A DNA stretch of 64,000 nucleotides from Leptolyngbya sp. NIES-3755 (GTDB taxonomy: Bacteria; Cyanobacteriota; Cyanobacteriia; Leptolyngbyales; Leptolyngbyaceae). Made by a program: the position numbers and the translations under genes. The stretch is taken from the NCBI GenBank assembly GCA_001548435.1, contig AP017308.1, forward strand, positions 1,621,030-1,685,029, read 5' to 3'. The notes beneath the pieces are model-generated. The model was not told the DNA's origin, made no database searches, and worked only from the letters and a program-made list of their open reading frames with translations. Below are positions 1-64,000 of this stretch, piece after piece; positions within the stretch are counted from its first letter, which is position 1; every line of letters begins with the position of its first letter.

Positions 1-745
1 CCATCGCTTCATCCAGCCACAAGTGCAGTGGGAATTGAGCACATTTACCCATCGGACCTGCAATCAGCGCTAATCCAACTAAAGTGATCACTTTCGGATC
101 GACTTGAGCCGTTTTTGCCCATTCTGCCAATTCGCTGAAATTCCAAGTTCCAGCCAGAGGTAACAGTGCCACCACACCCATCAGCAAAAACAGGTCCCCA
201 ATTCGCTTGGTCAGGAACGCATCTCGCGCACCCGTAACCACGAGCGACTGATTGAACCAGATGCCAACGAGTAAGTAGGTTGCAAGCGTCAGAATTTCCA
301 GAATGAAGTAGCTGAAGAATAGAGAGTTACACAGTACGAGTGCAGTCATTCCCGCCTCGAACAGACCGAGCAGCGAGAAAAATCGCGCCCAACCCCAATC
401 CATTTCCATGTAGCCGAAAGCGTAGGTTTGTGCCAGAAGATTAATTCCAGAAACCAACACGATCGCGCCCACGCTCAGAGTGGAAATCTCGATCGGGATT
501 GTTAAATTCAGTCCTGCAACATTCAGCCAAGGAATCAAAATCTCTTGAGGAGGCTGACCCCAGGTGGCAGGAAGCGCAAATGAAGCATGAATAAATGTAG
601 CCAAGGACATGATTGCATTCAGGTATCCGGAAGGACGAGGACCTGTCCGCCGCGTAATTCCCGGAAACCAGAGTGCCGAAAGGATAGCGCCGATAAGGGC
701 GTAGCAAGGAATTAACCAAATGCTCTGAAGCAAAGGGTGAGCCAT
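1..745 (-). CDS. ndhF3: NDH-1 CO2-uptake subunit NdhF (probably NdhF3), 5' part only
   Basis: This is the N-terminal 248 codons of a proton-pumping NdhF/NuoL-type membrane subunit, running off the left edge. I translated it by hand: it starts MAHPLLQSIWLIPCY at 745 and is strongly hydrophobic throughout. It shares blocks such as GKCAQFPLHLWLDEAM and the ARDAFLTKR segment with the complete NdhF at 4214-6049. It is therefore a second paralogue, upstream-most in its own minus-strand operon, whose partners (ndhD3, cupA) would lie outside the window. The family belongs to the specialised thylakoid NDH-1 complexes that convert CO2 to bicarbonate. The number 3 (high-affinity, inducible form) is inferred because the other copy sits next to the ccm cluster, the usual place of ndhF4. 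Subtype confidence is moderate; family confidence is high. Confidence 0.85.
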   Translation of the reverse strand, partial: MAHPLLQSIWLIPCYALIGAILSALWFPGITRRTGPRPSGYLNAIMSLATFIHASFALPATWGQPPQEILIPWLNVAGLNLTIPIEISTLSVGAIVLVSGINLLAQTYAFGYMEMDWGWARFFSLLGLFEAGMTALVLCNSLFFSYFILEILTLATYLLVGIWFNQSLVVTGARDAFLTKRIGDLFLLMGVVALLPLAGTWNFSELAEWAKTAQVDPKVITLVGLALIAGPMGKCAQFPLHLWLDEAM

Positions 746-1110
746 CGAAATTCACCTCTAGATAGCAAGCTGAATCGAACCAGATGAATGAGAGAACCGT
801 CTTCCAGAAACAAGCAGTGCCCAACTTACCGCCATAGCGCCCTGGAAATGATTTTATAAATTCTTAACTAATTCGGTAGTATCTATAATGTTTATCACAC
901 TTAAGCATTGAAAGAAACACGAGGGGTTCTTCAAGTCAAGTGCTGAAATCCAGTAACAACGGCATTTATAGTCTATTTATTATGGTGGCGATTGGTTGAA
1001 TCAATAATTATCAATACTAAATCCAACCATTGGAAATCTCTATAGTAAAAGCAGAGATTTTCCATCAATTGATTAATTAATCCTACGATCGGTATTTCAT
1101 CACTTAAAAT
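746..1110. promoter_or_regulatory. Leader/promoter region of ndhF3 with a LysR-type dyad
   Basis: This A+T-rich gap separates the 3' end of the cupB operon from ndhF3, both on the minus strand, so it must hold the ndhF3 promoter. At 991-1005 there is an interrupted palindrome, ATTGGTTGAATCAAT, with a T-N11-A core, the form bound by LysR-type regulators. A further ATCAAT lies at 1010-1015. In cyanobacteria ndhF3 operons are repressed by the LysR protein NdhR/CcmR through sites with TCAAT/ATCAAT half-sites, so this is a plausible operator. No ORF is seen in the gap. Confidence 0.5.
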
Positions 1111-1563
1111 CTATTTATCAAAAATCCGAATTTCGTTAGTGTTGATGCGGAGTGTAACGCGATCGCCATATTTTAAGTCGGGAATCAGAGGCGCGATCGC
1201 TTCTACGATCGATGGATTCTGAAAATGTCCAATCTTCGTCTCCGGATGCGGATAATAAACTAATCCATCAAAAGCTTGATTCTGATAGAGAATTTGGCAA
1301 GGTGTAAACGAGAAATCTTCTGGAGGAAATCCTTCAGCCCAATGCACATTTCTGAACGTATGTTGTGGCGAAATGAGTTCAAATTTGTTTGGGCTGATAT
1401 TGATGTTTAGTGTACCGGGAAAAAAATCGTCAAGTTCTAGACCCAATTCTTTAAAGAAAGGAGTTTGCATTTCGATCGTGCCTTTCGGATACGGGCTGCT
1501 GTCTGCTCTTCCCGAAGCAACCCCATATCCAGCTTGAACAATTCCATCAATCTGTCTAATCAT
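1111..1563 (-). CDS. Conserved protein coupled to cupB, resembling the CTP-dependent riboflavin kinase fold
   Basis: A 150-residue soluble protein whose start overlaps the last codons of the CO2-hydration gene by 8 bases, so it is the fourth gene of the ndhF-ndhD-cupB operon. It has no signal peptide or membrane segment. Visible motifs are ASGRA near residue 17, PYPKGTIEMQ (residues 24-33), a central FFPGTLNI (about 47-54) and GFPPEDFSF near 80. The arrangement of a glycine-containing N-terminal strand followed by a PGTLN motif resembles archaeal-type CTP-dependent riboflavin kinases (PF01982). That resemblance is judged by eye only and could be coincidental. The function is unknown; the coupling suggests a role linked to the CO2-uptake complex or its cofactors. 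Confidence 0.8.
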   Translation of the reverse strand: MIRQIDGIVQAGYGVASGRADSSPYPKGTIEMQTPFFKELGLELDDFFPGTLNINISPNKFELISPQHTFRNVHWAEGFPPEDFSFTPCQILYQNQAFDGLVYYPHPETKIGHFQNPSIVEAIAPLIPDLKYGDRVTLRINTNEIRIFDK

Positions 1564-2692
1564 CGCAAGACTGAAAAGTGATCAATCTCGATTCTAGAAG
1601 TTTATCCATCCAGCCTTCAAGGTAAGCACGATTCTCGGCTTGCTCTTTTGGATTTTGGGTCTCGATCGAATATGGAGCCAATCCCAACATTGCCGCTGTT
1701 GTCACGCAAAACATTGACCTTTGGAAACTGAGACAGATTTTCACTCGCACATCGGTTTCACCTCTAGGCAACCCCCGATAATAATCGAGCAGATAATCCG
1801 GTAAATAGTGCATCATATCCTGCATCAACAATGTCGGCGGAATTCCCCCACCTCCAATGGGCAACGGATCAGCATGAAGCGCACCGTAGGAAAATCGCTC
1901 TTGTTCTAGTGGAATCTGTCGCGCTTGAGCGTTGTAAGAAATCGTTCCCATGAACGGAAAAGACTTAAAGAAAACCGCTTCAACATAAGGAACGGCTGTA
2001 TCCATCAAGAATTTCAGTCCAGCAGATTCGGGAATGATCTCGTAAGTACGATCGCCAATTTTCACTGAATAGGTGATCGGCAGTGCAGCATTGTTTACGA
2101 GTCCTGCTTTCACGTGCTCAACAACATCTTGGATCGTATTGATTTCTCCGTTGTCATATCGATCGCTTAATTCAAGAAACATCTCGCTCATGACTGTCCA
2201 GAATTGTCCGATCGCGCTGTAGTAACAAGACATCCGAACTTGTTCAAGCAAGAAATTCGGAAAAATCTGAGACAGATTTCGGATAAAGAAATTGCTTTTA
2301 ATCTTTGCTTGAATTGCTTCTTGTGCTCGATCGACAAATTCTTGGCTATCAAGATACGTATCTAATCCGCCCCCACCATGCCACATCATGGCTTTCATGC
2401 AGTATTCAGAAAACTCGTAATTAATACGATCGTGCCACCAATGCTTTAACAGTTTCTTAAATGTGATTTCGCCATCAAAGTATTTGAAAAACGGAAATAA
2501 CACTAAAAACTGGTGATTAGCGATGAATTTGAGATTACGAGAGTAAGCATCCAAAACAATGCCATAGCTCTTAAGAACGCCAACCACTTCGATCAGATTC
2601 GTGGGTGATTCGGGTAACAGTGCGCCACCAGATTCAATACGATCGACAATCTCAGCCAGCGGATGTGTAGATTTGGAACGTGCAACAACCAT
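1556..2692 (-). CDS. cupB: CO2 hydration protein CupB (ChpX family)
   Basis: A 378-residue protein of the CupA/CupB (ChpX/ChpY) family, which docks on NDH-1 subunits NdhD/NdhF at the thylakoid and hydrates CO2 to bicarbonate. The sequence shows no long transmembrane stretch, as expected for the family, and contains conserved-looking His/Cys-bearing segments such as WHGGGGLDTYLDS near residue 104. It lies 3 bases downstream of ndhD and overlaps the next gene by 8 bases, giving a tight operon. I assign CupB and not CupA because the operon is divergent from ccmK, the arrangement I recall for the constitutive NDH-1 (NdhF4/NdhD4/CupB) in Nostoc-type genomes. CupA cannot be fully excluded. Confidence 0.88.
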   Translation of the reverse strand: MVVARSKSTHPLAEIVDRIESGGALLPESPTNLIEVVGVLKSYGIVLDAYSRNLKFIANHQFLVLFPFFKYFDGEITFKKLLKHWWHDRINYEFSEYCMKAMMWHGGGGLDTYLDSQEFVDRAQEAIQAKIKSNFFIRNLSQIFPNFLLEQVRMSCYYSAIGQFWTVMSEMFLELSDRYDNGEINTIQDVVEHVKAGLVNNAALPITYSVKIGDRTYEIIPESAGLKFLMDTAVPYVEAVFFKSFPFMGTISYNAQARQIPLEQERFSYGALHADPLPIGGGGIPPTLLMQDMMHYLPDYLLDYYRGLPRGETDVRVKICLSFQRSMFCVTTAAMLGLAPYSIETQNPKEQAENRAYLEGWMDKLLESRLITFQSCDD

Positions 2693-2695
2693 GAT

Positions 2696-4207
2696 TTACT
2701 CCAGCAATAAGACCGAGATAGATTCAGATTCGATCGGAGTCGCGATCGTCGAATAGTTTTGTAACATTGCAGTCGTTGTTGTCTCTGTCCAATGAACCAA
2801 CCAACCCGGTTGTAGACCTAATAAGACAATCAAAGCTGCTACAACCAAAGACGGAACTCTCTCAGACCAAGACACCGGAGGCAAATTCGCAAACTCATCT
2901 GGAAGCCGTCCAAAGAAAGTCCGATTCACTAATAGCAGGAAGTAAACTGCTGTTAAACCAGTCCCAATCATGCTGAGCAACGTTTGAACCGGGAACACTG
3001 TAAAGCTTCCTCGGAACACCAAAAATTCTGAGATAAAGCCTACCATTCCAGGAATTCCAGCACTTGCCATTACACCGAGAATCATCAAGCTACCAACGAT
3101 CGGTAATCCTCGCTCTGGTGTTAGTAATCCTTTCAGAACAGTAATATCGCGAGTTCCCGTCTTGGCATAAACCACACCAACTAAAGCAAACAGTAGTGCA
3201 GAAATCAGACCGTGACTCACCATTTGAAACACACAGCCTAAGAGACTCAGCGGAGTTGCAGCAGCGGCAGCTAAAAGGATAAATCCCATGTGACCGACTG
3301 AACTATAAGCCACCATTTTTTTCATGTCAGTTTGAGCGATCGCGGTAAATGCCCCAAACAAGACACTCACCACAGCCCAAATTGCCAAGTACGGAGCCAT
3401 TACTGCCCAAGCCTGTGGAAATAGCTGCAATCCAAATCGCAACAGTCCATAAGTTCCAAGCTTCAATAAAACACCTGCAAGCAAGACCGAAATTGGAGTA
3501 GACGCTTCAACGTGAGCATCTGGCAACCAAGTATGTAATGGAAACAAAGGAATCTTGATGCCAAATCCAATCAAAATCGCGCCAAGCAAAATAAATTGAG
3601 AGGTCAAAGGCAACGTCTGCGATAACGCTGGATTGTATTCAAACGAGGTCGCACCACTTAACCAAGTTAGACCTAAAAACGCAATCAGAATCAGAATGCC
3701 TGAAACAGCCGTATAGATTAAGAACTTGGTCGAAGCATATCCGCGTCTTGCTCCTCCCCAAATGGCAATCAGTAAATACAACGGGATTAGTTCTAGCTCA
3801 TAGAATAAGAAGAACAAGAGCAAGTTATGAGCGAGAAATGCTCCAGCAACCGCAGCATTGATCACAAGCACCAATGAATAGTAAAGACGCGATCGCTGAA
3901 TCGTCACAGATGTAGAAAAGAGTGCGATCAGCGTTAAGAAACTATTCAAAACAATCAGTGGCAGTGATAAACCATCCAAGCCCAATCGGTATGTTAGTCC
4001 TAAAGGCTCTAACCACGGCAAATCTTCTTGAAACTGAAGCCCAGTAGTAATCGTATCGAATTGAGTTACCACAAAGAGCGACACAACAAGAGCTAGACTG
4101 ACAGTTGCGATCGCAATTCTTCTCACATTCTTATCTGTGATCGCTCCAGGCATTAGCCCAACAATGATCGCTCCTAAAATCGGTATCCAAATTAATGCAC
4201 TTAACAT
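2696..4207 (-). CDS. ndhD4: NDH-1 CO2-uptake subunit NdhD4
   Basis: A 503-residue, almost entirely hydrophobic proton-translocating subunit of the NuoM/NdhD family with about 14 predicted membrane helices. Family landmarks are visible: LFFLFYELELIPLYLLI (residues about 132-148, with the conserved Glu of helix 5), FGIKIPLFPLHTWLPDAH (about 215-232) and an MKKMVAYSSVGHMG segment (about 297-310). It lies between ndhF (6-base gap) and cupB (3-base gap), so the three are surely co-transcribed. The paralogue number follows from linkage to cupB and the ccm cluster. It acts in the thylakoid membrane, where the complex couples plastoquinone reduction and proton pumping to CO2 hydration. Confidence 0.93.
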   Translation of the reverse strand: MLSALIWIPILGAIIVGLMPGAITDKNVRRIAIATVSLALVVSLFVVTQFDTITTGLQFQEDLPWLEPLGLTYRLGLDGLSLPLIVLNSFLTLIALFSTSVTIQRSRLYYSLVLVINAAVAGAFLAHNLLLFFLFYELELIPLYLLIAIWGGARRGYASTKFLIYTAVSGILILIAFLGLTWLSGATSFEYNPALSQTLPLTSQFILLGAILIGFGIKIPLFPLHTWLPDAHVEASTPISVLLAGVLLKLGTYGLLRFGLQLFPQAWAVMAPYLAIWAVVSVLFGAFTAIAQTDMKKMVAYSSVGHMGFILLAAAAATPLSLLGCVFQMVSHGLISALLFALVGVVYAKTGTRDITVLKGLLTPERGLPIVGSLMILGVMASAGIPGMVGFISEFLVFRGSFTVFPVQTLLSMIGTGLTAVYFLLLVNRTFFGRLPDEFANLPPVSWSERVPSLVVAALIVLLGLQPGWLVHWTETTTTAMLQNYSTIATPIESESISVLLLE

Positions 4208-4213
4208 AAGCGT

Positions 4214-6049
4214 TTACCACATCGACCAAGTTAAAGCTGCGCCCAACAATCCAACCACAAGCAAAATGGTCAACATGTAAGCCTGCGATCGTCCCGAAGA
4301 ACTATATTTCAAAGTTTCGCCACTGAAGATTGAAGCAAGTCCAACGAAGTTCACCACGCCATCGACAATGTAACGATCGAACCAAGAACTGAAATGAGCG
4401 ATCGCATTCACGACTAGAACGACACTGACGCGGTACAAGCGATCCATGTAAAAGTCATACGCCAGAAAATCCTGTAAAAACCGTAGCGGAGCTTGAATCG
4501 GGCGAATCCAAGCATAGTTCAGAGTGATTGCAAATCCCAAAGCTGTTCCTGTAATTCCCGACATCATTAGCAGTCCGACTGCCGACCAATTTACAAATTC
4601 CCATCTTGGAAGCAAATGAAGCGTATTAAGAATGAGTGGAACAGTCAATGTGAACACACTCAGCGACACCATCGGAACTGCCATTGTCCAGGGGACTTCC
4701 GGAGCGCGTCGAGTTTTTGGCTGAACTTTGCCCATGAACACCAAGCGATACACTCTAGTCAAGCTCAAAGCAGTGAGCGCATTTACTAGAAGAATGACAA
4801 CAATCAACCAAGGTTCTTCATACCAAAAATCATTAATTCCCCGTTGAAACGCCCAAAATCCACCAAGCGGGAACAATCCAACTAATCCAGCACAGCCTGT
4901 TAAAAATGCGGTCGTTGTTGCTGGCATTTTCGACCACAAACCGCCCATCTCCGTAATGTCTTGGCAACTTGTAGTCATAATGATCGATCCAACACTCATG
5001 AATAGGAGCGCTTTCGCGATCGCATGAGCAAACAATAAAATCAGCGCGAAGTCTGTCCAGCCAATTCCCACTGCAATAAAGACTAATCCGAGGTATGCGC
5101 TAGTGGAATGCGACAATGCTCGTTTGATATCAATCTGTGCGAGAGAAACCAGAGAAGCCCCGATCGCAGTCATCGTTCCCAACGTTACCAAAGCAGTCGA
5201 AGCAACTGGCGATAAACTCACGATCGGTTGAAGCTTGATCAAGACATAGGCACCACAACCCACAACCACCGAATTTCTCAGAATCGATGCTGGGTTTGGA
5301 CCTTCCATCGCCTCATCTAACCAGAGGTGTAATGGAAACTGAGCACATTTCCCGATCGGTCCCGAAATCAAAGCTAATCCAAGCAATGCTGAAACCGTTG
5401 GAGACAATTCAGCCGTTTCTGCCCAATCGTACAAGCCTGGAAAATCCAAACTCCCAGAAAATGCTGACAGTGCTACAACGCCCATCAACAGCAACACATC
5501 GCCAACCCGCTTCGTCAAAAACGCATCTCGTGCAGCCGTCACCACGAGCGGTTGAGCATACCAAAATCCCACCAACAAATAAGTTGAGAGCGTCAACATT
5601 TCCAAAAGCGCATACGTGAGAAACAGCGAATCACTAATCGCCAACCCACTCATTGCACCTTCAAAAAATCCCATCAATCCAAAAAATCGTGCCAGTGCCC
5701 AATCTTTTTCCATGTACCCCAGCGCAAACACCTGAGCAATCAAACTCAAGCCCGTCACCAGCAGCACCGCACCGACACTAATCGGAGACAGTTCTAGCGA
5801 AAACGTCAGATCCAAATCTGCCGCCTGAAACCAGTGAAAACCAAAATGTTGCGCCTCGTGCCCCCAAACAGCATTAAACAATGCAAGCCCGTGAATCAAA
5901 GCCAGTGCTGTTGTCAATACATTGAGGTAAGCCGCAGGACGAGGACCCGTTCTCCGAATCAATCCGATCGACCAAGGCAAAGTCAACACCGCACCCAAAA
6001 TCCCGTAAGAGGGAATCCACCAGCTTGTTTCGACTAGAAACTGCTCCAT
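4214..6049 (-). CDS. ndhF4: NDH-1 CO2-uptake subunit NdhF4
   Basis: A 611-residue multi-pass subunit of the NdhF/NuoL family, first gene of the ndhF-ndhD-cupB operon. It begins MEQFLVETSWWIPSYGI and carries the GKCAQFPLHLWLDEAMEGP motif near residues 232-250, the DIKRALSHSTSAYLG proton-channel segment near 309-323, and a C-terminal extension with further helices. Length fits the NdhF3/F4 subgroup, which is shorter than respiratory NdhF1. It is transcribed divergently from ccmK across a 475-base gap. The start at 6049 is the first ATG of the frame after the leader hairpin. With NdhD4 and CupB it should form the constitutive low-affinity CO2-uptake complex. Confidence 0.93.
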   Translation of the reverse strand: MEQFLVETSWWIPSYGILGAVLTLPWSIGLIRRTGPRPAAYLNVLTTALALIHGLALFNAVWGHEAQHFGFHWFQAADLDLTFSLELSPISVGAVLLVTGLSLIAQVFALGYMEKDWALARFFGLMGFFEGAMSGLAISDSLFLTYALLEMLTLSTYLLVGFWYAQPLVVTAARDAFLTKRVGDVLLLMGVVALSAFSGSLDFPGLYDWAETAELSPTVSALLGLALISGPIGKCAQFPLHLWLDEAMEGPNPASILRNSVVVGCGAYVLIKLQPIVSLSPVASTALVTLGTMTAIGASLVSLAQIDIKRALSHSTSAYLGLVFIAVGIGWTDFALILLFAHAIAKALLFMSVGSIIMTTSCQDITEMGGLWSKMPATTTAFLTGCAGLVGLFPLGGFWAFQRGINDFWYEEPWLIVVILLVNALTALSLTRVYRLVFMGKVQPKTRRAPEVPWTMAVPMVSLSVFTLTVPLILNTLHLLPRWEFVNWSAVGLLMMSGITGTALGFAITLNYAWIRPIQAPLRFLQDFLAYDFYMDRLYRVSVVLVVNAIAHFSSWFDRYIVDGVVNFVGLASIFSGETLKYSSSGRSQAYMLTILLVVGLLGAALTWSMW

Positions 6050-6080
6050 CGTCCATCACCTTAGAACGTTTGATAAAAAT

Positions 6081-6116
6081 GCTCCCCGAAGCCAATCCGC
6101 TCGAACTCTGGGGAGC
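6081..6116 (-). terminator. Terminator-like hairpin in the ndhF4 leader
   Basis: GCTCCCC (6081-6087) pairs perfectly with GGGGAGC (6110-6116) around a 22-base loop. Read on the minus strand it is followed by ATTTTTAT, so it looks like an intrinsic terminator lying only about 30 bases before the ndhF4 start codon. It could be an attenuator, or a stop for transcripts from the divergent promoter region. The stem is short and the loop long, so the activity is uncertain. Confidence 0.4.
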
Positions 6117-6524
6117 TTCACATAATTTTCTGAAATTCAGCCTTTCAAATCCTTAGGATTCAGCTTAGCGCTTCAACCCTGGAAAAGTAAAATACGATCG
6201 ATAGACAAATCCAATCATTGAGATTTGCCCTCGTTTATATAGATTTTTAATTATTTATTAATCTTTCAGATTTCGGTCTGAAATCGCTCTATCTTTATAA
6301 GTTGACTCTCAATTCAGCGCCACTGGTCTGCATAGAGATTAGTCTAGCTTATGTCATGAATTTGCAACTATCATAGAACTTTATATTGTCAAGTGACAGG
6401 CGCAACTCTATTCTTGAGAAGTAGCACAGTGGAAAACTCGACAAAGCTAAGAATGATGGGCGATCCCCGTCCCTGTTTTGGTTTACGATGGTTGAATTGT
6501 TCCACCTAGTCATGGAGAATCGAA
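6117..6524. promoter_or_regulatory. Divergent promoter region between ndhF4 and ccmK
   Basis: This A+T-rich stretch must carry the promoters for both the ccm operon (+) and the ndhF4 operon (-). It has no convincing ORF. Two dyads are visible: TTTCAGA (6264-6270) with TCTGAAA (6277-6283) around a 6-base spacer, and TGTCA-AG-TGACA at 6387-6398. Either could be an operator. No promoter consensus could be assigned with confidence. Confidence 0.5.
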
Positions 6525-6833
6525 ATGCCGATCGCTGTGGGAATGATTGAGACGCGGGGATTCCCGGCTGTGGTTGAAGCCGCAGACGCGATGGTGAAAG
6601 CCGCCCGTGTTACCCTGGTTGGCTATGAGAAAATCGGTAGCGGTCGCGTGACTGTTATCGTTCGAGGGGATGTGTCCGAAGTGCAAGCTTCGATCGCGGC
6701 AGGGCTGGAATCAGTCAAGCGCGTGAACGGAGGAGAAACTGCATCAAGTCACATTATTGCGCGTCCGCATGAGAACCTAGAATATGTCCTACCGATTCGA
6801 TATACCGAAGCGGTCGAACAATTCCGAAGTTAG
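6525..6833 (+). CDS. ccmK: Carboxysome shell hexamer protein CcmK (first copy)
   Basis: A 102-residue single BMC-domain protein that forms the hexameric tiles of the beta-carboxysome facets. The sequence has the canonical start [19 protein letters not shown], the [17 protein letters not shown] strand-helix region and [10 protein letters not shown] with the pore-adjacent loop, ending with [15 protein letters not shown] good ribosome-binding site (GGAGAA) precedes the ATG. It is the first gene of the ccm operon and is near-identical to the following copy except for the C-terminal tail, which is shorter here. The pair corresponds to CcmK1/CcmK2 of other cyanobacteria; which is which is not decidable from this sequence alone. 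Confidence 0.97.
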
Positions 6834-6894
6834 ATGTGCGTGACTGATTGAGTTTGAATTGACATTCGTTTTTTGATTGGAAGGGAGAATTACA

Positions 6895-7236
6895 ATGGCT
6901 ATTGCAGTTGGCATGATCGAGACGTTAGGGTTTCCCGCAGTTGTGGAAGCCGCAGACGCAATGGTCAAAGCAGCTCGTGTGACCTTGGTGGGTTACGAGA
7001 AAATCGGTAGCGGTCGCGTCACTGTGATCGTGCGGGGCGACGTTTCAGAAGTGCAAGCTTCGGTCGCGGCTGGAATTGAAAATGTGAAGCGCGTCAACGG
7101 TGGACAAGTGTTATCCACTCACATTATTGCGCGTCCGCACGAAAACCTCGAATACGTGCTGCCGATTCGTTACACCGAGGCAGTTGAGCCGTTCCGTGAA
7201 AGCGTGAGCGGTATCCGTCCGCTGAACCGTCCATAA
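6895..7236 (+). CDS. ccmK: Carboxysome shell hexamer protein CcmK (second copy)
   Basis: A 113-residue BMC-domain shell protein, a tandem paralogue of the preceding gene with almost the same core ([19 protein letters not shown] start, [18 protein letters not shown]). It has a longer C-terminal tail, [15 protein letters not shown], after the conserved IRYTE. I take the ATG at 6895, which follows the ribosome-binding site GGGAGA; an in-frame start at 6877 would add six residues that no relative has. The spacing of 61 bases from the first copy and 7 bases to ccmL indicates one operon. The tail difference between the two copies may tune hexamer packing at facet seams. Confidence 0.97.
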
Positions 7237-7243
7237 TCCCCTA

Positions 7244-7543
7244 ATGCAGATTGCAAAAGTTCGGGGAACCGTTGTCAGTACTCAAAAAGAACCGAGTCTA
7301 AGAGGAGTGAAATTCCTCTTAGTGCAGATTCTCGATGAAGAAGGGCAGCCCCTCCCGGTATATGAGGTGGCTGCTGACAACGTGGGCGCAGGGGTCGATG
7401 AGTGGGTGTTAGTGAGTCGCGGCAGTGGCGCTCGGCAGGTTCCCGGTAGTGAGAATCGCCCGGTTGATGCTGCTGTGATTGCCATTATTGATACGGTGAG
7501 CGTGGATAATCGCCCGCTGTACAACAAGGGAACTCAGTATTAG
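7244..7543 (+). CDS. ccmL: Carboxysome vertex pentamer protein CcmL
   Basis: A 99-residue BMV (EutN/CcmL) protein. Five copies close each vertex of the icosahedral carboxysome shell. Visible features are the beta-barrel start MQIAKVRGTVVSTQKEPSL, the GVDEWVLVSRGSGAR strand-loop (residues about 50-64) that lines the pentamer, and a C-terminal DAAVIAIIDTVSV. Length is typical for the family. It starts 7 bases after ccmK and is followed by a hairpin before ccmM, which could lower expression of the downstream scaffold genes relative to shell hexamers. Confidence 0.97.
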   Translation: MQIAKVRGTVVSTQKEPSLRGVKFLLVQILDEEGQPLPVYEVAADNVGAGVDEWVLVSRGSGARQVPGSENRPVDAAVIAIIDTVSVDNRPLYNKGTQY

Positions 7544-7550
7544 GATTTCG

Positions 7551-7586
7551 ATCGCTGAATCGAATTGAGCAATTGCATTCAGCGAT
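7551..7586 (+). promoter_or_regulatory. Hairpin between ccmL and ccmM
   Basis: ATCGCTGAAT (7551-7560) and ATTCAGCGAT (7577-7586) are perfect 10-base inverted arms around a 16-base loop, placed 8 bases after the ccmL stop. There is no T-run after it, so it is more likely an RNA-stability or processing element, or a weak pause site, than a full terminator. Confidence 0.45.
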
Positions 7587-7660
7587 TAGAAGTTCAGCCT
7601 TCCAACTTCTTCCTGCACAGTTGATTAGCTTGCTTGTGCGGTTTTGTTAGGAGAAAGATT

Positions 7661-9694
7661 ATGGCAGTCCGTAGCGGTACGGCTTCGCCTACTCCGCGAT
7701 CGCGGAATCTTGCCGAGCCGAAGATCGATCAATCGGCGAATGTACATTCGTTTTCTAATCTGATTGGCGATGTGCGAATCGGAGCGAATGTCAAAATTTC
7801 GCCGGGGACTTCGATTCGGGCGGATGAAGGCACTTCGTTTTATTTGGGAGCGCGATCGAGCGTTCAAGACGGAGCGCTGATTCACGGTTTGGAGCAAGGG
7901 CGCGTCGTTGGGGACGACGGAAATTCCTATTCGGTCTGGATTGGAAACAACACATCGATCACCCACATGGCGCTGATTCACGGACCTGCCTATGTGGGTG
8001 ACGATTGCTTTATTGGTTTTCGATCGACGGTGTTTAATGCCCGAATCGGAAACGGGTGCATTGTGATGATGCACTCACTGGTTCAAGATGTGGAAGTGCC
8101 GCCTGGGAAGTATGTGCCGTCTGGCGCAGTGATTACAACTCAGCAGCAAGCCGATCGATTACCGGAAGTCACAGAGCGCGATCGTGCTTTTGCTTCCTAT
8201 ATTGTCGGAACTGCATCGAAATCAAGTTCTCAAACGGTTACTTCTCAACGTGCGGTGTTTCCGAGTCGGAGTGCCGCGCAGTCCACGACAGATGTTAAAG
8301 CTGGCAATAGCGCTACAGAAAATGGGTCAATTATGAACGGCGAAGTTATTAACCACGTTCGGCAATTACTAGCGCAAGGCTACCGAATCGGAATGGAACA
8401 CGCGGATAAGCGTCAGTTTCAGACCAGTTCTTGGAAGAGTTGCGCTCCCATTCAAGCAGCAAACGAGTCGGCTGTGTTGGCAGAATTACAATCCTGTCTT
8501 GCAGAACACAGCGGTGAGTATGTTCGCTTGATTGGGATTGATACGAAGAATAAGAAGCGGGTGCTGGAAGCGATTATTCAGCGTCCAGGTGATAAGCCTG
8601 TGAGCGGCGGATCGAGCTATTCTGCTCCGTCGTATAGTTCTTCGAGCTATAGTTCCGCTTCGAGTTATAGTCCGTCCTCGAATGGGAATGGTCACAGTAG
8701 CAGCGGACTTGATCCGGCTCTCGTGGCTCAAATTCGCCAAATCTTATCGAAAGGCGGTCGGGTTGGAACGGAACACGCAGACAAGCGACAGTTCCAGACT
8801 AGCTCTTGGAAGAGTTGCGCTCCGATCCAGACGACGAATGAATCGGCTGTGATGACCGAGTTACAGCGCTGTATGTCTGAGCATAGCGGCGAGTATGTTC
8901 GCTTGATCGGCATCGACACTCAGAACAAGCGTCGGATGCTGGAAACAATCATTCAGCGTCCCGATGGTAAACCTGTTGCTCAACCGACTTCGCACGTTGC
9001 TTCTCATCATCAGCCTGCGGTTCATCACACAGTCGATGGAGCGATCGCTGGTGATGCCGCAGAACAAATCCAGCAATTGATGGCACAAGGAGCCGTGATT
9101 GGTTTGGAGTTTGCCGATGAGCGTCGGTTTAAGTATGGTTCTTGGAACAGTGCGCCAACAATTCAAGCGAGTTCTGCGTCTCAAGCAGTTGCAGCTCTCA
9201 ATTCGTTCTTGGCTGAACATCGCGATCACTATGTCCGCTTAGTTGGCGTTGATCCGAAACAGAAGAAACGAATTGCAGAGAGTGTCATTCATCGCCCTGG
9301 AAAAGCTCATAGTTCTAACGGCAATGGTCACAGCAGTTCCGCTGCTTCTGAACCTCCGATGTACAACGAGCCAGCAAGCTACCACTCTGCACCTCCGATG
9401 TATACGCCTTCCAGCAATGGTAACGGTCGTCTAAGTTCGGACACGGTAGAGCAGATTCGTCAGCTTGTGCGTCAAGGCTACAAGATTGGGGTAGAGTTCG
9501 CAGATCAGCGACGCTACAAAACCAGTTCTTGGCAGACGGCAACTTCGATTCAAACCACCCGTGATGCAGAAGCAATCTTAGAGGTTGAAGCTGCGATCGC
9601 GAACTATGCAGGTCTATACGTCCGCTTAATCGGAATTGATCCGAAAGCAAAGCGGCGTGTGGCTGAAATGGTGATTCAACAACCCGCTAAGTAG
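7661..9694 (+). CDS. ccmM: Carboxysome assembly protein CcmM (gamma-CA domain plus four Rubisco-small-subunit-like repeats)
   Basis: A 677-residue scaffold that nucleates Rubisco inside the beta-carboxysome. Residues about 17-185 form a left-handed beta-helix gamma-carbonic anhydrase domain with the three zinc-ligand histidines at 75, 102 and 107 and the RAD motif at 53-55. Four SSU-like modules follow (DNA about 8339-8590, 8716-8965, 9050-9300 and 9442-9690), joined by Ser/Asn/Gly-rich linkers. Modules 1 and 2 each have a cysteine pair (SSWKSCAP and a later Cys before AEHSGEY or SEHSGEY); modules 3 and 4 have none. There are no cysteines around residues 194-200, where the catalytically active Thermosynechococcus protein has its disulfide. 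The ATG at 7661 follows AGGAGAAAG. An internal start can give the short form. Confidence 0.96.
8333..9694 (+). CDS. ccmM: Putative internal translation start giving short CcmM (repeats only)
   Basis: An in-frame ATG at 8333 (residue 225) sits exactly between the gamma-CA domain and the first SSU-like repeat, in the context [13 protein letters not shown]. Initiation here would give a 453-residue protein with four SSU-like modules. Other cyanobacteria make a short CcmM of repeats alone from the same mRNA (M35), needed in excess to condense Rubisco. No strong Shine-Dalgarno is seen before this ATG, so the site is inferred from position. Confidence 0.5.
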
Positions 9695-9703
9695 TTTACT
9701 CTG

Positions 9704-10339
9704 ATGCAATCGCCGCCTCTACAGTTAATGCCCGTGAGTACCACCCACTACTATGTGAGTGGCGATGTCACGGTTCACCCAGGGGCAGCGATCGCACCAG
9801 GCGTTTTGCTGCAAGCTGATTCGGGTAGTCGAATTGTGATTCATCAAAGCGTTTGTGTCGGACTGGGAACAGTGATACAGGCGCATGGAGGAACGATCGA
9901 GCTTGGCGAAGGGGTGATCATCGGGGCTGGGGTGTTGTTAGTTGGGAATGTGTCGGTCGGCGATCGTGCTTGTGTGGGATCGGGGACAACCGTGATGAAT
10001 CGATCGATTGCGAGTTTGTCGATCGTGCCTCCGGGGTCGTTGTGGTGTGAGGAACTGCGATCGGCTGCGGTAGAGCAAACTCCTGAAGAGCTTGAAGATG
10101 TTTGGCAGGAGAATGGCTCTAAGCCACAGATAGAAGAAATTGCTCAAACGAATGGAGCAAAATCACCGACGAATGCTGCTGAAGTGAATGGAGCAAAGCC
10201 GACGGAAGAGCCGCAAGAGTCGGATGAGATCGAGTCTCCCGCTTCAGGGAATGGGCAGGTGTATGGGCAGGCGTATGTGAATCGAATGTTGGGCAGGATG
10301 TTTCCGAACCAACCGCGATTGAATGGAAATGGTCGATAG
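9704..10339 (+). CDS. ccmN: Carboxysome adaptor protein CcmN
   Basis: A 211-residue protein that bridges CcmM to the CcmK shell. Residues about 15-120 show hexapeptide-repeat character (GDVTVHPGAAIAPG, IELGEGVIIGAGV, SVGDRACVGSGT), the left-handed beta-helix that pairs with the CcmM gamma-CA domain. A Glu/Asn/Pro-rich linker follows (residues about 120-185). The C-terminus, YGQAYVNRMLGRMFP, is an amphipathic encapsulation peptide of the kind that binds CcmK. The gene begins 9 bases after ccmM and is the last of the operon; the next gene is convergent. Confidence 0.95.
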   Translation: MQSPPLQLMPVSTTHYYVSGDVTVHPGAAIAPGVLLQADSGSRIVIHQSVCVGLGTVIQAHGGTIELGEGVIIGAGVLLVGNVSVGDRACVGSGTTVMNRSIASLSIVPPGSLWCEELRSAAVEQTPEELEDVWQENGSKPQIEEIAQTNGAKSPTNAAEVNGAKPTEEPQESDEIESPASGNGQVYGQAYVNRMLGRMFPNQPRLNGNGR

Positions 10340-10348
10340 ATAAATTAG

Positions 10349-10990
10349 TTAAGCATTGTCAGCTTCAGCTACTTGTAGGGTGTCCACTACCTCTGACGAG
10401 CGTTCAATGTTCTTCTCAAAGATCTCGATCGCCTTTTTACCAATTTCGCGAGTAGAGTAGTTTGACCAGGTAGCCATTGCTGCTGCACCTACAATCGGTA
10501 ACCATTTGCCAACCATCGAGCTAATGAATCGCTGCACAATTTGACCAGCAATAACTTGGACAACCTTTGGAAAGACTCTGGCTGAAATCTGCTTGATTAA
10601 AATTTTTCCACCTACATTGACTAACAAGCCCAATCCACCTCGTCCTAAAGCATAGGCAAAAACAAAAGCCAAAAGTTCCTTATCTAAAAATTCCTTCTTG
10701 CCACACGCTACACCAAGGTCATAGATCATAACAACCTGATTTCTGACAATCAATAGAATCTCTGGAATTGCAGCAGCCATTCCCAAAGGACCAGGAATGA
10801 TGTTGAAGCCACCGGAAATCACTGAATTTTTGTTGGCGTATCCAGAAATAATAGATCGAGCATCACGCTGAGTTGGAATCTTTTCTGGGTGAGTTAAGTA
10901 ATACTTCTTTCGCTCTTCTACCACTGCCTCAAACAATCCGATCATCTTGTTAGCAAGCTGATCCTGCAAATTTGCTGTATCAATAGTCAT
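10349..10990 (-). CDS. Hypothetical glycine-rich, membrane-associating protein (EcsC-like)
   Basis: A 213-residue protein without a signal peptide. The N-terminal 60 residues are charged and helical. The middle has hydrophobic, Gly/Ala-rich segments: SGGFNIIPGPLGMAAAIPEI (residues about 59-78), FVFAYALGRGGLGLLVNVGG (about 109-128) and MVGKWLPIVGAAAMATW (about 165-181). This pattern recalls EcsC/DUF697-type proteins, in which amphipathic helices insert into membranes, but I do not recognise the family with certainty. It is convergent with ccmN with only 9 bases between stops and is not part of the carboxysome operon. A ribosome-binding site (AGGAGG) lies just before the ATG. Confidence 0.75.
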   Translation of the reverse strand: MTIDTANLQDQLANKMIGLFEAVVEERKKYYLTHPEKIPTQRDARSIISGYANKNSVISGGFNIIPGPLGMAAAIPEILLIVRNQVVMIYDLGVACGKKEFLDKELLAFVFAYALGRGGLGLLVNVGGKILIKQISARVFPKVVQVIAGQIVQRFISSMVGKWLPIVGAAAMATWSNYSTREIGKKAIEIFEKNIERSSEVVDTLQVAEADNA

Positions 10991-11050
10991 AGCAACCTCC
11001 TGAGCTTTCTCTTGTAGCAGAGTGCCCTGCCTGAGTAGAAAACTCCCTAG

Positions 11051-11077
11051 ATTGATCGATTAATTGATCGATCAATT
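11051..11077. repeat. Perfect palindrome in an intergenic region
   Basis: AATTGATCGATCAATT at 11062-11077 is a perfect 16-base palindrome, preceded at 11051 by a related ATTGATCGATTA. It lies about 60 bases upstream of the start of the minus-strand gene ending at 10990, so it could be an operator for it. The cgatcg core is also simply abundant here because of HIP1-related sequences. Confidence 0.35.
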
Positions 11078-11210
11078 CAGTATTCGCTGTTGCGCGGGAC
11101 TGGGATGGAGGATGTCAGGGTGAAAGATTGATCGCACATTCTCTGAATCGATCGAGAAATGCGATCAAGCTTTCTGAAGATTAGTCGATCGTAAGGATTA
11201 GAAGACCGAT

Positions 11211-11444
11211 TTAAGCAGCCTCATCTAACTCTGGAACGAATTGAGTCTCATAATTCTCAATCAAAACTCCAATCACATCCATCATCGAAGCCAACGGATG
11301 ACTCTCATTTTCACCGACTTGATCGATCAAGGAATCGAGCAAAGTAACGAGTTGATCATATTCCTGCTCTGTACGGGGAACAAAAACAGTGTCAGCAATC
11401 AACGACCAAGCAGACATCGTTTTCTCTAAGTTAAGATTTTGCAT
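11211..11444 (-). CDS. higA: HigA-type antitoxin, short form without HTH
   Basis: A 77-residue acidic protein with the HigA N-terminal pattern: a hydrophobic PRTEQEYDQLVTLLDSLID block, then ESHPLASMMDVIGVLIENYE, ending FVPELDEAA. Full HigA antitoxins continue into an Xre-type DNA-binding domain that is absent here. Short forms like this appear in cyanobacteria, so it need not be truncated. I take the ATG at 11444, whose A is the last base of the upstream toxin stop (TAATG), a classic coupled start; an in-frame ATG at 11456 lies inside the toxin gene. In a HigBA module it would bind and neutralise the HigB mRNA interferase, but the partner gene here is broken. Confidence 0.7.
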   Translation of the reverse strand: MQNLNLEKTMSAWSLIADTVFVPRTEQEYDQLVTLLDSLIDQVGENESHPLASMMDVIGVLIENYETQFVPELDEAA

Positions 11445-11731
11445 TACTCTTTCCATCTCTCTTCATCATATTCTGCGTGAGTTAAGACAGCCCGAATGTA
11501 AATCTTCTGACGATTGTAATGAATCGCCGTGATCAGTCGAACCTTATTTCCTCCAATGTTAAAAACAGTCAGTTTTCCGACTTGATCCGCAGACGGAAAT
11601 CGATCGCGAAGTTCGACAAACGAATTGAACTCACCTTATTTGGCAGTTTTATACCACTGAGTCAGAGCGTTTTTTGTATCTGGATGAAGGCTTGCAAACT
11701 CATTGAGCCGTTTACGGGTGATGACGTGCAT
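11444..11731 (-). pseudogene. higB: HigB-type toxin gene with an in-frame nonsense codon
   Basis: Hand translation of the minus strand from the ATG at 11731 gives MHVITRKRLNEFASLHPD, then QWYKTAK, then a TAA at 11636-11638 (codon 32). The same frame continues to the natural stop at 11444 with FNIGGNKVRLITAIHYNRQK and a terminal THAEYDEERWKE. These are hallmark segments of the HigB family of RelE-like ribosome-dependent mRNA interferases, about 95 residues. No ATG follows the stop that could restart the catalytic part. The gene is otherwise intact and coupled to the antitoxin by TAATG. A single base change (for example from AAA or CAA) explains the defect. A sequencing error cannot be excluded. 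Confidence 0.8.
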
Positions 11732-11794
11732 ATTAATCGACTCATTTGTTCTGCATCATACAGCGATCGCTCTGTTCAATCACTCAGTATTGCT

Positions 11795-12061
11795 CTATGT
11801 TTGGGATTGGGGTGGGAATTTCGGGGCGAGAGGAATGCCCTCCCACAGTTGAGATAGTGGTAACGTTTGCCCGGTCATTGCTTGCTGCCAAGATTCGCGA
11901 AATCTTTCTGCTGAGAAACCAGTGTCCGCATCTGATGAAGACTGATTTTCTCGCGTATGAGTTTGTTGAATGACGATCGATGAGGTCTTGAGCAGTTCAA
12001 GCTGCTCTTCAAAAGACAAAGATTGGGCTAAATCGATCGCTTGTTGCAGTTGTGAAGACAT
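11795..12061 (-). CDS. Hypothetical small protein
   Basis: An 88-residue protein starting MSSQLQQAIDLAQSLSFEEQLELL. The N-terminal half is a predicted amphipathic helix of the kind found in small antitoxin-like cyanobacterial proteins (an AIDLAQSLSFEEQLELL-type motif). The C-terminal half is polar and Pro/Gln-rich, ending LAPKFPPQSQT. It sits upstream of the broken higB gene on the same strand. I do not recognise a toxin partner beside it, so it may be an orphan antitoxin or a remnant. Function unknown. Confidence 0.55.
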   Translation of the reverse strand: MSSQLQQAIDLAQSLSFEEQLELLKTSSIVIQQTHTRENQSSSDADTGFSAERFRESWQQAMTGQTLPLSQLWEGIPLAPKFPPQSQT

Positions 12062-12154
12062 GGCGGGAGCTTTCTTGAGATATTTTTAATTATGTCTTAC
12101 GCAACCAATACTGCACCAGGGTTCCCAACTTGCCGATCGAGAAATGCGATCGTA

Positions 12155-12937
12155 TTAGTTCTGAGTCGATTCGTTGAGTTGTTGTTGAAGTTGTTGGACT
12201 TCTTCGATCGATAAACCTGTTCCTTGTGCAATTGCTTCGATCGAGAACCCATTTCTTAAGAAATTAATAGCGATTTCTCGCTGAGTGTTTGTTCTGGTTA
12301 AGGTCGCTGTCTCTTCCTGAATCGAACGATAAACAGAGGATTCTTGCATGATGTCTCTCCGCAATACACGATAGATGATCTCATTATCCAATCTTAGCCC
12401 AGCAAGAATCGCTGAAGCTGCTGTCAGGTTTGCTTGAACTGCGCGATCGGAGATTTGATCGATCGCCCGCGCTGCCTGTCGCAATGTTGCTTCTGGATTA
12501 TCCGTTTGACCTAAAGCAGCAAAGGGAATCAGTCCTGGATATTGCAGAAACAAATCATCGGGCTGCTCCCATAACCGAATTACCTCGAAATTATGCTGAG
12601 TGTTCTCTAAAACAAAGCTGGTTTGTCGCACTAGATCAGAGTTCGTCTGCTTCAGATAGATCACGACTTGGTGCATCCTTTTAGTGCGATCGCGCCTGTA
12701 TCCTCGTCCACGGTAGTCGAACATCCGAAACGGAATATCTGGGTCAGGGCGAGTCTGAAACTCTAAATGCAAGATGGTTTGATCAGACTCTAACAAAATC
12801 AGAGCATCGGCTCGAATAGGGTCAAGCGAAAGTTCCGAAGGTTGAATTTCGGTCAGAGTAACAGGTTCTCCGAGAAGCCAACTGGCAAAGTCGATCGAGA
12901 AATGTTCGGCAAGAAAACGGCAGGTGTCATCATACAT
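12155..12937 (-). CDS. Rpn family recombination-promoting nuclease / PD-(D/E)XK transposase-like
   Basis: A 260-residue protein beginning MYDDTCRFLAEHFS, the characteristic start of cyanobacterial Rpn/PDDEXK_2 proteins. Residues about 39-61 contain the nuclease core: ADALILLES with the catalytic Asp, then ILHLEFQTR with the E-x-Q variant of the motif. The C-terminus is a helical region (IAINFLRNGFSIEAIAQGTG) ending in a Gln-rich coiled coil LSIEEVQQLQQQL. I choose the ATG at 12937; a TTG 30 bases upstream is less likely. Rpn proteins are DNA endonucleases that promote RecA-independent exchange and often multiply in genomes. Its neighbours are TA remnants, which fits an accessory island. Confidence 0.8.
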   Translation of the reverse strand: MYDDTCRFLAEHFSIDFASWLLGEPVTLTEIQPSELSLDPIRADALILLESDQTILHLEFQTRPDPDIPFRMFDYRGRGYRRDRTKRMHQVVIYLKQTNSDLVRQTSFVLENTQHNFEVIRLWEQPDDLFLQYPGLIPFAALGQTDNPEATLRQAARAIDQISDRAVQANLTAASAILAGLRLDNEIIYRVLRRDIMQESSVYRSIQEETATLTRTNTQREIAINFLRNGFSIEAIAQGTGLSIEEVQQLQQQLNESTQN

Positions 12938-13006
12938 GAGAACAATTGTACGATTTATTGCCGTCAAATGATTAATTTGTCCGAACGCGATCGTAACTCT
13001 CGATCT

Positions 13007-13504
13007 TCAAGGACATTCCAAAGATTCGCGAGTGCTGATGCCTGTTTTGGAATTCACACCACTGGCTCTTTTACAGAGTTCGACTACTTGCGATCGATCT
13101 AATACGGCAAAGCTAAAATCTGCCCCTGTAATGTTGGCATCTTTGAAGACTGAGCCGATCATCATGGCGGAAGTTAACACTGCATCGCTTAAATCTGCAC
13201 CAGATAAATCTGTGATGTAAGCAATACCATCACCGAAATCGGCTCCTTTCCAGTTCGATTTGCTTAGATCAGAGCCACTGAAGACTGCACCTCGTAAATC
13301 CGCACCACTGAAATTACTGCCAGAGAGACGAGCATTGCTGAATTCTGCACGAATTAGATTTTGTCCAGAATAGTCTTTTGTCGTTGTCTTGAAATCATCG
13401 ATCGCTCGAATTGCACCTGAACTTGCCGCATTTGCAGGCTGAGGGAGCGCCATCATTAGAACGGCTGCTAGAAGAAATCCGAAAAGTACTCGCCAGGTTC
13501 GCAT
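13007..13504 (-). CDS. Secreted pentapeptide repeat protein
   Basis: A 165-residue protein with a signal peptide: [20 protein letters not shown] with a likely cleavage after PANA (about residue 26). The mature part contains pentapeptide A(D/N)LXX repeats, for example [20 protein letters not shown] and [16 protein letters not shown] (about residues 61-133), which fold as a right-handed quadrilateral beta-helix. The C-terminus carries two cysteines, in VVELCKRAS and ESLECP, likely a disulfide. The start is the ATG at 13504; a GTG 15 bases earlier is possible. Thylakoid-lumen or periplasmic pentapeptide proteins are common in cyanobacteria, and the precise role is unknown. Confidence 0.85.
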
Positions 13505-13562
13505 ACGATCGCTTAACACTAAATTGCGTTACATTTCGTAATTCTACCAAGCATTGGTGCTT

Positions 13563-14117
13563 TTAAGTTCCGGGTTTCTTAGGTGCGATCGCAATACTCA
13601 ATTGGTAGTCTGAGGCTTGATCAGTTGCGATTACGTTGACTTGATAGGTTCCTGTTTCTGGAAGCGTTCCATTCCAACTCGATAAACCACTTTGGTAACG
13701 CTGGATTGGACTTCCACTTGGAGCAACTAAAGTGAGTAATACGCTTTGATTTGGGGATGTAATCGTGACGGTTGCAGTTTGATTGGCGGTGGCATCGAAG
13801 CTGTATTGGGCAGTTGCTTTGCTGGCTAAATTGCCTGAAACAGTGGTGGATGTTTTGCCAGGGTCGAGTTCGATTTTTTTACGATCGTCCGTTGTTTGGG
13901 GTGCGAGTGGTTGAGTCGTTTGAGGTGCAAGGGGTTGAGTTGTTTGAGGAGATTCCGCAGGCTGAGTTGGAGTTGCAACGGTTGGAGGGGGTGGCAATGG
14001 AGAAGGACTCGGTGTGGTTTCGGTTGGACTTGGAGCAACGGCTTGAGGGGGAGTAGATTGTCCGCAGCTTGTTAGGACTGCAACTGAACAAAGAATGAAA
14101 AGGGTAGTTCTGAGCAT
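13563..14117 (-). CDS. Lipoprotein with Pro/Thr-rich linker and PPC-like beta domain
   Basis: A 184-residue predicted lipoprotein with a perfect lipobox, LTSC at residues 15-18. A low-complexity Pro/Ser/Thr/Gln-rich segment follows (about 19-80), including a tandem QTTQPLAP repeat. The C-terminal 100 residues resemble a bacterial pre-peptidase C-terminal (PPC) beta-sandwich: ATAQYSFDATANQTATVTI, then VAPSGSPIQRY, then LPETGTYQVNVIA and a final YQLSIAI. PPC domains are secreted accessory or binding domains. It lies 26 bases downstream of the MprF-like gene on the same strand and could be its co-transcribed partner. Function unknown. Confidence 0.8.
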   Translation of the reverse strand: MLRTTLFILCSVAVLTSCGQSTPPQAVAPSPTETTPSPSPLPPPPTVATPTQPAESPQTTQPLAPQTTQPLAPQTTDDRKKIELDPGKTSTTVSGNLASKATAQYSFDATANQTATVTITSPNQSVLLTLVAPSGSPIQRYQSGLSSWNGTLPETGTYQVNVIATDQASDYQLSIAIAPKKPGT

Positions 14118-14143
14118 TGATATTATTTCGATCGAGAAAACAA

Positions 14144-15877
14144 TTAGCTGTCAGGTCTGAGATAGTCGAGCAAGCGATCGCCTGAATCGGCTCGAACTAA
14201 TCCCACCGCAATTTCTGGTAAGACGGTGAAGCTTGGAAAGATTAAATATCGCGGTTCCCAACGGGGGCGGAACTTCTCTTTGAATTGATGTAACCCTTTG
14301 AAGTTGTAAAACTGGTTAAGATGCTCGAAGAAGTAATGTAATCCTTTTTCAACTCTAAGTGAATCTGGTGCTTCCCCGACTCCCGCTAAGGGTGATAAAG
14401 AGAAATTAAAACTGTCGTATCCAGCTTGCTGAAAGTGTTGGATCATGGTTGCGAAGAGGAAATCCATTGTTCCTTTTTCTGCATCGTTGAGGTGACGCAT
14501 CAGATCAACTGTGACTTCTTTGCGGTTGTAGCCAGAGAGGAGATTTGAGAAGGCGATGATTTTGCCGTTGGCATTGTAGACGACTGCGATATGGCAGCCG
14601 CTGAGATAATCTCGATCGAACCATCCGATCGAGAATTGTTTTTCTGATCCCTGCTTGGATTTTAGCCATTCATCGCTGACCGGCTTCAATTGATTAAGTA
14701 GTCCATCGTCGATCGGAGGTTCGTAGACTTGTAAGTGATAGCCTGCTTTTGTCAGTTTATTGATTGCAGTTCTAAAGTCTTGATTCGCTTTGCCTTTTAA
14801 GCTAAATGTGTGGAGATCAATAATGGCTTCTTCTCCAATTTGTGCCCAACGATAACCGATTGATTGATACAGCGGTAAGTTCTCCGGTAGGACTTCGTAG
14901 AATGCAGGAAACCAATCATTTTGATTGCAGAATTGTTGGAAAGACACGATCGCTTCTTTGAGGTCATCTGGATGTCCGATCGGATCACCTAATGCGATCG
15001 CGGCTCGACTTTTGGCAACATAGGCAACCACACTTTTGCCGGATGGACTGAAGAAGTACGACTTATCTGGAAGCAAAGACAATCGAGCGAGTGAAGTTTT
15101 GCCGTATTGGTCAATGATTTGGCGTGCTCTTTGTCGATCGCTTAAGGTTGCTGGATCTCGCAGCAATACTGGACGCAATAGCATGAAGAGCGCATACGTC
15201 AGAGTGATTGTACCGACCGCATAGATAGAGTTGGCAAAGAATTCGGCATAACGTCTTCTAGGTTCAAGTCCCGCGTTATCTGCGGTGAAGAACATTGCCA
15301 AAGTTTGTAACACTGATTCAGTAAAGCTGAAGTTTATGGGCTGCCCGTTGATATTAAAGTAGCCATCGAGAATGTAAAAGCCGATCGTGCCATACGCTAG
15401 GGTAAAAAAGATCGCTGCAATTAACACTCGAATGCCTTGGGCGATCGACGGTCGATCGGATTGTGCAGTGTAGGCTTTGCGTAATACAAATAATTGAATT
15501 AGTAGAACAGAGGCAAGAACACTTTCTTCAATGTCAAAGCCTTTGATTAAGTGACTTAGAATTGAAACAATTAACAATCCAACAGTGAGATACCAAGCAA
15601 CTCGTTTTCGACGTAAAAGATTCGCTGCGAGAGTTAGTAAGATAAATCCTGCTAAAGCAGCGAATAAGTGACCACCCACTCGCACTGAAAATGGGAAGAA
15701 ATGTTTTAACCAGGCAGTGCGTTCTGGATAACTCGGAGCAACCGCAGACCAGAGATTCACCAATCCCATGATCCCCGTTAAGATTGCGGTTAACCAGATC
15801 CCGATTCGAGTTTTACGATCGAGCATTTCGGGTCGTTTCCGATTCCAGCCGAATTTGGGAGAAGTTACCTTGTGCAT
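14144..15877 (-). CDS. MprF-like phosphatidylglycerol lysyltransferase domain protein (DUF2156)
   Basis: A 577-residue membrane enzyme. The N-terminal third has about six hydrophobic segments (residues about 25-240), and residues about 250-570 form the GNAT-like aminoacyl-lipid transferase domain. Motifs typical of the family are FSPSGKSVVAYVAKSRAAIA (about 273-292), ALGDPIG, WQIGEE-like WAQIGEEAIIDL, and the C-terminal FNFSLSPLAGVG and FKEKFRPRWEPRYL. MprF enzymes transfer an amino acid from tRNA to phosphatidylglycerol and so modify the surface charge of the membrane. The N-terminal flippase half of full MprF is shortened here. The substrate amino acid is not known. The ATG at 15877 follows AAGG. 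It lies 5 bases after an anchored esterase gene, which suggests coupled function. Confidence 0.87.
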   Translation of the reverse strand: MHKVTSPKFGWNRKRPEMLDRKTRIGIWLTAILTGIMGLVNLWSAVAPSYPERTAWLKHFFPFSVRVGGHLFAALAGFILLTLAANLLRRKRVAWYLTVGLLIVSILSHLIKGFDIEESVLASVLLIQLFVLRKAYTAQSDRPSIAQGIRVLIAAIFFTLAYGTIGFYILDGYFNINGQPINFSFTESVLQTLAMFFTADNAGLEPRRRYAEFFANSIYAVGTITLTYALFMLLRPVLLRDPATLSDRQRARQIIDQYGKTSLARLSLLPDKSYFFSPSGKSVVAYVAKSRAAIALGDPIGHPDDLKEAIVSFQQFCNQNDWFPAFYEVLPENLPLYQSIGYRWAQIGEEAIIDLHTFSLKGKANQDFRTAINKLTKAGYHLQVYEPPIDDGLLNQLKPVSDEWLKSKQGSEKQFSIGWFDRDYLSGCHIAVVYNANGKIIAFSNLLSGYNRKEVTVDLMRHLNDAEKGTMDFLFATMIQHFQQAGYDSFNFSLSPLAGVGEAPDSLRVEKGLHYFFEHLNQFYNFKGLHQFKEKFRPRWEPRYLIFPSFTVLPEIAVGLVRADSGDRLLDYLRPDS

Positions 15878-15882
15878 GAGCC

Positions 15883-16836
15883 TTAAAAGTGGCGATGTTT
15901 TTTCTGAGTTTGGGCGTGGTGAAATTGGCGACCTACAAAAGTCAGCGAATCAGCAAGGTGCGTTCTCCAATAGTTCCAACCCACATTTTGTCCGACAATT
16001 CCATGACCACCCGGAAATACATAGAATTCGTTATAGATTCCTAAGCTGCTCAATACTTTGTGGAAATCACGGGTGGCATCAAGGTATTTTTCGTCGGCTT
16101 CTCCAGCATCTAAATAAACTCGGATGCGTTTGCGCTCTTGAGGTGGGATTTGCGCGACAAAGAGTTGAGGACTGTTCTCAGGTCCGCTGTTATCGATGAA
16201 ATATCCGGTGTGACTAAAGAAAATGTTGAAGCGTTCTAAATGTCTTAATCCAATGTTGAACGCGCCCCAGCCACCCGAAGATAAACCACCCATTGCCCAG
16301 TAGTGAGAATCCTCGATCGTGCGAAATTGGCGCTTTACTTCTTTGACTAAATCCGAGCCGATGTAGGTTGAAACTTTGCCATTCTCGCCATCGAAATAGT
16401 CAGAATCCCAAAAAGGACTGGTTCCACGGTTGTCGTTGCCATCGGGTGTGATGATCAGGGCGGGTGGCAGTTTTTTCTCGTTATAGAGTCGTTTTAAGGT
16501 GGGGGTGATTGCGGCTTTTTCGTAGTAATCGCGTTCGTCTCCATGTCCACCATGTAGGAGGAAAATGACGGGGTAGCGTCGATTCGGATGCTTCTCATAT
16601 CCGGGGGGCAGAATTACGCCATATCGTCGCTGTTCATTCATGGCTTCGCTGTAGAAGCTTTTTACTTGAAAGTTCAGTCCTGCGACTTCTTCGACCGGCG
16701 GGGCATCGAGTTGGGGAGCACCGAGAACAAAAACATACCAATACGTCCCTGCCGCGATCGCACTCAGAACGATCGTGATCAAGGCTAAAACGGGCTTTCG
16801 ACGGAGTTTAAGTTTGGGTTTGGAGGTGAGTGGCAT
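15883..16836 (-). CDS. Membrane-anchored alpha/beta-hydrolase esterase (esterase D/Fes type)
   Basis: A 317-residue protein with one N-terminal membrane anchor (PVLALITIVLSAIAAGTYW, residues about 16-34) and an extracytoplasmic hydrolase domain. The oxyanion segment LLHGGHGDE lies near residue 93, the nucleophile motif GLSSGG near 185-190, an acidic LDAGEADEKY near 243, and the catalytic-His region FPGGHGI near 274. The family includes esterase D, antigen-85-like and enterochelin esterase-like enzymes. The gene is directly upstream of the MprF-like gene. In Pseudomonas and enterococci a comparable exported esterase beside an aminoacyl-PG synthase removes the amino acid again, so this enzyme may be an aminoacyl-lipid hydrolase. 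That role is inference. Confidence 0.85.
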   Translation of the reverse strand: MPLTSKPKLKLRRKPVLALITIVLSAIAAGTYWYVFVLGAPQLDAPPVEEVAGLNFQVKSFYSEAMNEQRRYGVILPPGYEKHPNRRYPVIFLLHGGHGDERDYYEKAAITPTLKRLYNEKKLPPALIITPDGNDNRGTSPFWDSDYFDGENGKVSTYIGSDLVKEVKRQFRTIEDSHYWAMGGLSSGGWGAFNIGLRHLERFNIFFSHTGYFIDNSGPENSPQLFVAQIPPQERKRIRVYLDAGEADEKYLDATRDFHKVLSSLGIYNEFYVFPGGHGIVGQNVGWNYWRTHLADSLTFVGRQFHHAQTQKKHRHF

Positions 16837-16979
16837 TGTATAAATTAAACAACCACTTTTTAACTACGGTTAATCAAAATCGAATTCCAAGGCAGTGCTT
16901 TAAATTGCTGTCGGTCAGGTGAAGGGCGAATCTTAGTGATTGCGTTATAACACACAGTAGCGTGATTGGAAGAAACAGA

Positions 16980-18347
16980 ATGTGTGCTGCAACTTATCGA
17001 GAACGAGCGGATGCGGGAATGGCAACACTTCAAACGTTTTACAATACTGCAACGGGATTGTGGAATACAACAGGCTGGTGGAATGGTGCGAACGTGTTGG
17101 AAACCACGATCGATTACTGTACCTTCACTGATTCGCTCACGTATCGAACGAATATTTTTAATACATTTGAGAAGAACAAACGTAACAATTTCTTAAATGA
17201 ATTTTACGACGATGAAGGATGGTGGGCACTGACTTGGATTAAAGCCTTTGATCTCACGGGTGAAAGTCGATACTTGGACATGTCGAAGATTATTTTTAAT
17301 GACATGACTAAAGGTTGGGATAACACTTGTGGCGGTGGGATTTGGTGGAATAAAGAACATAAGTATAAGAACGCGATCGCGAATGAGTTATTTTTAGCGA
17401 TCGCGGCTCGATTGTTTCTCAGAACCAGGGATCAACGCTATCTCGATTGGGCAAATCGAACCTGGAATTGGTTTCGTCGAACGGGAATGATCAATCAAAA
17501 TAATTTGATCAATGATGGCTTGAATGATCAGTGTAAGAATAACGGTCAACCGACTTGGACTTACAATCAGGGGGTAATTTTGGGAGCGCTAATTGATTTG
17601 TCGAAGTGTACAAATGATCGATCGCTGTTGAGCGTGGCACAATCGATCGCAGATGCAGCGACCAAATCTCTTGCTCCAAATGGCATACTACGTGAACCTT
17701 GTGAGCCGAATTGTGGATTGGATGGACCGCAATTCAAAGGGATCTTTATGCGAAACTTGTCGGATTTGTATCGGACTGTGAACAAGTTAGCGTATCGAGA
17801 TTTCATTCTTCGCAATGCGGATTCGATTTGGGAGCAATGTCGCAATCCGAAGAATCAATTTGGATTGTGTTGGGGACAGGATTTTGATGCTGCGGATGCG
17901 TCCCGTCAAAGTGCTGCGATGGATGCGTTAAATGCTTCGATTATTGCGAGTCGAACTCCGATCGTATTGCAAGCCGAAACTTCTACGCTTCATAGCTTAG
18001 TGTTAGAAGCGGTTTATACCGGATACGAAGGCTCAGGATACATTGCGGGATGGAATCGAGACGGGCAATGGGTTGATTTTAATTTCACTTTGCCGAATGC
18101 TGGACGGTTTGATTTGGTCATGCGATATGCAGCAGCGGCAGGAAACGCGACTCGATTTATCTTTGTGAATGGGAGAGCGATCGTCAATGCTCAGGTTTTC
18201 CCTGGAACCGGAAACTGGACAACTTGGAACACAACAACCATTCCAAATGTTTCATTAAAAGCGGGGAACAACACAGTTTCTATCATTTTTAATCAATCGA
18301 AAGGAAGTCGAAACTGGTTAAATCTCGATCAGCTTATAATTCGATGA
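16980..18347 (+). CDS. GH76-like alpha-mannanase with C-terminal carbohydrate-binding domain
   Basis: A 455-residue protein. Residues about 10-320 have the (alpha/alpha)6 pattern of glycoside hydrolase family 76: TGLWNTTGWWNGANVLETTID near the N-terminus, FYDDEGWWALTW with the adjacent aspartates at 77-78 expected to be catalytic, GGGIWWN, and YNQGVILGAL. Residues about 325-455 look like a CBM6/CBM35 module (IVLQAETSTLH, GSGYIAGWNRDGQWVDF, final LNLDQLIIR). GH76 enzymes cleave alpha-1,6-mannans. No signal peptide is visible from the ATG at 16980, which has a GGAAG ribosome-binding site, so its location is unclear. It overlaps the K+ channel gene by 4 bases. It is divergent from the esterase. 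Confidence 0.82.
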   Translation: MCAATYRERADAGMATLQTFYNTATGLWNTTGWWNGANVLETTIDYCTFTDSLTYRTNIFNTFEKNKRNNFLNEFYDDEGWWALTWIKAFDLTGESRYLDMSKIIFNDMTKGWDNTCGGGIWWNKEHKYKNAIANELFLAIAARLFLRTRDQRYLDWANRTWNWFRRTGMINQNNLINDGLNDQCKNNGQPTWTYNQGVILGALIDLSKCTNDRSLLSVAQSIADAATKSLAPNGILREPCEPNCGLDGPQFKGIFMRNLSDLYRTVNKLAYRDFILRNADSIWEQCRNPKNQFGLCWGQDFDAADASRQSAAMDALNASIIASRTPIVLQAETSTLHSLVLEAVYTGYEGSGYIAGWNRDGQWVDFNFTLPNAGRFDLVMRYAAAAGNATRFIFVNGRAIVNAQVFPGTGNWTTWNTTTIPNVSLKAGNNTVSIIFNQSKGSRNWLNLDQLIIR

Positions 18348-19306
18348 TCGGATTCATTCGACTTTGCATGAAACTTCGATCGTTCCATGAGGGTAGACCC
18401 TTGAGACTTAAAAATCTACTGCTTAGAAATCGTAAACATCGCCGCATCAAAATTCACGTCGAAGAAAGTGGGCGTTTCCAAATTGTCGGAATGAATGCTT
18501 GGTATTCCTACTGGCGTGATCCCTACCATTTGGTGCTGACTGTTCCTTGGCAGGGATTTTTTGCGATCGTGGTCGGGGCTTACCTGGGGATCAATGTCGT
18601 CTTTGCTTGGATTTATCTACTCGGTGGAGACTGCATTGCGAATGCCACACCCGGATCGTTTTTAGACTACTTCTTTTTCAGCATTCAAACCTTTGCGACG
18701 ATCGGATATGGGGCAATGTATCCGAAAACGGTTTATGCTCAGTCGATTATGACGATCGAATCGTTGGTTTCAATGGTTGCGATCGCAATTCTGACTGGGC
18801 TAACGTTTGCTCGATTTTCGCGTCCAACGGCTCGTGTCACATTTAGTCAAGTTGCGACGATCGCATCCCATGAAGGAGTTCCAACACTTAGTTTTCGGGC
18901 TGCAAATCAACGTCGAAATCAGATTTTAGAAGCTCAAATGCGAGTGTATTTAATTCGAGATGAAATCACTTCAGAAGGACGTTACATTCGTCGGATTCAT
19001 GATTTGGCATTAGTTCGGAGTCAAACTCCAGGATTTGCGCTGACTTGGTTGGTCATGCACCCGATCGATGAAAATAGTCCGCTTTATGGCATGACTCCAG
19101 AATCAATGTCTGAAACGAATTGTCTGATTCAGGTGATGCTAAGCGGCATTGATGAAACCGTGTCTCAAGTACTGCACGATCGACATGTTTATGTGCCACA
19201 AGAGATTTTATGGAATTATCGCTTTGTCGATCTGGTGTACAAAACGCCTGAAGGGCATCGGTTTATTGATTATCAGCATTTTCATGATGCAGAGCCGATT
19301 CCGTAG
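18344..19306 (+). CDS. Inward-rectifier-type potassium channel (KirBac family)
   Basis: A 320-residue channel subunit. It has two transmembrane helices (about 69-98 and 131-160) flanking a pore loop whose selectivity filter, TIGYG, lies at residues 119-123. The outer helix is preceded by the amphipathic slide helix containing WYSYWRDPYHLVLTVPW. The C-terminal half is the cytoplasmic immunoglobulin-like Kir domain (FRAANQRRNQILEAQMRVYL, LTWLVMHPIDENSPLYG). Prokaryotic Kir channels are tetramers gated by lipids and pH. The ATG overlaps the stop of the glycosidase gene (ATGA), so the two are translated together, an unusual partnership. Confidence 0.93.
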   Translation: MIGFIRLCMKLRSFHEGRPLRLKNLLLRNRKHRRIKIHVEESGRFQIVGMNAWYSYWRDPYHLVLTVPWQGFFAIVVGAYLGINVVFAWIYLLGGDCIANATPGSFLDYFFFSIQTFATIGYGAMYPKTVYAQSIMTIESLVSMVAIAILTGLTFARFSRPTARVTFSQVATIASHEGVPTLSFRAANQRRNQILEAQMRVYLIRDEITSEGRYIRRIHDLALVRSQTPGFALTWLVMHPIDENSPLYGMTPESMSETNCLIQVMLSGIDETVSQVLHDRHVYVPQEILWNYRFVDLVYKTPEGHRFIDYQHFHDAEPIP

Positions 19307-19481
19307 AAGGTTCGATCGGACGAACGACGACGCGACCATTTTCAACGATCGTCCGAAGCTGATGAGATTGTTTCTTGGGTTTCGCGAGTGGAGATTCTGC
19401 TAAACAATCATGTTGTCTCAGAGTTTGCTGATTCTCTAAAACTTTGACATAGCCTGTGCAAGCTGCGGTAGGGCAAGACAT
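19263..19481 (-). CDS. Possible small hypothetical protein
   Basis: A 72-codon frame on the minus strand starting MSCPTAACTGYVKVLENQQ, with a protein-like RTIVENGRVVVRPIEPS segment. It overlaps the 3' end of the potassium-channel gene by 44 bases tail to tail. It has no clear ribosome-binding site and I recognise no relative. It may be real, as the region to 19775 is otherwise empty, but it may equally be chance. Confidence 0.3.
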   Translation of the reverse strand: MSCPTAACTGYVKVLENQQTLRQHDCLAESPLAKPKKQSHQLRTIVENGRVVVRPIEPSTESALHHENADNQ

Positions 19482-19775
19482 AAGAAGTTTTTGGTTCTAT
19501 CTTTTATTATGTGCTGACTCTGGAGAGGAACGGTAGCGTATTTCGCCTACTTTCAAGGGTGGAGAATACGATCGCTTAATTGAATGATGTAGAGTTTTGC
19601 GACGGTAATGATTCCATCTAAAGTTATGTTCGTTTTGATTTGAAATATTACAGTCTCCCATTCTGGGGCGCGATCGACCTGGCAATACAGGATTAATTTA
19701 AGACCGCTCTAGCGCAATTGGAAACAACCAGATGCTAGACTCATTCAAAAACGGCAGCACTATCTTGATTAAGTC
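19482..19775. other. Intergenic region without recognisable gene
   Basis: This 294-base gap, part of a 470-base stretch after the channel gene, contains scattered cgatcg motifs and should hold the promoter of the M23 peptidase at its right end. I see no convincing ORF, repeat or RNA structure in it. Confidence 0.5.
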
Positions 19776-20633
19776 ATGCAGTATCGTGGGTGGCTCCTAG
19801 TTGGAGTATTGAGTTTTGGAACAGTGCCCGTCGCACCATTACAAGGATTGGCACAAGAAGCAGGCTGTCCGGCTCCCGCTTTGTCTCGGTTATCCCGACA
19901 TACCGTGAGATCTGGAGAAACGTTGGAATCGATCGCGTCTCGCTACAATTTGATCCCAGCAACGATTATGGGATTGAATCCGAATGTTCGATCGGGGAAA
20001 GCAACTCCCGGACAGACCCTTTCGATTCCGCCTTATAACGGGATTCGGGTGGAAGTTCCTGCTGGACAAAGTTTGAAAGAGTTGGCAGCCCGATATCGAG
20101 TTCGACCCGATGTGCTGTATGAAGTGAACGGCTGTCAGCGATCGCCAAAAGTGGTGTTCGTTCCCGGAGTCAACTGGTCGCCGAATGAAGGCGCAGCCCC
20201 AACATTAGTCGGAGTTTCGAGTGCTTTATCTGGTTCACCATTAAAAGGAAATTCTGCGATCGCGCTGGGTTTCGGTTGGTATTTGCCCAATGGAGCGACC
20301 AAACCTGTGTTTCATAGTGGCATCGATATTTTGGCGAATTTGGGCACTCCAGTTCAAGCGATCGGGGATGGAACGGTCGCATTTGCGGGAAATCAAGGCG
20401 CGTATGGAAACTTAGTCGTGATCAATCATCAGCAAGGTTATCAGACTCGATACGCACAGTTGGGCAGAATTGATGTCAAAGTAGGGCAGAAACTTAAACG
20501 AGGCGCGATCGTGGGAACCGTTGGACAGACCGGAACTCCGACGACTCCACAGCCGCATTTACATTTTGAAGTGCGATCGAATTCTAAATTAGGATGGGTG
20601 GCAGAAGATCCGCTTGCGTTTATTCGGCGGTAA
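19776..20633 (+). CDS. LysM / M23 family murein peptidase
   Basis: A 285-residue secreted cell-wall enzyme. A signal peptide (GWLLVGVLSFGTVPVAPLQG, cleavage near LAQ at about 27) precedes two LysM domains: HTVRSGETLESIASRYN (about 42-58) and VEVPAGQSLKELAARYR (about 91-107). The C-terminal M23 (LytM) domain has the zinc-ligand motifs FHSGIDI (about 182-188) and HLHFEV near residue 263, both intact, so it could be an active Gly-Gly or D,D-endopeptidase. LysM anchors it to peptidoglycan. It stands alone between an intergenic gap and a palindromic repeat. The start follows weak ribosome-binding context. Confidence 0.92.
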   Translation: MQYRGWLLVGVLSFGTVPVAPLQGLAQEAGCPAPALSRLSRHTVRSGETLESIASRYNLIPATIMGLNPNVRSGKATPGQTLSIPPYNGIRVEVPAGQSLKELAARYRVRPDVLYEVNGCQRSPKVVFVPGVNWSPNEGAAPTLVGVSSALSGSPLKGNSAIALGFGWYLPNGATKPVFHSGIDILANLGTPVQAIGDGTVAFAGNQGAYGNLVVINHQQGYQTRYAQLGRIDVKVGQKLKRGAIVGTVGQTGTPTTPQPHLHFEVRSNSKLGWVAEDPLAFIRR

Positions 20634-20660
20634 TAATTCGCTGCGTTTGGGGCGGCTAAT

Positions 20661-20765
20661 GCCCCCTAAATCCCCCAAAAATGGGGGACTTTGAGACAGA
20701 AAAACTCCAGAGTTTCAATCATGGTTCTACCTTTCAAAGTCCCCCAGGATGGGGATTTAGGGGGC
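20661..20765. repeat. Palindromic dispersed repeat (ccccctaaatccccc type)
   Basis: The left arm, beginning GCCCCCTAAATCCCCC at 20661, and the right arm, ending GGGGATTTAGGGGGC at 20765, are inverted copies of about 34 bases with small mismatches, separated by about 40 bases. Both arms contain the gggggactttga motif. A second, perfect hairpin of the same family is at 60675-60711. This matches the small palindromic repeat families scattered between genes in cyanobacteria and could be a MITE or extragenic palindrome. Confidence 0.8.
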
Positions 20766-20807
20766 GAAGAATCTGTCGCATTTACAGATTAAATCGGTAT
20801 CACAATA

Positions 20808-21518
20808 ATGTCAGGCAAAGTTTTCCTAGTTGGCTCTGGTCCCGGTGATATCGGCAATCTCACGATGAGAGCTTATCAGTTACTCACTCAAGCTGAAGTG
20901 CTCGTGTACGATGCGCTAGTCGATGCTCAATTTCTCGAACTCGTTGCCGAAACCTGTCTCAAACTCAATGTCGGCAAACGCGGCGGACAACCGAGCATGA
21001 AACAGGAAGATATCGATCGATTACTGGTCGAACAGTGCCAACAAGGAAAACGAGTCGTCCGACTCAAAAGCGGTGATCCCTTCATCTTCGGGCGCACCAC
21101 TTCAGAAATTCAAGCTCTCAAATCGGCAGGCTGCGCTTACGAAGTCATTCCCGGACTTTCTTCAGCCTTAGCCGCTCCCTTGTTCGCCAACATTCCCCTC
21201 ACTGATCCCGTTCTCAGTCGTGGATTTACGGTCGTTACAGCCCACGAACCCGATCGATTAAACTGGCAAGCTCTCGCTCAATTAGACACCCTCGTGATTT
21301 TAATGGGAGGAAAACATCTTCCTTTAATTGTCGAACAGCTACACCATCAGGGAAAATCAGAAGAGACTCCGATCGCAATTATTCGCTGGGCAGGTCATCC
21401 AGAGCAGGAAATTTGGAGCAGTACGCTTTCTGAGATTCTGTTACAAGTCAATCCTCAACGATTGTCGCCCTGTGTGATCGTGATTGGAGAAGTTGTTAGA
21501 CTACGATCGTTTTTATGA
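20808..21518 (+). CDS. cobA: Uroporphyrinogen-III C-methyltransferase (SUMT)
   Basis: A 236-residue SAM-dependent enzyme that methylates uroporphyrinogen III at C2 and C7 to precorrin-2, the branch to siroheme and cobalamin. The family signatures are present: VGSGPGDIGNLTMRAYQLL at the N-terminus (residues 7-25), VYDALV, VRLKSGDPFIFGR (about 84-96) and YEVIPGLSSALAAP (about 110-123). No CysG-type dehydrogenase or ferrochelatase domain is fused. The stop overlaps the start of hemD (ATGA), so both are made from one transcript, a common arrangement for tetrapyrrole branch-point genes. Confidence 0.95.
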   Translation: MSGKVFLVGSGPGDIGNLTMRAYQLLTQAEVLVYDALVDAQFLELVAETCLKLNVGKRGGQPSMKQEDIDRLLVEQCQQGKRVVRLKSGDPFIFGRTTSEIQALKSAGCAYEVIPGLSSALAAPLFANIPLTDPVLSRGFTVVTAHEPDRLNWQALAQLDTLVILMGGKHLPLIVEQLHHQGKSEETPIAIIRWAGHPEQEIWSSTLSEILLQVNPQRLSPCVIVIGEVVRLRSFL

Positions 21519-22309
21519 AACTCCCTTTATTTGAAACAACGATTGTCGTCACTCGTGCAGCCGGACAATCGAGCCAGTTTGCGTACTCGCTGCAAAATTA
21601 TGGTGCAAAAGTAATCGAGATGCCCACGATCGAGATTGTTGCGCCTTCGAGTTGGAAAGAATTGGATCAAGCGATCGCCATTCTGAATGAATTCGATTGG
21701 CTGATTCTGACTTCCACGAATGCGGTCGATTATTTTTTCGAGCGGTTGGCAACTCAGCTTCAGGATGTGCGTGGATTGGCAGCGATTAAGACCGCTGTTG
21801 TCGGTGAAAAAACTGCACAACGATTGAGACAGCGAGGTTTGCAGCCTGATTTTATTCCGCCTGAATTCGTCGCGGATGCAATGGTCGTGAATTTTCCCGA
21901 ATCGGTGGAAGGGAAAAAGATTTTATTTCCGAGAGTTGAAACAGGTGGGCGAGATGTTTTAGTCAGAGCGTTTAGCGATCGAGGTGCAATTGTCACTGAA
22001 GTTGCCACCTATCAATCGACTTGTCCAAAAATTCCAGATGCAAAAGCGATCACAGCACTCCAAGATCAAGCAGTTCACCTAGTGACGTTTGCCAGTTCCA
22101 AAACGGTGAAACACTTCTGTGAACTGCTACAACAATCGATCGGGGAAGATTGGGCGAAGCGCCTAGAAACGGTGAAATTTGCGTCGATCGGTCCTCAAAC
22201 TTCTAAAACTTGTCGAGCATTGCTAGGACGAGTGGATATCGAAGCAACAGAGTTCACGTTAGATGGATTGATTAAAGCGATCGTAGCTCAAGCAAATACT
22301 CTAAAGTGA
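21515..22309 (+). CDS. hemD: Uroporphyrinogen-III synthase
   Basis: A 264-residue enzyme that closes hydroxymethylbilane to uroporphyrinogen III with inversion of ring D. The family is weakly conserved but recognisable here: ETTIVVTRAAGQSSQFAYSL start, an MPTIEI segment, FDWLILTSTNAVDYFFERL (about 70-88), AAIKTAVVGEKTAQRLRQRG (about 97-116), LFPRVETGGRDVL, and the C-terminal LVTFASSKTVKHFCEL and ASIGPQTSKTCRALLG. It is translationally coupled to cobA and ends 2 bases before the convergent P450 gene. Confidence 0.93.
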   Translation: MKLPLFETTIVVTRAAGQSSQFAYSLQNYGAKVIEMPTIEIVAPSSWKELDQAIAILNEFDWLILTSTNAVDYFFERLATQLQDVRGLAAIKTAVVGEKTAQRLRQRGLQPDFIPPEFVADAMVVNFPESVEGKKILFPRVETGGRDVLVRAFSDRGAIVTEVATYQSTCPKIPDAKAITALQDQAVHLVTFASSKTVKHFCELLQQSIGEDWAKRLETVKFASIGPQTSKTCRALLGRVDIEATEFTLDGLIKAIVAQANTLK

Positions 22310-22311
22310 TG

Positions 22312-23691
22312 TTAGGAAGTTTGCGCGATCGCTTCTGTGAGATGACCCGTTTTTTGCTCCACAATCTTAATTTTCACGCCTGTGCCGGGAGCGAGTGTGA
22401 CTCCTCGACGGCGCGGAACTTCAGGACGACGATCGACTAATGCAAGCTCATAGTTTGACAAAATCGTTGCTAAAACGAGCTTCATTTCAAACATGGCGAG
22501 TGCTTCCCCAATACAACGCCGCGACCCGCCCCCAAACGGCATAAACTCATACGGAGAAAACTGCCGCTCTAAAAAGCGCTCTGGCTTAAATTGGTGCGAC
22601 TCTGGATACAGGTCTTCACGGTGATGTAGTAGATAAATACAGCCTACAACCGCCGTTCCGGGCTGGAGTGGATAACCCAATAGTTCCAGCGGCTCCTTCA
22701 CGATTCGGCTAAAGGTCAACATTGCAACCGGGTACAGTCGGAGTGTTTCATTACAAACTGCACTGAGATAAGGCGATCGAGCGATCGACATTGGATCAGG
22801 ATTTGCACCGAGCGCTTCGATCTCTTGTAGCAGTTTCTCGCGCACGTCTGGTAAGTGATGCACCCAGTAAAGCGCCCATGCCATTGCGGTCGCGGTCGTT
22901 TCATGTCCTGCAAACAGCAAAGTCATTAATTCATCTCGAAGTTCCGAATCGCTCATCGGTTCCCCATTTTCATCTCGTGCCGCCATGAGCATTGAGAGAA
23001 TGTCTACTCGATCGCTATTATCTTGCTGATGCCGATCGGCAATTTCGGCATAGAGCAGCGTATCGATCTCGCTACGATCGCGCAAAAACCGTCCCCAAGG
23101 CATCCAGGTTCCCCAATCGCGCTGCATCCAGGGGAAAAACAAGAAACTAGCACTCAAGGGATTGTGGAACAAATCACACATCTTAGTAATTGCGGCTCGA
23201 ATTTGCTCATACCGCTCTCCCTCAGTCACTCCGAACACCGTCTGTAAAATCACTTGCAGCGAGATTTCTTGCATTGCCGATCGTGCATTAAACGGTTGTG
23301 CGATCGCGTACTGACTCATCGCTTTCTCAGTTAATCGACGAATCAGATCTCCATAATTTCGCATTCGATCGCCGTGAAAGGGCGGCATAACGAGTTGACG
23401 ACGGCGCTTATGTCGATCGTCACTCAACATAATCACTGAAGCATCCCCGATCAGTGGAGATAGAATTCGATTCGCCTCACCTGGAGCTACAAAGCGTTTA
23501 CGATCGCTCGTTAGAATCTCTTGAATCGCTTGTGGATGATTGACGAACACGAGATGCTGACCTGAGAGCAGACCTGCTGAAAAGATGTCAGGATGTTGCT
23601 GAGCCGATTGTTCCATATAGCCGACAGGATCAGCAACCCACTGCCATTCCTGAAGTAGTAACGGTTTACGAAGCACATTCGGTAGGTTCAT
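22312..23691 (-). CDS. Cytochrome P450
   Basis: A 459-residue soluble heme monooxygenase. All family motifs are present: the I-helix LLFAGHETTATA with the conserved Thr, the K-helix ETLRLYP (ExxR), the PERF-type FKPERFLE and the heme-ligand loop FMPFGGGSRRCIGEALAMFE with its Cys. The general look is that of cyanobacterial CYP110-like proteins, several of which act on fatty acids or terpenoids, but the substrate is unknown. I place the start at 23691, where GGAGAG precedes the ATG; a start 42 bases upstream would add 14 residues. It stands convergent to hemD. Confidence 0.93.
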   Translation of the reverse strand: MNLPNVLRKPLLLQEWQWVADPVGYMEQSAQQHPDIFSAGLLSGQHLVFVNHPQAIQEILTSDRKRFVAPGEANRILSPLIGDASVIMLSDDRHKRRRQLVMPPFHGDRMRNYGDLIRRLTEKAMSQYAIAQPFNARSAMQEISLQVILQTVFGVTEGERYEQIRAAITKMCDLFHNPLSASFLFFPWMQRDWGTWMPWGRFLRDRSEIDTLLYAEIADRHQQDNSDRVDILSMLMAARDENGEPMSDSELRDELMTLLFAGHETTATAMAWALYWVHHLPDVREKLLQEIEALGANPDPMSIARSPYLSAVCNETLRLYPVAMLTFSRIVKEPLELLGYPLQPGTAVVGCIYLLHHREDLYPESHQFKPERFLERQFSPYEFMPFGGGSRRCIGEALAMFEMKLVLATILSNYELALVDRRPEVPRRRGVTLAPGTGVKIKIVEQKTGHLTEAIAQTS

Positions 23692-23766
23692 GAAACTCTC
23701 CAGTGAAAGGTGAGTGCTTTGGGCTTTGTTCAAGATTGTACCAAACGCTTAATTGTTTCAGGATCA

Positions 23767-24402
23767 CTAATGAAGCGCGTACAGTGCCTCAATATCATTT
23801 GACATAATCAATGGGATAGCTTGAGTAATTTTCTCAATCTCCCAATTCCACCAGCTTATTTCCAGGAGCTTAGTAATTTCAGCATCATTAAATCGTTTCC
23901 GAATCACTGTTGCAGGATTGCCACCCACGATCGCATAATCTGAAACATCTTTCACGACAACAGATTTAGCTGCAATGATAGCTCCATCTCCAATCTTGAC
24001 TCCAGGCATGATCATTGTTTCATAGCCAATCCACACATCATTTCCAATTACGGTATCGCCTCGACTAGGGAGATCAATCAATTGATCCATTGAGCTTTCC
24101 CATCCATCACCAAAGATCGGGAACGGATAAGTCGAAATACCGTCTAGCTTGTGATTTGCGCCGTTCATGATAAATTTTACGCCTGTAGCGATCGCGCAAA
24201 ATTTTCCGATGATTAAGCGATCGCTGCCATAGTTGTACAAGACATTGCGCTCAAATCCTTCTGGATCAACCGGATCATCATAGTAAGAGTACTCTCCTAC
24301 ACTAATATTCGGAGCCGTGATGCAATCTTTGAGAAAGCACACCCGTGGCCGTTCAGGAATTGGATGTTTCTGATTAGGGTCAGGACCATTCGGGTGTGCC
24401 AT
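23767..24402 (-). CDS. Vat/CatB-type hexapeptide acetyltransferase
   Basis: A 211-residue xenobiotic-type O-acetyltransferase with left-handed beta-helix repeats (VGEYSYYDDPVDPEGFE, IGKFCAIATGVKFIM, VIGNDVWIGYETMIMPGVKI, IGDGAIIAAKSVVVKDV). The catalytic histidine lies in NGANHKLDG (about residue 83). The N-terminus (PNGPDPNQKHPIPERPRVCF) is close in pattern to streptogramin A acetyltransferases (Vat) and chromosomal relatives. Such genes are common in environmental bacteria, where the true acceptor is unknown, so resistance should not be assumed. It stands immediately downstream of the FMN-binding stress protein on the same strand. Confidence 0.88.
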   Translation of the reverse strand: MAHPNGPDPNQKHPIPERPRVCFLKDCITAPNISVGEYSYYDDPVDPEGFERNVLYNYGSDRLIIGKFCAIATGVKFIMNGANHKLDGISTYPFPIFGDGWESSMDQLIDLPSRGDTVIGNDVWIGYETMIMPGVKIGDGAIIAAKSVVVKDVSDYAIVGGNPATVIRKRFNDAEITKLLEISWWNWEIEKITQAIPLIMSNDIEALYALH

Positions 24403-24444
24403 GATTGTTTTCTCTACACTGTAACGAATGTGCAGATTAACAGT

Positions 24445-24951
24445 CTATTGCAAGTTGAGTTTTGCGTGTTCAGTCGAATCTTCAGTTTCACCTGTGGTTG
24501 CTGCTTTCACAAAGCCGATCGTTTTAGCAATCCAACCTGCGGGTGCATCCCAATATTCTGCTTTGACTGCGTTCACTTTTAGCAGTGCAATATCTGGTTC
24601 ATTCAGTTCTTGTGGGAACCAAGCTTTGAGTTCTGGCTTCCAAAGTTCTTGCATTTTGGCGCGATCGCGAACCAGTTCAGCCGTGCCAGATAAGGAAATA
24701 TAGCGTTGCTTGTCCGGTGCTGAAAAGCTGACATTGACTTGGTGATGGTGATCTACTTCGGTCACTTTGTGCGAACTGGCGTAGGTGAAAAACCACAAGT
24801 TGCCATTCGCTTCGACTTCGCGATTAGTCGCCATCGGACGGCTGCGAAGACTCCCATCATCGTCGATCGTGGTCAGCATACAATAATCAATGTCTTTGAT
24901 CATCTCTCGCAGCTTTTGCAGGGATTGATCAGAATCGGTTGCGATCGTCAT
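24445..24951 (-). CDS. Pyridoxamine 5'-phosphate oxidase-like FMN-binding protein (general stress protein 26 type)
   Basis: A 168-residue single-domain split-barrel flavoprotein. Motifs are DYCMLTTIDDDGSLRSRPMA (residues 22-41) at the FMN-binding edge, LWFFTYASSHKVTEV (about 52-66), and VNVSFSAPDKQRYISLSGTA (about 73-92), followed by WKPELKAWFPQE and the C-terminal KVNAVKAEYWDAP. These match the GS26/PPOX group, in which flavin or F420-type cofactors bind but the reaction is often unknown. It stands upstream of the Vat-like gene with a 42-base gap, so the two may be co-transcribed. A stress role is only by family association. Confidence 0.9.
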   Translation of the reverse strand: MTIATDSDQSLQKLREMIKDIDYCMLTTIDDDGSLRSRPMATNREVEANGNLWFFTYASSHKVTEVDHHHQVNVSFSAPDKQRYISLSGTAELVRDRAKMQELWKPELKAWFPQELNEPDIALLKVNAVKAEYWDAPAGWIAKTIGFVKAATTGETEDSTEHAKLNLQ

Positions 24952-25085
24952 GTCTAAAGTTCCTCTAAATGCGTTTACTCAGTCTATGAAACGTTGCGCT
25001 AGATGACTTCTTCCTTTGAACAATTAGCGACCTTCGCCCTAAGAAGGATTTTTATGACAGGGTAGAAATCAAATTCTCCTAATGT

Positions 25086-25121
25086 CATAAGAAAAGGCTT
25101 GCACCATCCCTTATGCAAGCC
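25086..25121 (-). terminator. Rho-independent terminator for the fasciclin gene
   Basis: On the minus strand GGCTTGCA and TGCAAGCC (plus-strand 25096-25103 and 25114-25121) form an 8-bp stem with a 10-base loop, followed by TTTTCTTA. It lies about 50 bases beyond the stop of the fasciclin gene and fits an intrinsic terminator. Confidence 0.75.
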
Positions 25122-25173
25122 TCGATCGATCTTGGAGCGAACACACTTAATTAACTTTGCTGCATCGCACAAT

Positions 25174-25758
25174 CTATAGGTTTACATTGGGCGGGAGAAT
25201 GATGCGATCGACAATATGCACGACTCCATTTGCTGCAAGTAAGTCTGGTTGAATCACTTGAGCTTGATTGATTCGGACTTTCTGCCCATCGATCTGGAGG
25301 TTCACCGGGCTACCGGCTTGAGTTTGAATTTGACCGGGTTGTAATTGACTCGCGGTTAAGTTCCCTGGAACAACGTGATTGGTTAGAATTTGGCGCAACA
25401 AGGCTCGATTTTCATCCCGAAGTAATCGTTCACGGGTTGCAGCAGGAATCGCAGCGAAGGCTTGATCTGAAGGTGCAAAAATCGTGTAGGGACCGCCTTG
25501 CTCTAGGGTATCGCTCAAATCTGCTTCATCGATTACAGCAGATAAGGTGCTGAGCGAAGGATTGTTTTCGATGAGATCTGCGACGCTTTGAGCATTAGCG
25601 GGAGAAGTTTGAGCATTGGGAGCAGGAGATACCGGAGTGGTTGCTTCCGGAGCAGGTTGAGTTGTGGTTGGGGCTTGTGCTGTTGGTTGAGAAGTACAAG
25701 CAGCAGCGATCGGTAATAAGATTGCGCTTAGAGCGATTCCGGTGATAGTTCTTTTCAT
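25174..25758 (-). CDS. Fasciclin (FAS1) domain lipoprotein
   Basis: A 194-residue exported protein. Residues 1-21 are a signal peptide ending IAAAC, a plausible lipobox, followed by a Pro/Ala/Thr/Gln-rich linker (about 22-58). The FAS1 domain spans about 58-194 with its conserved blocks: SVADLIENNPSLSTLSAVID, GPYTIFAPSDQAFAAIP (H1 region), RQILTNHVVPGNLTASQL (YH-like motif) and NGVVHIVDRIILPP (H2 region). FAS1 domains mediate adhesion or bind surface polymers. It is the last of three same-strand genes (permease, methyltransferase-like lipoprotein, FAS1) and is followed by a terminator. Confidence 0.93.
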   Translation of the reverse strand: MKRTITGIALSAILLPIAAACTSQPTAQAPTTTQPAPEATTPVSPAPNAQTSPANAQSVADLIENNPSLSTLSAVIDEADLSDTLEQGGPYTIFAPSDQAFAAIPAATRERLLRDENRALLRQILTNHVVPGNLTASQLQPGQIQTQAGSPVNLQIDGQKVRINQAQVIQPDLLAANGVVHIVDRIILPPNVNL

Positions 25759-25785
25759 GATAAATCTCCAAAAATTCTGATGAGT

Positions 25786-26415
25786 CTACTGTTTTAAATT
25801 CGCAGGAACGTTTTCTGGAACTGTCCAGTAATAAATTGTTCGTCCATCAACGTTCTCAACCCGTTCAGGCTTCCAGTCGCCCATATCGAACGCATGAGAC
25901 ACGATTCGAGTTCCAGGTCTCAGTTCACTCAATAGCTTAGGACGCAGGCGAAGATTAACATCAGGCAAAAGATAGAGCGTTACAACCGTTGCTTCTCTCA
26001 AATCAGTCTGGAACAAGTCCTGCTGGCGAAATTGAACGCGATCGGTAACGTTTGCTTGCTGTGCATTCTGATTTGCTTCTTGCACTCGTACCGGATTGAT
26101 ATCCACTCCGACGGCTCTTTTTGCATTAAATTGCCGAACGGCTGCGATCGGAATTCGACCATCTCCACTGCCCAAATCGTAAACGACATCATTGCTGTTC
26201 ACCTTGGCAATTTGCAGCATTCGATTGACCACGGCTTCAGGAGTTGGAACATAAGGAACATCTGGAGCACGTTCAGGGGCTTGAGTCTGAGTTTGAGCTG
26301 CTGATGGACTGGTTTGAGCATCTGCTTGAAAGTCTCGCTGTTGAGTGCAACCGACTCCAACTCCAGCAATACTCGCACTGACAACTAAACCTGTGATTAA
26401 ACGCTTGACTTGCAT
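25786..26415 (-). CDS. Exported SAM-methyltransferase-like protein
   Basis: A 209-residue protein with a class I methyltransferase fold: VVYDLGSGDGRIPIAAV (motif I, residues about 80-96), AVGVDINPVRVQEA (acidic SAM ribose-binding loop) and VTLYLLPDVNLRLRPKL. Yet it begins with a typical export signal (RLITGLVVSASIAGVGVGC, possible acylation at Cys23; the lipobox is imperfect). A Gln-rich linker follows before VPYVPTPEAVVNRML. SAM is not known in the periplasm, so the membrane-attached fold is puzzling; the tail may merely anchor a cytoplasmic domain. It starts 4 bases after the permease stop and is probably co-transcribed with it. Confidence 0.85.
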   Translation of the reverse strand: MQVKRLITGLVVSASIAGVGVGCTQQRDFQADAQTSPSAAQTQTQAPERAPDVPYVPTPEAVVNRMLQIAKVNSNDVVYDLGSGDGRIPIAAVRQFNAKRAVGVDINPVRVQEANQNAQQANVTDRVQFRQQDLFQTDLREATVVTLYLLPDVNLRLRPKLLSELRPGTRIVSHAFDMGDWKPERVENVDGRTIYYWTVPENVPANLKQ

Positions 26416-26419
26416 GTTT

Positions 26420-27766
26420 CTAACTCCTACGTGAACGTTGAGACCAGTACATAAATGGAATTCCTAGTGCAACCACAATCACACCCGCGACCGAACTAAT
26501 TCCGGTGTAAACCAAGCTGGAGTACAGCAGATAAGCACAGACCGCACAAAATAACAGCGGTGTAATCGGATAGAGCGGAACTTGGAATGGACGCAACCGA
26601 TACGGTTCTCGAACTCTCAGTAAAATGAGCGAAAGACCGCTCAACAGAAAGAAGAACCAGAACACCGGAGCCGTATAGTTGACCATTGCTTCAAAACCAT
26701 TGCGGGTCAGCGTTCCCATCAGAATCAGGAGAAGCGCGATCGCACTTTGCACAATAAAGCCAGTCATCGGTGTTCCTGATTGAGTCCGCCATCGTCCTAA
26801 AAATCGAAACAAAGGAACGTCTTGCCCAAACGCATAATTCGTTCTGGCTCCGGTGAAAATTGACGCATTCAACGACCCTAAAGCGGTTGCAGCAATCAAA
26901 ATACTGATTAGAACGGCTCCGGGTTCTCCGAGTGCTTGTCGCATTAAATCTGCTGCGATCGCGGTTGATTGTGCCATCCCAGATAGACCTAATCCCCGAA
27001 GATAAGCAACATTAATCAGCAAATAGAGTGCGGTAATGATGCCAATACTCCAGAGCAGCGATCGCACAATGTTCCGACGAGGATGACGAATCTCAGCGGA
27101 GATATAAGCTGCCTCGTTCCATCCACCATAAGACAGGAGAACAAACAACAAGGCTGAACCCCAATGATTCGAGGTTGGAACAGCTTGGATAGATTGATTG
27201 GGAGAGGCAAACAGCAAGCCTAGTACAATCACAGTCAGCAGTCCCAAAATCGTAATGACTGTGAGTAAGTTCTGAATCTGTTTGCCTTGTTGAATTCCAA
27301 CCAGATTGAAACTTGTTAGAAGCACGATCGCACAAACCGCATAAATCGAATTAGAAAATGATCCGAGCGGCAACAATTGAGAAGCATAGTCGCCGAACAC
27401 AAAAGCGAGTAACGCAATTGATCCGGTTTGAACCACAGTCATTCGTGCCCAAGCAAATAGGAAAGCGACCTGCTGCCCAAAGGCTCGTTTGAGGTATTCA
27501 TAGTTTCCGCCCACATGCGGATAAGTCGTCGCGAGTTCGGCATAGCACAAGGCTCCACTAAAAGAAACAATGCCACCAATGATCCAGATCAAAATGACCA
27601 TCGAAGAATTGCTGCTATTGGCTGCGACCAGCGCAGGTGTTTCAAAAATTCCTGCTCCGATCACAACGCCGACAATAATCGCGATCGCGTCAGTTAATGA
27701 TAAGAGTGGCTGTTTTAGCGCCGGGTTGCTGCTATTTGCTCCACTCGGAATGTCCAATTTCGTCAC
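26420..27766 (-). CDS. APC superfamily amino acid permease
   Basis: A 448-residue membrane transporter with 12 predicted helices. The N-terminus carries the APC signature IAIIVGVVIGAGIFETPALV (residues about 29-48, the unwound helix 1 substrate site with GAGIF), then GALCYAELATTYPHVGGNYEYL (about 75-96), SYGGWNEAAYISAEIRHPRR (about 213-232) and GSLNASIFTGARTNYAFGQD near 298. These match the LAT/YfnA-type amino acid antiporters or uniporters. Substrate cannot be assigned. It heads the three-gene minus-strand unit with the methyltransferase-like and FAS1 genes. Confidence 0.93.
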   Translation of the reverse strand: MTKLDIPSGANSSNPALKQPLLSLTDAIAIIVGVVIGAGIFETPALVAANSSNSSMVILIWIIGGIVSFSGALCYAELATTYPHVGGNYEYLKRAFGQQVAFLFAWARMTVVQTGSIALLAFVFGDYASQLLPLGSFSNSIYAVCAIVLLTSFNLVGIQQGKQIQNLLTVITILGLLTVIVLGLLFASPNQSIQAVPTSNHWGSALLFVLLSYGGWNEAAYISAEIRHPRRNIVRSLLWSIGIITALYLLINVAYLRGLGLSGMAQSTAIAADLMRQALGEPGAVLISILIAATALGSLNASIFTGARTNYAFGQDVPLFRFLGRWRTQSGTPMTGFIVQSAIALLLILMGTLTRNGFEAMVNYTAPVFWFFFLLSGLSLILLRVREPYRLRPFQVPLYPITPLLFCAVCAYLLYSSLVYTGISSVAGVIVVALGIPFMYWSQRSRRS

Positions 27767-27915
27767 GATCGCACCTCAAACAGGATTCAGGGAAAAGGGG
27801 TTGCTAATAGCTCCACTTGAATTCGTTTCTGTGGTTATTTTTAGAATCGAAGACAAATGTGACGCAAAAATGACAAATTCCATTTGCAAATCAAAATACC
27901 TCTTTAGACTGAGTG

Positions 27916-28026
27916 TTATCGAGGGAGGGTGATTTGAAAAATCGAACCTTGTCCTAATTGACTTTGTACTGTGAGCGTACCACCCTGTGCAGTAATAATC
28001 TGCTGTGCGATTCGCAATTCAGTCAC
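27916..28026 (-). pseudogene. Remnant of a histidine kinase ATP-binding domain
   Basis: On the minus strand from 28026, the frame reads VTELRIAQQIITAQGGTL and then VQSQLGQGSIFQITLPR before a stop at 27916. This is the extreme C-terminus of a sensor histidine kinase HATPase domain (G2 and terminal beta-strand). Upstream in the same frame a stop (TAG) appears within a few codons and no kinase body is present, so this is a decayed fragment about 36 residues long. It occupies the otherwise empty gap between the APC permease and the GT2 operon. Confidence 0.65.
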
Positions 28027-28212
28027 TAAATAACTCTACCTAGCGAACGACAATGAGTTCGATGATTTTCTCTCAGGCGACAGATTTCGCACGATGGCAA
28101 GAAACTAGACAATTGTTGCCACCAAGCGCAATGAATAGTTAGAGAATGCTAATACTCCATCGATTATTTTGGCGATCGACTCGTAGTTTGTCTGACTGGA
28201 GCAATTCCCTCG
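28027..28212. promoter_or_regulatory. Upstream region of the GT2-ACAD-PIG-L-NodS operon
   Basis: This non-coding stretch follows the kinase remnant and must hold the promoter of the four-gene operon that starts at 28213. I could not assign -35/-10 elements reliably and see no terminator or repeat in it. Confidence 0.4.
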
Positions 28213-29436
28213 ATGCAAACTAGCCCTGTTGTTTCTCCAGCCTCAGAAGATCTTGTTCAAGCGCTGGTTCAAATTCCTCCTCTGCCTCAATGTGAGGTTT
28301 GTGTGATTGTTCCAGTTCGCAATGAGGCGATTACATTATCAGCAACATTGAATGCTTTAGCACAGCAATTTGATCTAAACCATCAACCGTTTGATCGCGA
28401 TCGCTATGAGATTATTCTGTTTGCCAATAATTGCGAAGATGCCTCAGTCTCGATCGCGTATCAGTTTACTCAGCAACATCCAGATTTGAACTTACACATT
28501 GTTGAAAGAACACTCCCATCGCAAGAAGCTCACATCGGTCGAGTGCGCCAAATGTTGATGAATGAAGCTCATCGTCGTCTTAGCCAACTCGGACGAAAGC
28601 GCGGTGTGATTGCTTCAACCGATGGTGATTCGCGAGTAAGTCCAACCTGGATCGCAGCAATCCTAGAAGAAGTTGCGAATGGTGCAGATGCAGTCGGTGG
28701 CAGAATTGTACTTGATCCGAAAGGATTGGCTCAGTTAGCCCCTTACGCTAGAGCGTGTCACTTACGAGAAGTGGGATATCGATCGCTAATTGCAGAATTG
28801 GAAAGCTATCTTGATCCGAATCTCGATGATCCTGCACCGCGCCACTTTCAGCATTATGGTGCGAGTTTCGCAGTCACGATCGAGAGCTATGCTCAAGCAG
28901 GAGGAATGCCTCTGGTCAGAACGCCCGAAGATGTTGCCCTCTACAAAGCTCTCTTGCGTGTGAATGCTCGATTTCGGCATAGTCCCAAAGTGCGTGTGAC
29001 AACTTCAGCCCGTCAGATTGGACGCACCGAGTTAGGACTGGCAAATCAATTAAGCGTATGGACAGCAATGGGACAACGACATCAGCCTTTTCTAGTTGAG
29101 TCTGGAATGGAAGTTGCGGCACGATTGCGATCGCGTTTTCAAGTCAGATTGTTATGGGAAAAGCTCTTGTGTGGCTATCAACCAACCGACAGAGAAATCG
29201 AATCCTTGGCTCAAAGTTTGGGGATTTCCTCGAACGGGTTGCAGCAGCAATTGATTCAACCTCAAACTTTAGGATTGTTATTAGAGCGGATCGAACACCG
29301 TCAGCAACAGGAAGAGGTTTGGGTGCAACGGTGGTCAAAAGTGCCTATCGAACAAGCGATCGAACAGCTACGATCGGAGTTGCATCGCGCAAAACAAAAC
29401 GCCTGTGCTCTGATGTCTTATTCGGCAACTTGTTGA
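28213..29436 (+). CDS. Family 2 glycosyltransferase
   Basis: A 407-residue GT-A fold enzyme, first gene of a four-gene operon. It starts MQTSPVVSPASED and has the GT2 core: CEVCVIVPVRNEAITLSATLNAL (residues about 28-50), YEIILFANNCEDAS, and the metal-binding DGD of ASTDGDSRVSPTWIAAILEE (about 136-155), followed by ADAVGGRIVLDP and the later acceptor-side TPEDVALYKALL. The C-terminal 120 residues are helical and Gln-rich with no membrane segment, so it is cytoplasmic or peripheral. Donor and acceptor are unknown. It is followed by acyl-CoA dehydrogenase-like, PIG-L and NodS-like genes with gaps or overlaps of a few bases. Confidence 0.9.
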   Translation: MQTSPVVSPASEDLVQALVQIPPLPQCEVCVIVPVRNEAITLSATLNALAQQFDLNHQPFDRDRYEIILFANNCEDASVSIAYQFTQQHPDLNLHIVERTLPSQEAHIGRVRQMLMNEAHRRLSQLGRKRGVIASTDGDSRVSPTWIAAILEEVANGADAVGGRIVLDPKGLAQLAPYARACHLREVGYRSLIAELESYLDPNLDDPAPRHFQHYGASFAVTIESYAQAGGMPLVRTPEDVALYKALLRVNARFRHSPKVRVTTSARQIGRTELGLANQLSVWTAMGQRHQPFLVESGMEVAARLRSRFQVRLLWEKLLCGYQPTDREIESLAQSLGISSNGLQQQLIQPQTLGLLLERIEHRQQQEEVWVQRWSKVPIEQAIEQLRSELHRAKQNACALMSYSATC

Positions 29437-29445
29437 GGGTTATCT

Positions 29446-30639
29446 ATGAAAAGTACTATTCCAGCACCATCTCGCCCTAGATTATCAATCCAAGAGATCT
29501 TATCCGAGGCTGCTCAAATTTCAGAGTTTGCGGCTTACAATGCTTCTAGGATTGATCATCCTGGAGCATTTCCGATCGAGGAATTTAAACAACTTGCAGC
29601 AGCAGGACTTCTTGCAGCACCGCTCGATCGCGCTTTGGGCGGATTGGGATTCGGCATTGATGCGAGTAGCATTCACGAGCTATTAACGCTTCTGAAATTA
29701 ATTGGACGCGGCAATTTAGCAGTTGGACGCATCTATGAAGGTCATGTCAATGCACTGCAACTGATTCAAACGTTTGGAACCGCTGAGCAAATTCAACAGT
29801 ATGCGGAAGATGCCCGCGATCGACATAAAGTTTTCGGGGTCTGGAATGCGGAAGATGTCGATCGACTTCACATCATTCCGCTGGACAATGGCAACTATCG
29901 GCTAGAAGGCTGTAAAACGTTTGCAACAGGTTCAGGTTATGTCGATCGACCTTTTGCGAATGGAACGTTACCGGATGGTCGCTGGCAGATGTGCATTGTT
30001 CCAATGGATGAAGTTGCTACGATCGCTGATCCGTCTTGGTGGCAACCATCAGGAATGCGATCGACCGCAAGTTATAAAGTAGATTTTACTGGCGTTGAAC
30101 TCCCGAAGTCTGCATTGATCGGTGAACCAAACGATTACTACCGACAGCCTTGGTTAACCGCAGGAGTGGTTCGATTTGCAGCAGTGCAACTAGGAGGTGC
30201 AGAAGCGTTATTTGATGAAGCGCGACGATTCTTGCATAGTCTAGGGCGGACTCAAGATCCCTATCAGGAAGAACGTTTTGGCAAAATGGCGATCGCACTT
30301 GAAAGTGGAAATCTCTGGTTAAAAGGTGCAGCCGATTTGATCATAAAATATGCACCTGAATTCGCTGGATCTCTGAACGACGCACATCCTGAATCGACGA
30401 AGCTAGTTGCTTATACCAACATGGTAAGAACTGCGATCGAGCAAATCTGTCTTGATGTGATGCAACTCGTTCAACGCTCTGTCGGAACACGTGGACTCTT
30501 ACCACCTGTAGAGATTGATCGAATTAATCGGGATCTAACTTTATATCTGCGACAACCTGCTTTTGATGCTGCGATCGCAAATATTGGACAGTACACATTG
30601 TCTCATTCTGATTCGGTTGATCAACTATGGCAAATCTAG
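29446..30639 (+). CDS. Acyl-CoA dehydrogenase family flavoprotein
   Basis: A 397-residue protein with the acyl-CoA dehydrogenase layout: N-terminal helices (FPIEEFKQLAAAGLLAAPLD, residues about 43-62, then GGLGFG), a middle beta domain (FATGSGYVDRPFANGTL and WWQPSGMRSTASYKVDFTGVELP), and C-terminal helices (RFAAVQLGGAEALFDEAR). Some members of this superfamily act on non-CoA substrates or as N-hydroxylases or nitroalkane oxidases. The canonical catalytic Glu cannot be placed from sequence alone. It starts 9 bases after the GT2 gene and overlaps the PIG-L gene by 13 bases, so it belongs to the same translational unit. Confidence 0.87.
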   Translation: MKSTIPAPSRPRLSIQEILSEAAQISEFAAYNASRIDHPGAFPIEEFKQLAAAGLLAAPLDRALGGLGFGIDASSIHELLTLLKLIGRGNLAVGRIYEGHVNALQLIQTFGTAEQIQQYAEDARDRHKVFGVWNAEDVDRLHIIPLDNGNYRLEGCKTFATGSGYVDRPFANGTLPDGRWQMCIVPMDEVATIADPSWWQPSGMRSTASYKVDFTGVELPKSALIGEPNDYYRQPWLTAGVVRFAAVQLGGAEALFDEARRFLHSLGRTQDPYQEERFGKMAIALESGNLWLKGAADLIIKYAPEFAGSLNDAHPESTKLVAYTNMVRTAIEQICLDVMQLVQRSVGTRGLLPPVEIDRINRDLTLYLRQPAFDAAIANIGQYTLSHSDSVDQLWQI

Positions 30640-31355
30640 CAGCATCTTTGACCAAAGTGACATCATTCCCACTCAGATCCATTTTAACGATTGAACCGGG
30701 TCGGGTGTTGATTGTTGCGCCTCATCCCGATGATGAAACGTTAGGGTGCGGAGGTGCAATTGGATTGTTGCGATCGCAGAATTATCCAGTGCAAGTGTTA
30801 GTCGTGAGTGATGGAACCTTGTCACATCCGCGATCGCGAAAATTCCCTGCACCAATTCTGAGACAGTTACGCGAACAAGAAACACTCAATGCACTACAAA
30901 TTCTAGGAGTTGAATCAGCCACATTCTTGCGCCTTCCAGATGGTTCGATCAAGGATCATATTTCTGCCACAGTGGATCAAGTTGTCAGTTATCTTCAAGC
31001 GATCGAACCTACCACAATTTTTCTACCTTGGCGTTGTGATCCTCATCCTGATCATCGAGCAACTTGGCAACTGATTGATCAAACGATTTCAAAGCTATCG
31101 ATCACACCTCGAATCATTGAGTATCCGATTTGGGATTGGGACCCAGAGCAACGCGGAACCGTGTCAACGACTGCGAAGTTTACCGGATGGCGGTTAGATA
31201 CAACGATGGTTCGATCGCGAAAACAACAAGCGATCGAGCAATATCGCTCTCAAACCACAGCCTTAATTGATGATGATCCTGATGGATTTCGGCTAACTCC
31301 TGAAATGCTCTCTAACTTTGCACAACCTTGGGAATTGTTCTTTGAGGAAATCTGA
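30627..31355 (+). CDS. PIG-L (LmbE-like) N-deacetylase
   Basis: A 242-residue zinc-dependent deacetylase. The signature VAPHPDDETLGCGGAIGLL (residues about 30-48) supplies the His and Asp metal ligands and catalytic Asp, and WRCDPHPDHRATWQLID (about 133-149) the second His set. The family includes MshB and BshB, which deacetylate N-acetylglucosamine-containing thiol precursors, and PIG-L, which deacetylates GlcNAc-PI. It therefore most likely removes an acetyl group from an N-acetylated amino sugar made by the GT2 gene. It overlaps both flanking genes (13 bases and 1 base). Confidence 0.93.
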   Translation: MANLAASLTKVTSFPLRSILTIEPGRVLIVAPHPDDETLGCGGAIGLLRSQNYPVQVLVVSDGTLSHPRSRKFPAPILRQLREQETLNALQILGVESATFLRLPDGSIKDHISATVDQVVSYLQAIEPTTIFLPWRCDPHPDHRATWQLIDQTISKLSITPRIIEYPIWDWDPEQRGTVSTTAKFTGWRLDTTMVRSRKQQAIEQYRSQTTALIDDDPDGFRLTPEMLSNFAQPWELFFEEI

Positions 31356-31945
31356 TGAATCCTTTACAACCGAATTCACTACCACCACAATACTTTGACG
31401 ATCTATATCAAGCTGATCCTGATCCGTGGAAGTTTGAGACAAGTGACTATGAAGCAAACAAGTATGCAGCCACGATCGCAGCTTTACCAAAATCTCGTTA
31501 TCGATCGACATTCGAGATCGGAGGCTCGATCGGGGTACTGACTGAAAAACTCGCGGCTCGAACCGATTCGCTTTTATCGATCGATGTTTCTACGATCGCG
31601 CAAAATCGAGCCATTCAACGCTGTCAACATCTGCCGCATGTACAGTTCCAAATCATGCAGGTTCCAAATGAATTTCCGACTGCAACCTTTGATTTAATCC
31701 TGGTTTCTGAGGTCGGCTACTATCTCAGCTTAGAAGATTTAAGAACTGCACAACAGCAAATCCTGAACGCACTAGAACCCGGTGGACATCTATTGCTGGT
31801 GCATTGGACACTTTATGCAAAAGACTATCCACTCAGCGGCGATCAAGTGCATGAAGCGTTTCTTGATCTCACTCCAACGCATCTCAATCACTTGTTCGGA
31901 AAGCGCGAAGAACAATATCGGCTTGATCTCTTTGAGCGTTGCTAA
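31355..31945 (+). CDS. NodS-like SAM-dependent methyltransferase
   Basis: A 196-residue class I methyltransferase closely resembling NodS, the N-methyltransferase of rhizobial lipo-chitooligosaccharides. The N-terminal signature YQADPDPWKFETSDYEANKY (residues 18-37) is typical, followed by STFEIGGSIGVLTEKLA (motif I), LLSIDVSTIAQNRAIQR, and FDLILVSEVGYYLSLEDL. It begins on the last base of the PIG-L stop (TGATG). N-methylation of a deacetylated amino sugar would be the natural next step after PIG-L. It ends convergent to the helicase with a 4-base overlap. Confidence 0.92.
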   Translation: MNPLQPNSLPPQYFDDLYQADPDPWKFETSDYEANKYAATIAALPKSRYRSTFEIGGSIGVLTEKLAARTDSLLSIDVSTIAQNRAIQRCQHLPHVQFQIMQVPNEFPTATFDLILVSEVGYYLSLEDLRTAQQQILNALEPGGHLLLVHWTLYAKDYPLSGDQVHEAFLDLTPTHLNHLFGKREEQYRLDLFERC

Positions 31946-34275
31946 TCAACCAAAGTCAAAGCTCGATCGGCGATCGATAAAATCTTCCGCTTCATTCCCG
32001 TCAAGTTATCAAACCGAATTGCTAAAGTCGCTTTATTGCCTGAGCCAAAGATATTGGTAATTTCGCCAATCCCAAACTGGCTGTGCATGACGCGATCGCC
32101 CACACTCCAATCCGTGTCCGCATTCTGAACGACAGGCGCAGCAGGCTTGGTTGTGAACTTCTTGGGAATCGATGATTTCATGTTGCTTTCCAACAACTCT
32201 TTCGGCATCTCACCCAAGAACAGGGAAGGACTAGCAGGTTCGCGATTTCCATACAAGCGGCGTTCACGAGCGTAAGAGATAAACAAACGTTCTTGAGCGC
32301 GAGTGATGCCTACGTAACATAAGCGGCGTTCTTCCTCGATCGCAGCCGGATCATCGAGCGATCGATAACTCGGAAAGAGTCCCTGCTCTAAACCGACCAA
32401 GAACACGACTGGAAACTCTAGCCCTTTCGAGGAGTGCAATGTCATCAGAGAAACTTTACTTGATTCCTCTTCCACATCGTCCAAATCCGAAGCTAAAGAC
32501 GCATTCGCAAGGAAACCGATCAAGCTCTTATCATCTTCGCTTTCTTCCTCGAATTGCAGCACAGCATTGTACAACTCTTGCACGTTCTGTAAGCGATCTT
32601 CGGCTTCGTCTGTACCTTGAGCTTTTAGATCAGCAATGTAACCCGAATCTTCTAAAACGCCTTGTACCAGTTCAGAAGCGCTGATGACATCCAGTTGCGA
32701 TCGCCATTTTTGAATAATGTTCGCAAACTGAATCACACCTTTTGAAGACCGTCCTGCTAAAGTCTTGATCGAGGTTTCATCGCTGAGAATGTCCCAAAGC
32801 GGCACACCGAGTTCAGCAGCGGCTTTTTGAAGACCATCGATCGTCGTTTTACCCACACCCCGACGCGGCGTATTGATCACCCGCAGCAGGCTAAGGGTAT
32901 CGGCAGGATTCGCGATCGCTCTCAGATAAGCCAGAACGTCTTTAATTTCTTTCCGGTCATAGAATCGCAAACCGCCCACAACTTTATAAGGGACCCCCCA
33001 GCGAACTAGAATTTCTTCAAATGCCCGCGATTGAGCATTCGTTCGATACAAAATCGCAAATTTGCCCCAATGTAAATCGGAGTTCATCGACTCTAATCGC
33101 CGCATTTGTTGGACAACGAATTCTGCTTCCTCAATCTCATCTTGAGCGCGATAACAAAAATTCGGCTCCCCGTTTCCGCGAGTTGGCTTGAGAATTTTAT
33201 CGATGCGTTCCGTATTATTTTCGATTAGTTCATTAGCGAGTTGGAGAATGTTTTCTGTCGATCGATAATTCTCTTCTAATTTCACCATCGTCCGCGTATC
33301 GTCATCGGGCAATCCATCTCCAAAATCTTGCTGAAATCCCATCAAGATCGTGAAATCTGCCATGCGAAACGAATAAATCGACTGGTCGGCATCTCCCACA
33401 ACAAAGACCGATCGATACTCCCATTCATCGAATCGACTTGCCGCTTCTCCATTCGTAACCAACAATTGAATCAGATCATATTGAGTCCGATTCGTATCTT
33501 GATATTCATCTACGAGAATATGTCTAAAACGTTTATGCCAATAGGCTCGAATCTGTTCATTCTGACGAAATAGCTGAACGGGAATCCAGATCAAATCGTC
33601 GAAATCAACGGCATTATTTTCAGCGAGCTTATCTTGATAAACGCTGTAAACGTTCGCAATAACTTTTCCTCTGAAATTAGATTGTTCTTTCTCGTAATCT
33701 CGCGGGGAAAGTCCTTTATTCTTCGCATTACTAATTGCAAATCGAACCGATCGCGGATCAAACTTTTTCTCATCAATATTCAACTGATTAATGATGATAT
33801 CTTTTACCAAGCTCTGAGCATCTGACTCATCAAAAATCGAGAACGATCGAGTCCATTTTCTCCCCTTCTCGTCCTGGAATTTCTCAATATCAAAGCGCAG
33901 AATTCGACAACAGAGCGCGTGAAAGGTTCCGATCCACAGATCTTTGGTGATTGTTTTATAAATCTGCGATCGTAGTTTCGTCTGAACATGACCCGGCAAC
34001 GATTCTAACGGCTTCCCATGTTCGCTCAATGCCTGCTGTTCCGCGAACAATCGCTCAATCCGGTCTTTCATCTCTCTAGCGGCTTTGTTCGTAAATGTCA
34101 CCGCTAGGATATTCTCTGGATCAACCCGATGTTTCAGCACCAGATTGGCGATGCGATACGTCAATGCCCTGGTCTTTCCTGAACCCGCGCCAGCAATCAC
34201 CAGCAACGGACCACAGAAATGCTGGACAGCTTGCTTTTGAGACGGATTAAGATGGCTCAGAAAATCAACAGTCAT
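31942..34275 (-). CDS. pcrA: DNA helicase PcrA/UvrD (superfamily 1A)
   Basis: A 777-residue 3'-5' helicase for nucleotide excision repair and replication-fork clearance. It contains the Q motif LNPSQKQAV (residues 9-17), Walker A AGAGSGKTRAL (28-38), motif Ia TFTNKAAREMKDRI, Walker B VDEYQDTN, motif III VVGDADQSIYSFR, motif IV ENYRST, motif V MTLHSSKGLEFPVVF and motif VI RRLCYVGITRAQERLFI. A C-terminal DRVMHSQFGIGEI beta domain like that of PcrA/UvrD is present. I take the ATG at 34275 (MTVDFLSHLNPSQ); an ATG 21 bases upstream is possible and neither has an obvious ribosome-binding site. Confidence 0.96.
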   Translation of the reverse strand: MTVDFLSHLNPSQKQAVQHFCGPLLVIAGAGSGKTRALTYRIANLVLKHRVDPENILAVTFTNKAAREMKDRIERLFAEQQALSEHGKPLESLPGHVQTKLRSQIYKTITKDLWIGTFHALCCRILRFDIEKFQDEKGRKWTRSFSIFDESDAQSLVKDIIINQLNIDEKKFDPRSVRFAISNAKNKGLSPRDYEKEQSNFRGKVIANVYSVYQDKLAENNAVDFDDLIWIPVQLFRQNEQIRAYWHKRFRHILVDEYQDTNRTQYDLIQLLVTNGEAASRFDEWEYRSVFVVGDADQSIYSFRMADFTILMGFQQDFGDGLPDDDTRTMVKLEENYRSTENILQLANELIENNTERIDKILKPTRGNGEPNFCYRAQDEIEEAEFVVQQMRRLESMNSDLHWGKFAILYRTNAQSRAFEEILVRWGVPYKVVGGLRFYDRKEIKDVLAYLRAIANPADTLSLLRVINTPRRGVGKTTIDGLQKAAAELGVPLWDILSDETSIKTLAGRSSKGVIQFANIIQKWRSQLDVISASELVQGVLEDSGYIADLKAQGTDEAEDRLQNVQELYNAVLQFEEESEDDKSLIGFLANASLASDLDDVEEESSKVSLMTLHSSKGLEFPVVFLVGLEQGLFPSYRSLDDPAAIEEERRLCYVGITRAQERLFISYARERRLYGNREPASPSLFLGEMPKELLESNMKSSIPKKFTTKPAAPVVQNADTDWSVGDRVMHSQFGIGEITNIFGSGNKATLAIRFDNLTGMKRKILSIADRALTLVD

Positions 34276-34506
34276 AAGAGATAAGATCGACTCCATAGAT
34301 AGGGTATCTTATCGCAGCTTGGAACGTGGCGAAAAATAGTACGTATCACCGCCCCAACTGCCGAACTTTTTACCATAAGCAGCACAAATTCTCATCAAAT
34401 CTGGATAATTGATTAAATTCTTGCAACCTTTCTCGAAGACCGATCCACAGTTTGCTACCTGTTTAGATCGTCGTCGATAATATAAAAAACGATTAGGTCA
34501 CTCGTT

Positions 34507-35058
34507 ATGCTGACTGATCCATATTCTATGTTGGCTGACCCCTTCGCAACATTGGGCATTCCTTTGACAGCTTCACCAGGAGAAGTCCTCGATCGATACG
34601 ATGCAGTGATGCAGCTTTTAGCACCTGAACGTTATTCCAGCGAAAAGAATCGAACCTACGCTGCTGAAAATCGTCGTTTTGTTGAACACGCTTATCTATC
34701 AATTTCACAAGTCGATCAACGCTCTGAAGTTGTCAAGCAGTTACGTCAGCAAGCAAAATCGAAACCTCGACCGAATAGCAGACTTGCAAGAGCGCTTCTC
34801 AAATGCCCTTCATCGGCAGTAACTCCATTTTATGAAGGTGCGATCGATGATTTTCAATTGCTGCAATATCGATCGCTAAACAATATTCAAACAGTCGTTG
34901 GATTAATGGGAGAACTCAATCTCGTGTTTTTGTATGTCACGAGAAACAATGCTGATGAAGGCGGACAGGAGGTAAAAGTACCGCGATCGCCGCGTCCCTC
35001 TCCACCGAGCTTTGCAGCAGAAGCCGAACCCGATGTGGGCATTGCCACAGTTCCTTGA
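34507..35058 (+). CDS. Cyanobacterial J-domain-like protein
   Basis: A 183-residue protein. The first 70 residues read like a degenerate DnaJ-type helical domain: DPFATLGIPLTASPGEVLDR, then RYSSEKNRTYAAENRRFVEHAYLSIS, but I see no HPD motif. The remainder is helical and ends in an acidic, Pro/Ser-rich tail (PRSPRPSPPSFAAEAEPDVG). J-like proteins of this type are common in cyanobacteria (cell-division and thylakoid-related families), and I cannot assign a role. An internal ATG at 34528 would trim seven residues. It stands alone between the helicase promoter and the WD40 gene. Confidence 0.7.
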   Translation: MLTDPYSMLADPFATLGIPLTASPGEVLDRYDAVMQLLAPERYSSEKNRTYAAENRRFVEHAYLSISQVDQRSEVVKQLRQQAKSKPRPNSRLARALLKCPSSAVTPFYEGAIDDFQLLQYRSLNNIQTVVGLMGELNLVFLYVTRNNADEGGQEVKVPRSPRPSPPSFAAEAEPDVGIATVP

Positions 35059-35197
35059 AAATTGATTTCGTATTTAACTTTCTACTTTCAAAATATGCGT
35101 ATTAATAGTAATCTTCTGTAAAGTGCATAGCACAAGCTCTATTCATAAGACTGTTTGTGCGAACATTCACCTACAATTTGTATTAATTTATACTGCA

Positions 35198-38100
35198 ATG
35201 AATTGCTACGCTGCAACTAGCTTTTTTCAAGTGGGCGGAAGCCTACCCTATGATGCGTTGACCTATGTTGCTCGGCAGGCAGATCAAGATCTTTTTGATG
35301 CCTTATTAAAGCAAGAGTTTTGTTACATCTTTAACGCACGGCAGATGGGGAAATCGAGTCTACGGGTTCGCACCACATCGCGATTACAAGCTGTGGGAGT
35401 GAAATGCGGCATTCTTGATTTGACTGAGATTGGAACTCAGCAAGTGACGATCGAACAATGGTACGCCTCGATCGCGGGTCTTCTCACGCAACGATTTCAA
35501 TTGCAGATCCATCTACCGCAATGGTGGCGAGAGCGGAATCATTTACCCTACGTGAATCGATTGAGCGAATTTCTTGAAACGGTGTTGCTCGAACAAGTTT
35601 CAGATTCGATCGTCGTTTTTCTCGATGAGATTGATACGGTTCTGGGATTGCCCTTCCCAGTCGATGACTTCTTTGCTTTGATTCGGACGTGTCACAGCAA
35701 ACGCGCTGAAATTCCTGCTTACAATCGCTTAACATTCTGTTTGATGGGTGTTGCGACACCGAGTCGTTTGATCTCCGATCGACGCAGAACACCCTTTAAC
35801 ATTGGACACGCGATCGAGCTTTGTGGCTTTCAACTCTCTGAAGTTGCGCCCTTAGTTTCTGCATTTACAAAGGTGACATCTGACCCCAATATGATGCTGT
35901 CTCGAATTCTTGATTGGACTCAGGGACAGCCATTTTTGACTCAGAAACTCTGTGATTTAGCAATGCGATCGAACACAGTCTTAGAAACACCCGCCTCGAT
36001 CGATTGGTTGGTGCAAACTCGTGTGATCGAAAACTGGGAAGCTCAAGATGAACCGGAGCATTTCAAAACGATTCGCGATCGTCTTTTGCAAGATGAATCC
36101 AATGCAGCTCGTCTTTTGGGTCTTTATCAGCAACTTCTAGAAGCTCAATCAGAAGAGAATCTGCCTCGTCTCCCAACCGATGACACACCTGAACAAACAG
36201 AATTGATTCTATCGGGCATTGCCGAGCGGAATGGAGCTTGGTTACAAATTAAAAATCCAATTTATTCGACGATTTTCAATGCTCAATGGGTGGCAAAACG
36301 GCTCGAAGCTCTGCGTCCTTATGGTCAAGCGTTGAATGCTTGGAAGATTTCTGGAGATGCGTCTCAATTGCTGCGGGGACAGGTATTAAAAGAGGCACTT
36401 CACTGGGCAGAAGGGAAAAAATTAAGCGATCGAGATTATCGATTTTTAGCGGCAAGCCAAGACCAAGAACAGCAAGAAGCTCAGCTTAGACTCGAAGCCG
36501 AACGGCTCAAAGAAGTCGAAGCCCGATTGCGTTTAGAACAACAGCGATCGCATGAACAACGTTTCTATCTAAAGCGTCAACGGATTCTGCTTGCATTTCT
36601 CAGCATGATGGTTGCCGTGGCATTGATTCTAGGAGCTTTAGCGTATCAGCAATATCAACAAAGAGCAGTGAGCGAACTCAAAGCAATTAACCTTTCGGCT
36701 CAAGCGTTATCGACTTCTAATAAACAATTAGATGCTTTGTTGCAAGCGATTCAAGGCAAACGCAAGCTTCAACGAATTCAAGCCACACCAGAACTACGAT
36801 CGCAAATGAATGAAACGTTGCGTCAGATTGTTCTAGAGATTGAAGAATACAATCATCTCGACGGTCACAAGGCAGCGGTTACAGCCGTGGACTTTAGTAC
36901 CGATGGGCAGAAGATTGCTTCTGGGAGTGTAGATGGCACGATTAAATTTTGGCGACCGGACGGAACTGACTTGAAAACGATCGCGGCTCATCCAGCTACA
37001 ATCCGCGTGATTAAATTTAGTCCTGATGGTCAGCAATTGATTTCGGCAGGCGACGATCGAACGATTCGATTATGGACACCGGAAGGACAATTCATCGATC
37101 GTGCAGAATCCAAGATTGCAGCGATCTGGGGACTTGCTTTTAGTCCTGATAGTTCACGGTTTGCGGTGGCTGGAAGTAGTAATGCGATCGAGATTTGGAA
37201 TCGAAACGGTCAATTGATTCGCACGATTCAAACTCAGAGCATTGGTATCAGAGAAGTTGCATTTAGTCCCGATGGTCAATTTATTGCTTCTGCCAACATT
37301 GATAACACCGTCACAATTTGGACGATCGACGGTCAACCACAGCTTACTTTATCCGGTCATCAAGCCCCCATTTACTCTGTCGCCTTCAGTCCCGATAATC
37401 GATTGATTGTTTCGGGGAGTGCAGATAATACGATTAAGCTCTGGGATCGTTCTGGTCAATTGCTCAAAACGCTACAAGGGCATGAGGCGATTGTAAAAGA
37501 ACTTCGATTTAGCCGAGATGGACAATGGTTTGCCTCTGCTAGTTTAGACAAGACCCTGAAACTTTGGAATCGGAGTGGGACATTGCTTAGAACGCTGCGA
37601 GGTCAGGATGCGGCGATCTGGGCATTAGCAATTCATCCGAACGGAGAGACGATCGTGTCAGCAGGGGCAGATAATCGTTTAATCTTGTGGAAGTCTAACA
37701 ACCTCTTCCAAAGTGCAAATTACAGTTTAACCGGATGGACACGGCGATTAGTCTTTCATCCCGATGGCAGTAAGATCGCACAGGTCGGAACCGATAAAAA
37801 CATGAAATTCTGGTCGCCAGATGGAACATTGCTGCAATCGATCAAGGCGCATGATTCCTCGATCGCGAGTCTTTCTCTCAGTCCCGATGGTCAAACACTG
37901 GCAACCTCAAGTGAAGATCGAACGATCAAGCTTTGGAACTGGTCAGGCGAATTATTACAATCGCCGCTTAAACATAGCTCGACAGTACTTTCAACCGCAT
38001 GGCATCCGATTGAACGATCGCTGACTTCAGGAACCGCCGACGGTACGATTTGGCGATGGCAACAAAACGGCGATCGAATCAAAACTTGGAAAGCTCATCA

Positions 38101-38683
38101 AGCCCCGATTTGGGATATTGCTTTTAGTCCTGATGGGCAAATTCTAGCTTCTGCGGGAAATGATGCGATCGTAAAACTTTGGACACCAGAGGGCAAATTA
38201 TTGCATACCTTGAAAGAACACCAAGCGAGTGTTTGGTCGATCGCGTTTAGTCCTGATGGGCAAATTTTAGCCTCTGGAAGTGGAGATTCAACGGTCAAAC
38301 TATGGAGTCGAGATGGAAAGCTATTAAAGACCTTAAGCGGGCACAAAGCAGCGATTTGGGGAATTGTGTTTAGTGCAGATGGAACACTCATTGCAACTGC
38401 CAGCATTGATGAAACAGTGAAGCTCTGGTCGCGAGAAGGAGCATTGATAACAACGCTGAAAGGACATCATTCAGGTGTTCGAGGTTTAACTTTTCATCCG
38501 AATCAACGAATTCTTGCTTCCGCAGGTGACGATCAGACTTTAATTCTCTGGAATTTAGATGAAATTCTCAAGCTTAATCCGATTCGTTATGCTTGCACTT
38601 GGGTTGAAGACTATTTGCAGCACAATACCAGTCTGAACGATCGCACTTCGACGGATATTGATCGCGATTTATGTCGATTCTAA
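35198..38683 (+). CDS. AAA-like NTPase with transmembrane segment and 14 WD40 repeats
   Basis: A 1161-residue protein in three parts. Residues about 8-370 form an AAA_35/STAND-like NTPase with Walker A FNARQMGKSS, Walker B VVFLDEIDTVLG and a winged-helix-like tail. A coiled coil (KEVEARLRLEQQRS) leads to one membrane helix (ILLAFLSMMVAVALILGALAY, about 470-490). From about 560 to 1120 I count 14 WD40 repeats, each ending with an LW/FW-type strand, which would make two seven-bladed propellers. Such proteins are typical of large cyanobacterial genomes and act as signalling hubs or sensors. The ATG at 35198 was chosen; a GTG at 35123 would extend it by 25 residues. No effector domain is seen. 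Confidence 0.93.
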   Translation: MNCYAATSFFQVGGSLPYDALTYVARQADQDLFDALLKQEFCYIFNARQMGKSSLRVRTTSRLQAVGVKCGILDLTEIGTQQVTIEQWYASIAGLLTQRFQLQIHLPQWWRERNHLPYVNRLSEFLETVLLEQVSDSIVVFLDEIDTVLGLPFPVDDFFALIRTCHSKRAEIPAYNRLTFCLMGVATPSRLISDRRRTPFNIGHAIELCGFQLSEVAPLVSAFTKVTSDPNMMLSRILDWTQGQPFLTQKLCDLAMRSNTVLETPASIDWLVQTRVIENWEAQDEPEHFKTIRDRLLQDESNAARLLGLYQQLLEAQSEENLPRLPTDDTPEQTELILSGIAERNGAWLQIKNPIYSTIFNAQWVAKRLEALRPYGQALNAWKISGDASQLLRGQVLKEALHWAEGKKLSDRDYRFLAASQDQEQQEAQLRLEAERLKEVEARLRLEQQRSHEQRFYLKRQRILLAFLSMMVAVALILGALAYQQYQQRAVSELKAINLSAQALSTSNKQLDALLQAIQGKRKLQRIQATPELRSQMNETLRQIVLEIEEYNHLDGHKAAVTAVDFSTDGQKIASGSVDGTIKFWRPDGTDLKTIAAHPATIRVIKFSPDGQQLISAGDDRTIRLWTPEGQFIDRAESKIAAIWGLAFSPDSSRFAVAGSSNAIEIWNRNGQLIRTIQTQSIGIREVAFSPDGQFIASANIDNTVTIWTIDGQPQLTLSGHQAPIYSVAFSPDNRLIVSGSADNTIKLWDRSGQLLKTLQGHEAIVKELRFSRDGQWFASASLDKTLKLWNRSGTLLRTLRGQDAAIWALAIHPNGETIVSAGADNRLILWKSNNLFQSANYSLTGWTRRLVFHPDGSKIAQVGTDKNMKFWSPDGTLLQSIKAHDSSIASLSLSPDGQTLATSSEDRTIKLWNWSGELLQSPLKHSSTVLSTAWHPIERSLTSGTADGTIWRWQQNGDRIKTWKAHQAPIWDIAFSPDGQILASAGNDAIVKLWTPEGKLLHTLKEHQASVWSIAFSPDGQILASGSGDSTVKLWSRDGKLLKTLSGHKAAIWGIVFSADGTLIATASIDETVKLWSREGALITTLKGHHSGVRGLTFHPNQRILASAGDDQTLILWNLDEILKLNPIRYACTWVEDYLQHNTSLNDRTSTDIDRDLCRF

Positions 38684-39744
38684 TCCTTCGGACGTGGCAC
38701 CCTAAATTTGGGCGATCGAGCTTTCCCTCTCAACTCTTGCCACAGTTGCTCATACTGTTTTGTCATGGCTTCTACAGTGAAATTTGCAAGCGCCATTTGT
38801 CTCGCTTGTTGCCCCATCTGAAGTCTTAGAGCAACATTACGCGATCGCCTTAGTGCCTCTGCCAATCCACCGACATCATTCTTCTCAATCAGCCACCCCG
38901 TCACACCATCGATCACAGCTTCTGGCATACTTCCCACTCGTGTCGCAATCACCGGACGAGCCGCTAACATTGCCTCAACCATTGCCAGCGGAAATCCTTC
39001 AGAGCGAGACGGCATTGCCACCACATCAAACTGTGAGAGATACGATCGAGGATTGTCCACCCATCCCAAAAGTTGAACTCGATTTTGAATGCCTAAATCC
39101 ATTGCTAATTGTTCTAAGTTCGATCGCTCTGCTCCTTCTCCCAAAATTACAGCTTTGGTCTGTTCAACTTGTGCGATCGCGTTCAATAAAATCTCATGCG
39201 CTTTCATTGCATCTAAGCGTCCGATGCTTCCAACGGTCAATGTCTCTTGAATCGTTGACTCTGGCTCCCCCAAGTCTGGAACCCCATTCGGAATCGAGAT
39301 CACAGCATCACGTCCAAGTGCGTAAAAGTCCTCCATTTCTCGAGCGCTGGCTTTCCCGACTGCGACATGAGCATCGACTCGTAATGATAAAAATCGAGTT
39401 CGCCAAAGCTCGATCGCGTCTGTGGTTCTCAAGGGCAATTGATCGACGCGAACAACTCTGGCATTTGGAATCATTAAAGCGGCGGATAGTGCGATCGCAC
39501 AAGCCCAAGGCGTACAGAGATTGATGTGAATGATATCAGGCTGTAATTGCTTGAATGTTTGCCAATGTGAAAAGAAGTTTTTCGGGAGAATGAACTTTGG
39601 GCGATCGTTAGCTATTGCATTCACAACCGTTTCAGAAACACCCACAACAGTTACATCCATTGATGTATTCGCAACTAAGTGACCTAAGCTAATCTCTGCG
39701 CCACCAACGCCTTCAGAATCGGTGTAGACAACAACTTTAAGCAT
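38680..39744 (-). CDS. Family 4 glycosyltransferase
   Basis: A 354-residue GT-B enzyme, last gene of the minus-strand glycan operon. It opens with MLKVVVYTDSEGVGGAEISL (acceptor-binding Gly-rich loop) and has the donor-side motifs TVGSIGRLDAMKAHEILLNAI (about 172-192), EGAERSNLEQLA, FDVVAMPSRSEGFPLAMVEAM (about 234-254, the E-x7-E motif) and RPVIATRVGSMPEAVIDG. No membrane segment is evident. It overlaps the upstream GT4 gene by 8 bases and the convergent WD40 gene by 4 bases. Sugar specificity is not readable from sequence. Confidence 0.93.
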   Translation of the reverse strand: MLKVVVYTDSEGVGGAEISLGHLVANTSMDVTVVGVSETVVNAIANDRPKFILPKNFFSHWQTFKQLQPDIIHINLCTPWACAIALSAALMIPNARVVRVDQLPLRTTDAIELWRTRFLSLRVDAHVAVGKASAREMEDFYALGRDAVISIPNGVPDLGEPESTIQETLTVGSIGRLDAMKAHEILLNAIAQVEQTKAVILGEGAERSNLEQLAMDLGIQNRVQLLGWVDNPRSYLSQFDVVAMPSRSEGFPLAMVEAMLAARPVIATRVGSMPEAVIDGVTGWLIEKNDVGGLAEALRRSRNVALRLQMGQQARQMALANFTVEAMTKQYEQLWQELRGKARSPKFRVPRPKD

Positions 39745-40909
39745 AAGGCAACACCGATCGATAAATTTCTAGGTGCGATCGTGCGATCGTTTTCCAGTTA
39801 AATTGCTGCACGAATTCAAACCCTTGTTGAGATAAGCGATCGCGTTCTGCTGAATCTTGAATTAGCTCTAATAGTGCATGAGTCAGTGCATCAGGATCAC
39901 GTGGCGGAATCTGTCTAACATTGAGTTCTGTTCCCGTTGCAATCACAGGTAATCGATGCGTCATCAACGCTAACAATGATCCGCTTTTGAGTGTCACACC
40001 ATGATTAAACGGTAAAACTCCAATATCAGCACCCGATAGATAAATAGAAGCAACCTCATTCGGAACGTATCCAGTCATGTGAACGACATTATCAAGCTGT
40101 AAATCAGAAATCGTGCCTTCTAATTGAGTCCAATAGCGTTTTGCATCTTCTCCACGCAGCGCTAAACTTTCAACACCTCCAATTAGAATTAATCGGGCTT
40201 GTGGTTGGTTTTTAACGACATTCTGAAACGCAGTGAGCAATGTTTCTAAGCCTTTAACCGGATGGAGAAAACCGAAGAATGCGATCGCAATACTATCCTC
40301 CGACCAGCCACACCGATCGAGTAACTTCTCTCTCGCATTCTCACATTCAACGACTTCAATATTTGCCCCAATTGGAATTCGATGCACTTTAGCTGTCGGT
40401 AATCGCTCAAGAATCACCTTTTCCGCTTCATTGTTTGTAGTAATAATTTCCGCACTTTGAGTTAACAGGAAACCATCTTCACGATCCCACCATTGATATC
40501 GTTGTCCCCATTGTTTCAATCTTTCTAAAAGCTTACTTGGAAACCACTTTGGCTCCCATTCCCACCAGCCGTATTCATGTACAGTAGTAATGATAGGTTT
40601 ACGCCAACCCGTAGCACGAAGCAGTAGCGGCAATAGGAAAATTGCTCGATCGAACGCATAAGTTCCTGCTGCATGTTGAACATGTAGGATATCAGCTTGC
40701 GATCGATGAACTGCTCGAACTAATGCAGGTAGGCTTTTAATACTCCAATCTTTTACAACACCGAAAACAGTTGGATCATCTTGAGCCGCTTCAAATGTGG
40801 TTAAAACGATGGTGTCGATCGACAATTCCGATCGCAATCGTGCCGTATAGTGAGCGACACCACAGCGATCGGGTAAATAGGTTCCAGCAATTAGCGCGAC
40901 TTTAGGCAT
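39737..40909 (-). CDS. Family 4 glycosyltransferase
   Basis: A 390-residue GT-B glycosyltransferase. N-terminal MPKVALIAGTYLPDRCGVAHYT carries the GVAHYT motif typical of a subgroup with mannosyl/glucosyl-type members. Donor-side motifs are IAFFGFLHPVKGLETLLTAF (about 210-229), ARLILIGGVESLALRGEDAK and VASIYLSGADIGVLPFNHGV (about 286-305). It overlaps the GT9 gene by 19 bases and the next GT4 gene by 8 bases, so translation is coupled throughout the operon. Likely adds a sugar to a surface polysaccharide or lipid-linked oligosaccharide; acceptor unknown. Confidence 0.92.
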   Translation of the reverse strand: MPKVALIAGTYLPDRCGVAHYTARLRSELSIDTIVLTTFEAAQDDPTVFGVVKDWSIKSLPALVRAVHRSQADILHVQHAAGTYAFDRAIFLLPLLLRATGWRKPIITTVHEYGWWEWEPKWFPSKLLERLKQWGQRYQWWDREDGFLLTQSAEIITTNNEAEKVILERLPTAKVHRIPIGANIEVVECENAREKLLDRCGWSEDSIAIAFFGFLHPVKGLETLLTAFQNVVKNQPQARLILIGGVESLALRGEDAKRYWTQLEGTISDLQLDNVVHMTGYVPNEVASIYLSGADIGVLPFNHGVTLKSGSLLALMTHRLPVIATGTELNVRQIPPRDPDALTHALLELIQDSAERDRLSQQGFEFVQQFNWKTIARSHLEIYRSVLPYA

Positions 40910-41943
40910 AGTTGAGATTCTTCTAAAAGTTCAAGGCTCGATCGCACAATCTCTTCTGGTTCAATGTCCAAACACTCCAGATCATAGGGACATTGAAACG
41001 CATAGCAAGGATGGCATGATGTGGGTTGACGCAACAATCGAACCGGGCAGTGACGCGGTTGCCATTGACATTCCAGTTCTGTGCCAGCAAACATAATTAC
41101 ACTTGGTGTTCTAGTTGCATCGGCAATGTGCATCGTTGAGGTATTGTTACTCAACATCAATTTTGCGTTAGCAATTAAGGCTGCTAGTTCCGGTAAACTT
41201 GTTTTCCCAATTAAGTCGATCGCATTATCACCCAGAATATCCAGAACAATATCAGCCCGATCGCGATCTTTTTCTACTCCTGTGACTACGACTTTCCAGC
41301 CTGTGATCGCTGCAAGTTTTTGAGCCGCGATCGCGAATCGTTTTGCATCATAATTGCGTGATTGGCAACTCGTCCAAGGATTCAACACAATGTATGGCTG
41401 ATCAATCAGTTGAATCTTAGGATATTGAATTGCAAGAGAGCGATCGAGTACTTCAAAACCAACCGATTCGATCAATCTCAAGTTTCGCTCGACTTGGTGT
41501 AGTTCATCCGGTGCTGAAGAAACTTCATGAGTGAGCATCATTCCGCCCTTCTCCTTCGATTCTCCCAGCCTCAGAGGAATTCCAGCCAAACAAGACACAA
41601 ACGCGGCTGGATGCGGCGATTGACTAAAGCTCGTGAAGATAATCACTGCATCAAATCCGCGTAGTTTTTCCACTAGCTCCCATTCGCGGGCTGGATCGAA
41701 TGCTAATCGTCCCAAATCTTGCCAGAGAACTCGCCATGTCAAAACCTCATCCACCCACGGCAGCAATGATGCCGCGATCGAGCCTCCCGGACTTGCCATC
41801 AAGGTTAACTTTGCGTCAGGCAAATTCGCTTTAATCGATCGCAAAGCTGGACTGGTCATGATCACATCACCAATATTGTCCAATCGCATCACCAATAAAT
41901 TTCTAACCGATGTCCAAGGATGAGATAGCACAAGATTTTTCAT
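40891..41943 (-). CDS. Family 9 glycosyltransferase (heptosyltransferase-like)
   Basis: A 350-residue GT-B enzyme of the ADP-heptose:LPS heptosyltransferase family. Family markers are LLVMRLDNIGDVIMTSPALR (residues 16-35), LTLMASPGGSIAASLLPWVD, the central YIVLNPWTSCQSRNYD nucleotide-binding strand, and IADATRTPSVIMFAGTELECQ with the C-terminal conserved Cys/His region CHPCYAFQCPYDLECL. Cyanobacterial GT9 proteins are common, but their donor may not be heptose. The gene abuts the preceding GT9 gene (stop TAA directly followed by its ATG). Confidence 0.92.
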   Translation of the reverse strand: MKNLVLSHPWTSVRNLLVMRLDNIGDVIMTSPALRSIKANLPDAKLTLMASPGGSIAASLLPWVDEVLTWRVLWQDLGRLAFDPAREWELVEKLRGFDAVIIFTSFSQSPHPAAFVSCLAGIPLRLGESKEKGGMMLTHEVSSAPDELHQVERNLRLIESVGFEVLDRSLAIQYPKIQLIDQPYIVLNPWTSCQSRNYDAKRFAIAAQKLAAITGWKVVVTGVEKDRDRADIVLDILGDNAIDLIGKTSLPELAALIANAKLMLSNNTSTMHIADATRTPSVIMFAGTELECQWQPRHCPVRLLRQPTSCHPCYAFQCPYDLECLDIEPEEIVRSSLELLEESQLCLKSR

Positions 41944-42927
41944 TTATCGAACAGTTTGAGCTTCCAGCAAATTCACCGCTGCTGCCATCACTCGATCGAT
42001 AGAAATTTCATCTACACAAGTCGCCCAATCCGCAATCGGACATTCTCCGCTATACCAACAAGCCTGCACCGTGAAGTTCTCGATTCTGCGCTCTGGACAG
42101 TTCAAATATCCTTGTAAATTGACGTGTGGTTCTGGTTGTCCGTACCGCTGATACCAAGAAGGACCAAATAAAGTAATCGTTGGTGTTCCGACTGCTGCTG
42201 CAATTCTGGCGGTTCCTGTATCTCCAGCGATCGTCAAATCAGCCTGAGAAAACATTGCTGCAAGCTCTCTCAGCGTTCCTAACTCCCATAGCTTTGAATC
42301 TGGAATGTGGTGCGAAATGAATGCTGATTGTTCTCGGTCAGAACCCACCAAAACAACGATCGAGGTTCCCAATCTTTTTCCTAATTCAATAAAATTCTGC
42401 TCATCCCATCGTTTGATCCGCATTCCTGCATCAGGACAGAGAACCACGATCGGGTGTGCAAAATTTGCTAACTTTTCTCGTGCAGCTTGGTACTCGTCCG
42501 CCGTGAGATAGAGCTTCGGAGGGAATGCTTCTGAAATGAGTCCTTCCGATCGCAGAATTTCAACAAATCGATCGCTCACAAATTGATTCGGAGGCGGGGA
42601 TCGCCAGAGATTCGTCACAACTCGATCTGCTCGATCGCGAATCACTTCATCAATGCGATCGTAATTCGTATCAGAAACAATCAAATCGAACTTCTGCTCG
42701 TTCAACATTTGCTCGATCGACTGTCGAACATTGCCTTTTTCAGCATAAATAACTTGATCGATCAGCAGATCAGTCTCCAACAATGAGCCACCTGGTGCAA
42801 ACGTTAACACCGTTACTTTAGTTTGGTAACTTCGAGCTAATGCTTGAATCGCAGATAACGCAATCAAAACATCGCCAATTCCACCCAATAGCTCAATAAA
42901 CAAGATTCGCCGCATAAAGGTAAACAT
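41944..42927 (-). CDS. Family 9 glycosyltransferase (heptosyltransferase-like), first gene of glycan operon
   Basis: A 327-residue GT9 enzyme, paralogous to the following gene. It starts MFTFMRRILFIELLGGIGDV, whose GGIGD glycine loop is the acceptor-binding motif, and contains VVLCPDAGMRIKRWDEQNFI (about 167-186), VVLVGSDREQSAFI and LTIAGDTGTARIAAAVGTPT (about 232-251), the donor-binding region. The ATG at 42927 follows GAGGTGATGT. With the following GT9 and two GT4 genes it forms a compact four-gene operon, probably for assembly of a lipopolysaccharide core or exopolysaccharide. Confidence 0.93.
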   Translation of the reverse strand: MFTFMRRILFIELLGGIGDVLIALSAIQALARSYQTKVTVLTFAPGGSLLETDLLIDQVIYAEKGNVRQSIEQMLNEQKFDLIVSDTNYDRIDEVIRDRADRVVTNLWRSPPPNQFVSDRFVEILRSEGLISEAFPPKLYLTADEYQAAREKLANFAHPIVVLCPDAGMRIKRWDEQNFIELGKRLGTSIVVLVGSDREQSAFISHHIPDSKLWELGTLRELAAMFSQADLTIAGDTGTARIAAAVGTPTITLFGPSWYQRYGQPEPHVNLQGYLNCPERRIENFTVQACWYSGECPIADWATCVDEISIDRVMAAAVNLLEAQTVR

Positions 42928-42987
42928 ACATCACCTCTATCAGCTACCAGATTCTTCAAAATTCTGTCATTCTTCTAAAGATAGAAA

Positions 42988-44763
42988 TTAATCAATTTTT
43001 TTGACAGTGCAGCGATCGCGTCCCTCTAATTTCGATTGATATAAAGCTTTGTCCGCCCGCTCCACCAAACAATGAATCGTTCCATCAAGTAGCTGAAACG
43101 TCGCTCTCTCTGTCACGACACTTGCAATCCCGCAGCTTACCGTGACCCGATCGCTCACTTTAGAACTTTCATGCGGCAGATTCAACTCTCTCAATTGTTC
43201 CAGAATCCGATTCGCAACTCGTTCTGCTATGTCGATCGAGGTTTCCGGCAAAATAATCGCGAATTCCTCACCCCCGTACCGAGCCACCAAATCCGACCGC
43301 CGCACACCCCGCTTCAAAGTCTGCGCTACCTGTATCAAACACTGGTCTCCTGCTTGATGCCCATACGTATCATTGTACAGCTTAAAAAAATCCACATCAC
43401 AGAGCAGTAGTGAAACCTCGCCCCGTTGCTGAATCAACTTAATTAACTGTTGCTCAAAATATCTACGGTTTGCAACCTGAGTCAATTCATCAATGAACGC
43501 TAAACGATGTAAATCTTGCTCATGAAACAGTAAGCAAACTCCAGTCGAAATCGCGAGACCCAAAATCGCAGGAAACACAGGAACCCACCAACCGAGCAGA
43601 AACAATCCGTAGCTCGTACAAATGGCTCCAACACTCAGCCCGGTAATGCCGATCGCAGCTTGCCCATAAAAGAATGATTTCTCTGTCCAATTGCCTTGCA
43701 GCACCCGCCGACTTAGTAAAATCCCGCTTAACGACCAAGCCACTGCCCAAAGAATCTCGATCGGTTCCGGCAGCACTTGAATTAACTTACGTCCATCCAG
43801 CGCGGCTCCCAACATCTGACTAATTGCATTGGCATGAACAAACACACCCGGTGTTCTAGAGAACTGATCCGTTTGACTACTATCGTAAGGAGTTAGCAGA
43901 AAATCATTCGTACTTTCTGCGGTTGAACCGATTAGAACAATACGATCACGAACCAGTTCCGCCGATATCGAGCCATCCAAGAACGCCCGGAGTGGAATCG
44001 TTGTGAAGACTTCTTCATCTCCTCGAAAGTTCAGCAGCGTTTGATACCCATTATCATCAGCACGAGTGTACCCGCCATCATTACTATGAAATGCTGTAAA
44101 GGTTGCACGTCCTAAACGATAGAGTCCTTTGCGCTCTGGAACGGGTTCTAATTGAATTCCTTGAGCTTCAAGGTACATCAGCGATAAGCGCGTTCCCAAG
44201 CTCAAATACGTTTTGCCCTGATTTGATCGAGCAGAGATTAAATCCCGTCGCACTCGTCCGTCCGCATCCTCAACTCGATCGACGATCGCAACCTGATTCT
44301 TTTCAGCTAACGTCTTAGGTGGTGGAACTTGACGACTCCCAAATCGTTTCTCGACCCCAATCAAATTCGGAGTGGTCCGAAACACGTCCTGAAGTTCAGC
44401 GTTTCCGGGTTCAACAGGCAAATCTCGATACAAATCCAGTCCGATCGCTCTCGGTTTTTCTGCTCGTAGCTTCTTCAAAATCCGAGCTAAAGTACGATCG
44501 GGAAGTGGCCATGCTCCAATCTGACTGATATCAGTATCATCAATGGTAATAATAACAATGCGTGGATCAGTCGATTCAGCAGGACGGACTCGAAAAAATA
44601 GATCGAGAACTGCCCACTCTGGAACCTGGAACACTCCCGTAAAACTAACCGCGATCGTCGCCACAGCAGCACTAATTCCGGTCGCGATTACTTTCGTTTC
44701 GGAGTTCCACAGTCGCCTTAGCAATCGCTGACGAATGATCGAACTGGATAAATTAAAGGGCAT
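42988..44763 (-). CDS. CHASE2-GGDEF diguanylate cyclase
   Basis: A 591-residue membrane sensor-cyclase. An N-terminal transmembrane helix (ATGISAAVATIAVSFTGVF, about 27-45) precedes an extracytoplasmic CHASE2 domain (about 50-320) with IVIITIDDTDISQIGAWPLP and VLIGSTAESTNDFLLTPYD. Three further helices (about 335-410) lead to a GGDEF domain (about 425-590). The catalytic motif is RYGGEEFAIILPE, so it should synthesise cyclic di-GMP, and an RxxD inhibitory site (RRSD) lies five residues before it. CHASE2 senses an unknown periplasmic signal. It sits next to DUF928, exoprotein and CHAT genes. Confidence 0.94.
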   Translation of the reverse strand: MPFNLSSSIIRQRLLRRLWNSETKVIATGISAAVATIAVSFTGVFQVPEWAVLDLFFRVRPAESTDPRIVIITIDDTDISQIGAWPLPDRTLARILKKLRAEKPRAIGLDLYRDLPVEPGNAELQDVFRTTPNLIGVEKRFGSRQVPPPKTLAEKNQVAIVDRVEDADGRVRRDLISARSNQGKTYLSLGTRLSLMYLEAQGIQLEPVPERKGLYRLGRATFTAFHSNDGGYTRADDNGYQTLLNFRGDEEVFTTIPLRAFLDGSISAELVRDRIVLIGSTAESTNDFLLTPYDSSQTDQFSRTPGVFVHANAISQMLGAALDGRKLIQVLPEPIEILWAVAWSLSGILLSRRVLQGNWTEKSFFYGQAAIGITGLSVGAICTSYGLFLLGWWVPVFPAILGLAISTGVCLLFHEQDLHRLAFIDELTQVANRRYFEQQLIKLIQQRGEVSLLLCDVDFFKLYNDTYGHQAGDQCLIQVAQTLKRGVRRSDLVARYGGEEFAIILPETSIDIAERVANRILEQLRELNLPHESSKVSDRVTVSCGIASVVTERATFQLLDGTIHCLVERADKALYQSKLEGRDRCTVKKID

Positions 44764-44828
44764 AAGAAGACTTGCATCGGCTGAACTGAAAGGAGAGTAT
44801 CCTTAGCCTAAACATGCCCATTTCCCGA

Positions 44829-45557
44829 TTAGTTCACGAGCGTTGCAGATGTGATCTTCGTCAATCCTGCGGCATCTAGAATCTGTTTCCAAGTCTCTCT
44901 GATTGCTGGATCTTGCGGTTTTTGCTGTTTCAAATCTGCGATCGTCGAAATCATGTCATACCAAATTCCACTGGCTCCATACGTTGCAGCTTGCTCGATC
45001 GTGGATTGTTTTTTCAAATTGGCATTAATGCGATTGGCAAGCTGAATTCGCTGAATCCAACCACTCGCGAACGGACTATCCGGGCGCAATCTACCGCCAC
45101 ACATCAAGACAATTCCCCACTCATAAGACTGATTCATCGCTAAAGGCGCGATCGTTTTTGGTAATGTCAGCCGCAAAATTCCACCCTGTGAGGGGACTGA
45201 GAGCAACTGCCGATAGTGAATCTGCCCTTTCGCGTTCTTAATGCTAAAGAATGCAGCTTGAGCAGAACTTGGCGGAACATACATTAAAAACGTTGGATGC
45301 TCTAATGTGGTTAATCCATAGTTCGAGTTCGCAGGCGTAACTAAAACAATTTGTGGCGTATCACGACTCGTTGAAGTCGCACAGGCAATATCCCCACGAG
45401 AAGCTCCCCCTTTTGTTTCAGCAGGTGCGCCACCCGATGGAGGTTCAAACCTGACTGAGGGGAGTGCCTGACTCCGCGATCCGACAAGGCTGGATGAAAT
45501 CACAGCGATCGCTATCGATCGAGCAACCCAACGCCGTACCAAATTCAGTTTCATCAT
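44829..45557 (-). CDS. DUF928 secreted protein
   Basis: A 242-residue exported protein with an N-terminal signal peptide (ARSIAIAVISSSLVGSRSQA, cleavage near residue 31). The mature part has the DUF928 pattern: VRFEPPSGGAPAETKGGASRG, IVLVTPANSNYGLTTLEHPTFL, and YVPPSSAQAAFFSIKNAKGQ. A helical C-terminal third ends KQILDAAGLTKITSATLV. DUF928 proteins are restricted largely to cyanobacteria and are regularly found beside CHASE2 kinases or cyclases, CHAT proteins and two-partner-secretion proteins. Function unknown. It is co-directional with, and 65 bases upstream of, the CHASE2 cyclase gene. Confidence 0.9.
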   Translation of the reverse strand: MMKLNLVRRWVARSIAIAVISSSLVGSRSQALPSVRFEPPSGGAPAETKGGASRGDIACATSTSRDTPQIVLVTPANSNYGLTTLEHPTFLMYVPPSSAQAAFFSIKNAKGQIHYRQLLSVPSQGGILRLTLPKTIAPLAMNQSYEWGIVLMCGGRLRPDSPFASGWIQRIQLANRINANLKKQSTIEQAATYGASGIWYDMISTIADLKQQKPQDPAIRETWKQILDAAGLTKITSATLVN

Positions 45558-45909
45558 TTCTTAAATGCGAGTAGAGGAGCGCATGTTTAAACATTCCCTG
45601 CGCTTGTGTTTGAATTCACAGATTTTGATTGAATTCAGGATAGAAACGGACAGAATTTCTGAACTTTTACAATTAGATTAGCTGTATGAAACTATGACAA
45701 ATTTATCGAGTATCATTTTTTTTAATTTTACATAGGAATCTTGCAACACAGCACTTCTAGCGATCTACTGTAAGTGCAAAACTGCATTTCCTTAAATACC
45801 GATCCGTATTCACACGAATCATATTTTCTCATTTGACGTGATTTGATCGCAAATAGAAATCTGTCACTTCGATGACTGCTTTTTATTCCCCGATCGAGCT
45901 TCACGACTC
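45558..45909. promoter_or_regulatory. Divergent intergenic region between DUF928 and metalloprotease
   Basis: This 352-base A+T-rich region lies between the minus-strand DUF928 gene and the plus-strand protease gene, so it must carry two divergent promoters. I see a TGAATTCA palindrome near 45610 and a near-inverted ATACCGATCCGTAT at about 45797-45810, but no assignable promoter elements and no ORF. Confidence 0.4.
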
Positions 45910-47451
45910 ATGGTTAACTTCAACTTCTCTTACGCTCCCGGCACAACCCTTCAGCAAATGATCGGGTTTGAAATGGCAGGTCGAGTTTGGTCTTCTTATC
46001 TCTCTGACCCTGTGACGATTAACATTCACGTTGGAGTTTCTAGCAGCTTACCTGGAAATGCGATCGGGGGTGCGTTGCCTGGAATTGAGTCAGCACAAAA
46101 CTATCGATCAGTGGTTCGTGGCTTGGAAGATGATGTCACTTCTTTGGATGATCAGACTGCTCTGCCGAACTTACAAGACAAGTCAGATTATGAAGCCTGG
46201 TTCGATGAATTTGACCGTAAGAAGGGTAATAACAAGGGCGAAAAGGTCAAAACCAAATCGATTAATATCACTCGTGCGAATGCTAAAGCGTTAGATCTCG
46301 TCTCTGCACCGAATGAATTGGATGGTGTGATTTTGTTTGGTGGACTGCAAGGGTCGAACTTTCGCTGGAGTTATGACTTCACTCGCAGTAGTCCTACAAC
46401 CGCCAACACGCTGGATTTTCTCAGCACTGCCATGCACGAAATTGCTCATATTTTGGGCTTTGTCAGTGGCGTAGATAAACCTGGCTGGTTGAATAGCTTG
46501 GCAGTCGATAAAGACGGGAGTGAACAGTACAAAAAAAGCTTAAGTCAGCGTGTCAGTTATACCACCCCGCTAGATCTGTTTCGGTACTCTACAACCGCAG
46601 GCGAGGGAGTGAATGACCTCTCTTATGGGTCTGTGGGTGGAGAGAAATTTTTCTCGATCGATGGTGGTGAAACTGCGATCGCTCACTTCTCGACGGGTTC
46701 CGATCGGACATTAGGTGGGGATGGTTTCCAAGCAAGTCACTGGAAAAATGGGGCAACTCGAACTGGGATTATGGCTCCTGCATTGAGTCCTGAAGAGCGT
46801 TCTACGATTTCGATCACGGATTTGAGAGCATTTGATGTGATCGGTTGGGATCTCAGACCTGGTGCTTATGGATTGAATCTGAACTTATCGGCATTGCAAT
46901 CTCAGGCTGAAGTAGCTTTGGCACAACGGCTTAGGGTCAGTGTATCGTGGTTGTCTCAGAATACAACGGCTGCGGAACAGTTGTTAGTGAGCGATCGCGC
47001 AAATGATATCGATCGGATGATTCAGCGAAGCCAGATTTATCCTTGGGGAACGCGATCGGGCGGAGGCACGACTCCTTGGCGGCAAGTTCTGGACTTACTA
47101 GAACAGCAAGTTGTTTACAGCAATTTTGAAACGTTGGATGAAGAGTTTCAACTCTTTTCCGAAACGCAATCCACTGTGCAAATGCCAGTATTTGTTGAAT
47201 TTCCTGCTGCAATTCCTCCTCAGTTTCAGCCTGTTCAGTTCTCGCTTGATCTGAGTTTGATGGCATCTAAAGTCAGTGAAATTCCTCAAACTGCTAGTAT
47301 TGCGATCGCTGATTTTCGGAACTGGTTTGACTACTTAGAGAAAAGCATCCGTAGATCACCCCAGAGTTCACGAAACACTCCAAAGCAAAATGGACAGCGA
47401 TCGCGCAAATTTACCGATTCTCAGGAAATTGTCCACTGGACAGATCTCTAG
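45910..47451 (+). CDS. NF038122-type metalloprotease (HExxH)
   Basis: A 513-residue protein beginning MVNFNFSYAPGTTLQQMIGF, the conserved start of the cyanobacterial NF038122 metalloprotease family. The zinc site is AMHEIAHILGFVSGVD (about residues 176-191, HExxH with a following Gly), and other landmarks are INIHVGVSSSLPGNAIGG and LRAFDVIGWDLRP (about 304-316). No classical signal peptide is visible, which is usual for the family when export is by another route, and no PEP-CTERM anchor is seen at the C-terminus. The C-terminal 130 residues are helical and polar. It is 43 bases upstream of the TPS exoprotein gene and likely co-transcribed. The substrate is unknown. Confidence 0.88.
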   Translation: MVNFNFSYAPGTTLQQMIGFEMAGRVWSSYLSDPVTINIHVGVSSSLPGNAIGGALPGIESAQNYRSVVRGLEDDVTSLDDQTALPNLQDKSDYEAWFDEFDRKKGNNKGEKVKTKSINITRANAKALDLVSAPNELDGVILFGGLQGSNFRWSYDFTRSSPTTANTLDFLSTAMHEIAHILGFVSGVDKPGWLNSLAVDKDGSEQYKKSLSQRVSYTTPLDLFRYSTTAGEGVNDLSYGSVGGEKFFSIDGGETAIAHFSTGSDRTLGGDGFQASHWKNGATRTGIMAPALSPEERSTISITDLRAFDVIGWDLRPGAYGLNLNLSALQSQAEVALAQRLRVSVSWLSQNTTAAEQLLVSDRANDIDRMIQRSQIYPWGTRSGGGTTPWRQVLDLLEQQVVYSNFETLDEEFQLFSETQSTVQMPVFVEFPAAIPPQFQPVQFSLDLSLMASKVSEIPQTASIAIADFRNWFDYLEKSIRRSPQSSRNTPKQNGQRSRKFTDSQEIVHWTDL

Positions 47452-47493
47452 GTGAATCTTTCGCCTCTAACGCGGGCATCTTGAGGGAAAAAT

Positions 47494-50265
47494 ATGTCTT
47501 GCAGAGATCGTTTTGTTCTTTGCAAGACATTAGTGTTTCTAGATGCAAGTGATTTTATGTCTGTGATTGGAGTTGTGCGATCGCACGTTGCAAGTCGAGT
47601 GATTCTGGGGATGATTCTTTCTCTATCAATCCCGATCGCACAAGCTCAAGTCACTCCTGATAATAGTGTCGGTACGATCGTTAATATTACGGGCAATACT
47701 GCGGATATTACAGGCGGAACACAACAAGGTACAAATCTTTTCCACAGTTTTAGTGAATTTTCACTCACTTCTTCAACAGTGAATACAGCGCGATTTGATA
47801 ATAGTACGGGAATCGCAAATATCATTATGCGGGTTACAGGTGGATCGATTTCTCGGATTGATGGATGGATTCAAGCGAATGGAAACGCAAATCTGATCTT
47901 TCTCAATCCAAATGGAATTATTTTTGGTGAGCAAGCCGCTTTGAATATTGGTGGCTCGTTCCTTGCGAGTACTGCCGATCGACTAAAGTTTGGAGATGGA
48001 ACCGAACTTGATACCCGATCAACAACACCACCCTTGCTAACGATTAGCCAACCGATTGGATTGCAGTATGGCGCAACTCCAGCCCCAATTCGAGTAGAAG
48101 GATCGGGGCATTTTATTTTTGTCGAGCCTGATCCATTCGAGATTGTGAGAGCATTTCGTCCAGTTGGATTGGGCGTGGGAACTGAGAAAACACTGGCGCT
48201 GATTGGTGGGCGTGTGGAATTACAGGGCGGGAATCTTACAGCCGAACAGGGACAGATTGAAATTGGTGCGATCGCGAATTCGACCGTGAGTTTAACTTCA
48301 ACAACTTCAGGTTGGAACTTCACTTATCCAACGAATGCCACCTTTCAAGATGTGGTGTTTGCTCAAGGATCGTCTGCGGATGCGAGTGGAAATAGCGGCG
48401 GACGGGTGCGAGTTCAGGCGCGAAACGTGAAAATTTTGGATGGTTCTTCTTTACTAGCGTTGACCTTGGGAGACGGAACAGGGGGACTCGTTCAAGTGAC
48501 TGCTTCGGAGTCGGTTACGCTTCGGGGTGAATTTGTGTTTAATGATTTTCCGCTGTTGCCGAGTAGTTTGCTAACCGAAGTAAATTTGGGAGCGACAGGA
48601 CAGGGAGGAGATATTGCTGTAAAAACGGGGCGATTTTTTGCAACAGAAGGCGCAAAGATTTCGAGTAGTACCGCAGGAGAAGGGAATGGTGGGCAAATCT
48701 CGATCGGGGCAAATACGATCGAGCTTCAAGGCGATTCTCCAAACTTTGGTTCGACCACGATTTCTGCGGCTTCAACAGGGGGCAAAACAGGCGGAAATGG
48801 AGGACTTGTAAAGCTGACTGCTGATACGATTCGATTTGTAGACAGTGGAGCAATTATCTCGAATACAAATGGTGGAGGAAATGCGGGGAGTGTTGAGATT
48901 ACCGCAAGAACACTCGACTTTGTCAGTGGATCTGAGTTTGGAGCGAGCGGAATCTTCGTCGAAACCTTTCCGGGCAGTACGGGACGAGGAGGAAATGTCT
49001 CGATCGTAGCAGAGCAATTTCAACTAACAGACGGCGCTTTATTGGTATCTAGTACGCTTGGAAGCGGTGATGCTGGTGCACTCAATTTGAAGGTGAATCG
49101 ACTCTCGATCTCAGAGGGAGCACAAATTGTCACATCAACTTCTGGATCAGGAAACGCTGACAGCATCACGATCACAGCACAAACGATCGGGTTACAAGGA
49201 GCAGATGGACAGCTCCCTACGGGAATTTTTGCATCCGTGAATCCAAGTGGTACTGGACAAGGAGGACGATTAACGATCGACACTCAACGGCTCAGTGTTC
49301 TGAACGGGGCGCAGATTGCAGTTGATACCTTTGGAAGCGGCAATGCTAGAGGATTGAGTATTACTGCACGAGAAATTGAGCTTGCAGGATCAGCCTCTCA
49401 AGGTCGGAGTGGAATTTTTGCAGGTGCGATCGCCGATACGGGTGCAGGTGGAAATATTTTCGTAAACAGCGATCGCTTAATAATCCGGGATGGAGCGACG
49501 ATTAGCGCGAGTAATTTTTCCAGTTGGGGTCAGATTCCTTCTGGACAAGGGGCGGCTGGAAACATTGACATTCGGGCTAATACGATTCGGTTGAACAATG
49601 GCAGTATTAATGCTTCGACGGTCGCGGGCGGTAGAGGCAACATTGAACTGCGATCGAACATTCTCACTCTATTGAATCAAAGCTTAATTTCCACGAATTC
49701 ACAAGGAACGGAACCGGGTGGAAACATTGTTCTGAACACTGATTTTCTAGTGGGATTCCGTAACAGTGACATCACTGCCAATGCCGTCAATGCTAGAGGT
49801 GGAAAAGTGACAGTCAATGCTCAGAGTCTTTTTGGAATTGGGGAACGCGATCGTTTAACTCTTGAGAGTGACATTACTGCAAGCTCTGAACTCGGAATTG
49901 AATTTAATGGTGTCGTGCAAATTAATACGCCTGATATTGATCCGACTCGTGGCTTAGTGAAGTTGCCTGAAAGTGTGAGTAGTGCAGAGCGAATTGCGGC
50001 AAGCTGTGAACAATCCAAGGACAATGCGTTTGTTGTCACAGGTCGGGGAGGATTGCCTGAAGATGCGGCTCAATCTCTGAGAGGTGGAACCGTTTGGGAA
50101 GACTTGAGAACTCCGACAGCAGGAAATATTGAACGACCTACGATCGCTCAAACTTCAGGAATTCCAGAAGCGCAGAGTTGGGTTGTTCGCTCAGATGGTC
50201 AAGTTGAACTGGTCGCAGCGCAACCGATCCAAGCTCAGTTTGTAAATTGTGCAGTGCAACGCTAA
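47494..50265 (+). CDS. Two-partner-secretion exoprotein (filamentous hemagglutinin N-terminal domain)
   Basis: A 923-residue secreted beta-helix protein. An extended N-terminus leads to a hydrophobic signal (ASRVILGMILSLSIPIAQA, about residues 33-51). The TPS domain follows (about 52-300) with VGTIVNITGNTADITGG, FHSFSEFSL, ANGNANLIFLNPNGIIFGE (NPNG motif) and FLASTADRLKFGDG. The remainder is a long right-handed beta-helix of Gly/Ser/Thr-rich repeats (GNGGQISIGA, GNAGSVEITA, GSGDAGALNL type), ending near 850 with two cysteines in the C-terminal 80 residues. A GAGGG ribosome-binding site precedes the ATG at 47494; an internal ATG at 47557 is possible. The TpsB partner is not in the window. Confidence 0.92.
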   Translation: MSCRDRFVLCKTLVFLDASDFMSVIGVVRSHVASRVILGMILSLSIPIAQAQVTPDNSVGTIVNITGNTADITGGTQQGTNLFHSFSEFSLTSSTVNTARFDNSTGIANIIMRVTGGSISRIDGWIQANGNANLIFLNPNGIIFGEQAALNIGGSFLASTADRLKFGDGTELDTRSTTPPLLTISQPIGLQYGATPAPIRVEGSGHFIFVEPDPFEIVRAFRPVGLGVGTEKTLALIGGRVELQGGNLTAEQGQIEIGAIANSTVSLTSTTSGWNFTYPTNATFQDVVFAQGSSADASGNSGGRVRVQARNVKILDGSSLLALTLGDGTGGLVQVTASESVTLRGEFVFNDFPLLPSSLLTEVNLGATGQGGDIAVKTGRFFATEGAKISSSTAGEGNGGQISIGANTIELQGDSPNFGSTTISAASTGGKTGGNGGLVKLTADTIRFVDSGAIISNTNGGGNAGSVEITARTLDFVSGSEFGASGIFVETFPGSTGRGGNVSIVAEQFQLTDGALLVSSTLGSGDAGALNLKVNRLSISEGAQIVTSTSGSGNADSITITAQTIGLQGADGQLPTGIFASVNPSGTGQGGRLTIDTQRLSVLNGAQIAVDTFGSGNARGLSITAREIELAGSASQGRSGIFAGAIADTGAGGNIFVNSDRLIIRDGATISASNFSSWGQIPSGQGAAGNIDIRANTIRLNNGSINASTVAGGRGNIELRSNILTLLNQSLISTNSQGTEPGGNIVLNTDFLVGFRNSDITANAVNARGGKVTVNAQSLFGIGERDRLTLESDITASSELGIEFNGVVQINTPDIDPTRGLVKLPESVSSAERIAASCEQSKDNAFVVTGRGGLPEDAAQSLRGGTVWEDLRTPTAGNIERPTIAQTSGIPEAQSWVVRSDGQVELVAAQPIQAQFVNCAVQR

Positions 50266-50277
50266 AAGGAGAGCCTA

Positions 50278-52764
50278 ATGACACGATTGAAATCTTGGCT
50301 AAAATCACTAGCTGTAAAGCTTTGTTTGTTCATTCTAACTTGTAGTTTGATTGTGGTTTTTCAACCGCTAATTGCTACAGCATCAGCACGATCGCAAGGG
50401 ATTCAACTCTATGAAGCGGGGCGATTTCAAGACGCGATCGCAGTTTGGCAGCAAGCCGCTCGAACGTATGAAGCACAAAACGATCGGGTCAATCAAGCTT
50501 TGAGTTTGAACTATCTTGCATTAGCGCTACAAGAGTTAGGAGAGTTGAAACAAGCAAGCCAAATCATTTCTGAGAGCCTAGAATTAACCAACAATTTATC
50601 AGTTCGAGCACGAGTTTTAAACACTCAAGGAAAGCTGTTTTTAGCATTAGGACAACCCGAAAAAGCGATCGCTTCTTGGCAAGCAGCGGAAGTTGCTTAT
50701 CGACAAAATGGCGATGAACTTGGCGCGATCGGGACTCAGATTAATCAAGCTCAAGCGCTTCAAAATCAGGGATTGATTCGCCGATCGCAGTTTATTTTAA
50801 AATCTGTGACTCAAAAATTACAGACTCTACCTGCATCAAGCTTGAAACTCGCAGCAGTGCGAAATCTGGGAATTGTCCAGCAAGTTATGGGACAGTTAGA
50901 AGAAGCGAAAACAACCTTAGAGGAAAGTGTTTCGATCGCAAAACAGTTAAACGATCGGGAGGAAATTAGTGTTTCATTGTTTAACCTTGCCAATGTCGTC
51001 CGATCGATGGGTCAATTTGAAGCTGCATTAGAACAATACGATGAAGCCTCAAAACTAGCAAAGCTTCCTCAAACCCGCTTAGGAATTCAAGTCAATCAAT
51101 TTAGCACATTCGTTAAACTAGAGAACTGGAAAGGTGCAAAAGAAGTATTTAACCAATCAAAACTAGAATTACAGAAACTATCACCGAGTAGACAAACGAT
51201 TTATGCAAGAGTGAATTTGTCGAATCATGCAATGAAGAACCTACAGCAGTTTTCTAATCGGGAAATTGCAGAAGAGTTAGCGATCGCGATTCGAGATGCC
51301 CAAACGATTCAGGATTTAAGAGGCGAATCTTATGCAACTGGACAATTAGGACAACTGTATGAACAATCTAAGCAGCTTCAAGAAGCGCAGGAATTAACCG
51401 AGCAAGCTTTATCTCTGTCTTATCGAATTGATGCCAGTGATATCGCGTATCGGTGGCAGTGGCAACTTGGGCGATTGTATCGACAACAGGGAAATCGAGA
51501 AAACGCGATCGCAGCTTATCAAGAATCGGTTCGATTGCTCAAATCACTCAGAGCCGATTTGGTCGCAACTAGCCCAGATGTACAATTTTCATTCCGCGAA
51601 TTGGTAGAACCTGTCTATCGAGAATTTGTTAGCTTACTCGTTGATCAACCGAATCAGAAAGATTTACAGACTGCACGAGAAACGATCGAAGCTTTGCAAC
51701 TTGCAGAATTAGAAAACTTTTTACGATCGGCTTGTTTGGAAGCAAAAACAGCACAGATTGATCAAATCGATACGAATGCAGCCGTGATTTATCCGATCAT
51801 TTTGCCCGATCGCTTAACAGTGATTGCTTCGTTACCAGGTCAAGCACTTTCGGTACACAATACGCAATTGCCAAAAGATCAGGTTGAAAAAACACTAGAG
51901 AAAATGCTAGAAACACTGAATCCAATTGCTTCTGATGAAGAGCGATTACACGTTTCTAAACAGATTTATCAATGGCTGATTCAACCGATCGCAAAAGAGT
52001 TAGAACAAAATCAGATCAAAACTTTGACATTTGTTCTAGACGGAACATTGAGAAATATTCCAATCGCAGCGTTACACGATGGAGAACAATATTTGATTGA
52101 GAAATATAGCGTTGCGATTACACCTGGACTTCAGTTAGTAGAACCCAAATCGCTCACTCAATCTGAACGGCTCAAAGCTCTAGTAGGCGGATTGACCGAA
52201 GAGCGACAAGGCTTTACTTCACTGCCGGGAGTTGCTAGAGAAGCGACTCAAATTGCCAGCAAATTGAACACTCAAATTTTTCTCGATCGCAGATTCACGA
52301 AGCAAAATCTACAAGAAAGCATCGAAGAATCTCAATTTCCTTTAGTGCACTTAGCCACACACGGACAATTTAGCTCGAAACTGAGTGATACCTTTCTGCT
52401 GATGTGGGACGATCGATTGACGATCGAAGGATTACGCAACCTGTTGAAATCACGATCGGATAGAACGCCGATCGAACTTTTAGTCCTTAGTGCATGTGAC
52501 ACCGCAGAAGGCGATCAACGCGCAACCTTGGGACTCGCAGGTTTGGCAGTGCGATCGGGAGCGCGGAGTACCCTAGCAACTCTGTGGGCAGTCAACGATA
52601 ATTCAACTGCGGACTTGATGACGGAATTTTATCGATCGTTATCAGAACAACATATAAGTAAAGCGGAATCGCTCAGACAAGCTCAATTAAAGCTGTTGAA
52701 AGATCCGAGGTATCAGCATCCGTACTATTGGTCTCCATTTATCTTGATCGGGAATTGGTTGTAA
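50278..52764 (+). CDS. TPR-CHAT domain protein, secreted
   Basis: An 828-residue protein with an N-terminal signal sequence (LCLFILTCSLIVVFQPLIATA, about 16-36), about eight tetratricopeptide repeats (residues about 45-440, for example SLNYLALALQELGELKQA and YATGQLGQLYEQSKQLQEA), and a C-terminal CHAT caspase-like protease domain (about 530-825). The catalytic dyad motifs are LVHLATHGQF and LLVLSACDTAEGD, both intact, followed by GARSTLATLWAVND. CHAT proteases are activated in several bacterial conflict and secretion systems. It starts 12 bases after the exoprotein gene, so the two form a unit, and a role in processing or export of the exoprotein is a reasonable guess. Confidence 0.93.
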   Translation: MTRLKSWLKSLAVKLCLFILTCSLIVVFQPLIATASARSQGIQLYEAGRFQDAIAVWQQAARTYEAQNDRVNQALSLNYLALALQELGELKQASQIISESLELTNNLSVRARVLNTQGKLFLALGQPEKAIASWQAAEVAYRQNGDELGAIGTQINQAQALQNQGLIRRSQFILKSVTQKLQTLPASSLKLAAVRNLGIVQQVMGQLEEAKTTLEESVSIAKQLNDREEISVSLFNLANVVRSMGQFEAALEQYDEASKLAKLPQTRLGIQVNQFSTFVKLENWKGAKEVFNQSKLELQKLSPSRQTIYARVNLSNHAMKNLQQFSNREIAEELAIAIRDAQTIQDLRGESYATGQLGQLYEQSKQLQEAQELTEQALSLSYRIDASDIAYRWQWQLGRLYRQQGNRENAIAAYQESVRLLKSLRADLVATSPDVQFSFRELVEPVYREFVSLLVDQPNQKDLQTARETIEALQLAELENFLRSACLEAKTAQIDQIDTNAAVIYPIILPDRLTVIASLPGQALSVHNTQLPKDQVEKTLEKMLETLNPIASDEERLHVSKQIYQWLIQPIAKELEQNQIKTLTFVLDGTLRNIPIAALHDGEQYLIEKYSVAITPGLQLVEPKSLTQSERLKALVGGLTEERQGFTSLPGVAREATQIASKLNTQIFLDRRFTKQNLQESIEESQFPLVHLATHGQFSSKLSDTFLLMWDDRLTIEGLRNLLKSRSDRTPIELLVLSACDTAEGDQRATLGLAGLAVRSGARSTLATLWAVNDNSTADLMTEFYRSLSEQHISKAESLRQAQLKLLKDPRYQHPYYWSPFILIGNWL

Positions 52765-52910
52765 AAAATTGCCCTTAGCCTTGTTTGAATCGGTCTTAGG
52801 ACGGATACGAATTTTTGTCGCACCATAGAGGATGTATTGCGTCCGATACATTGGCTTGATAGTCTTTAGCATGTCGAGCTAATCTGGACGGACTATAGGC
52901 TAGAGTGACG

Positions 52911-55900
52911 ATGATTAGCGAACCTTCCCCCGACTTATCCGCCCGCATCTTTTCCGGAGATAGCCAACTGGCTCAGTTAATGCGATCGCACAACTGGGCA
53001 GACACATCGCTTGGAGCAATTGAACAGTGGTCGCCGAGTCTCTGTACGGCGGTGAGCATTTGCTTGAATTCTCGATTTCCGATGGTGATTTGGTGGGGAC
53101 GGGAGTTAGTGTTGCTGTATAACGATGCTTGGTTACCGATCGTAGGGGGTAAGCATCCAGATTCGCTCGGTCGTCCGGGACATCAAGTGTGGGCAGAAAC
53201 GTGGGATGTAATCGGAACGCAGTTGAATGGCGTTTTAGAGACCGGGAAGGCAACATGGTCAGATGATTCGTTACTGCAACTATATCGATATGGTTATTTA
53301 GAGGAAACTTACTTTACTTATTCGTATAGCCCGATATTTCTAGAGTGCGGGAAAGTGGGCGGTGCATTTACAGCCGTGACAGAAACCACCGATCGCGTCA
53401 TTGGAGAGCGGCGATTAGCGACTTTAAGAGATTTAGCTGCACAGACTGGAGCCGCAAAAACGATCGAGCAAGCCTGTCAGATCTCGATCGACAAATTAGC
53501 GAACAATCTCGCTGATATTCCTTTTGCTGCAATCTATATCGTCAGTGAAACAGTGACATTAAAAGCAACCACTGAAACAGAATTACCACTGAATTCGCAC
53601 TCGATTTGGAAGCTTGAAGAAGCAATTGAAAAACGTCAGCCGATTCTGATCGAGAACTTAGCAGAACAGTTCGGAGATATTCCAGCAGGGGTACTTAGGA
53701 CACCGCTACAACAAGCATTAGTGTTACCAATTTGGGCATCAGGACAGGAAGCACTCAGTGGATTGTTAGTAGTTGGCGTAAATCCAGGGCGGGAATTGGA
53801 TGAGGATTATCGCGACTTTTTCGAGATGGCAGCGGGACATATTGGAACTGCGATCGCGAATGCGGATGCGTATGAAGCAGAACGGAAACGAGTGGAAGCT
53901 TTGGCAGAACTCGATCGAGCTAAAACTGAGTTTTTCAGCAATGTTTCACATGAGTTCCGAACGCCATTAACTCTGATGCTGAATCCGCTCGAAGAAGTGT
54001 TAGCGGTTGAGCCAGTAGAACATCGAGAACAGCTAGAAACGGCGCATCGAAATGGATTAAGGTTACTTAAATTAGTCAATACACTGCTTGATTTTTCGCG
54101 AATTGAAGCAGGACGAGTTCAAGCAATCTATCAACCGATCGAATTATCGACATTTACCGCAGAATTAGCCAGTGTGTTTCGGACCACGATCGAGCGTGTT
54201 GGATTACGGCTGATTGTCAATTGTGAAGGGAGCGAACAAGCGTATGTCGATCGAGAAATGTGGGAGAAGATTGTTCTGAATCTAATCTCGAATGCGTTCA
54301 AATTTACGTTTGAAGGTGAAATCGAGGTAAGTTTGCGGCGCGTTGAACACTCGATCGAGTTGAATGTTCGTGATACAGGTGTCGGAATTCCATCTGAAGC
54401 TTTACCGCGATTGTTTGAGCGCTTTCATCGGGTGAGTGGAACTCGATCGAGAAGTTACGAAGGTTCAGGAATCGGGTTAGCACTCGTAAAAGAACTGGTG
54501 ACGCAACATGGTGGAACAATCTCTGTTTGGAGTGAAGTCAACCAAGGATCAACATTCACTGTAAAAATTCCATTAGGAGACGCGCATTTACCCCCTGAAC
54601 AAGTCGATCGAGATGGCATTGTTCGAGAAACTACGGTTCGTGCAGATGCGTTTGTTCAAGAAGCATTACGATGGAACACAGAAATTGCAGATGATTTGAT
54701 TGTTGCCGACTCTGAGCGTTCAAGTACTCGAATCTTAGTCGTTGATGATAATGCAGATTTAAGAGACTATCTGAAACGGTTGTTATCGAAATCTTATAGA
54801 GTCGAAACCGCGATCGATGGTATTGATGCGCTGAACATGATTCGCCAATCTGCGCCCGATCTGATTCTCAGTGATGTGATGATGCCGAATTTGGATGGAT
54901 TTGGACTCTTGCAAGAACTGCGATCGCATCCTGAGACCAAAGAAATTCCAATCATTCTACTGTCTGCTCGTGCGGGTGAAGAAGCGCGAGTGGAAGGATT
55001 AGGAGCGGGAGCGGATGATTATTTAGTCAAACCTTTTTCTGCTCGTGAACTGATGGCGCGAGTTGAATCGACTTTGAAGCTATCACAGTTACGTCAAGAA
55101 ACCACCGATCGAGAGCGAATGTTGCGATCGCAAGCCGAACGTGCGAACCGTCTCAAAGATGAATTTCTCGCGGTGCTGTCTCATGAACTGCGAACGCCGC
55201 TGAATCCAATCATGGGTTGGATAAAACTCTTACGCTCTGGAAAATGTAGCCCCGCACAAACTGAGAAAGCGCTTGAAACGATCGAGCGTAATGCGATACT
55301 TCAAACTCAATTGATTGGCGATCTGCTCGATGTTTCGCGGATTTTGCAAGGTAAGCTGAATCTGGCACAAGAACCTATCAATCTGAGCGAGATTATTTCA
55401 GCCGCGATCGAAACCGTTCAACTCGCTGCCGATGCAAAATCTCTGAACATCCAAACCAAAATTCACCCTGCCAATCCGGTGATCGGGGATGCAGGACGAC
55501 TCCAGCAAATTGTTTGGAATCTGCTCTCGAATGCAGTGAAGTTTACGCCTGCAAATGGTTCGATTACGGTGTCATTAACTCAGATCGATGGCTTTGCTCA
55601 TCTCCAAGTCAGCGATACGGGGAAAGGCATTCAACCCAGTTTCCTGCCTTATGTGTTCGACTATTTTCGCCAAGAAGATGGCTCATCGACGCGCACCTTT
55701 GGCGGATTGGGATTAGGTTTAGCGATCGTGCGCTATCTCACCGAGTTACATGGCGGCATCGTGACAGCTTACAGTGCAGGTGAAAACCAAGGCGCAACTT
55801 TCACAGTGAAATTACCTGTCGTGAATCGATCGATTGAGCCTTCAGAACCTTTACCCAATGCGATCGAGCAATCGCTCCAAGGTTTTACGATTCTGGTTGT

Positions 55901-56282
55901 CGATGACGATCGCGACTCGAATGACTTAGCTGCGTTTGTATTGCAATCAGCGGGAGCCTCAGTAATGACAGCCTCTTCTGGCATCGAAGCGTTGCAAAAA
56001 TTGAACACACAAATCGATCTACTCGTGAGCGATATCGGAATGCCTGAGTTAGACGGATATGAATTGTTGCAACAAGTTCGTGCCCAATCGATTTTTATTC
56101 CTGCGATCGCACTCACCGCTTATGCAGGCGGTTCAGATCAACAGCGGGCGATCAAAGCGGGATTCCAAGCACATCTCGCCAAACCGATCGAGCCAGATCA
56201 ACTTTTATCGATCGCGGCTTCGTTGCTGAAAAAATCCGTCGAATCTGCACCACAATCGCTACAATCGATCATGCCGATTTAA
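52911..56282 (+). CDS. Double hybrid sensor histidine kinase (PAS-GAF-HK-REC-HK-REC)
   Basis: A 1123-residue cytoplasmic signalling protein without membrane helices. Order: PAS-like sensor (about 20-160), GAF (about 170-320), a first kinase core with H-box [13 protein letters not shown] (about 340) and HATPase ([26 protein letters not shown]), a receiver [17 protein letters not shown] (about 605-720) with phospho-Asp in [13 protein letters not shown], then a second kinase core with [12 protein letters not shown] (about 755) and HATPase ([26 protein letters not shown]), and a final receiver [15 protein letters not shown] with [13 protein letters not shown]. The tandem kinase-receiver layout allows an internal phosphorelay. 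No output regulator is adjacent. A GTG at 52905 is an alternative start. Confidence 0.95.
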
Positions 56283-56298
56283 TTTCAGATTGTATTGT

Positions 56299-57415
56299 AT
56301 GGATACTAGCTCGCTCAAACGAGATGTCGAACTGCTCACGTCGCGCCTGGGTAAAACTCAGGACTATCTTTGACGTTCCTGCTCTGACTGCGAAAATTCA
56401 AGACTTAGAGCAAGTCGCCTCTCAGCCTGAGTTTTGGGACAACCAATCCAAAGCTCAAAGCGTTTTACAAGAATTAAACGAGTACAAATCGCACCTCGAA
56501 CAATTCGATCGCTGGAAATCCGATCTTGAGGATGCCGAAGCTACGATCGAACTCCTCGAACTCGAAGCCGATCAATCCCTACTCGAAGAAGCCGAATCCA
56601 AAACCGCTCAACTCAAGCGCGATCTCGACCAGTGGGAACTCCAGCAAATGTTATCTGGAACCTATGACAGCAAAGGCGCGATTCTGACGATTAACGCAGG
56701 TGCAGGCGGAACCGATGCTCAAGATTGGGCGGAGATGCTGCTCAGAATGTACACCCGATGGGGCGAATCACACGGCTATAAAGTGCATCTGATGGAAATG
56801 TCCGAAGGAGACGAAGCGGGAGTAAAATCTGCAACGCTCGAAATTGACGGACGCTATGCGTATGGCTATCTCAAAATGGAGAAAGGCACACACCGACTCG
56901 TGAGAATTTCGCCATTCAACGCCAATGACAAGCGCCAAACGAGTTTTGCAGGCGTGGAAGTGATGCCGATGATTGATCTTTCGGTACAGTTGGACATTCC
57001 CGAAAAAGACCTCGAAATCACGACTTCTCGTGCGGGTGGTAAAGGCGGGCAAAACGTTAACAAAGTTGAAACAGCGGTGCGGATTGTGCACAAACCCACT
57101 GGGGTCGCGGTTCGATGTACGGAAGAGCGATCGCAACTTCAAAATAAAGAAAAAGCCCTCGCGATTCTCAAAGCAAAGTTACTCATCATTGCTGAGGAAC
57201 AACGTGCGAAAGAGATTGCTGAAATTCGAGGCGATATGGTGGAAGCCGCTTGGGGCACTCAAATTCGTAACTATGTGTTTCATCCGTACCAACTGGTGAA
57301 AGATCTGCGAACGAATGTTGAAACAACTGCGGTACAAGACGTGATGAATGGTGAGATTGATTCGTTCATTGAAGCTTGTTTACGACAGGAGAATCAATTG
57401 GTTGAAGCATCGTGA
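56299..57415 (+). CDS. prfB: Peptide chain release factor 2, with programmed +1 frameshift
   Basis: A 371-residue class I release factor for UGA/UAA codons, read in two frames. ORF1 starts at the ATG 56299 and reads 24 codons to CTT TGA at 56368-56373; the ribosome must slip +1 at CTT and continue with GAC at 56372. The main frame then runs to 57415. The SPF codon-recognition tripeptide lies in [10 protein letters not shown] and the catalytic GGQ in [12 protein letters not shown] at about residues 249-251, as in other RF2 proteins. A start at 56324 in the main frame would give a truncated first helix and is not used. Convincing autoregulated prfB. Confidence 0.96.
56360..56374 (+). promoter_or_regulatory. 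prfB: prfB programmed +1 frameshift site
   Basis: The 15 bases AGGACTATCTTTGAC contain the slippery CTT followed by the in-frame TGA and a C, preceded by an AGGA Shine-Dalgarno-like stimulator at the usual spacing. When RF2 is scarce, the UGA is read slowly and the ribosome shifts +1 to GAC, so RF2 controls its own level. This matches the classical RF2 autoregulation signal. Confidence 0.95.
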
Positions 57416-57547
57416 ACGATCGTTCATGCTATAGGCAACATTTATGCGGTTTGGTCCGTCTTCGCTTGCATATCCCCGGAAATCATCAACTCTATAAGTC
57501 ACCAATGTTCAGACTTAAATCACACGAAACGATTCAGGGTTAGGCGA

Positions 57548-58981
57548 ATGAAGTTCTTTTATTGGACAGCATTTGCATTAAGCTCGCTTGGCTTCATCCC
57601 CCTCTACACAACCTTTTCAGAGACAATTGCCGCCAGTGTTGCTCAATCTGTACCCACTCCCAGCGCTTCCCCCAGTCCCCAACCCCGTGAGATTCTACAG
57701 CCTGGCGAAGTCCGTCCCCTGCCAGGACAACTCGATCGCGTTCCACTGGTAAACAGCAATACCCCAGAGTGGATTAAACAATCTGGTATTCTCCTTTCCA
57801 CCTTTCCACCCCAAAACAAAGCAACTCCTACCGCGCATCTGAACTATCCGCTGACAGGTGCATTCAATCTCTTTGCTCATCACTACACTCACGATCCGAA
57901 AGATCGTCAAACGCTCTATATCGGAGTTCTCGTTCACAATCCGGGGACAAAACCCGTGTCGATCACCATTCCTGCTGCTGCGAGCTATCGCCTTGAACCT
58001 GATGCCCCGTTTCAGTCCAAACCGCCCCTTTTAGACAATGCGAAGGGTCAAGTTTTTTCGGGTCCTGGAATTCGAGCCGTTGACACAGTGTTGCGAGGTC
58101 AGCGAACTCGTGAATTTCCGAATCAAGTAGTCGTCCAACCGGGACAATATCAACTCCTGATGAATGGCGACATTGTGACGAAGGGTTTAACGAAACCTGT
58201 GAATGGTCGATCGACCCTGATGCGGCTGAATAGTACTGGAACAATCTACGTCGCCACACTCGCAATGTTTGCACCGAAAACATCAACCGGTGTAGAGCGT
58301 CCACCCACCTTACCAGAATGGCAAGATCTTCTGATCAAAGGTAAGCTTGCTACTCCACGCGATAAAACTCCCACACCTCCGAATCATTCAGGAAGCTTGA
58401 TTTATGGTCGCGTTGCAGGGGTACAAATTGGCAGCACTTGGCGGACCCAACTCACTGATCCGGGGCAAGCAAACCTGTCGATTCCTAAAGCGGGACAAAG
58501 TATTGCTTATGCGCTAAGTACTCTCCGAGGCGGACGATTAGGGACAGGTCAAAGTCAAGCTGCCCCACTCCTTGTCCGCTATCCCGATACTGCTTATGAA
58601 TCTCACGGCAACTATGCAACCTACTACGATCTAGGCTTGCCCCTCACCAACTCAACGACCCAAACACAAACGGTGACGATTAAGCTTTCTAGTCCCATTA
58701 AGCAAGACCAACTGACCTCAGGAATATTACGATTTCGTCAGCCTCCTCAAGATTTCCCTTTCTTTCGGGGAACGGTCCGACTCCGCTACAGAGATGAGCG
58801 CCAACAACAGCAAACACGCTATCTCCATTTGTGGCACCGCATTGGTCAAGTGGTCGATCCGTTACTAAAACTGGAGCTAAAACCAAAAGAAACTCGATCG
58901 ATTCAAGTTGATTTTTACTACCCACCCGATTCGACTCCGCCGCAAGTTCTTTCAGTGACGACAGAACCACCAAAGCCATGA
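57548..58981 (+). CDS. DUF3370 secreted protein
   Basis: A 477-residue exported cyanobacterial protein. Signal-like N-terminus FFYWTAFALSSLGFIPLYT (residues about 3-21), then a Pro/Ser-rich spacer (about 36-60), then the DUF3370 domain with NTPEWIKQSGILLSTFP, LNYPLTGAFNLFAHHYTH and VLVHNPGTKPVSITIPAA (about 75-140), and beta-rich blocks ending VDFYYPPDSTPPQVLSV. The domain looks like an all-beta surface protein, and its function is unknown. It is separated from prfB by 132 bases and has its own upstream region. The gene lies next to a convergent cupin gene. Confidence 0.88.
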   Translation: MKFFYWTAFALSSLGFIPLYTTFSETIAASVAQSVPTPSASPSPQPREILQPGEVRPLPGQLDRVPLVNSNTPEWIKQSGILLSTFPPQNKATPTAHLNYPLTGAFNLFAHHYTHDPKDRQTLYIGVLVHNPGTKPVSITIPAAASYRLEPDAPFQSKPPLLDNAKGQVFSGPGIRAVDTVLRGQRTREFPNQVVVQPGQYQLLMNGDIVTKGLTKPVNGRSTLMRLNSTGTIYVATLAMFAPKTSTGVERPPTLPEWQDLLIKGKLATPRDKTPTPPNHSGSLIYGRVAGVQIGSTWRTQLTDPGQANLSIPKAGQSIAYALSTLRGGRLGTGQSQAAPLLVRYPDTAYESHGNYATYYDLGLPLTNSTTQTQTVTIKLSSPIKQDQLTSGILRFRQPPQDFPFFRGTVRLRYRDERQQQQTRYLHLWHRIGQVVDPLLKLELKPKETRSIQVDFYYPPDSTPPQVLSVTTEPPKP

Positions 58982-59118
58982 CTAGCGATCGATGAAAGAT
59001 TTGCGATCGCGAAATGCAATAGAATCGCGAGTTGATATCTCACTGAATGCTTTAGCAAACTTGCACCGATAGGGGTCGCGAATCGGAAGATTAGTTCAGT
59101 ATCCAGCACCCAAGCAAT

Positions 59119-59457
59119 CTACTCATCGCGCCCATGCACTTGAGCAGGCGGACTCGTTGCTTCGATCGCACTAAACGATTCCAAAATTTTGTAAGTGTGC
59201 GATGCCCCTTTGGGTATAACCCAAGAATTGCCTGGTTCAAGCAGAATCATTTGTCCCTCAAGATGCAATTCTGCTTTGCCGCTCAGCACATATCCAACTG
59301 TTTCATATTCACGTTGAGTCGGCGGTTTTGCCTCTGCTGACGATTCATTCTCCCATAGACGCATTGAGACCGTTTTTCCAGAGGCGAGATACTTTTGTCC
59401 CATTTCTCCGATCGGTGAAGATTCAGCATCAACTTTTTGAACAGTGGTGTCGGACAT
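59119..59457 (-). CDS. Cupin domain protein
   Basis: A 112-residue single-domain beta-barrel protein. Cupin motif 1 is degenerate (REYETVGYVLSGKAELHLEG, about residues 49-68) and motif 2 is PGNSWVIPKGASHTYKI (about 75-91), with Tyr53-Val-Leu-Ser and a His in SHTYK as metal-ligand candidates. Few histidines are present, so it may bind metal poorly or have a sensing role. An upstream divergent gene, the flavin oxidoreductase, starts 174 bases away, so the region between carries both promoters. Function unknown beyond the fold. Confidence 0.88.
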   Translation of the reverse strand: MSDTTVQKVDAESSPIGEMGQKYLASGKTVSMRLWENESSAEAKPPTQREYETVGYVLSGKAELHLEGQMILLEPGNSWVIPKGASHTYKILESFSAIEATSPPAQVHGRDE

Positions 59458-59631
59458 GGCGGTTTCCTCATTCGCGGCAGCAATGTTCTCAAGTTAGTTC
59501 TGGCTGGGAGAAAGTCCCTCTTACTGCGGGCGGATTGTTAAGAATACGATCGACGAATCTTTCTGTCGATCGAAGCAATAAAAACCTCCATTTGATAAAA
59601 CCAAACTGTCTCGTCTTTCAGTCAAATCACT

Positions 59632-60600
59632 ATGGTAAAAGTCGGCTATCACGCTTCCCACGAGCAATTCAAACCCAGTGAACTACTCCGATATGTGCAA
59701 TTTGCAGAACAAGCAGGATTTAACGCCGCTTTATCTTCGGATCATTTTCATCCTTGGGGCGAGATGCAAGGACAAAGTGGATTTGCTTGGTCGTGGTTGG
59801 GAGCCGCCATGCAAGCTACTCCAACGCTGAGTTACCGAATTGTGAATGCACCTGGACAGCGATATCACCCGACGATTATTGCTCAAGCTGCCGCGACCCT
59901 AGCCGAAATGTTTCCCAATCGATTCTGGATCACGGTTGGGAGCGGACAGAATTTGAACGAACATATCACGGGTGAGAAATGGTTGGCGAAGAGCGATCGT
60001 AATTCTCGACTGAAAGAATGCGTGGAGATTATGCGGGCACTTTGGGCGGGTGAAACTGTGACTCACAAAGGATTTGTCACGGTTGAAGATGCGAAACTCT
60101 ACAGTCGTCCTGAAATTCAACCCTTGATCGTTGGAGCCGCAGTTACCGCAGAAACAGCAGAATGGCTCGGAAGTTGGGCAGATGGATTGATTACAACTTC
60201 GCGACCTCCAGAAGAACTTAAGAAAGTTGTGGATGCGTTTCGACGGGGTGGCGGTGAAGGAAAACCGATGCTTCTGAAAGTGCAATTGGGATACGATCGA
60301 GATCCAGAAACTGCATTGCAAAAAGCTCATGAACAATGGCGAAATAACATTTTCAAAAACTCAGTGATGACTGAATTAAGAACGCCTCAGCAATTTGATT
60401 CAGTGGGGGAAACTGTCACTCCTGAGGCTCTTACTGAGTCGGTTCGCGTTTCATCTGAGCCAGAACAACATCTTGAATGGTTGCAGCAAGATATTGAACT
60501 TGGATTTGATGAATTGTTGCTCCATAATGTCACTCGCGATCAAGAGCAATTTATTGAAGTATTTGGAGAGAAAGTCTTACCTGCGCTGATGTCGAATTAA
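59632..60600 (+). CDS. LLM class flavin-dependent oxidoreductase (TIGR03885-like)
   Basis: A 322-residue luciferase-like TIM-barrel flavoprotein. Motifs are VKVGYHASHEQFKPSELLRY (start), LSSDHFHPWGEMQGQSGFAW (about 34-53, the conserved His-containing loop), RFWITVGSGQNLNEHITG (about 96-113), and IVGAAVTAETAEWLGSWADG (about 163-182). The protein matches the pattern of TIGR03885, predicted FMN- and not F420-dependent monooxygenases. The substrate is unknown. The downstream alpha/beta hydrolase gene is separated by a palindromic repeat, so they are probably not one transcript. Confidence 0.9.
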   Translation: MVKVGYHASHEQFKPSELLRYVQFAEQAGFNAALSSDHFHPWGEMQGQSGFAWSWLGAAMQATPTLSYRIVNAPGQRYHPTIIAQAAATLAEMFPNRFWITVGSGQNLNEHITGEKWLAKSDRNSRLKECVEIMRALWAGETVTHKGFVTVEDAKLYSRPEIQPLIVGAAVTAETAEWLGSWADGLITTSRPPEELKKVVDAFRRGGGEGKPMLLKVQLGYDRDPETALQKAHEQWRNNIFKNSVMTELRTPQQFDSVGETVTPEALTESVRVSSEPEQHLEWLQQDIELGFDELLLHNVTRDQEQFIEVFGEKVLPALMSN

Positions 60601-60674
60601 GATTTCAGGAAGGTCTTTAATCTGTGGTGTATTACAGCATTCCTAAATCAGTCGTCAATTGCAAAGGTGATCGT

Positions 60675-60711
60675 GCCCCCTAAATCCCCCATTCTGGGGG
60701 ATTTAGGGGGC
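60675..60711. repeat. Perfect palindromic repeat hairpin (ccccctaaatccccc family)
   Basis: GCCCCCTAAATCCCCC (60675-60690) and GGGGGATTTAGGGGGC (60696-60711) are perfect 16-base inverted arms around ATTCT. It is the same sequence family as the repeat at 20661-20765. Located between two plus-strand genes (60600 stop, 60749 start), it could form a very stable RNA hairpin but lacks a T-run. Confidence 0.85.
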
Positions 60712-60748
60712 TTTGGGAGAATTTACAACTCAAATCGGATTGCGATAG

Positions 60749-61603
60749 ATGTTTCCTGAGTTTCTTCCTGCTTCAGTTCACGAAATCGAAGAGAGTAACG
60801 CGATCGCACTTCTCCAAAACCTTGAACGACGAGTCATTGATCAAGTCGCAACGGCATACATTCATTCTGCACGATCGAATACTACTCCGATCGTGCTACT
60901 CCCCGGATTCGATAGCTCACTATTAGAGTTCAGACGATTGTTTCCGCATCTCGCTGCTGAGAATGAGACTTGGGCGATCGATCCGTTAGGGTTTGGATTT
61001 ACCGAAGCGATGTCAACCGTCGAACCTCGATCGATTCGGCAACATCTACTAAACGTGGTTCAAACCTTGATCGCTCAACCTGTGGTGTTAGTGGGTGCAT
61101 CTTTAGGTGGTGCGATCGCGATCGACTTTACGCTGCACCATCCAGAATGGGTACGATCATTGGTCTTGATCGATAGTGTGGGATTTTCTGGAAGTTTTCC
61201 CATCGGTCAATGGCTGCCAGAATCGTTGTTAGCATTAGGAGCCGATTGGCTGCATTTTCGTAAACAGGTCGCTCTGAGTGCTGCACCTTGGATTGATCGA
61301 TCGCTGATTGATGCCCTTCGCTGTTCATTGCTTCACCAAGACATGCCGGGATGGAAAAACGCGATCGTTTCTTTTTCTCAAAGTGGTGGATATGGCGAGT
61401 TATCGATCGAACAAATTCAAACGCCTACTCTCATTATTTGGGGAAAGCGAGATGATACCTTAGGAACAAAAGATGCCGACCGATTTCAAACCGCGATCGC
61501 TGGAAGTGAACTGATTTGGGCAGAAAACTCCGGTCATGTTCCCCATTTTGACGAACCAGAGTTTGTAGCAGCGCAGATATCAAGCTTCATTCATTCAAAA
61601 TAA
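60749..61603 (+). CDS. Alpha/beta hydrolase
   Basis: A 284-residue hydrolase of the esterase/lipase/haloperoxidase type. The oxyanion strand is IVLLPGFDSSLLEF (about 47-60), the nucleophile elbow is VLVGASLGGAIAIDF (about 112-126, Ser in GASLG), the acid is near IIWGKRDDTLG (about 228-238), and the histidine is in ENSGHVPHFDEPE (about 260-272). The lid region between is helical (LLALGADWLHF). No signal peptide is visible, so it is cytoplasmic. Substrate unknown. It overlaps the convergent gmhB by 17 bases at the 3' end. Confidence 0.9.
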   Translation: MFPEFLPASVHEIEESNAIALLQNLERRVIDQVATAYIHSARSNTTPIVLLPGFDSSLLEFRRLFPHLAAENETWAIDPLGFGFTEAMSTVEPRSIRQHLLNVVQTLIAQPVVLVGASLGGAIAIDFTLHHPEWVRSLVLIDSVGFSGSFPIGQWLPESLLALGADWLHFRKQVALSAAPWIDRSLIDALRCSLLHQDMPGWKNAIVSFSQSGGYGELSIEQIQTPTLIIWGKRDDTLGTKDADRFQTAIAGSELIWAENSGHVPHFDEPEFVAAQISSFIHSK

Positions 61604-62135
61604 TCTCTGCCGCTTCTGCCAAATTCGCCACTCGAAAATGCGGCTCTCGTGCGTCGTTCAAAATCCATTCCGTCTCATTGCCGTTCTCAATCAAAATCGA
61701 TCGACATCCCGCCTTTCTCCCCGCTTCTACATCGTTCAAAATATCGCCAATCATCCATGATCGAGTCAAATCAATTCCATGCTCTTTCGCTGCCTTGAGC
61801 AACATGCCTGCTTTCGGTTTGCGACACTCACACTCGATCCGATATTCGACAATTTTTCCTTGCGGATGGTGGGGACAGTAATAAAACCCATCCAATCGAA
61901 TCGGACTGAGCAATTCTTGTAATCGCTGCTCGACCCCAATGAGAGCCGATTCGGGAAAATACCCACGTGCCACTCCGGATTGATTCGAGACGACGATGAG
62001 TTTAAACCCACGATCGTGCAATTTCCCCAACGCCACCTCAGCAAAATCCGCCAGCGTAATCTTACTAGGCTCTACATTGTAAGGAATATCAGGAATCAGC
62101 GTCCCATCTTTATCGAGAAACACAGCCGGAACCAT
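61587..62135 (-). CDS. gmhB: D-glycero-D-manno-heptose-1,7-bisphosphate 7-phosphatase (HAD IIIA)
   Basis: A 182-residue HAD phosphatase with motif I VFLDKDGTLIPDIPY (residues 5-19), the GmhB-specific cysteines and histidine in YYCPHHPQGKIVEYRIECECRK split as CPHHP (about 86-90) and CECRK, RKPKAGMLLKAAKEHGIDL and motif IV SWMIGDILNDVEAGRKAGC. It removes the 7-phosphate during ADP-heptose biosynthesis, in agreement with the GT9 heptosyltransferase-like genes 20 kb away, but it could instead be a histidinol-phosphate-type phosphatase. The gene stands alone; no gmhA or hldE is in the window. Confidence 0.87.
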   Translation of the reverse strand: MVPAVFLDKDGTLIPDIPYNVEPSKITLADFAEVALGKLHDRGFKLIVVSNQSGVARGYFPESALIGVEQRLQELLSPIRLDGFYYCPHHPQGKIVEYRIECECRKPKAGMLLKAAKEHGIDLTRSWMIGDILNDVEAGRKAGCRSILIENGNETEWILNDAREPHFRVANLAEAAEIILNE

Positions 62136-62344
62136 GACCCAACTCCAAAAAAATTCTGCGAAAGTTACCGATTTGCCCTTGAAGTTTTTAAACTATAAAG
62201 AAGCTGCCCGATTTGCATATCTGACGTGACTCCGACCCTACTTTAAAGGGAAACTGAGTCAAACCTACTGCAAACTCAGCGGTGTGGGCTAACGTATAAA
62301 GCAACGGCAACTGAACCTCTAAGAAACGCCAGAAGGAAAGAACT
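62136..62344. promoter_or_regulatory. Divergent promoter region of gmhB and vipp1
   Basis: A 209-base gap between the minus-strand gmhB and plus-strand vipp1 starts. No promoter element could be assigned; a GAAGGAAAG ribosome-binding site for vipp1 lies just before 62345. No other structure was seen. Confidence 0.5.
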
Positions 62345-63127
62345 ATGGGATTATTTGACCGCATCAGCCGCGTTGTCCGCTCCAACGTGAATGACATGGT
62401 AAGCAAGGCAGAAGATCCAGAGAAGATTCTGGAACAAGCTGTCATCGATATGCAGGAAGATTTGGTGCAGCTTCGTCAAGCCGTGGCGCAAGCGATCGCG
62501 TCTCAAAAACGCACCCAGCAGCAGTACAATCAAGCCCAAACGGAATCGAATAACTGGCAACAACGGGCACAATTGGCACTGACTAAGGGTGACGAAAATC
62601 TGGCACGTGAAGCGCTGACCCGCAAGAAAACCCACACCGAGACGGCAACCGCGCTCAAAACGCAACTCGATACCCAAACCAGCCAAGTGGACACGCTCAA
62701 GCGCAGTCTGATTGCTCTTGAGGGTAAGATCTCGGAAGCCAAGACCAAGAAGGATATGCTCAAGGCGCGTGCTAGTGCAGCGAAGGCACAAGAGCAGCTT
62801 CAAGGGATGGTGAACAATATGGGAACCAGTACTGCGATGGCAGCCTTTGAGCGCATGGAAGATAAAGTCTTACAGCTTGAAGCGCGATCGCAAGCCGCAG
62901 CAGAATTGGCAGGAGCCGATCTCGAAGCGCAGTTTCGATCCCTTGAGTCGGGCGATGTCGATCTCGAACTCGAAGCGATGAAGCAGCAAATGTTGGCAGG
63001 TTCGAGTCAGCCGCAACAGACGTTACCAGGAACGGCAGCACCCCAGTCGCAGGCAACGCAGGCTCCTAAAGATGCCGCGATCGATTCGGAGTTGGAAGAT
63101 CTCAAGAAGCAGTTGGATAATCTGTAG
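62345..63127 (+). CDS. vipp1: VIPP1/IM30 (PspA family) membrane-remodelling protein
   Basis: A 260-residue ESCRT-III-like coiled-coil protein that maintains thylakoid membranes. The N-terminal amphipathic helix MGLFDRISRVVRSNVNDM is typical, followed by SKAEDPEKILEQAVIDMQED (about 20-39) and long Gln/Ala-rich helices to about 210. Unlike PspA (about 222 residues), it has a C-terminal extension with a Pro/Gln/Ala-rich linker and a terminal helix DAAIDSELEDLKKQLDNL, the mark of VIPP1. Both PspA and VIPP1 may coexist in cyanobacteria; the extension favours VIPP1. It is followed by a strong terminator. Confidence 0.94.
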   Translation: MGLFDRISRVVRSNVNDMVSKAEDPEKILEQAVIDMQEDLVQLRQAVAQAIASQKRTQQQYNQAQTESNNWQQRAQLALTKGDENLAREALTRKKTHTETATALKTQLDTQTSQVDTLKRSLIALEGKISEAKTKKDMLKARASAAKAQEQLQGMVNNMGTSTAMAAFERMEDKVLQLEARSQAAAELAGADLEAQFRSLESGDVDLELEAMKQQMLAGSSQPQQTLPGTAAPQSQATQAPKDAAIDSELEDLKKQLDNL

Positions 63128-63143
63128 ATTGAATTATCAAAAG

Positions 63144-63174
63144 CGCGATCGTATTTTTTGCGATCGCGTTTTTT
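63144..63174 (+). terminator. Rho-independent terminator of vipp1 (HIP1-derived stem)
   Basis: CGCGATCG (63144-63151) and CGATCGCG (63161-63168) form a perfect 8-bp stem with a 9-base loop TATTTTTTG, followed by a run of six T. It lies 17 bases after the vipp1 stop. The arms are HIP1-like octamer sequences. It could also stop the opposing minus-strand transcripts, as CTTTTG follows the stem in that direction. Confidence 0.85.
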
Positions 63175-63176
63175 GT

Positions 63177-63389
63177 TCAATACCGGGGTTTACAATCAGT
63201 AAAACTAAGCGCTTCACTATCTAAAAAACTCGCAAACGCCATCTCAACTACCGCTTCAATCGGATACTCAATTTGTTGAGCGCGTCTTTCCAGTGCCTCT
63301 CGAATTGGATCGGGCAAAGCTGCCAACATCATTCGAGCCGCAACGGGGCTAAGATGTTCTAGCGTTTCGATTTCAGTAGAAGGTTGCAT
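63177..63389 (-). CDS. Small hypothetical protein (possible CopG-like)
   Basis: A 70-residue protein starting MQPSTEIETLEHLSPVAARM, with a predicted helix-rich middle (LPDPIREALERRAQQIEYPI) and AVVEMAFASFLDSEAL. The pattern of a short protein with EYPIEAVVEMAF is like small ribbon-helix-helix-type or antitoxin-like proteins, but the family is not certain. It lies 3 bases downstream of the GIY-YIG gene and is co-directional, so they may be co-expressed. Its stop is within the vipp1 terminator region. Confidence 0.65.
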   Translation of the reverse strand: MQPSTEIETLEHLSPVAARMMLAALPDPIREALERRAQQIEYPIEAVVEMAFASFLDSEALSFTDCKPRY

Positions 63390-63392
63390 CGC

Positions 63393-63758
63393 TCATTCCC
63401 TCATTGGTATGCGGACATTGAAAGGGGGTTCGGTGATTTGAAGGATTATTCGCTCTAGCTCTGATGATAGCGTTCGCCATCTGAGGAAGTCGATAGGATA
63501 GGTTGCAATGGCAACTTCTCGATGATTATAGTCTGCGATCCATGCCCAAGTGAGGGCTTTGTGTCCGCCTCTAAAGCGTTCTCGAATATCTTGTGCCTTG
63601 CCAATATAGAGGAGTCCATCGACTTGATGCCGGACTGCATAGATTCCTGGATTCGGGGTTAAGTTGGTGAGATCTCTTGCGATCGGGACGCATTCAGAGA
63701 ACGGCGTTTCGATGAGAGCGGTTAATATCGATCGCGCTTGTTTCTCGGTCTCAGTCAT
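63393..63758 (-). CDS. GIY-YIG nuclease family protein
   Basis: A 121-residue single-domain nuclease. The signature GIYAVRHQVDGLLYIGKAQD (about residues 38-57) supplies the GIY and YIG tyrosines and is followed by the conserved Arg in IRERFRGGHKALTWAW (about 58-73). A Glu candidate lies near residue 105 (LERIILQITEPPFN). Family members include homing endonucleases, UvrC-like and stand-alone proteins. Here it is not in an intron or beside a mobile element. It overlaps the upstream partial gene by 8 bases. Confidence 0.9.
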   Translation of the reverse strand: MTETEKQARSILTALIETPFSECVPIARDLTNLTPNPGIYAVRHQVDGLLYIGKAQDIRERFRGGHKALTWAWIADYNHREVAIATYPIDFLRWRTLSSELERIILQITEPPFNVRIPMRE

Positions 63759-64000
63759 TTCTGTTGGGGTCCTCTAAAATCATCTGAGTTCGAGTTGGGC
63801 GATCGCTTGAATAAGCGGTATCGTGTTGAACTTGCAGCAGTGCGAAGTATAACGCCGTGTCGAATAGAATTTGTATTAAATATTCCTGGGGCAAGAAAGA
63901 GCAAGGCGAAATCCCCACCTGTAGTTGGAGTTGACGCGCCTGATCCTGACGCGAAACGCAGAACGGCAGCACCACGGAATGTTGAACCAAGAGCCGCCGC
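63751..64000 (-). CDS. C-terminal part of a hypothetical protein, cut by right edge
   Basis: The minus-strand frame is open from the right edge (reading RRLLVQHSVVLPFCVSRQD in the first codons) to a stop at 63751, giving at least 82 residues with no start visible. It ends in RTQMILEDPNRND. The sequence contains a hydrophobic EYLIQILFDTALYFALLQVQ segment but no family I recognise. It overlaps the GIY-YIG start by 8 bases, so it is probably the upstream gene of the same operon. Identity unknown. Confidence 0.55.
   Translation of the reverse strand, partial: RRLLVQHSVVLPFCVSRQDQARQLQLQVGISPCSFLPQEYLIQILFDTALYFALLQVQHDTAYSSDRPTRTQMILEDPNRND

What the first reader, a model, noticed from the sequence alone, without database searches (positions are those of the whole stretch)
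14144..16836. MprF-like synthase paired with an exported esterase: possible lipid aminoacylation/deacylation switch
The esterase gene ends 5 bases before the MprF-like gene starts. In Pseudomonas (PA0919/PA0920) and enterococci an exported esterase next to an aminoacyl-PG synthase hydrolyses the modified lipid. The same pairing here suggests reversible modification of phosphatidylglycerol, the key thylakoid phospholipid, in a cyanobacterium.
Basis: partly seen in the sequence, partly recalled or inferred. Interest (0 to 1): 0.55.

Follow-up and report, generated by a model that had tools for sequence, protein, structure and literature searches.

The report
Cyanobacterial lipid aminoacyl-synthase and esterase pair
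Two neighbouring genes in a cyanobacterium appear to form a conserved unit that attaches an amino acid to a membrane lipid and then acts on that modified lipid from the other side of the membrane, a chemistry the papers we could search do not describe in cyanobacteria.

Summary
A 317-aa PF00756 esterase with one predicted membrane anchor (15883-16836, minus) ends 5 nt before a 577-aa synthase (14144-15877, minus) with six TM helices and the lipid-aminoacylating domain PF09924. The pairing is not chance: of 145 cyanobacterial genomes, 17 carry the esterase ortholog; all 17 carry the synthase within about 630 nt, and none of 117 genomes without a synthase match has it. Esterase, synthase and flippase genes lie together on plasmids of Chroococcidiopsis and the actinobacterium Rubrobacter.

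The esterase is not in the VirJ/AcvB family that contains PA0919, but an analogous role is plausible: in 80 synthase loci the esterase occurs in 24 of 36 cyanobacterial and 0 of 44 other loci, VirJ-like hydrolases in 0 of 36 and 15 of 44. The synthase lacks MprF's flippase core. Corynebacterium PesT-AlaDAGS, where the esterase is needed to MAKE Ala-PG (recalled), leaves transfer instead of hydrolysis open. Lipid, amino acid and reversibility are untested. The thylakoid link is unsupported: the pair is patchy, and a divergent form occurs in a genome whose length equals that of thylakoid-less Gloeobacter kilaueensis.

The parts
15883..16836 (-). E1 esterase gene (317 aa, PF00756 alpha/beta hydrolase), first gene of the pair
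   Evidence: predicted fold best matches feruloyl/CE1 esterases, VIA Z 22.5 to 5vol
16726..16782 (-). single N-terminal membrane anchor of the esterase (residues 19-37) after a basic N-terminus; catalytic domain predicted outside the cytoplasm
   Evidence: hydropathy; a similar stretch (YWYVF..GAPQLDPP) is seen at the start of most E1 relatives (by eye)
16279..16281 (-). catalytic Ser186 codon (G-L-S-S-G)
   Evidence: invariant in 22-row and 27-row alignments
16093..16095 (-). Asp248 codon, probable triad Asp (assignment inferred)
   Evidence: invariant
16003..16005 (-). catalytic His278 codon (PGGH; assignment inferred)
   Evidence: invariant
15878..15882 (-). 5-nt intergenic gap; same-strand, operon-like spacing
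   Evidence: gaps from -122 to 296 nt in 31 of 33 paired loci, taking the longest ORFs
14144..15877 (-). stand-alone aminoacyl-lipid synthase gene (577 aa)
   Evidence: PF09924 295.7 bits; NF033480 only positions 319-840; model pLDDT 82.5 matches MprF structures
15161..15805 (-). six-TM region (residues 25-239), equivalent to MprF Subdomain 2; Subdomain 1 (flippase core) absent
   Evidence: subdomain boundaries from PMC8131360 passages
14240..15124 (-). cytoplasmic tandem-GNAT synthase domain (residues 252-546)
   Evidence: PF09924 match; PDB 4v36, 4v34 and 5vrv matched
13563..14117 (-). downstream same-strand lipoprotein-like ORF with a sub-threshold PPC match, 26 nt after the synthase; possible operon passenger, no relative found in the other loci searched
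   Evidence: blastp of 114 loci, 0 matches at 1e-10

Best explanation
The pair is a two-gene lipid-aminoacylation module. The synthase takes an amino acid from an aminoacyl-tRNA in the cytoplasm and esterifies it to a membrane lipid, most simply phosphatidylglycerol. It keeps MprF's membrane docking part (Subdomain 2) and catalytic part but not the flippase core, so the product reaches the outer leaflet by a separate flippase or scramblase. The anchored esterase faces the periplasm or thylakoid lumen and attacks the aminoacyl ester with Ser186, releasing free amino acid and the original lipid, which sets the steady-state level of the modified lipid. Shown: gene structure, domain content, conservation and co-occurrence. 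Inferred: catalytic competence, the lipid, the amino acid, the leaflet crossing, and hydrolysis as the outcome.
For: Domain and fold of known lipid aminoacyl-transferases. The region kept matches the SaMprF 328-840 construct, which needs separately expressed Subdomain 1 for Lys-PG translocation (PMC8131360 passages). Esterase and synthase co-occur in 17 of 17 genomes with the esterase ortholog, and 0 of 117 genomes without a synthase match have it; within the window's family 10 of 13 genomes have both and 3 have neither ortholog. The esterase is upstream on the same strand in 16 of these 17 and downstream in one. The triad is invariant and the closest folds are esterases. Complementary distribution: 24/36 cyanobacterial loci have this esterase and 0/36 a VirJ-like hydrolase; 0/44 and 15/44 in the other loci; in an acidobacterium the order is synthase, VirJ-family hydrolase, flippase. 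PF06057 is found in 0 of 145 cyanobacterial genomes, with 4 of 4 positives in a separate control. Pairwise distances of the two proteins correlate, r 0.92 over 33 loci, though shared species ancestry alone can give this.
Against: No lipid or enzyme data. The window genome has no clear dedicated flippase: only one PF03706 hit, 24.9 bits, below the cut-off of 33.4. The esterase lies upstream of the synthase, whereas the VirJ-like hydrolases seen here mostly lie downstream. The VirJ-like count rests on a model from four sequences; Pfam confirmed PF06057 in three loci but the one ORF tested in L175 gave no PF06057 match and the rest were not tested. The recalled Corynebacterium PesT precedent points to promotion of Ala-PG formation. 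Stand-alone synthases lack this esterase in the locus in 6 of 30 intact cyanobacterial loci; four of those genomes have none anywhere, nor do G011 and G031, so the esterase is not obligatory.
Confidence: 0.5

Rival explanations
1. Relay model: the synthase first aminoacylates another lipid (for example diacylglycerol or a glycolipid) and the exported esterase works as a transferase, moving the aminoacyl group through the Ser186 acyl-enzyme onto PG in the outer leaflet. The esterase would then complete the modification, not erase it.
For: The Corynebacterium pseudotuberculosis AlaDAGS homologue has six predicted TM helices plus GNAT, and a pesT gene is tied to Ala-DAG/Ala-PG synthesis in C. glutamicum (PMC10580965 passages); the authors propose a transferase step from aminoacyl-DAG to PG. 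That pesT lies upstream and encodes a putative esterase is recalled. A Streptomyces plasmid has a PF00756 protein 120 nt upstream of a PF16995+PF09924 synthase, and it aligns with this family over 220 columns at 98% probability. Antigen 85 mycolyltransferases share the fold (Z 16.1-16.4).
Against: Closest folds are hydrolases (Z 22.5). Elsewhere the accompanying proteins are VirJ-like, and the studied VirJ-family member AcvB is a hydrolase. PesT itself could not be fetched. The Streptomyces partner is no closer to this family (49.1 bits) than esterases without a synthase beside them (40-124 bits in six actinobacterial plasmid loci, none with a synthase). Of five actinobacterial synthase loci examined one has such an esterase.
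Confidence: 0.24
2. The two genes are merely co-transcribed envelope genes; the esterase acts on an unrelated substrate such as cell-wall or exopolysaccharide esters, as feruloyl and acetyl-xylan esterases of the same fold do.
For: Best sequence and structure matches are carbohydrate esterases. A glycoside hydrolase family 76 gene is divergent from the pair in the window and also in the same-genus genome. Second-copy (E2) esterases occur without a synthase beside them, including one in the window genome.
Against: Strict co-occurrence and joint absence with the synthase, the esterase-synthase-flippase order in a different phylum, and complementary distribution with VirJ-like hydrolases. Among 114 loci searched, the glycoside hydrolase was found only in the same-genus one.
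Confidence: 0.15
3. The synthase does not modify a bulk membrane lipid but a minor acceptor (small molecule or secondary metabolite), with the esterase trimming that product.
For: A related enzyme acts outside lipid metabolism (VlmA, passages of PMC2922099); one cyanobacterium has a distant PF09924-like stretch inside a 2152-aa protein.
Against: The six-TM docking part shared with MprF; flippase-family genes beside or fused to the synthase in several lineages.
Confidence: 0.07

Closest known systems
LpiA-AcvB (Agrobacterium, Rhizobium) and PA0920-PA0919 (Pseudomonas): MprF plus periplasmic aminoacyl-PG hydrolase
   Same: A PF09924 synthase with an adjacent same-strand gene for an extracytoplasmic alpha/beta hydrolase; Ser nucleophile (AcvB Ser336, PMC13197417 passages).
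   Different: Hydrolase is VirJ family (PF06057), no detectable profile similarity to this esterase (hhalign probability 0.1); in a Rhizobium plasmid it is downstream, not upstream, and the synthase there is annotated as bifunctional flippase/synthetase.
PesT-AlaDAGS of Corynebacterium glutamicum
   Same: AlaDAGS of C. pseudotuberculosis has six TM plus GNAT. That pesT is an upstream putative esterase gene is recalled from Smith et al. 2015 (not held).
   Different: Recalled role: needed with AlaDAGS for Ala-PG formation. No direct sequence comparison was possible; a Streptomyces proxy shows family-level similarity only.
RakPGS-AhyD of Enterococcus faecium
   Same: Synthase with a hydrolase that cleaves aminoacyl-PG (title seen in a reference list; adjacency recalled).
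   Different: AhyD sequence and family not available here; not compared.
MprF of Rhizobium tropici, R. etli and Pseudomonas (PDB 7duw, 7f47, 9goe)
   Same: Foldseek aligns the model over 541-555 columns (TM-score by query length 0.43-0.51, so domain arrangement differs).
   Different: Lacks Subdomain 1; below the NCBI equivalog cut-off for bifunctional MprF.

Membership tests
Bifunctional MprF | PF09924 synthase domain | tested here: met
   295.7 bits, cut-off 27.5
Bifunctional MprF | six TM helices of Subdomain 2 before the synthase domain | tested here: met
   hydropathy; model helices
Bifunctional MprF | N-terminal flippase core (Subdomain 1, PF03706) | tested here: not met
   no PF03706 in the protein; NF033480 match starts at profile position 319 and misses the cut-off, 507.9 < 600
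Bifunctional MprF | makes aminoacyl-PG | not testable with these tools
   needs lipidomics or enzyme assay
AcvB/VirJ aminoacyl-PG hydrolases | PF06057 domain and AcvB-type sequence | tested here: not met
   esterase hits PF00756 only; hhalign of its alignment to a Rhizobium VirJ-family protein, probability 0.1
AcvB/VirJ aminoacyl-PG hydrolases | gene adjacent to an aminoacyl-PG-type synthase | tested here: met
AcvB/VirJ aminoacyl-PG hydrolases | hydrolysis of Lys-PG or Ala-PG | not testable with these tools
   needs assay
PF00756 esterase superfamily | GxSxG nucleophile with Asp and His in an alpha/beta hydrolase fold | tested here: met
   Ser186, Asp248, His278 invariant; fold Z 22.5 to 5vol
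PesT-AlaDAGS type | six-TM synthase without flippase core | tested here: met
   comparison feature from PMC10580965 passages
PesT-AlaDAGS type | esterase orthologous to PesT | not tested
PesT-AlaDAGS type | esterase needed for aminoacyl-PG formation | not testable with these tools
   needs mutants; the defining role itself is recalled

The most novel reading that the evidence does not exclude
Cyanobacteria make an unreported aminoacylated membrane lipid controlled by a writer without a flippase core and two tethered extracytoplasmic esterases: a TM-anchored E1 and a lipoprotein-like E2 that sits in tandem upstream of E1 in ten Nostoc-type loci. E1 and E2 would do different jobs (for example transfer to a second lipid and hydrolysis), making a three-enzyme relay that tunes membrane charge outside the cytoplasm.
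Probability: 0.2. Interest if true: 0.72.

Novelty: new variant of a known kind. Interest (0 to 1): 0.5.

Why it matters
Cyanobacterial membranes are usually described as three or four glycolipids plus PG as the only phospholipid (general knowledge). A conserved writer-esterase module implies a further, amino-acid-bearing lipid whose charge could be adjusted, relevant to stress tolerance, resistance to cationic peptides and perhaps to PG-dependent protein complexes. It also gives a comparative case in which two hydrolase families without detectable sequence similarity appear beside one kind of lipid synthase, and a direct test of whether PF00756 partners erase or relay the aminoacyl group.

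Tried and rejected
Homology of the esterase to VirJ/AcvB: tested and rejected at sequence level. Hidden esterase in the long cyanobacterial synthases (877-906 aa): rejected, the extra C-terminal part matches PF03706 in the one scanned with Pfam and an in-house flippase model in the others. A dedicated flippase in the window genome: only a sub-threshold hit. 'Fused forms lack the esterase': holds for the neighbourhood (0 of 5 fused loci) and for genomes G012, G043, G060 and those of L151 and L156, but L163's genome (Lyngbya confervoides) has an ortholog elsewhere (350.8 bits); L160 was not held and L158 was not asked. PF00756-synthase pairs as a general actinobacterial plasmid feature: not supported; 0 of 6 loci found by esterase search have a synthase and 1 of 5 found by synthase search has the esterase, besides Rubrobacter. 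A shared glycoside hydrolase neighbour: found in one other locus only, of the same genus. Amino acid or lipid specificity from sequence: no usable rule taken from PMC11630815 (passages). An acidic pocket like AcvB's: Asp132, Asp135 and Asp144 are conserved in at least 90% of rows, but that loop is low confidence in the model, so not claimed. Literature: searches pairing cyanobacteria with lysyl-PG, MprF, aminoacylated lipids or thylakoid listed nothing on point; only listings were seen except passages of PMC9950537 and PMC2922099. Neighbours of four E2 copies were read by eye without a clear lead. No AcvB or VirJ structure appears among the rows shown, which is no evidence of a different fold.
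Full report
WHAT IS THERE. On the minus strand of the window a 317-aa ORF (16836..15883) ends 5 bases before a 577-aa ORF (15877..14144). The first is a PF00756 esterase (70.9 bits) and the second carries PF09924, the lysyl-PG synthase domain (295.7 bits). A lipoprotein-like ORF starts 26 nt after the synthase on the same strand, followed by a pentapeptide-repeat protein.

HOST. The window lies in a 6.76-Mb genome with one PF09924 match. Two genomes of the same family, G073 and G034, have contigs of the same lengths (12,967 and 81,412 bases) as contigs titled Pantanalinema sp. and Myxacorys californica, so the host is a Leptolyngbya-like cyanobacterium. The species was not determined.

THE SYNTHASE. 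It matches only positions 319-840 of the 841-position bifunctional-MprF model and stays below that model's cut-off (507.9 against 600). Hydropathy shows six helices before the catalytic domain (a further weak peak lies near the C-terminus). In the solved R. tropici MprF, Subdomain 1 forms most of the lipid-translocating cavities and Subdomain 2 (TM9-14) leads into the synthase domain; the SaMprF construct with Subdomain 2 plus synthase needs separately expressed Subdomain 1 for lipid translocation (passages of PMC8131360). The window protein corresponds to Subdomain 2 plus synthase. Its model (mean pLDDT 82.5) aligns with full MprF structures over 541-555 columns, with low TM-scores by query length (0.43-0.51), and with isolated synthase domains at target-normalised TM-scores of 0.83-0.88. 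D458, M460, R461, K533, K535, W540 and R543 are invariant or at least 90% conserved in alignments of 23 and 28 rows; their catalytic role is recalled, not tested.

THE ESTERASE. Ser186, Asp248 and His278 are invariant in alignments of 22 and 27 rows. The model (mean pLDDT 73.8) is closest to ferulic acid esterase 5vol (Z 22.5, rmsd 2.8 over 239 residues), with antigen 85 lower (Z 16.1-16.4). A basic N-terminus and one hydrophobic segment predict an anchored enzyme facing away from the cytoplasm. The esterase tree has two main groups. E1, which includes the window protein, has TM-anchor-like starts by eye and lies by the synthase. E2 has a lipobox-like pattern in 12 of 16 members and lies in tandem upstream of E1 in ten loci, alone beside the synthase in two (L152, L154), or away from any synthase in four (L093-L096); the window genome has one such copy away from the synthase.

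CONSERVATION. In 145 genomes of the class, 28 have a synthase match at E <= 0.001 and 17 have an esterase ortholog above 300 bits; all 17 are among the 28, and none of the other 117 genomes has one (hypergeometric 3.7e-15 without correction for relatedness). The esterase query matched 27 genomes in all: the 17, one remnant (G020, 108 bits) and nine weak matches at or below 40 bits in genomes without a synthase match. In 16 of the 17 the esterase is upstream on the same strand, in one case (G080) with a DUF1003 gene between; in G047 it is downstream. The other 11 synthase genomes are: two stand-alone without esterase (G011, G031), three fused to a flippase (G012, G043, G060), one broken with an esterase remnant on another contig (G020), one with most of the synthase domain missing (G045), two with fragments and stops (G032, G071), one GNAT-only (G061) and one inside a 2152-aa protein (G094). 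Within the window's family 10 of 13 genomes have both genes; G048, G105 and G122 have no synthase and no esterase ortholog, the last two only 23-25% identical esterase matches.

A WIDER LOOK. Of those, 6 were set aside as fused or broken (L151, L156, L158, L160, L163, L179). Of the remaining 30, 23 have the esterase within 300 nt upstream, L136 has it about 3.1 kb upstream, and 6 have none in the locus (L135, L153, L157, L159, L161, L162). Of those 6 genomes, 2 have an ortholog elsewhere and 4 do not. In the same 80 loci the esterase is present on the synthase strand in 24 of 36 cyanobacterial and 0 of 44 other loci, and VirJ-like hydrolases in 0 of 36 and 15 of 44. The VirJ model was built from four sequences, three of them from these loci. 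Pfam found PF06057 in L176 and at the matching places in the genomes of L176, L178 and L183; the one ORF tested in L175 gave only a sub-threshold match to another family, and the remaining loci, several at 50-70 bits, were not tested. PF06057 was found in 0 of 145 cyanobacterial genomes; that search's 14 control genomes gave no positive, so a separate control was run and found it in 4 of 4.

THE FLIPPASE. A PF03706-type gene follows the pair in G053, G138 and G080, in Chroococcidiopsis thermalis on a plasmid typed conjugative, with a small ORF between, and in Rubrobacter radiotolerans on a plasmid. It lies in 10 of the 24 cyanobacterial esterase loci, divergent in nine. In seven cyanobacterial proteins it is fused behind the synthase, the reverse of the usual MprF order. 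In the window genome only a sub-threshold hit exists (24.9 bits, cut-off 33.4). How the product crosses the membrane is therefore unknown.

HOW IT MOST LIKELY WORKS. Writer in the cytoplasm, esterase outside. Two outcomes fit. Hydrolysis is favoured by the complementary distribution with VirJ-like proteins, of which AcvB is an established Lys-PG hydrolase and PA0919 a listed homologue (PMC13197417 passages), and by the fold. Transfer is favoured by Corynebacterium: a strain without pesT and alaDAGS lacks Ala-DAG and Ala-PG synthesis, the C. pseudotuberculosis AlaDAGS has six TM plus GNAT, and a transferase step from aminoacyl-DAG to PG has been proposed (PMC10580965 passages). The abstract of Smith et al. 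2015, as I recall it, says Ala-PG formation needs the upstream putative esterase; that paper was not held. A Streptomyces plasmid shows the same order with a PF00756 protein, but this protein scores 49.1 bits against the family model, no better than actinobacterial esterases without a synthase beside them (40-124 bits). I put hydrolysis at about 0.5 and transfer at about 0.24.

The esterase is not a VirJ/AcvB-family protein by sequence. Nothing shows reversibility. PG is assumed. The thylakoid argument is weak: the system is patchy, and a divergent form (GNAT-only synthase followed by the esterase) occurs in G047, whose contig of 4,724,791 bases equals the published length of Gloeobacter kilaueensis JS1, which lacks thylakoids.

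NOVELTY. Searches pairing cyanobacteria with lysyl-PG, MprF, aminoacylated lipids or thylakoid listed no paper on such a system in cyanobacteria. The library holds only open-licence papers, so this is not proof of absence. I file it as a new variant of a known kind.

Noticed in passing
L083:7328-10048, L084:8750-11395, L085:7531-10188, L151, L156, L160, L163: Cyanobacterial synthases of 877-906 aa with a PF03706-type flippase fused at the C-terminus, the reverse of the usual MprF domain order.
   Followed up: partly
L131 (Chroococcidiopsis thermalis pCHRO.01) and L130 (Rubrobacter radiotolerans plasmid): Esterase, synthase and flippase genes lie together on plasmids in two phyla, one typed conjugative, with transporter genes nearby, suggesting horizontal transfer.
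   Followed up: partly
L176:5974-9472: An acidobacterial run of synthase, VirJ-family hydrolase and flippase as three overlapping or adjacent genes.
   Followed up: partly
L139, L141, L144-L146, L148, L149, L155, L187, L204: Tandem E2 and E1 esterases upstream of the synthase, in eight of these ten loci with a divergent flippase-like gene.
   Followed up: partly
L086 and L087 (G011, G031): Compact 2.7-2.8-Mb genomes with a stand-alone synthase (48% identity) and no esterase match; G031's 2,696,255-base contig matches, from memory only, Synechococcus elongatus PCC 6301.
   Followed up: no
L092:5783-12241: A distant PF09924-like stretch inside a 2152-aa protein flanked by other long ORFs, possibly a secondary-metabolite cluster.
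   Followed up: no
window 18344-19306: A prokaryotic inward-rectifier potassium channel (PF17655 IRK_C 109.8 bits), with a relative beside the pair in the same-genus genome.
   Followed up: no
window 16962-18347: A GH76 family protein with a CBM35/CBM6 module, divergent from the esterase; conserved at this place only in the same-genus genome among loci searched.
   Followed up: partly

Follow-up and report, generated by a model that had tools for sequence, protein, structure and literature searches.

A recurrent cyanobacterial gene module suggests a route for the release or maturation of TPS surface proteins by an exported TPR-CHAT protein

Among the closest described counterparts of the locus analysed here are systems of Pseudomonas and of magnetotactic bacteria. 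In Pseudomonas aeruginosa, a cysteine hook at the C-terminus of the TPS adhesin CdrA retains it in the CdrB pore (PMC7616799), and the periplasmic protease LapG cuts it from the surface (PMC4694147). In magnetotactic bacteria, mtxA, whose exported product has Ig-like and helical portions, precedes the gene for a CHASE2 cyclase (PMC4439547). Our locus shares with the CdrA-CdrB/LapG/LapD system a TPS exoprotein with C-terminal cysteines, a protease predicted to be periplasmic and an inner-membrane sensor, but the components differ. The protease is a CHAT protein, to which Pfam assigns the CHAT and TPR families and no LapG family. LapD is a degenerate GGDEF-EAL protein with HAMP, whereas the sensor in our window has a CHASE2 domain, an active-type GGEEF motif and no EAL domain, and the outputs of such sensors vary across loci. 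Unlike the CdrA-CdrB arrangement, the pore gene is usually unlinked. The exoprotein tail carries a motif other than that of CdrA, has its cysteines ~80 residues apart and lacks a di-alanine site; across the family, a di-alanine-type [TPA]AAG occurs in 2 of 86 tail regions. With type Vb systems (FHA, HMW and ShlA), the module has in common the TPS domain, the NPxG motif, the beta-helix body and TpsB genes in the genome, to which it adds a dedicated CHAT protein with a predicted export leader, a conserved cysteine tail and a DUF928/CHASE2 partner.

The window, that is, the whole 64-kb stretch analysed, spans C1:1621030-1685029 of the source genome; gene positions are numbered within it. A sequence-only reading had placed five genes together here, and their identities and coordinates hold exactly (Table 1), as does the spacing of 12 bases between the exoprotein gene and the TPR-CHAT gene. 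The CHASE2-GGDEF protein retains both the RxxD and the GGEEF motif, and the metalloprotease has the motif HEIAHxxGF, with HEIAH at aa 176. The exoprotein, whose ATG is preceded by GAGGG, consists of an extended N-terminal leader as read from the sequence, a TPS domain (aa 51-306) with an NPNG motif, beta-helix repeats and a C-terminal tail; it thus has the domain, motif and leader of a TpsA protein. The TPR-CHAT protein comprises a putative export leader (~aa 1-40), TPR repeats (~40-420) and a CHAT domain (559-826) with His695 and Cys740. Promoter and terminator scans performed no better than on shuffled sequence.

Table 1. Features of the locus, in positions of the window
Feature	Positions	Strand	Supporting match
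CHASE2-GGDEF sensor/diguanylate cyclase, 591 aa	42988..44763	-	Pfam CHASE2 8.4e-64, GGDEF 3e-47
DUF928 protein, 242 aa, predicted export leader	44829..45557	-	Pfam DUF928 1.9e-52
NF038122 (metallo_LGF) zinc metalloprotease	45910..47451	+	NCBIfam E 1.4e-77
TPS (TpsA) exoprotein, 923 aa	47494..50265	+	Pfam TPS PF05860 1.1e-58; TIGR01901 8.4e-21; NPXG model
Exoprotein C-terminal tail	49975..50262	+	Profile match in the window gene, E 1.6e-25; conserved in 83 relatives
TPR-CHAT caspase-like protease, 828 aa	50278..52764	+	Pfam CHAT PF12770 1.3e-69

No TpsB gene was found within the 64-kb window, as the sequence-only reading had noted. It had offered either an unlinked TpsB or a different outer-membrane route. 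The first stands, since five unlinked TpsB genes lie elsewhere in the genome (C1:1325665, 2396201, 5202961, 5387129 and 5497473), and these lead us to reject the second.

The locus in the window is one instance of a module, found repeatedly among cyanobacteria, that comprises a TPS exoprotein, a TPR-CHAT protein with a predicted export leader, a DUF928 protein and a CHASE2 sensor. We compared observed with expected neighbours at a distance of at most 10 kb in 25 cyanobacterial genomes. A CHASE2 gene lay this close to 64 of 104 DUF928 genes (3.5 expected), the tightest pair of the module, and a TPS gene to 39 of the 104 (3.3 expected); at least 66 of 137 TPS genes had a CHAT neighbour (9.4 expected). 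The genes often follow one another in an operon-like order, TPS-CHAT-DUF928-CHASE2. A random, non-recurring neighbourhood, which had been named as grounds for abandoning the idea, is therefore not what these genomes contain. Only the large copy numbers of the families (up to 38 CHAT matches per genome) speak for a chance assembly of unrelated genes, and an excess of roughly 5- to 22-fold for module pairs refutes it, leaving it next to no probability. A complete set is also present on a conjugative Nostoc plasmid, and some CHAT-DUF928-CHASE2 sets are without a TPS gene (L042). The metalloprotease is an occasional accessory: we rejected it as a core component because it scored above the cut-off in 4 of 25 genomes and lay beside TPS at two loci. 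Its position upstream of a tailed TPS gene is confined to two loci, the one in the window and L132 of genome G037. A PDB sequence search with the metalloprotease gave no matches.

The link between protease and exoprotein proposed earlier recurs as well. Where a TPS and a CHAT gene are immediate neighbours (23 pairs), they always share a strand, and in 19 cases at most 100 bp separate them; 32 single-frame TPS-CHAT fusions occur in 15 genomes, always with the TPS part N-terminal. The catalytic His and Cys are intact in all readable CHAT copies, and of the 29 CHATs encoded next to a tailed TPS gene, 27 showed a strongly hydrophobic leader in a simple hydropathy test. These CHATs, newly recognised here, are candidate proteases with an apparent export leader, which makes a cytoplasmic location, the other outcome that would have counted against the earlier idea, unlikely. 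Few targets of exported CHATs have, to our knowledge, been described. The TPR-CHAT architecture itself is that of Csx29 in Craspase. Craspase, however, is cytoplasmic and gRAMP-bound, whereas the module CHAT has a predicted export leader and TPS, DUF928 and CHASE2 neighbours; no gRAMP/Cas7-11 gene was found among the scanned neighbours in the window.

CHAT and other caspase-like proteases function in bacterial conflict systems, and the C-terminal position of CHAT in the fusions is like that of TPS-delivered effectors. The exoprotein could accordingly serve as bait or sense contact or attack, CHAT could be an executioner acting on an envelope target, and the fusions could be CDI-like contact-dependent effectors, a notion to which the set on the conjugative plasmid also lends itself. 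Yet none of 140 TPS proteins has a VENN or NxxLYN motif, on which ground we rejected a CDI-type toxin; PADLOC matches are only weak, no immunity-like gene was recognised, and genomes carry many copies. We consider such a conflict role rather unlikely.

A further finding is the exoprotein tail. The motif GRGG[LIV]P, together with two conserved cysteines, marks the C-terminal tail of 86 of 109 unfused TPS proteins but is found in none of the 31 CHAT-fused ones, and the tail profile is nearly restricted to TPS frames. In the window, the tail runs from Cys838 through TGRGGLP (aa 848-854) and W.DLR to Cys919, and these two cysteines are the only ones past the leader. Among 83 tailed relatives, 74 have the cysteine pair within the tail, 68 a cysteine-free body and about 70 an R or K in the tail GxGG. 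The TPS tree parts tailed from fused forms by a single change, so that their mutual exclusion reflects one ancient event; repeated independent swaps of tail for fusion were rejected on this basis. Structure prediction makes the tail mostly disordered, and the model, of low confidence, does not demonstrate a folded disulfide structure. GRGG also occurs within the beta-helix body of the window exoprotein (aa 496), and the motif may therefore be structural.

Although the tail is present in 22 of 23 TPS proteins whose gene is directly followed by a CHAT gene, 50 of the 83 tailed proteins are encoded more than three genes away from any CHAT gene; CHAT would thus need to work in trans, unless the tail serves a different purpose. 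It could be a TpsB-docking or secretion-stalling signal that involves no proteolysis, in which case TPR-CHAT would act in the periplasm as a chaperone or in quality control, with its TPR part holding the exoprotein. The long TPR array would suit this, as would three TPS-TpsB fusions in which the tail sits between exoprotein and pore; but a pure chaperone would have no need of the His-Cys dyad that every readable CHAT preserves. We regard this reading as unlikely, though the foremost of the alternatives.

The AF2 model of DUF928 (pLDDT 83.4) combines an Ig-like beta-sandwich with four helices, and its best PDB match by Foldseek is the C-terminal domain of MtxA (E 9e-6). DUF928 is therefore predicted, as a new finding, to be periplasmic and to resemble MtxA most closely in its Ig-plus-helical build, which would extend the likeness to the MtxA-CHASE2 adenylate cyclase pair. 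By contrast, the DUF928 profile matched neither MtxA nor any other PDB sequence, and no sequence homology to MtxA was detectable. No support emerged for sequence relatedness between DUF928 and the exported protein that adjoins CHAT-CHASE2 in a Methylococcus MAG (L177). The outputs of 40 CHASE2 proteins in or near the loci were CHAT-like (12), histidine kinase (11), GGDEF (4), adenylate/guanylate cyclase (4), Ser/Thr kinase (2) and EAL (1). Because the output domain varies, c-di-GMP is not the common thread: surface-state control by the cyclase, as first proposed, fails as a general rule. A CHAT-like N-terminal part is frequent in CHASE2 proteins, and some CHASE2 genes adjoin DUF1822. These features, the tightness of the DUF928-CHASE2 pair and the sets lacking TPS would be in keeping with a purely regulatory arrangement in which CHASE2/DUF928 and CHAT relay envelope stress and the TPS genes are regulated neighbours, not substrates. 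The fusions and the tight same-strand spacing, from which we argue for a direct TPS-CHAT link, make this improbable.

We consider the best explanation, with a probability of about 0.45, to be that TPR-CHAT, located in the periplasm and controlled by CHASE2/DUF928, cuts a tail-held TPS exoprotein, an arrangement that would operate as CdrA-LapG does, though from unrelated components. The exoprotein would leave via Sec and then through one of the five unlinked TpsB pores, while its cysteine-bearing, probably flexible tail would remain at or below the pore and anchor it on the surface, a placement that the three TPS-TpsB fusions would also suit. By cleaving the tail itself or a nearby site, perhaps just behind the conserved R or K in G[R/K]GG, TPR-CHAT would release or mature the exoprotein. 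CHASE2 and DUF928, as a periplasmic pair, would sense the envelope and signal via a cytoplasmic domain that varies between loci and that, in the window, would act through c-di-GMP. Where TPS and CHAT are fused, the CHAT domain would replace the tail. Slightly more tentatively, we propose a novel type of regulated release of surface proteins in cyanobacteria, whereby cysteine/GRGG-tailed TPS proteins are processed by periplasmic TPR-CHAT under sensing by CHASE2 and the MtxA-like DUF928, and in which a second lineage has the protease built into the exoprotein. The interpretation first put forward for this locus is partly supported.

The module suggests a previously undescribed route for on-demand release or maturation of surface proteins. 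Many cyanobacterial genomes abound in CHAT genes, and our proposal would provide one exported CHAT lineage with a family of substrates, a tail by which they may be recognised and a set of operon partners, while DUF928 gains a predicted fold and a partner in CHASE2. If the proposal is true, periplasmic caspase-like proteolysis would decide which TPS proteins remain on the cell surface, a task that in Pseudomonas falls to LapG, an unrelated protease.

The CHASE2-GGDEF, DUF928, NF038122 metalloprotease, TPS exoprotein and TPR-CHAT genes have the positions and identities that the sequence-only reading gave them, and the TPS and CHAT genes are indeed 12 bp apart. The cyclase keeps both RxxD and GGEEF in its GGDEF domain, the metalloprotease keeps its HEIAHxxGF motif, and the CHAT domain keeps its His695/Cys740 pair. 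As had also been claimed, TpsB is absent from the window; a genome-wide search found five TpsB genes elsewhere in the genome, which comprises 6.76 Mb in four contigs and encodes 14 TPS, 14 CHAT and 7 DUF928 genes. With 14 TPS genes against five TpsB genes, several exoproteins must therefore share few pores. A TPS gene lacking a nearby TpsB is normal here, because 104 of the 137 TPS genes sampled have none within 10 kb. Seven more places in the window genome carry all or part of the set (see table).

Loci in the window genome carrying all or part of the set, and two further observations (G000:C1, contig 1 of this genome)
Locus	Position	Contig position	Content
Five-gene cluster	window 42988-52764		CHASE2-GGDEF (-), DUF928 (-), metalloprotease (+), TPS (+), TPR-CHAT (+)
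L042			CHAT-DUF928-CHASE2 kinase
L043			TPS-CHAT-DUF928
L044			CHASE2-GGDEF divergent from a 1632-aa TPS-CHAT fusion, then DUF928
L045			TpsB facing TPS-CHAT
L046/L047			DUF928, two TPS genes and one CHAT across ~20 kb
L048	~11143-16471	G000:C1:1167142-1172470	TPS apparently broken by an insertion (transposase-like frame), then CHAT-DUF928-CHASE2 kinase, still present
L049			TPS-TpsB, CHAT a few kb off
Hybrid kinase	window 52905-56282 (+)		Large hybrid histidine kinase, same strand, 140 bp past the CHAT gene; possible extra member
L058	5310-9711	G000:C1:3059309-3063710	Trypsin-like protease gene immediately upstream of another CHAT gene

We sampled 59 genomes from the phylum, 25 of them from the class, and calculated expected co-localisation counts assuming uniform gene placement. 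DUF928 was restricted to 18 of the 25 class genomes, and TPS, CHAT and CHASE2 were present in all 18. The neighbourhood recurs in related genomes, and the observed counts exceed expectation: within 10 kb, DUF928 was accompanied by CHASE2 in at least 64/104 cases (3.5 expected) and by TPS in 39/104 (3.3 expected), and TPS was accompanied by CHAT in at least 66/137 (9.4 expected) and by TpsB in 33/137 (1.5 expected). Directly adjacent TPS-CHAT pairs were always on the same strand (23/23), with a gap of 100 bp or less in 19, as were 30 of 34 adjacent DUF928-CHASE2 pairs. Five loci (L068, L079, L128, L167 and L173) show a clean TPS-CHAT-DUF928-CHASE2 order, and the Nostoc sp. UHCC 0302 plasmid NZ_CP151101.1 includes the pore (CHASE2-DUF928-TPS, annotated 'S-layer family protein', -TpsB-CHAT-TPS). 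The divergent window layout, with the metalloprotease ahead of the TPS gene, recurred once (L132 in genome G037). The module is plasmid-borne at L187 and L185 (Nostoc plasmids NZ_CP151101.1 and NZ_CP040276.1, one typed conjugative), where DUF1822 adjoins CHASE2, as does a sigma-70 factor in one. On a gammaproteobacterial contig (L177, an uncultured Methylococcus MAG), CHAT-CHASE2 is followed by an exported protein, in which profile comparison detected no similarity to DUF928; this row suggests that the set is wider than cyanobacteria.

TPS and CHAT share one open frame in 32 cases from 15 genomes, TPS first in every one. Most unfused TPS proteins share a C-terminal tail, C-x(n)-F-x2-TG[R/K]GG[LIV]P-x2-P ... 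W-x-D-x-R ... [IV]VEAQGW ... G-x3-L ... C, which occurs in 86/109 unfused proteins, many of the 23 others appearing broken, truncated or cut by contig ends, versus 0/31 fused ones (Fisher p ~1e-16, a value that overstates independence, since a single change on the TPS tree splits tailed from fused forms and the split is thus one old divergence). The tail has exactly two cysteines in 74/83 proteins and the body none in 68/83; in the window exoprotein, Cys838 and Cys919 are the sole cysteines past the leader. A tail profile search of 25 genomes was positive in 17, nearly always within TPS frames; these are 17 of the 18 DUF928 genomes versus 0 of the 7 others, with genome size as a confounder. 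Three TPS-TpsB fusions place the tail between exoprotein and pore; these ~1450-aa single frames, each joining exoprotein, tail and TpsB barrel, are L063, L085 and L164 (genomes G002, G008 and G057). AlphaFold2 gave high confidence for the last beta-helix turns and low confidence for most of the tail, as would be expected of a flexible segment, and showed no disulfide.

All readable CHATs of the set, whether fused or not, retain both catalytic residues, His and Cys. In a quick CHAT tree, 28 of 30 fused CHATs fell inside one 33-member clade (support 100), and most of those beside tailed TPS or DUF928 genes in a separate 39-member clade (support 93). By hydropathy alone, a strongly hydrophobic leader is seen in 27/29 CHATs encoded next to tailed TPS genes. 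CHATs with such neighbours carry Q, E or D immediately after the catalytic Cys, and fused CHATs mostly R (20/30), a sequence difference that may mark different substrate preferences.

CHASE2 outputs in or near the loci (n = 40) included a CHAT-like N-terminal part (12), histidine kinase (11), GGDEF (4), adenylate/guanylate cyclase (4), Ser/Thr kinase (2) and EAL (1). The weakly CHAT-like proteins, of ~780 aa (L075, L085, L094, L098, L106, L108, L112, L127, L129, L164, L171 and L172), lie mostly beside DUF928 and partly beside DUF1822, forming a second CHAT-CHASE2 link; DUF1822 adjoined three of those whose neighbours were scanned. DUF928 has a hydrophobic leader in 47/48 members. Its model (pLDDT 83.4) best matched, modestly, the C-terminal domain of MtxA (E 9e-6, TM 0.40/0.52), with no sequence support found. 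MtxA is periplasmic and combines Ig and TPR parts; in magnetotactic bacteria, a CHASE2-cyclase gene follows the MtxA gene (PMC4439547), and this common CHASE2 neighbour is independent evidence beside the fold match.

In the literature searched, which leaves most subscription papers outside, 'CHAT domain' never appeared together with 'hemagglutinin' or 'two-partner secretion', which does not prove novelty, and DUF928 was mentioned in a single paper, an unrelated one.

What is directly established comprises the components and how they are linked, the fusions, the tail with its cysteines and the intact CHAT dyad. In the mechanism we propose, CHAT and DUF928 would be exported, the tail would retain the exoprotein, CHAT would cut it, and CHASE2 and DUF928 would exert control. 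With its conserved basic residue, G[R/K]GG would be a fitting target for a clan CD protease; this cut site is a guess, because the beta-helix body of the window exoprotein contains GRGG too, there as a turn (aa 496). The TPS adhesin CdrA is anchored in CdrB through a cysteine hook (PMC7616799), and periplasmic LapG cleaves it (PMC4694147). Although the cyanobacterial module differs from that system in having no LapG, LapD or di-alanine site, and so does not belong to it, CdrA offers a working precedent by analogy with which the module would act likewise.
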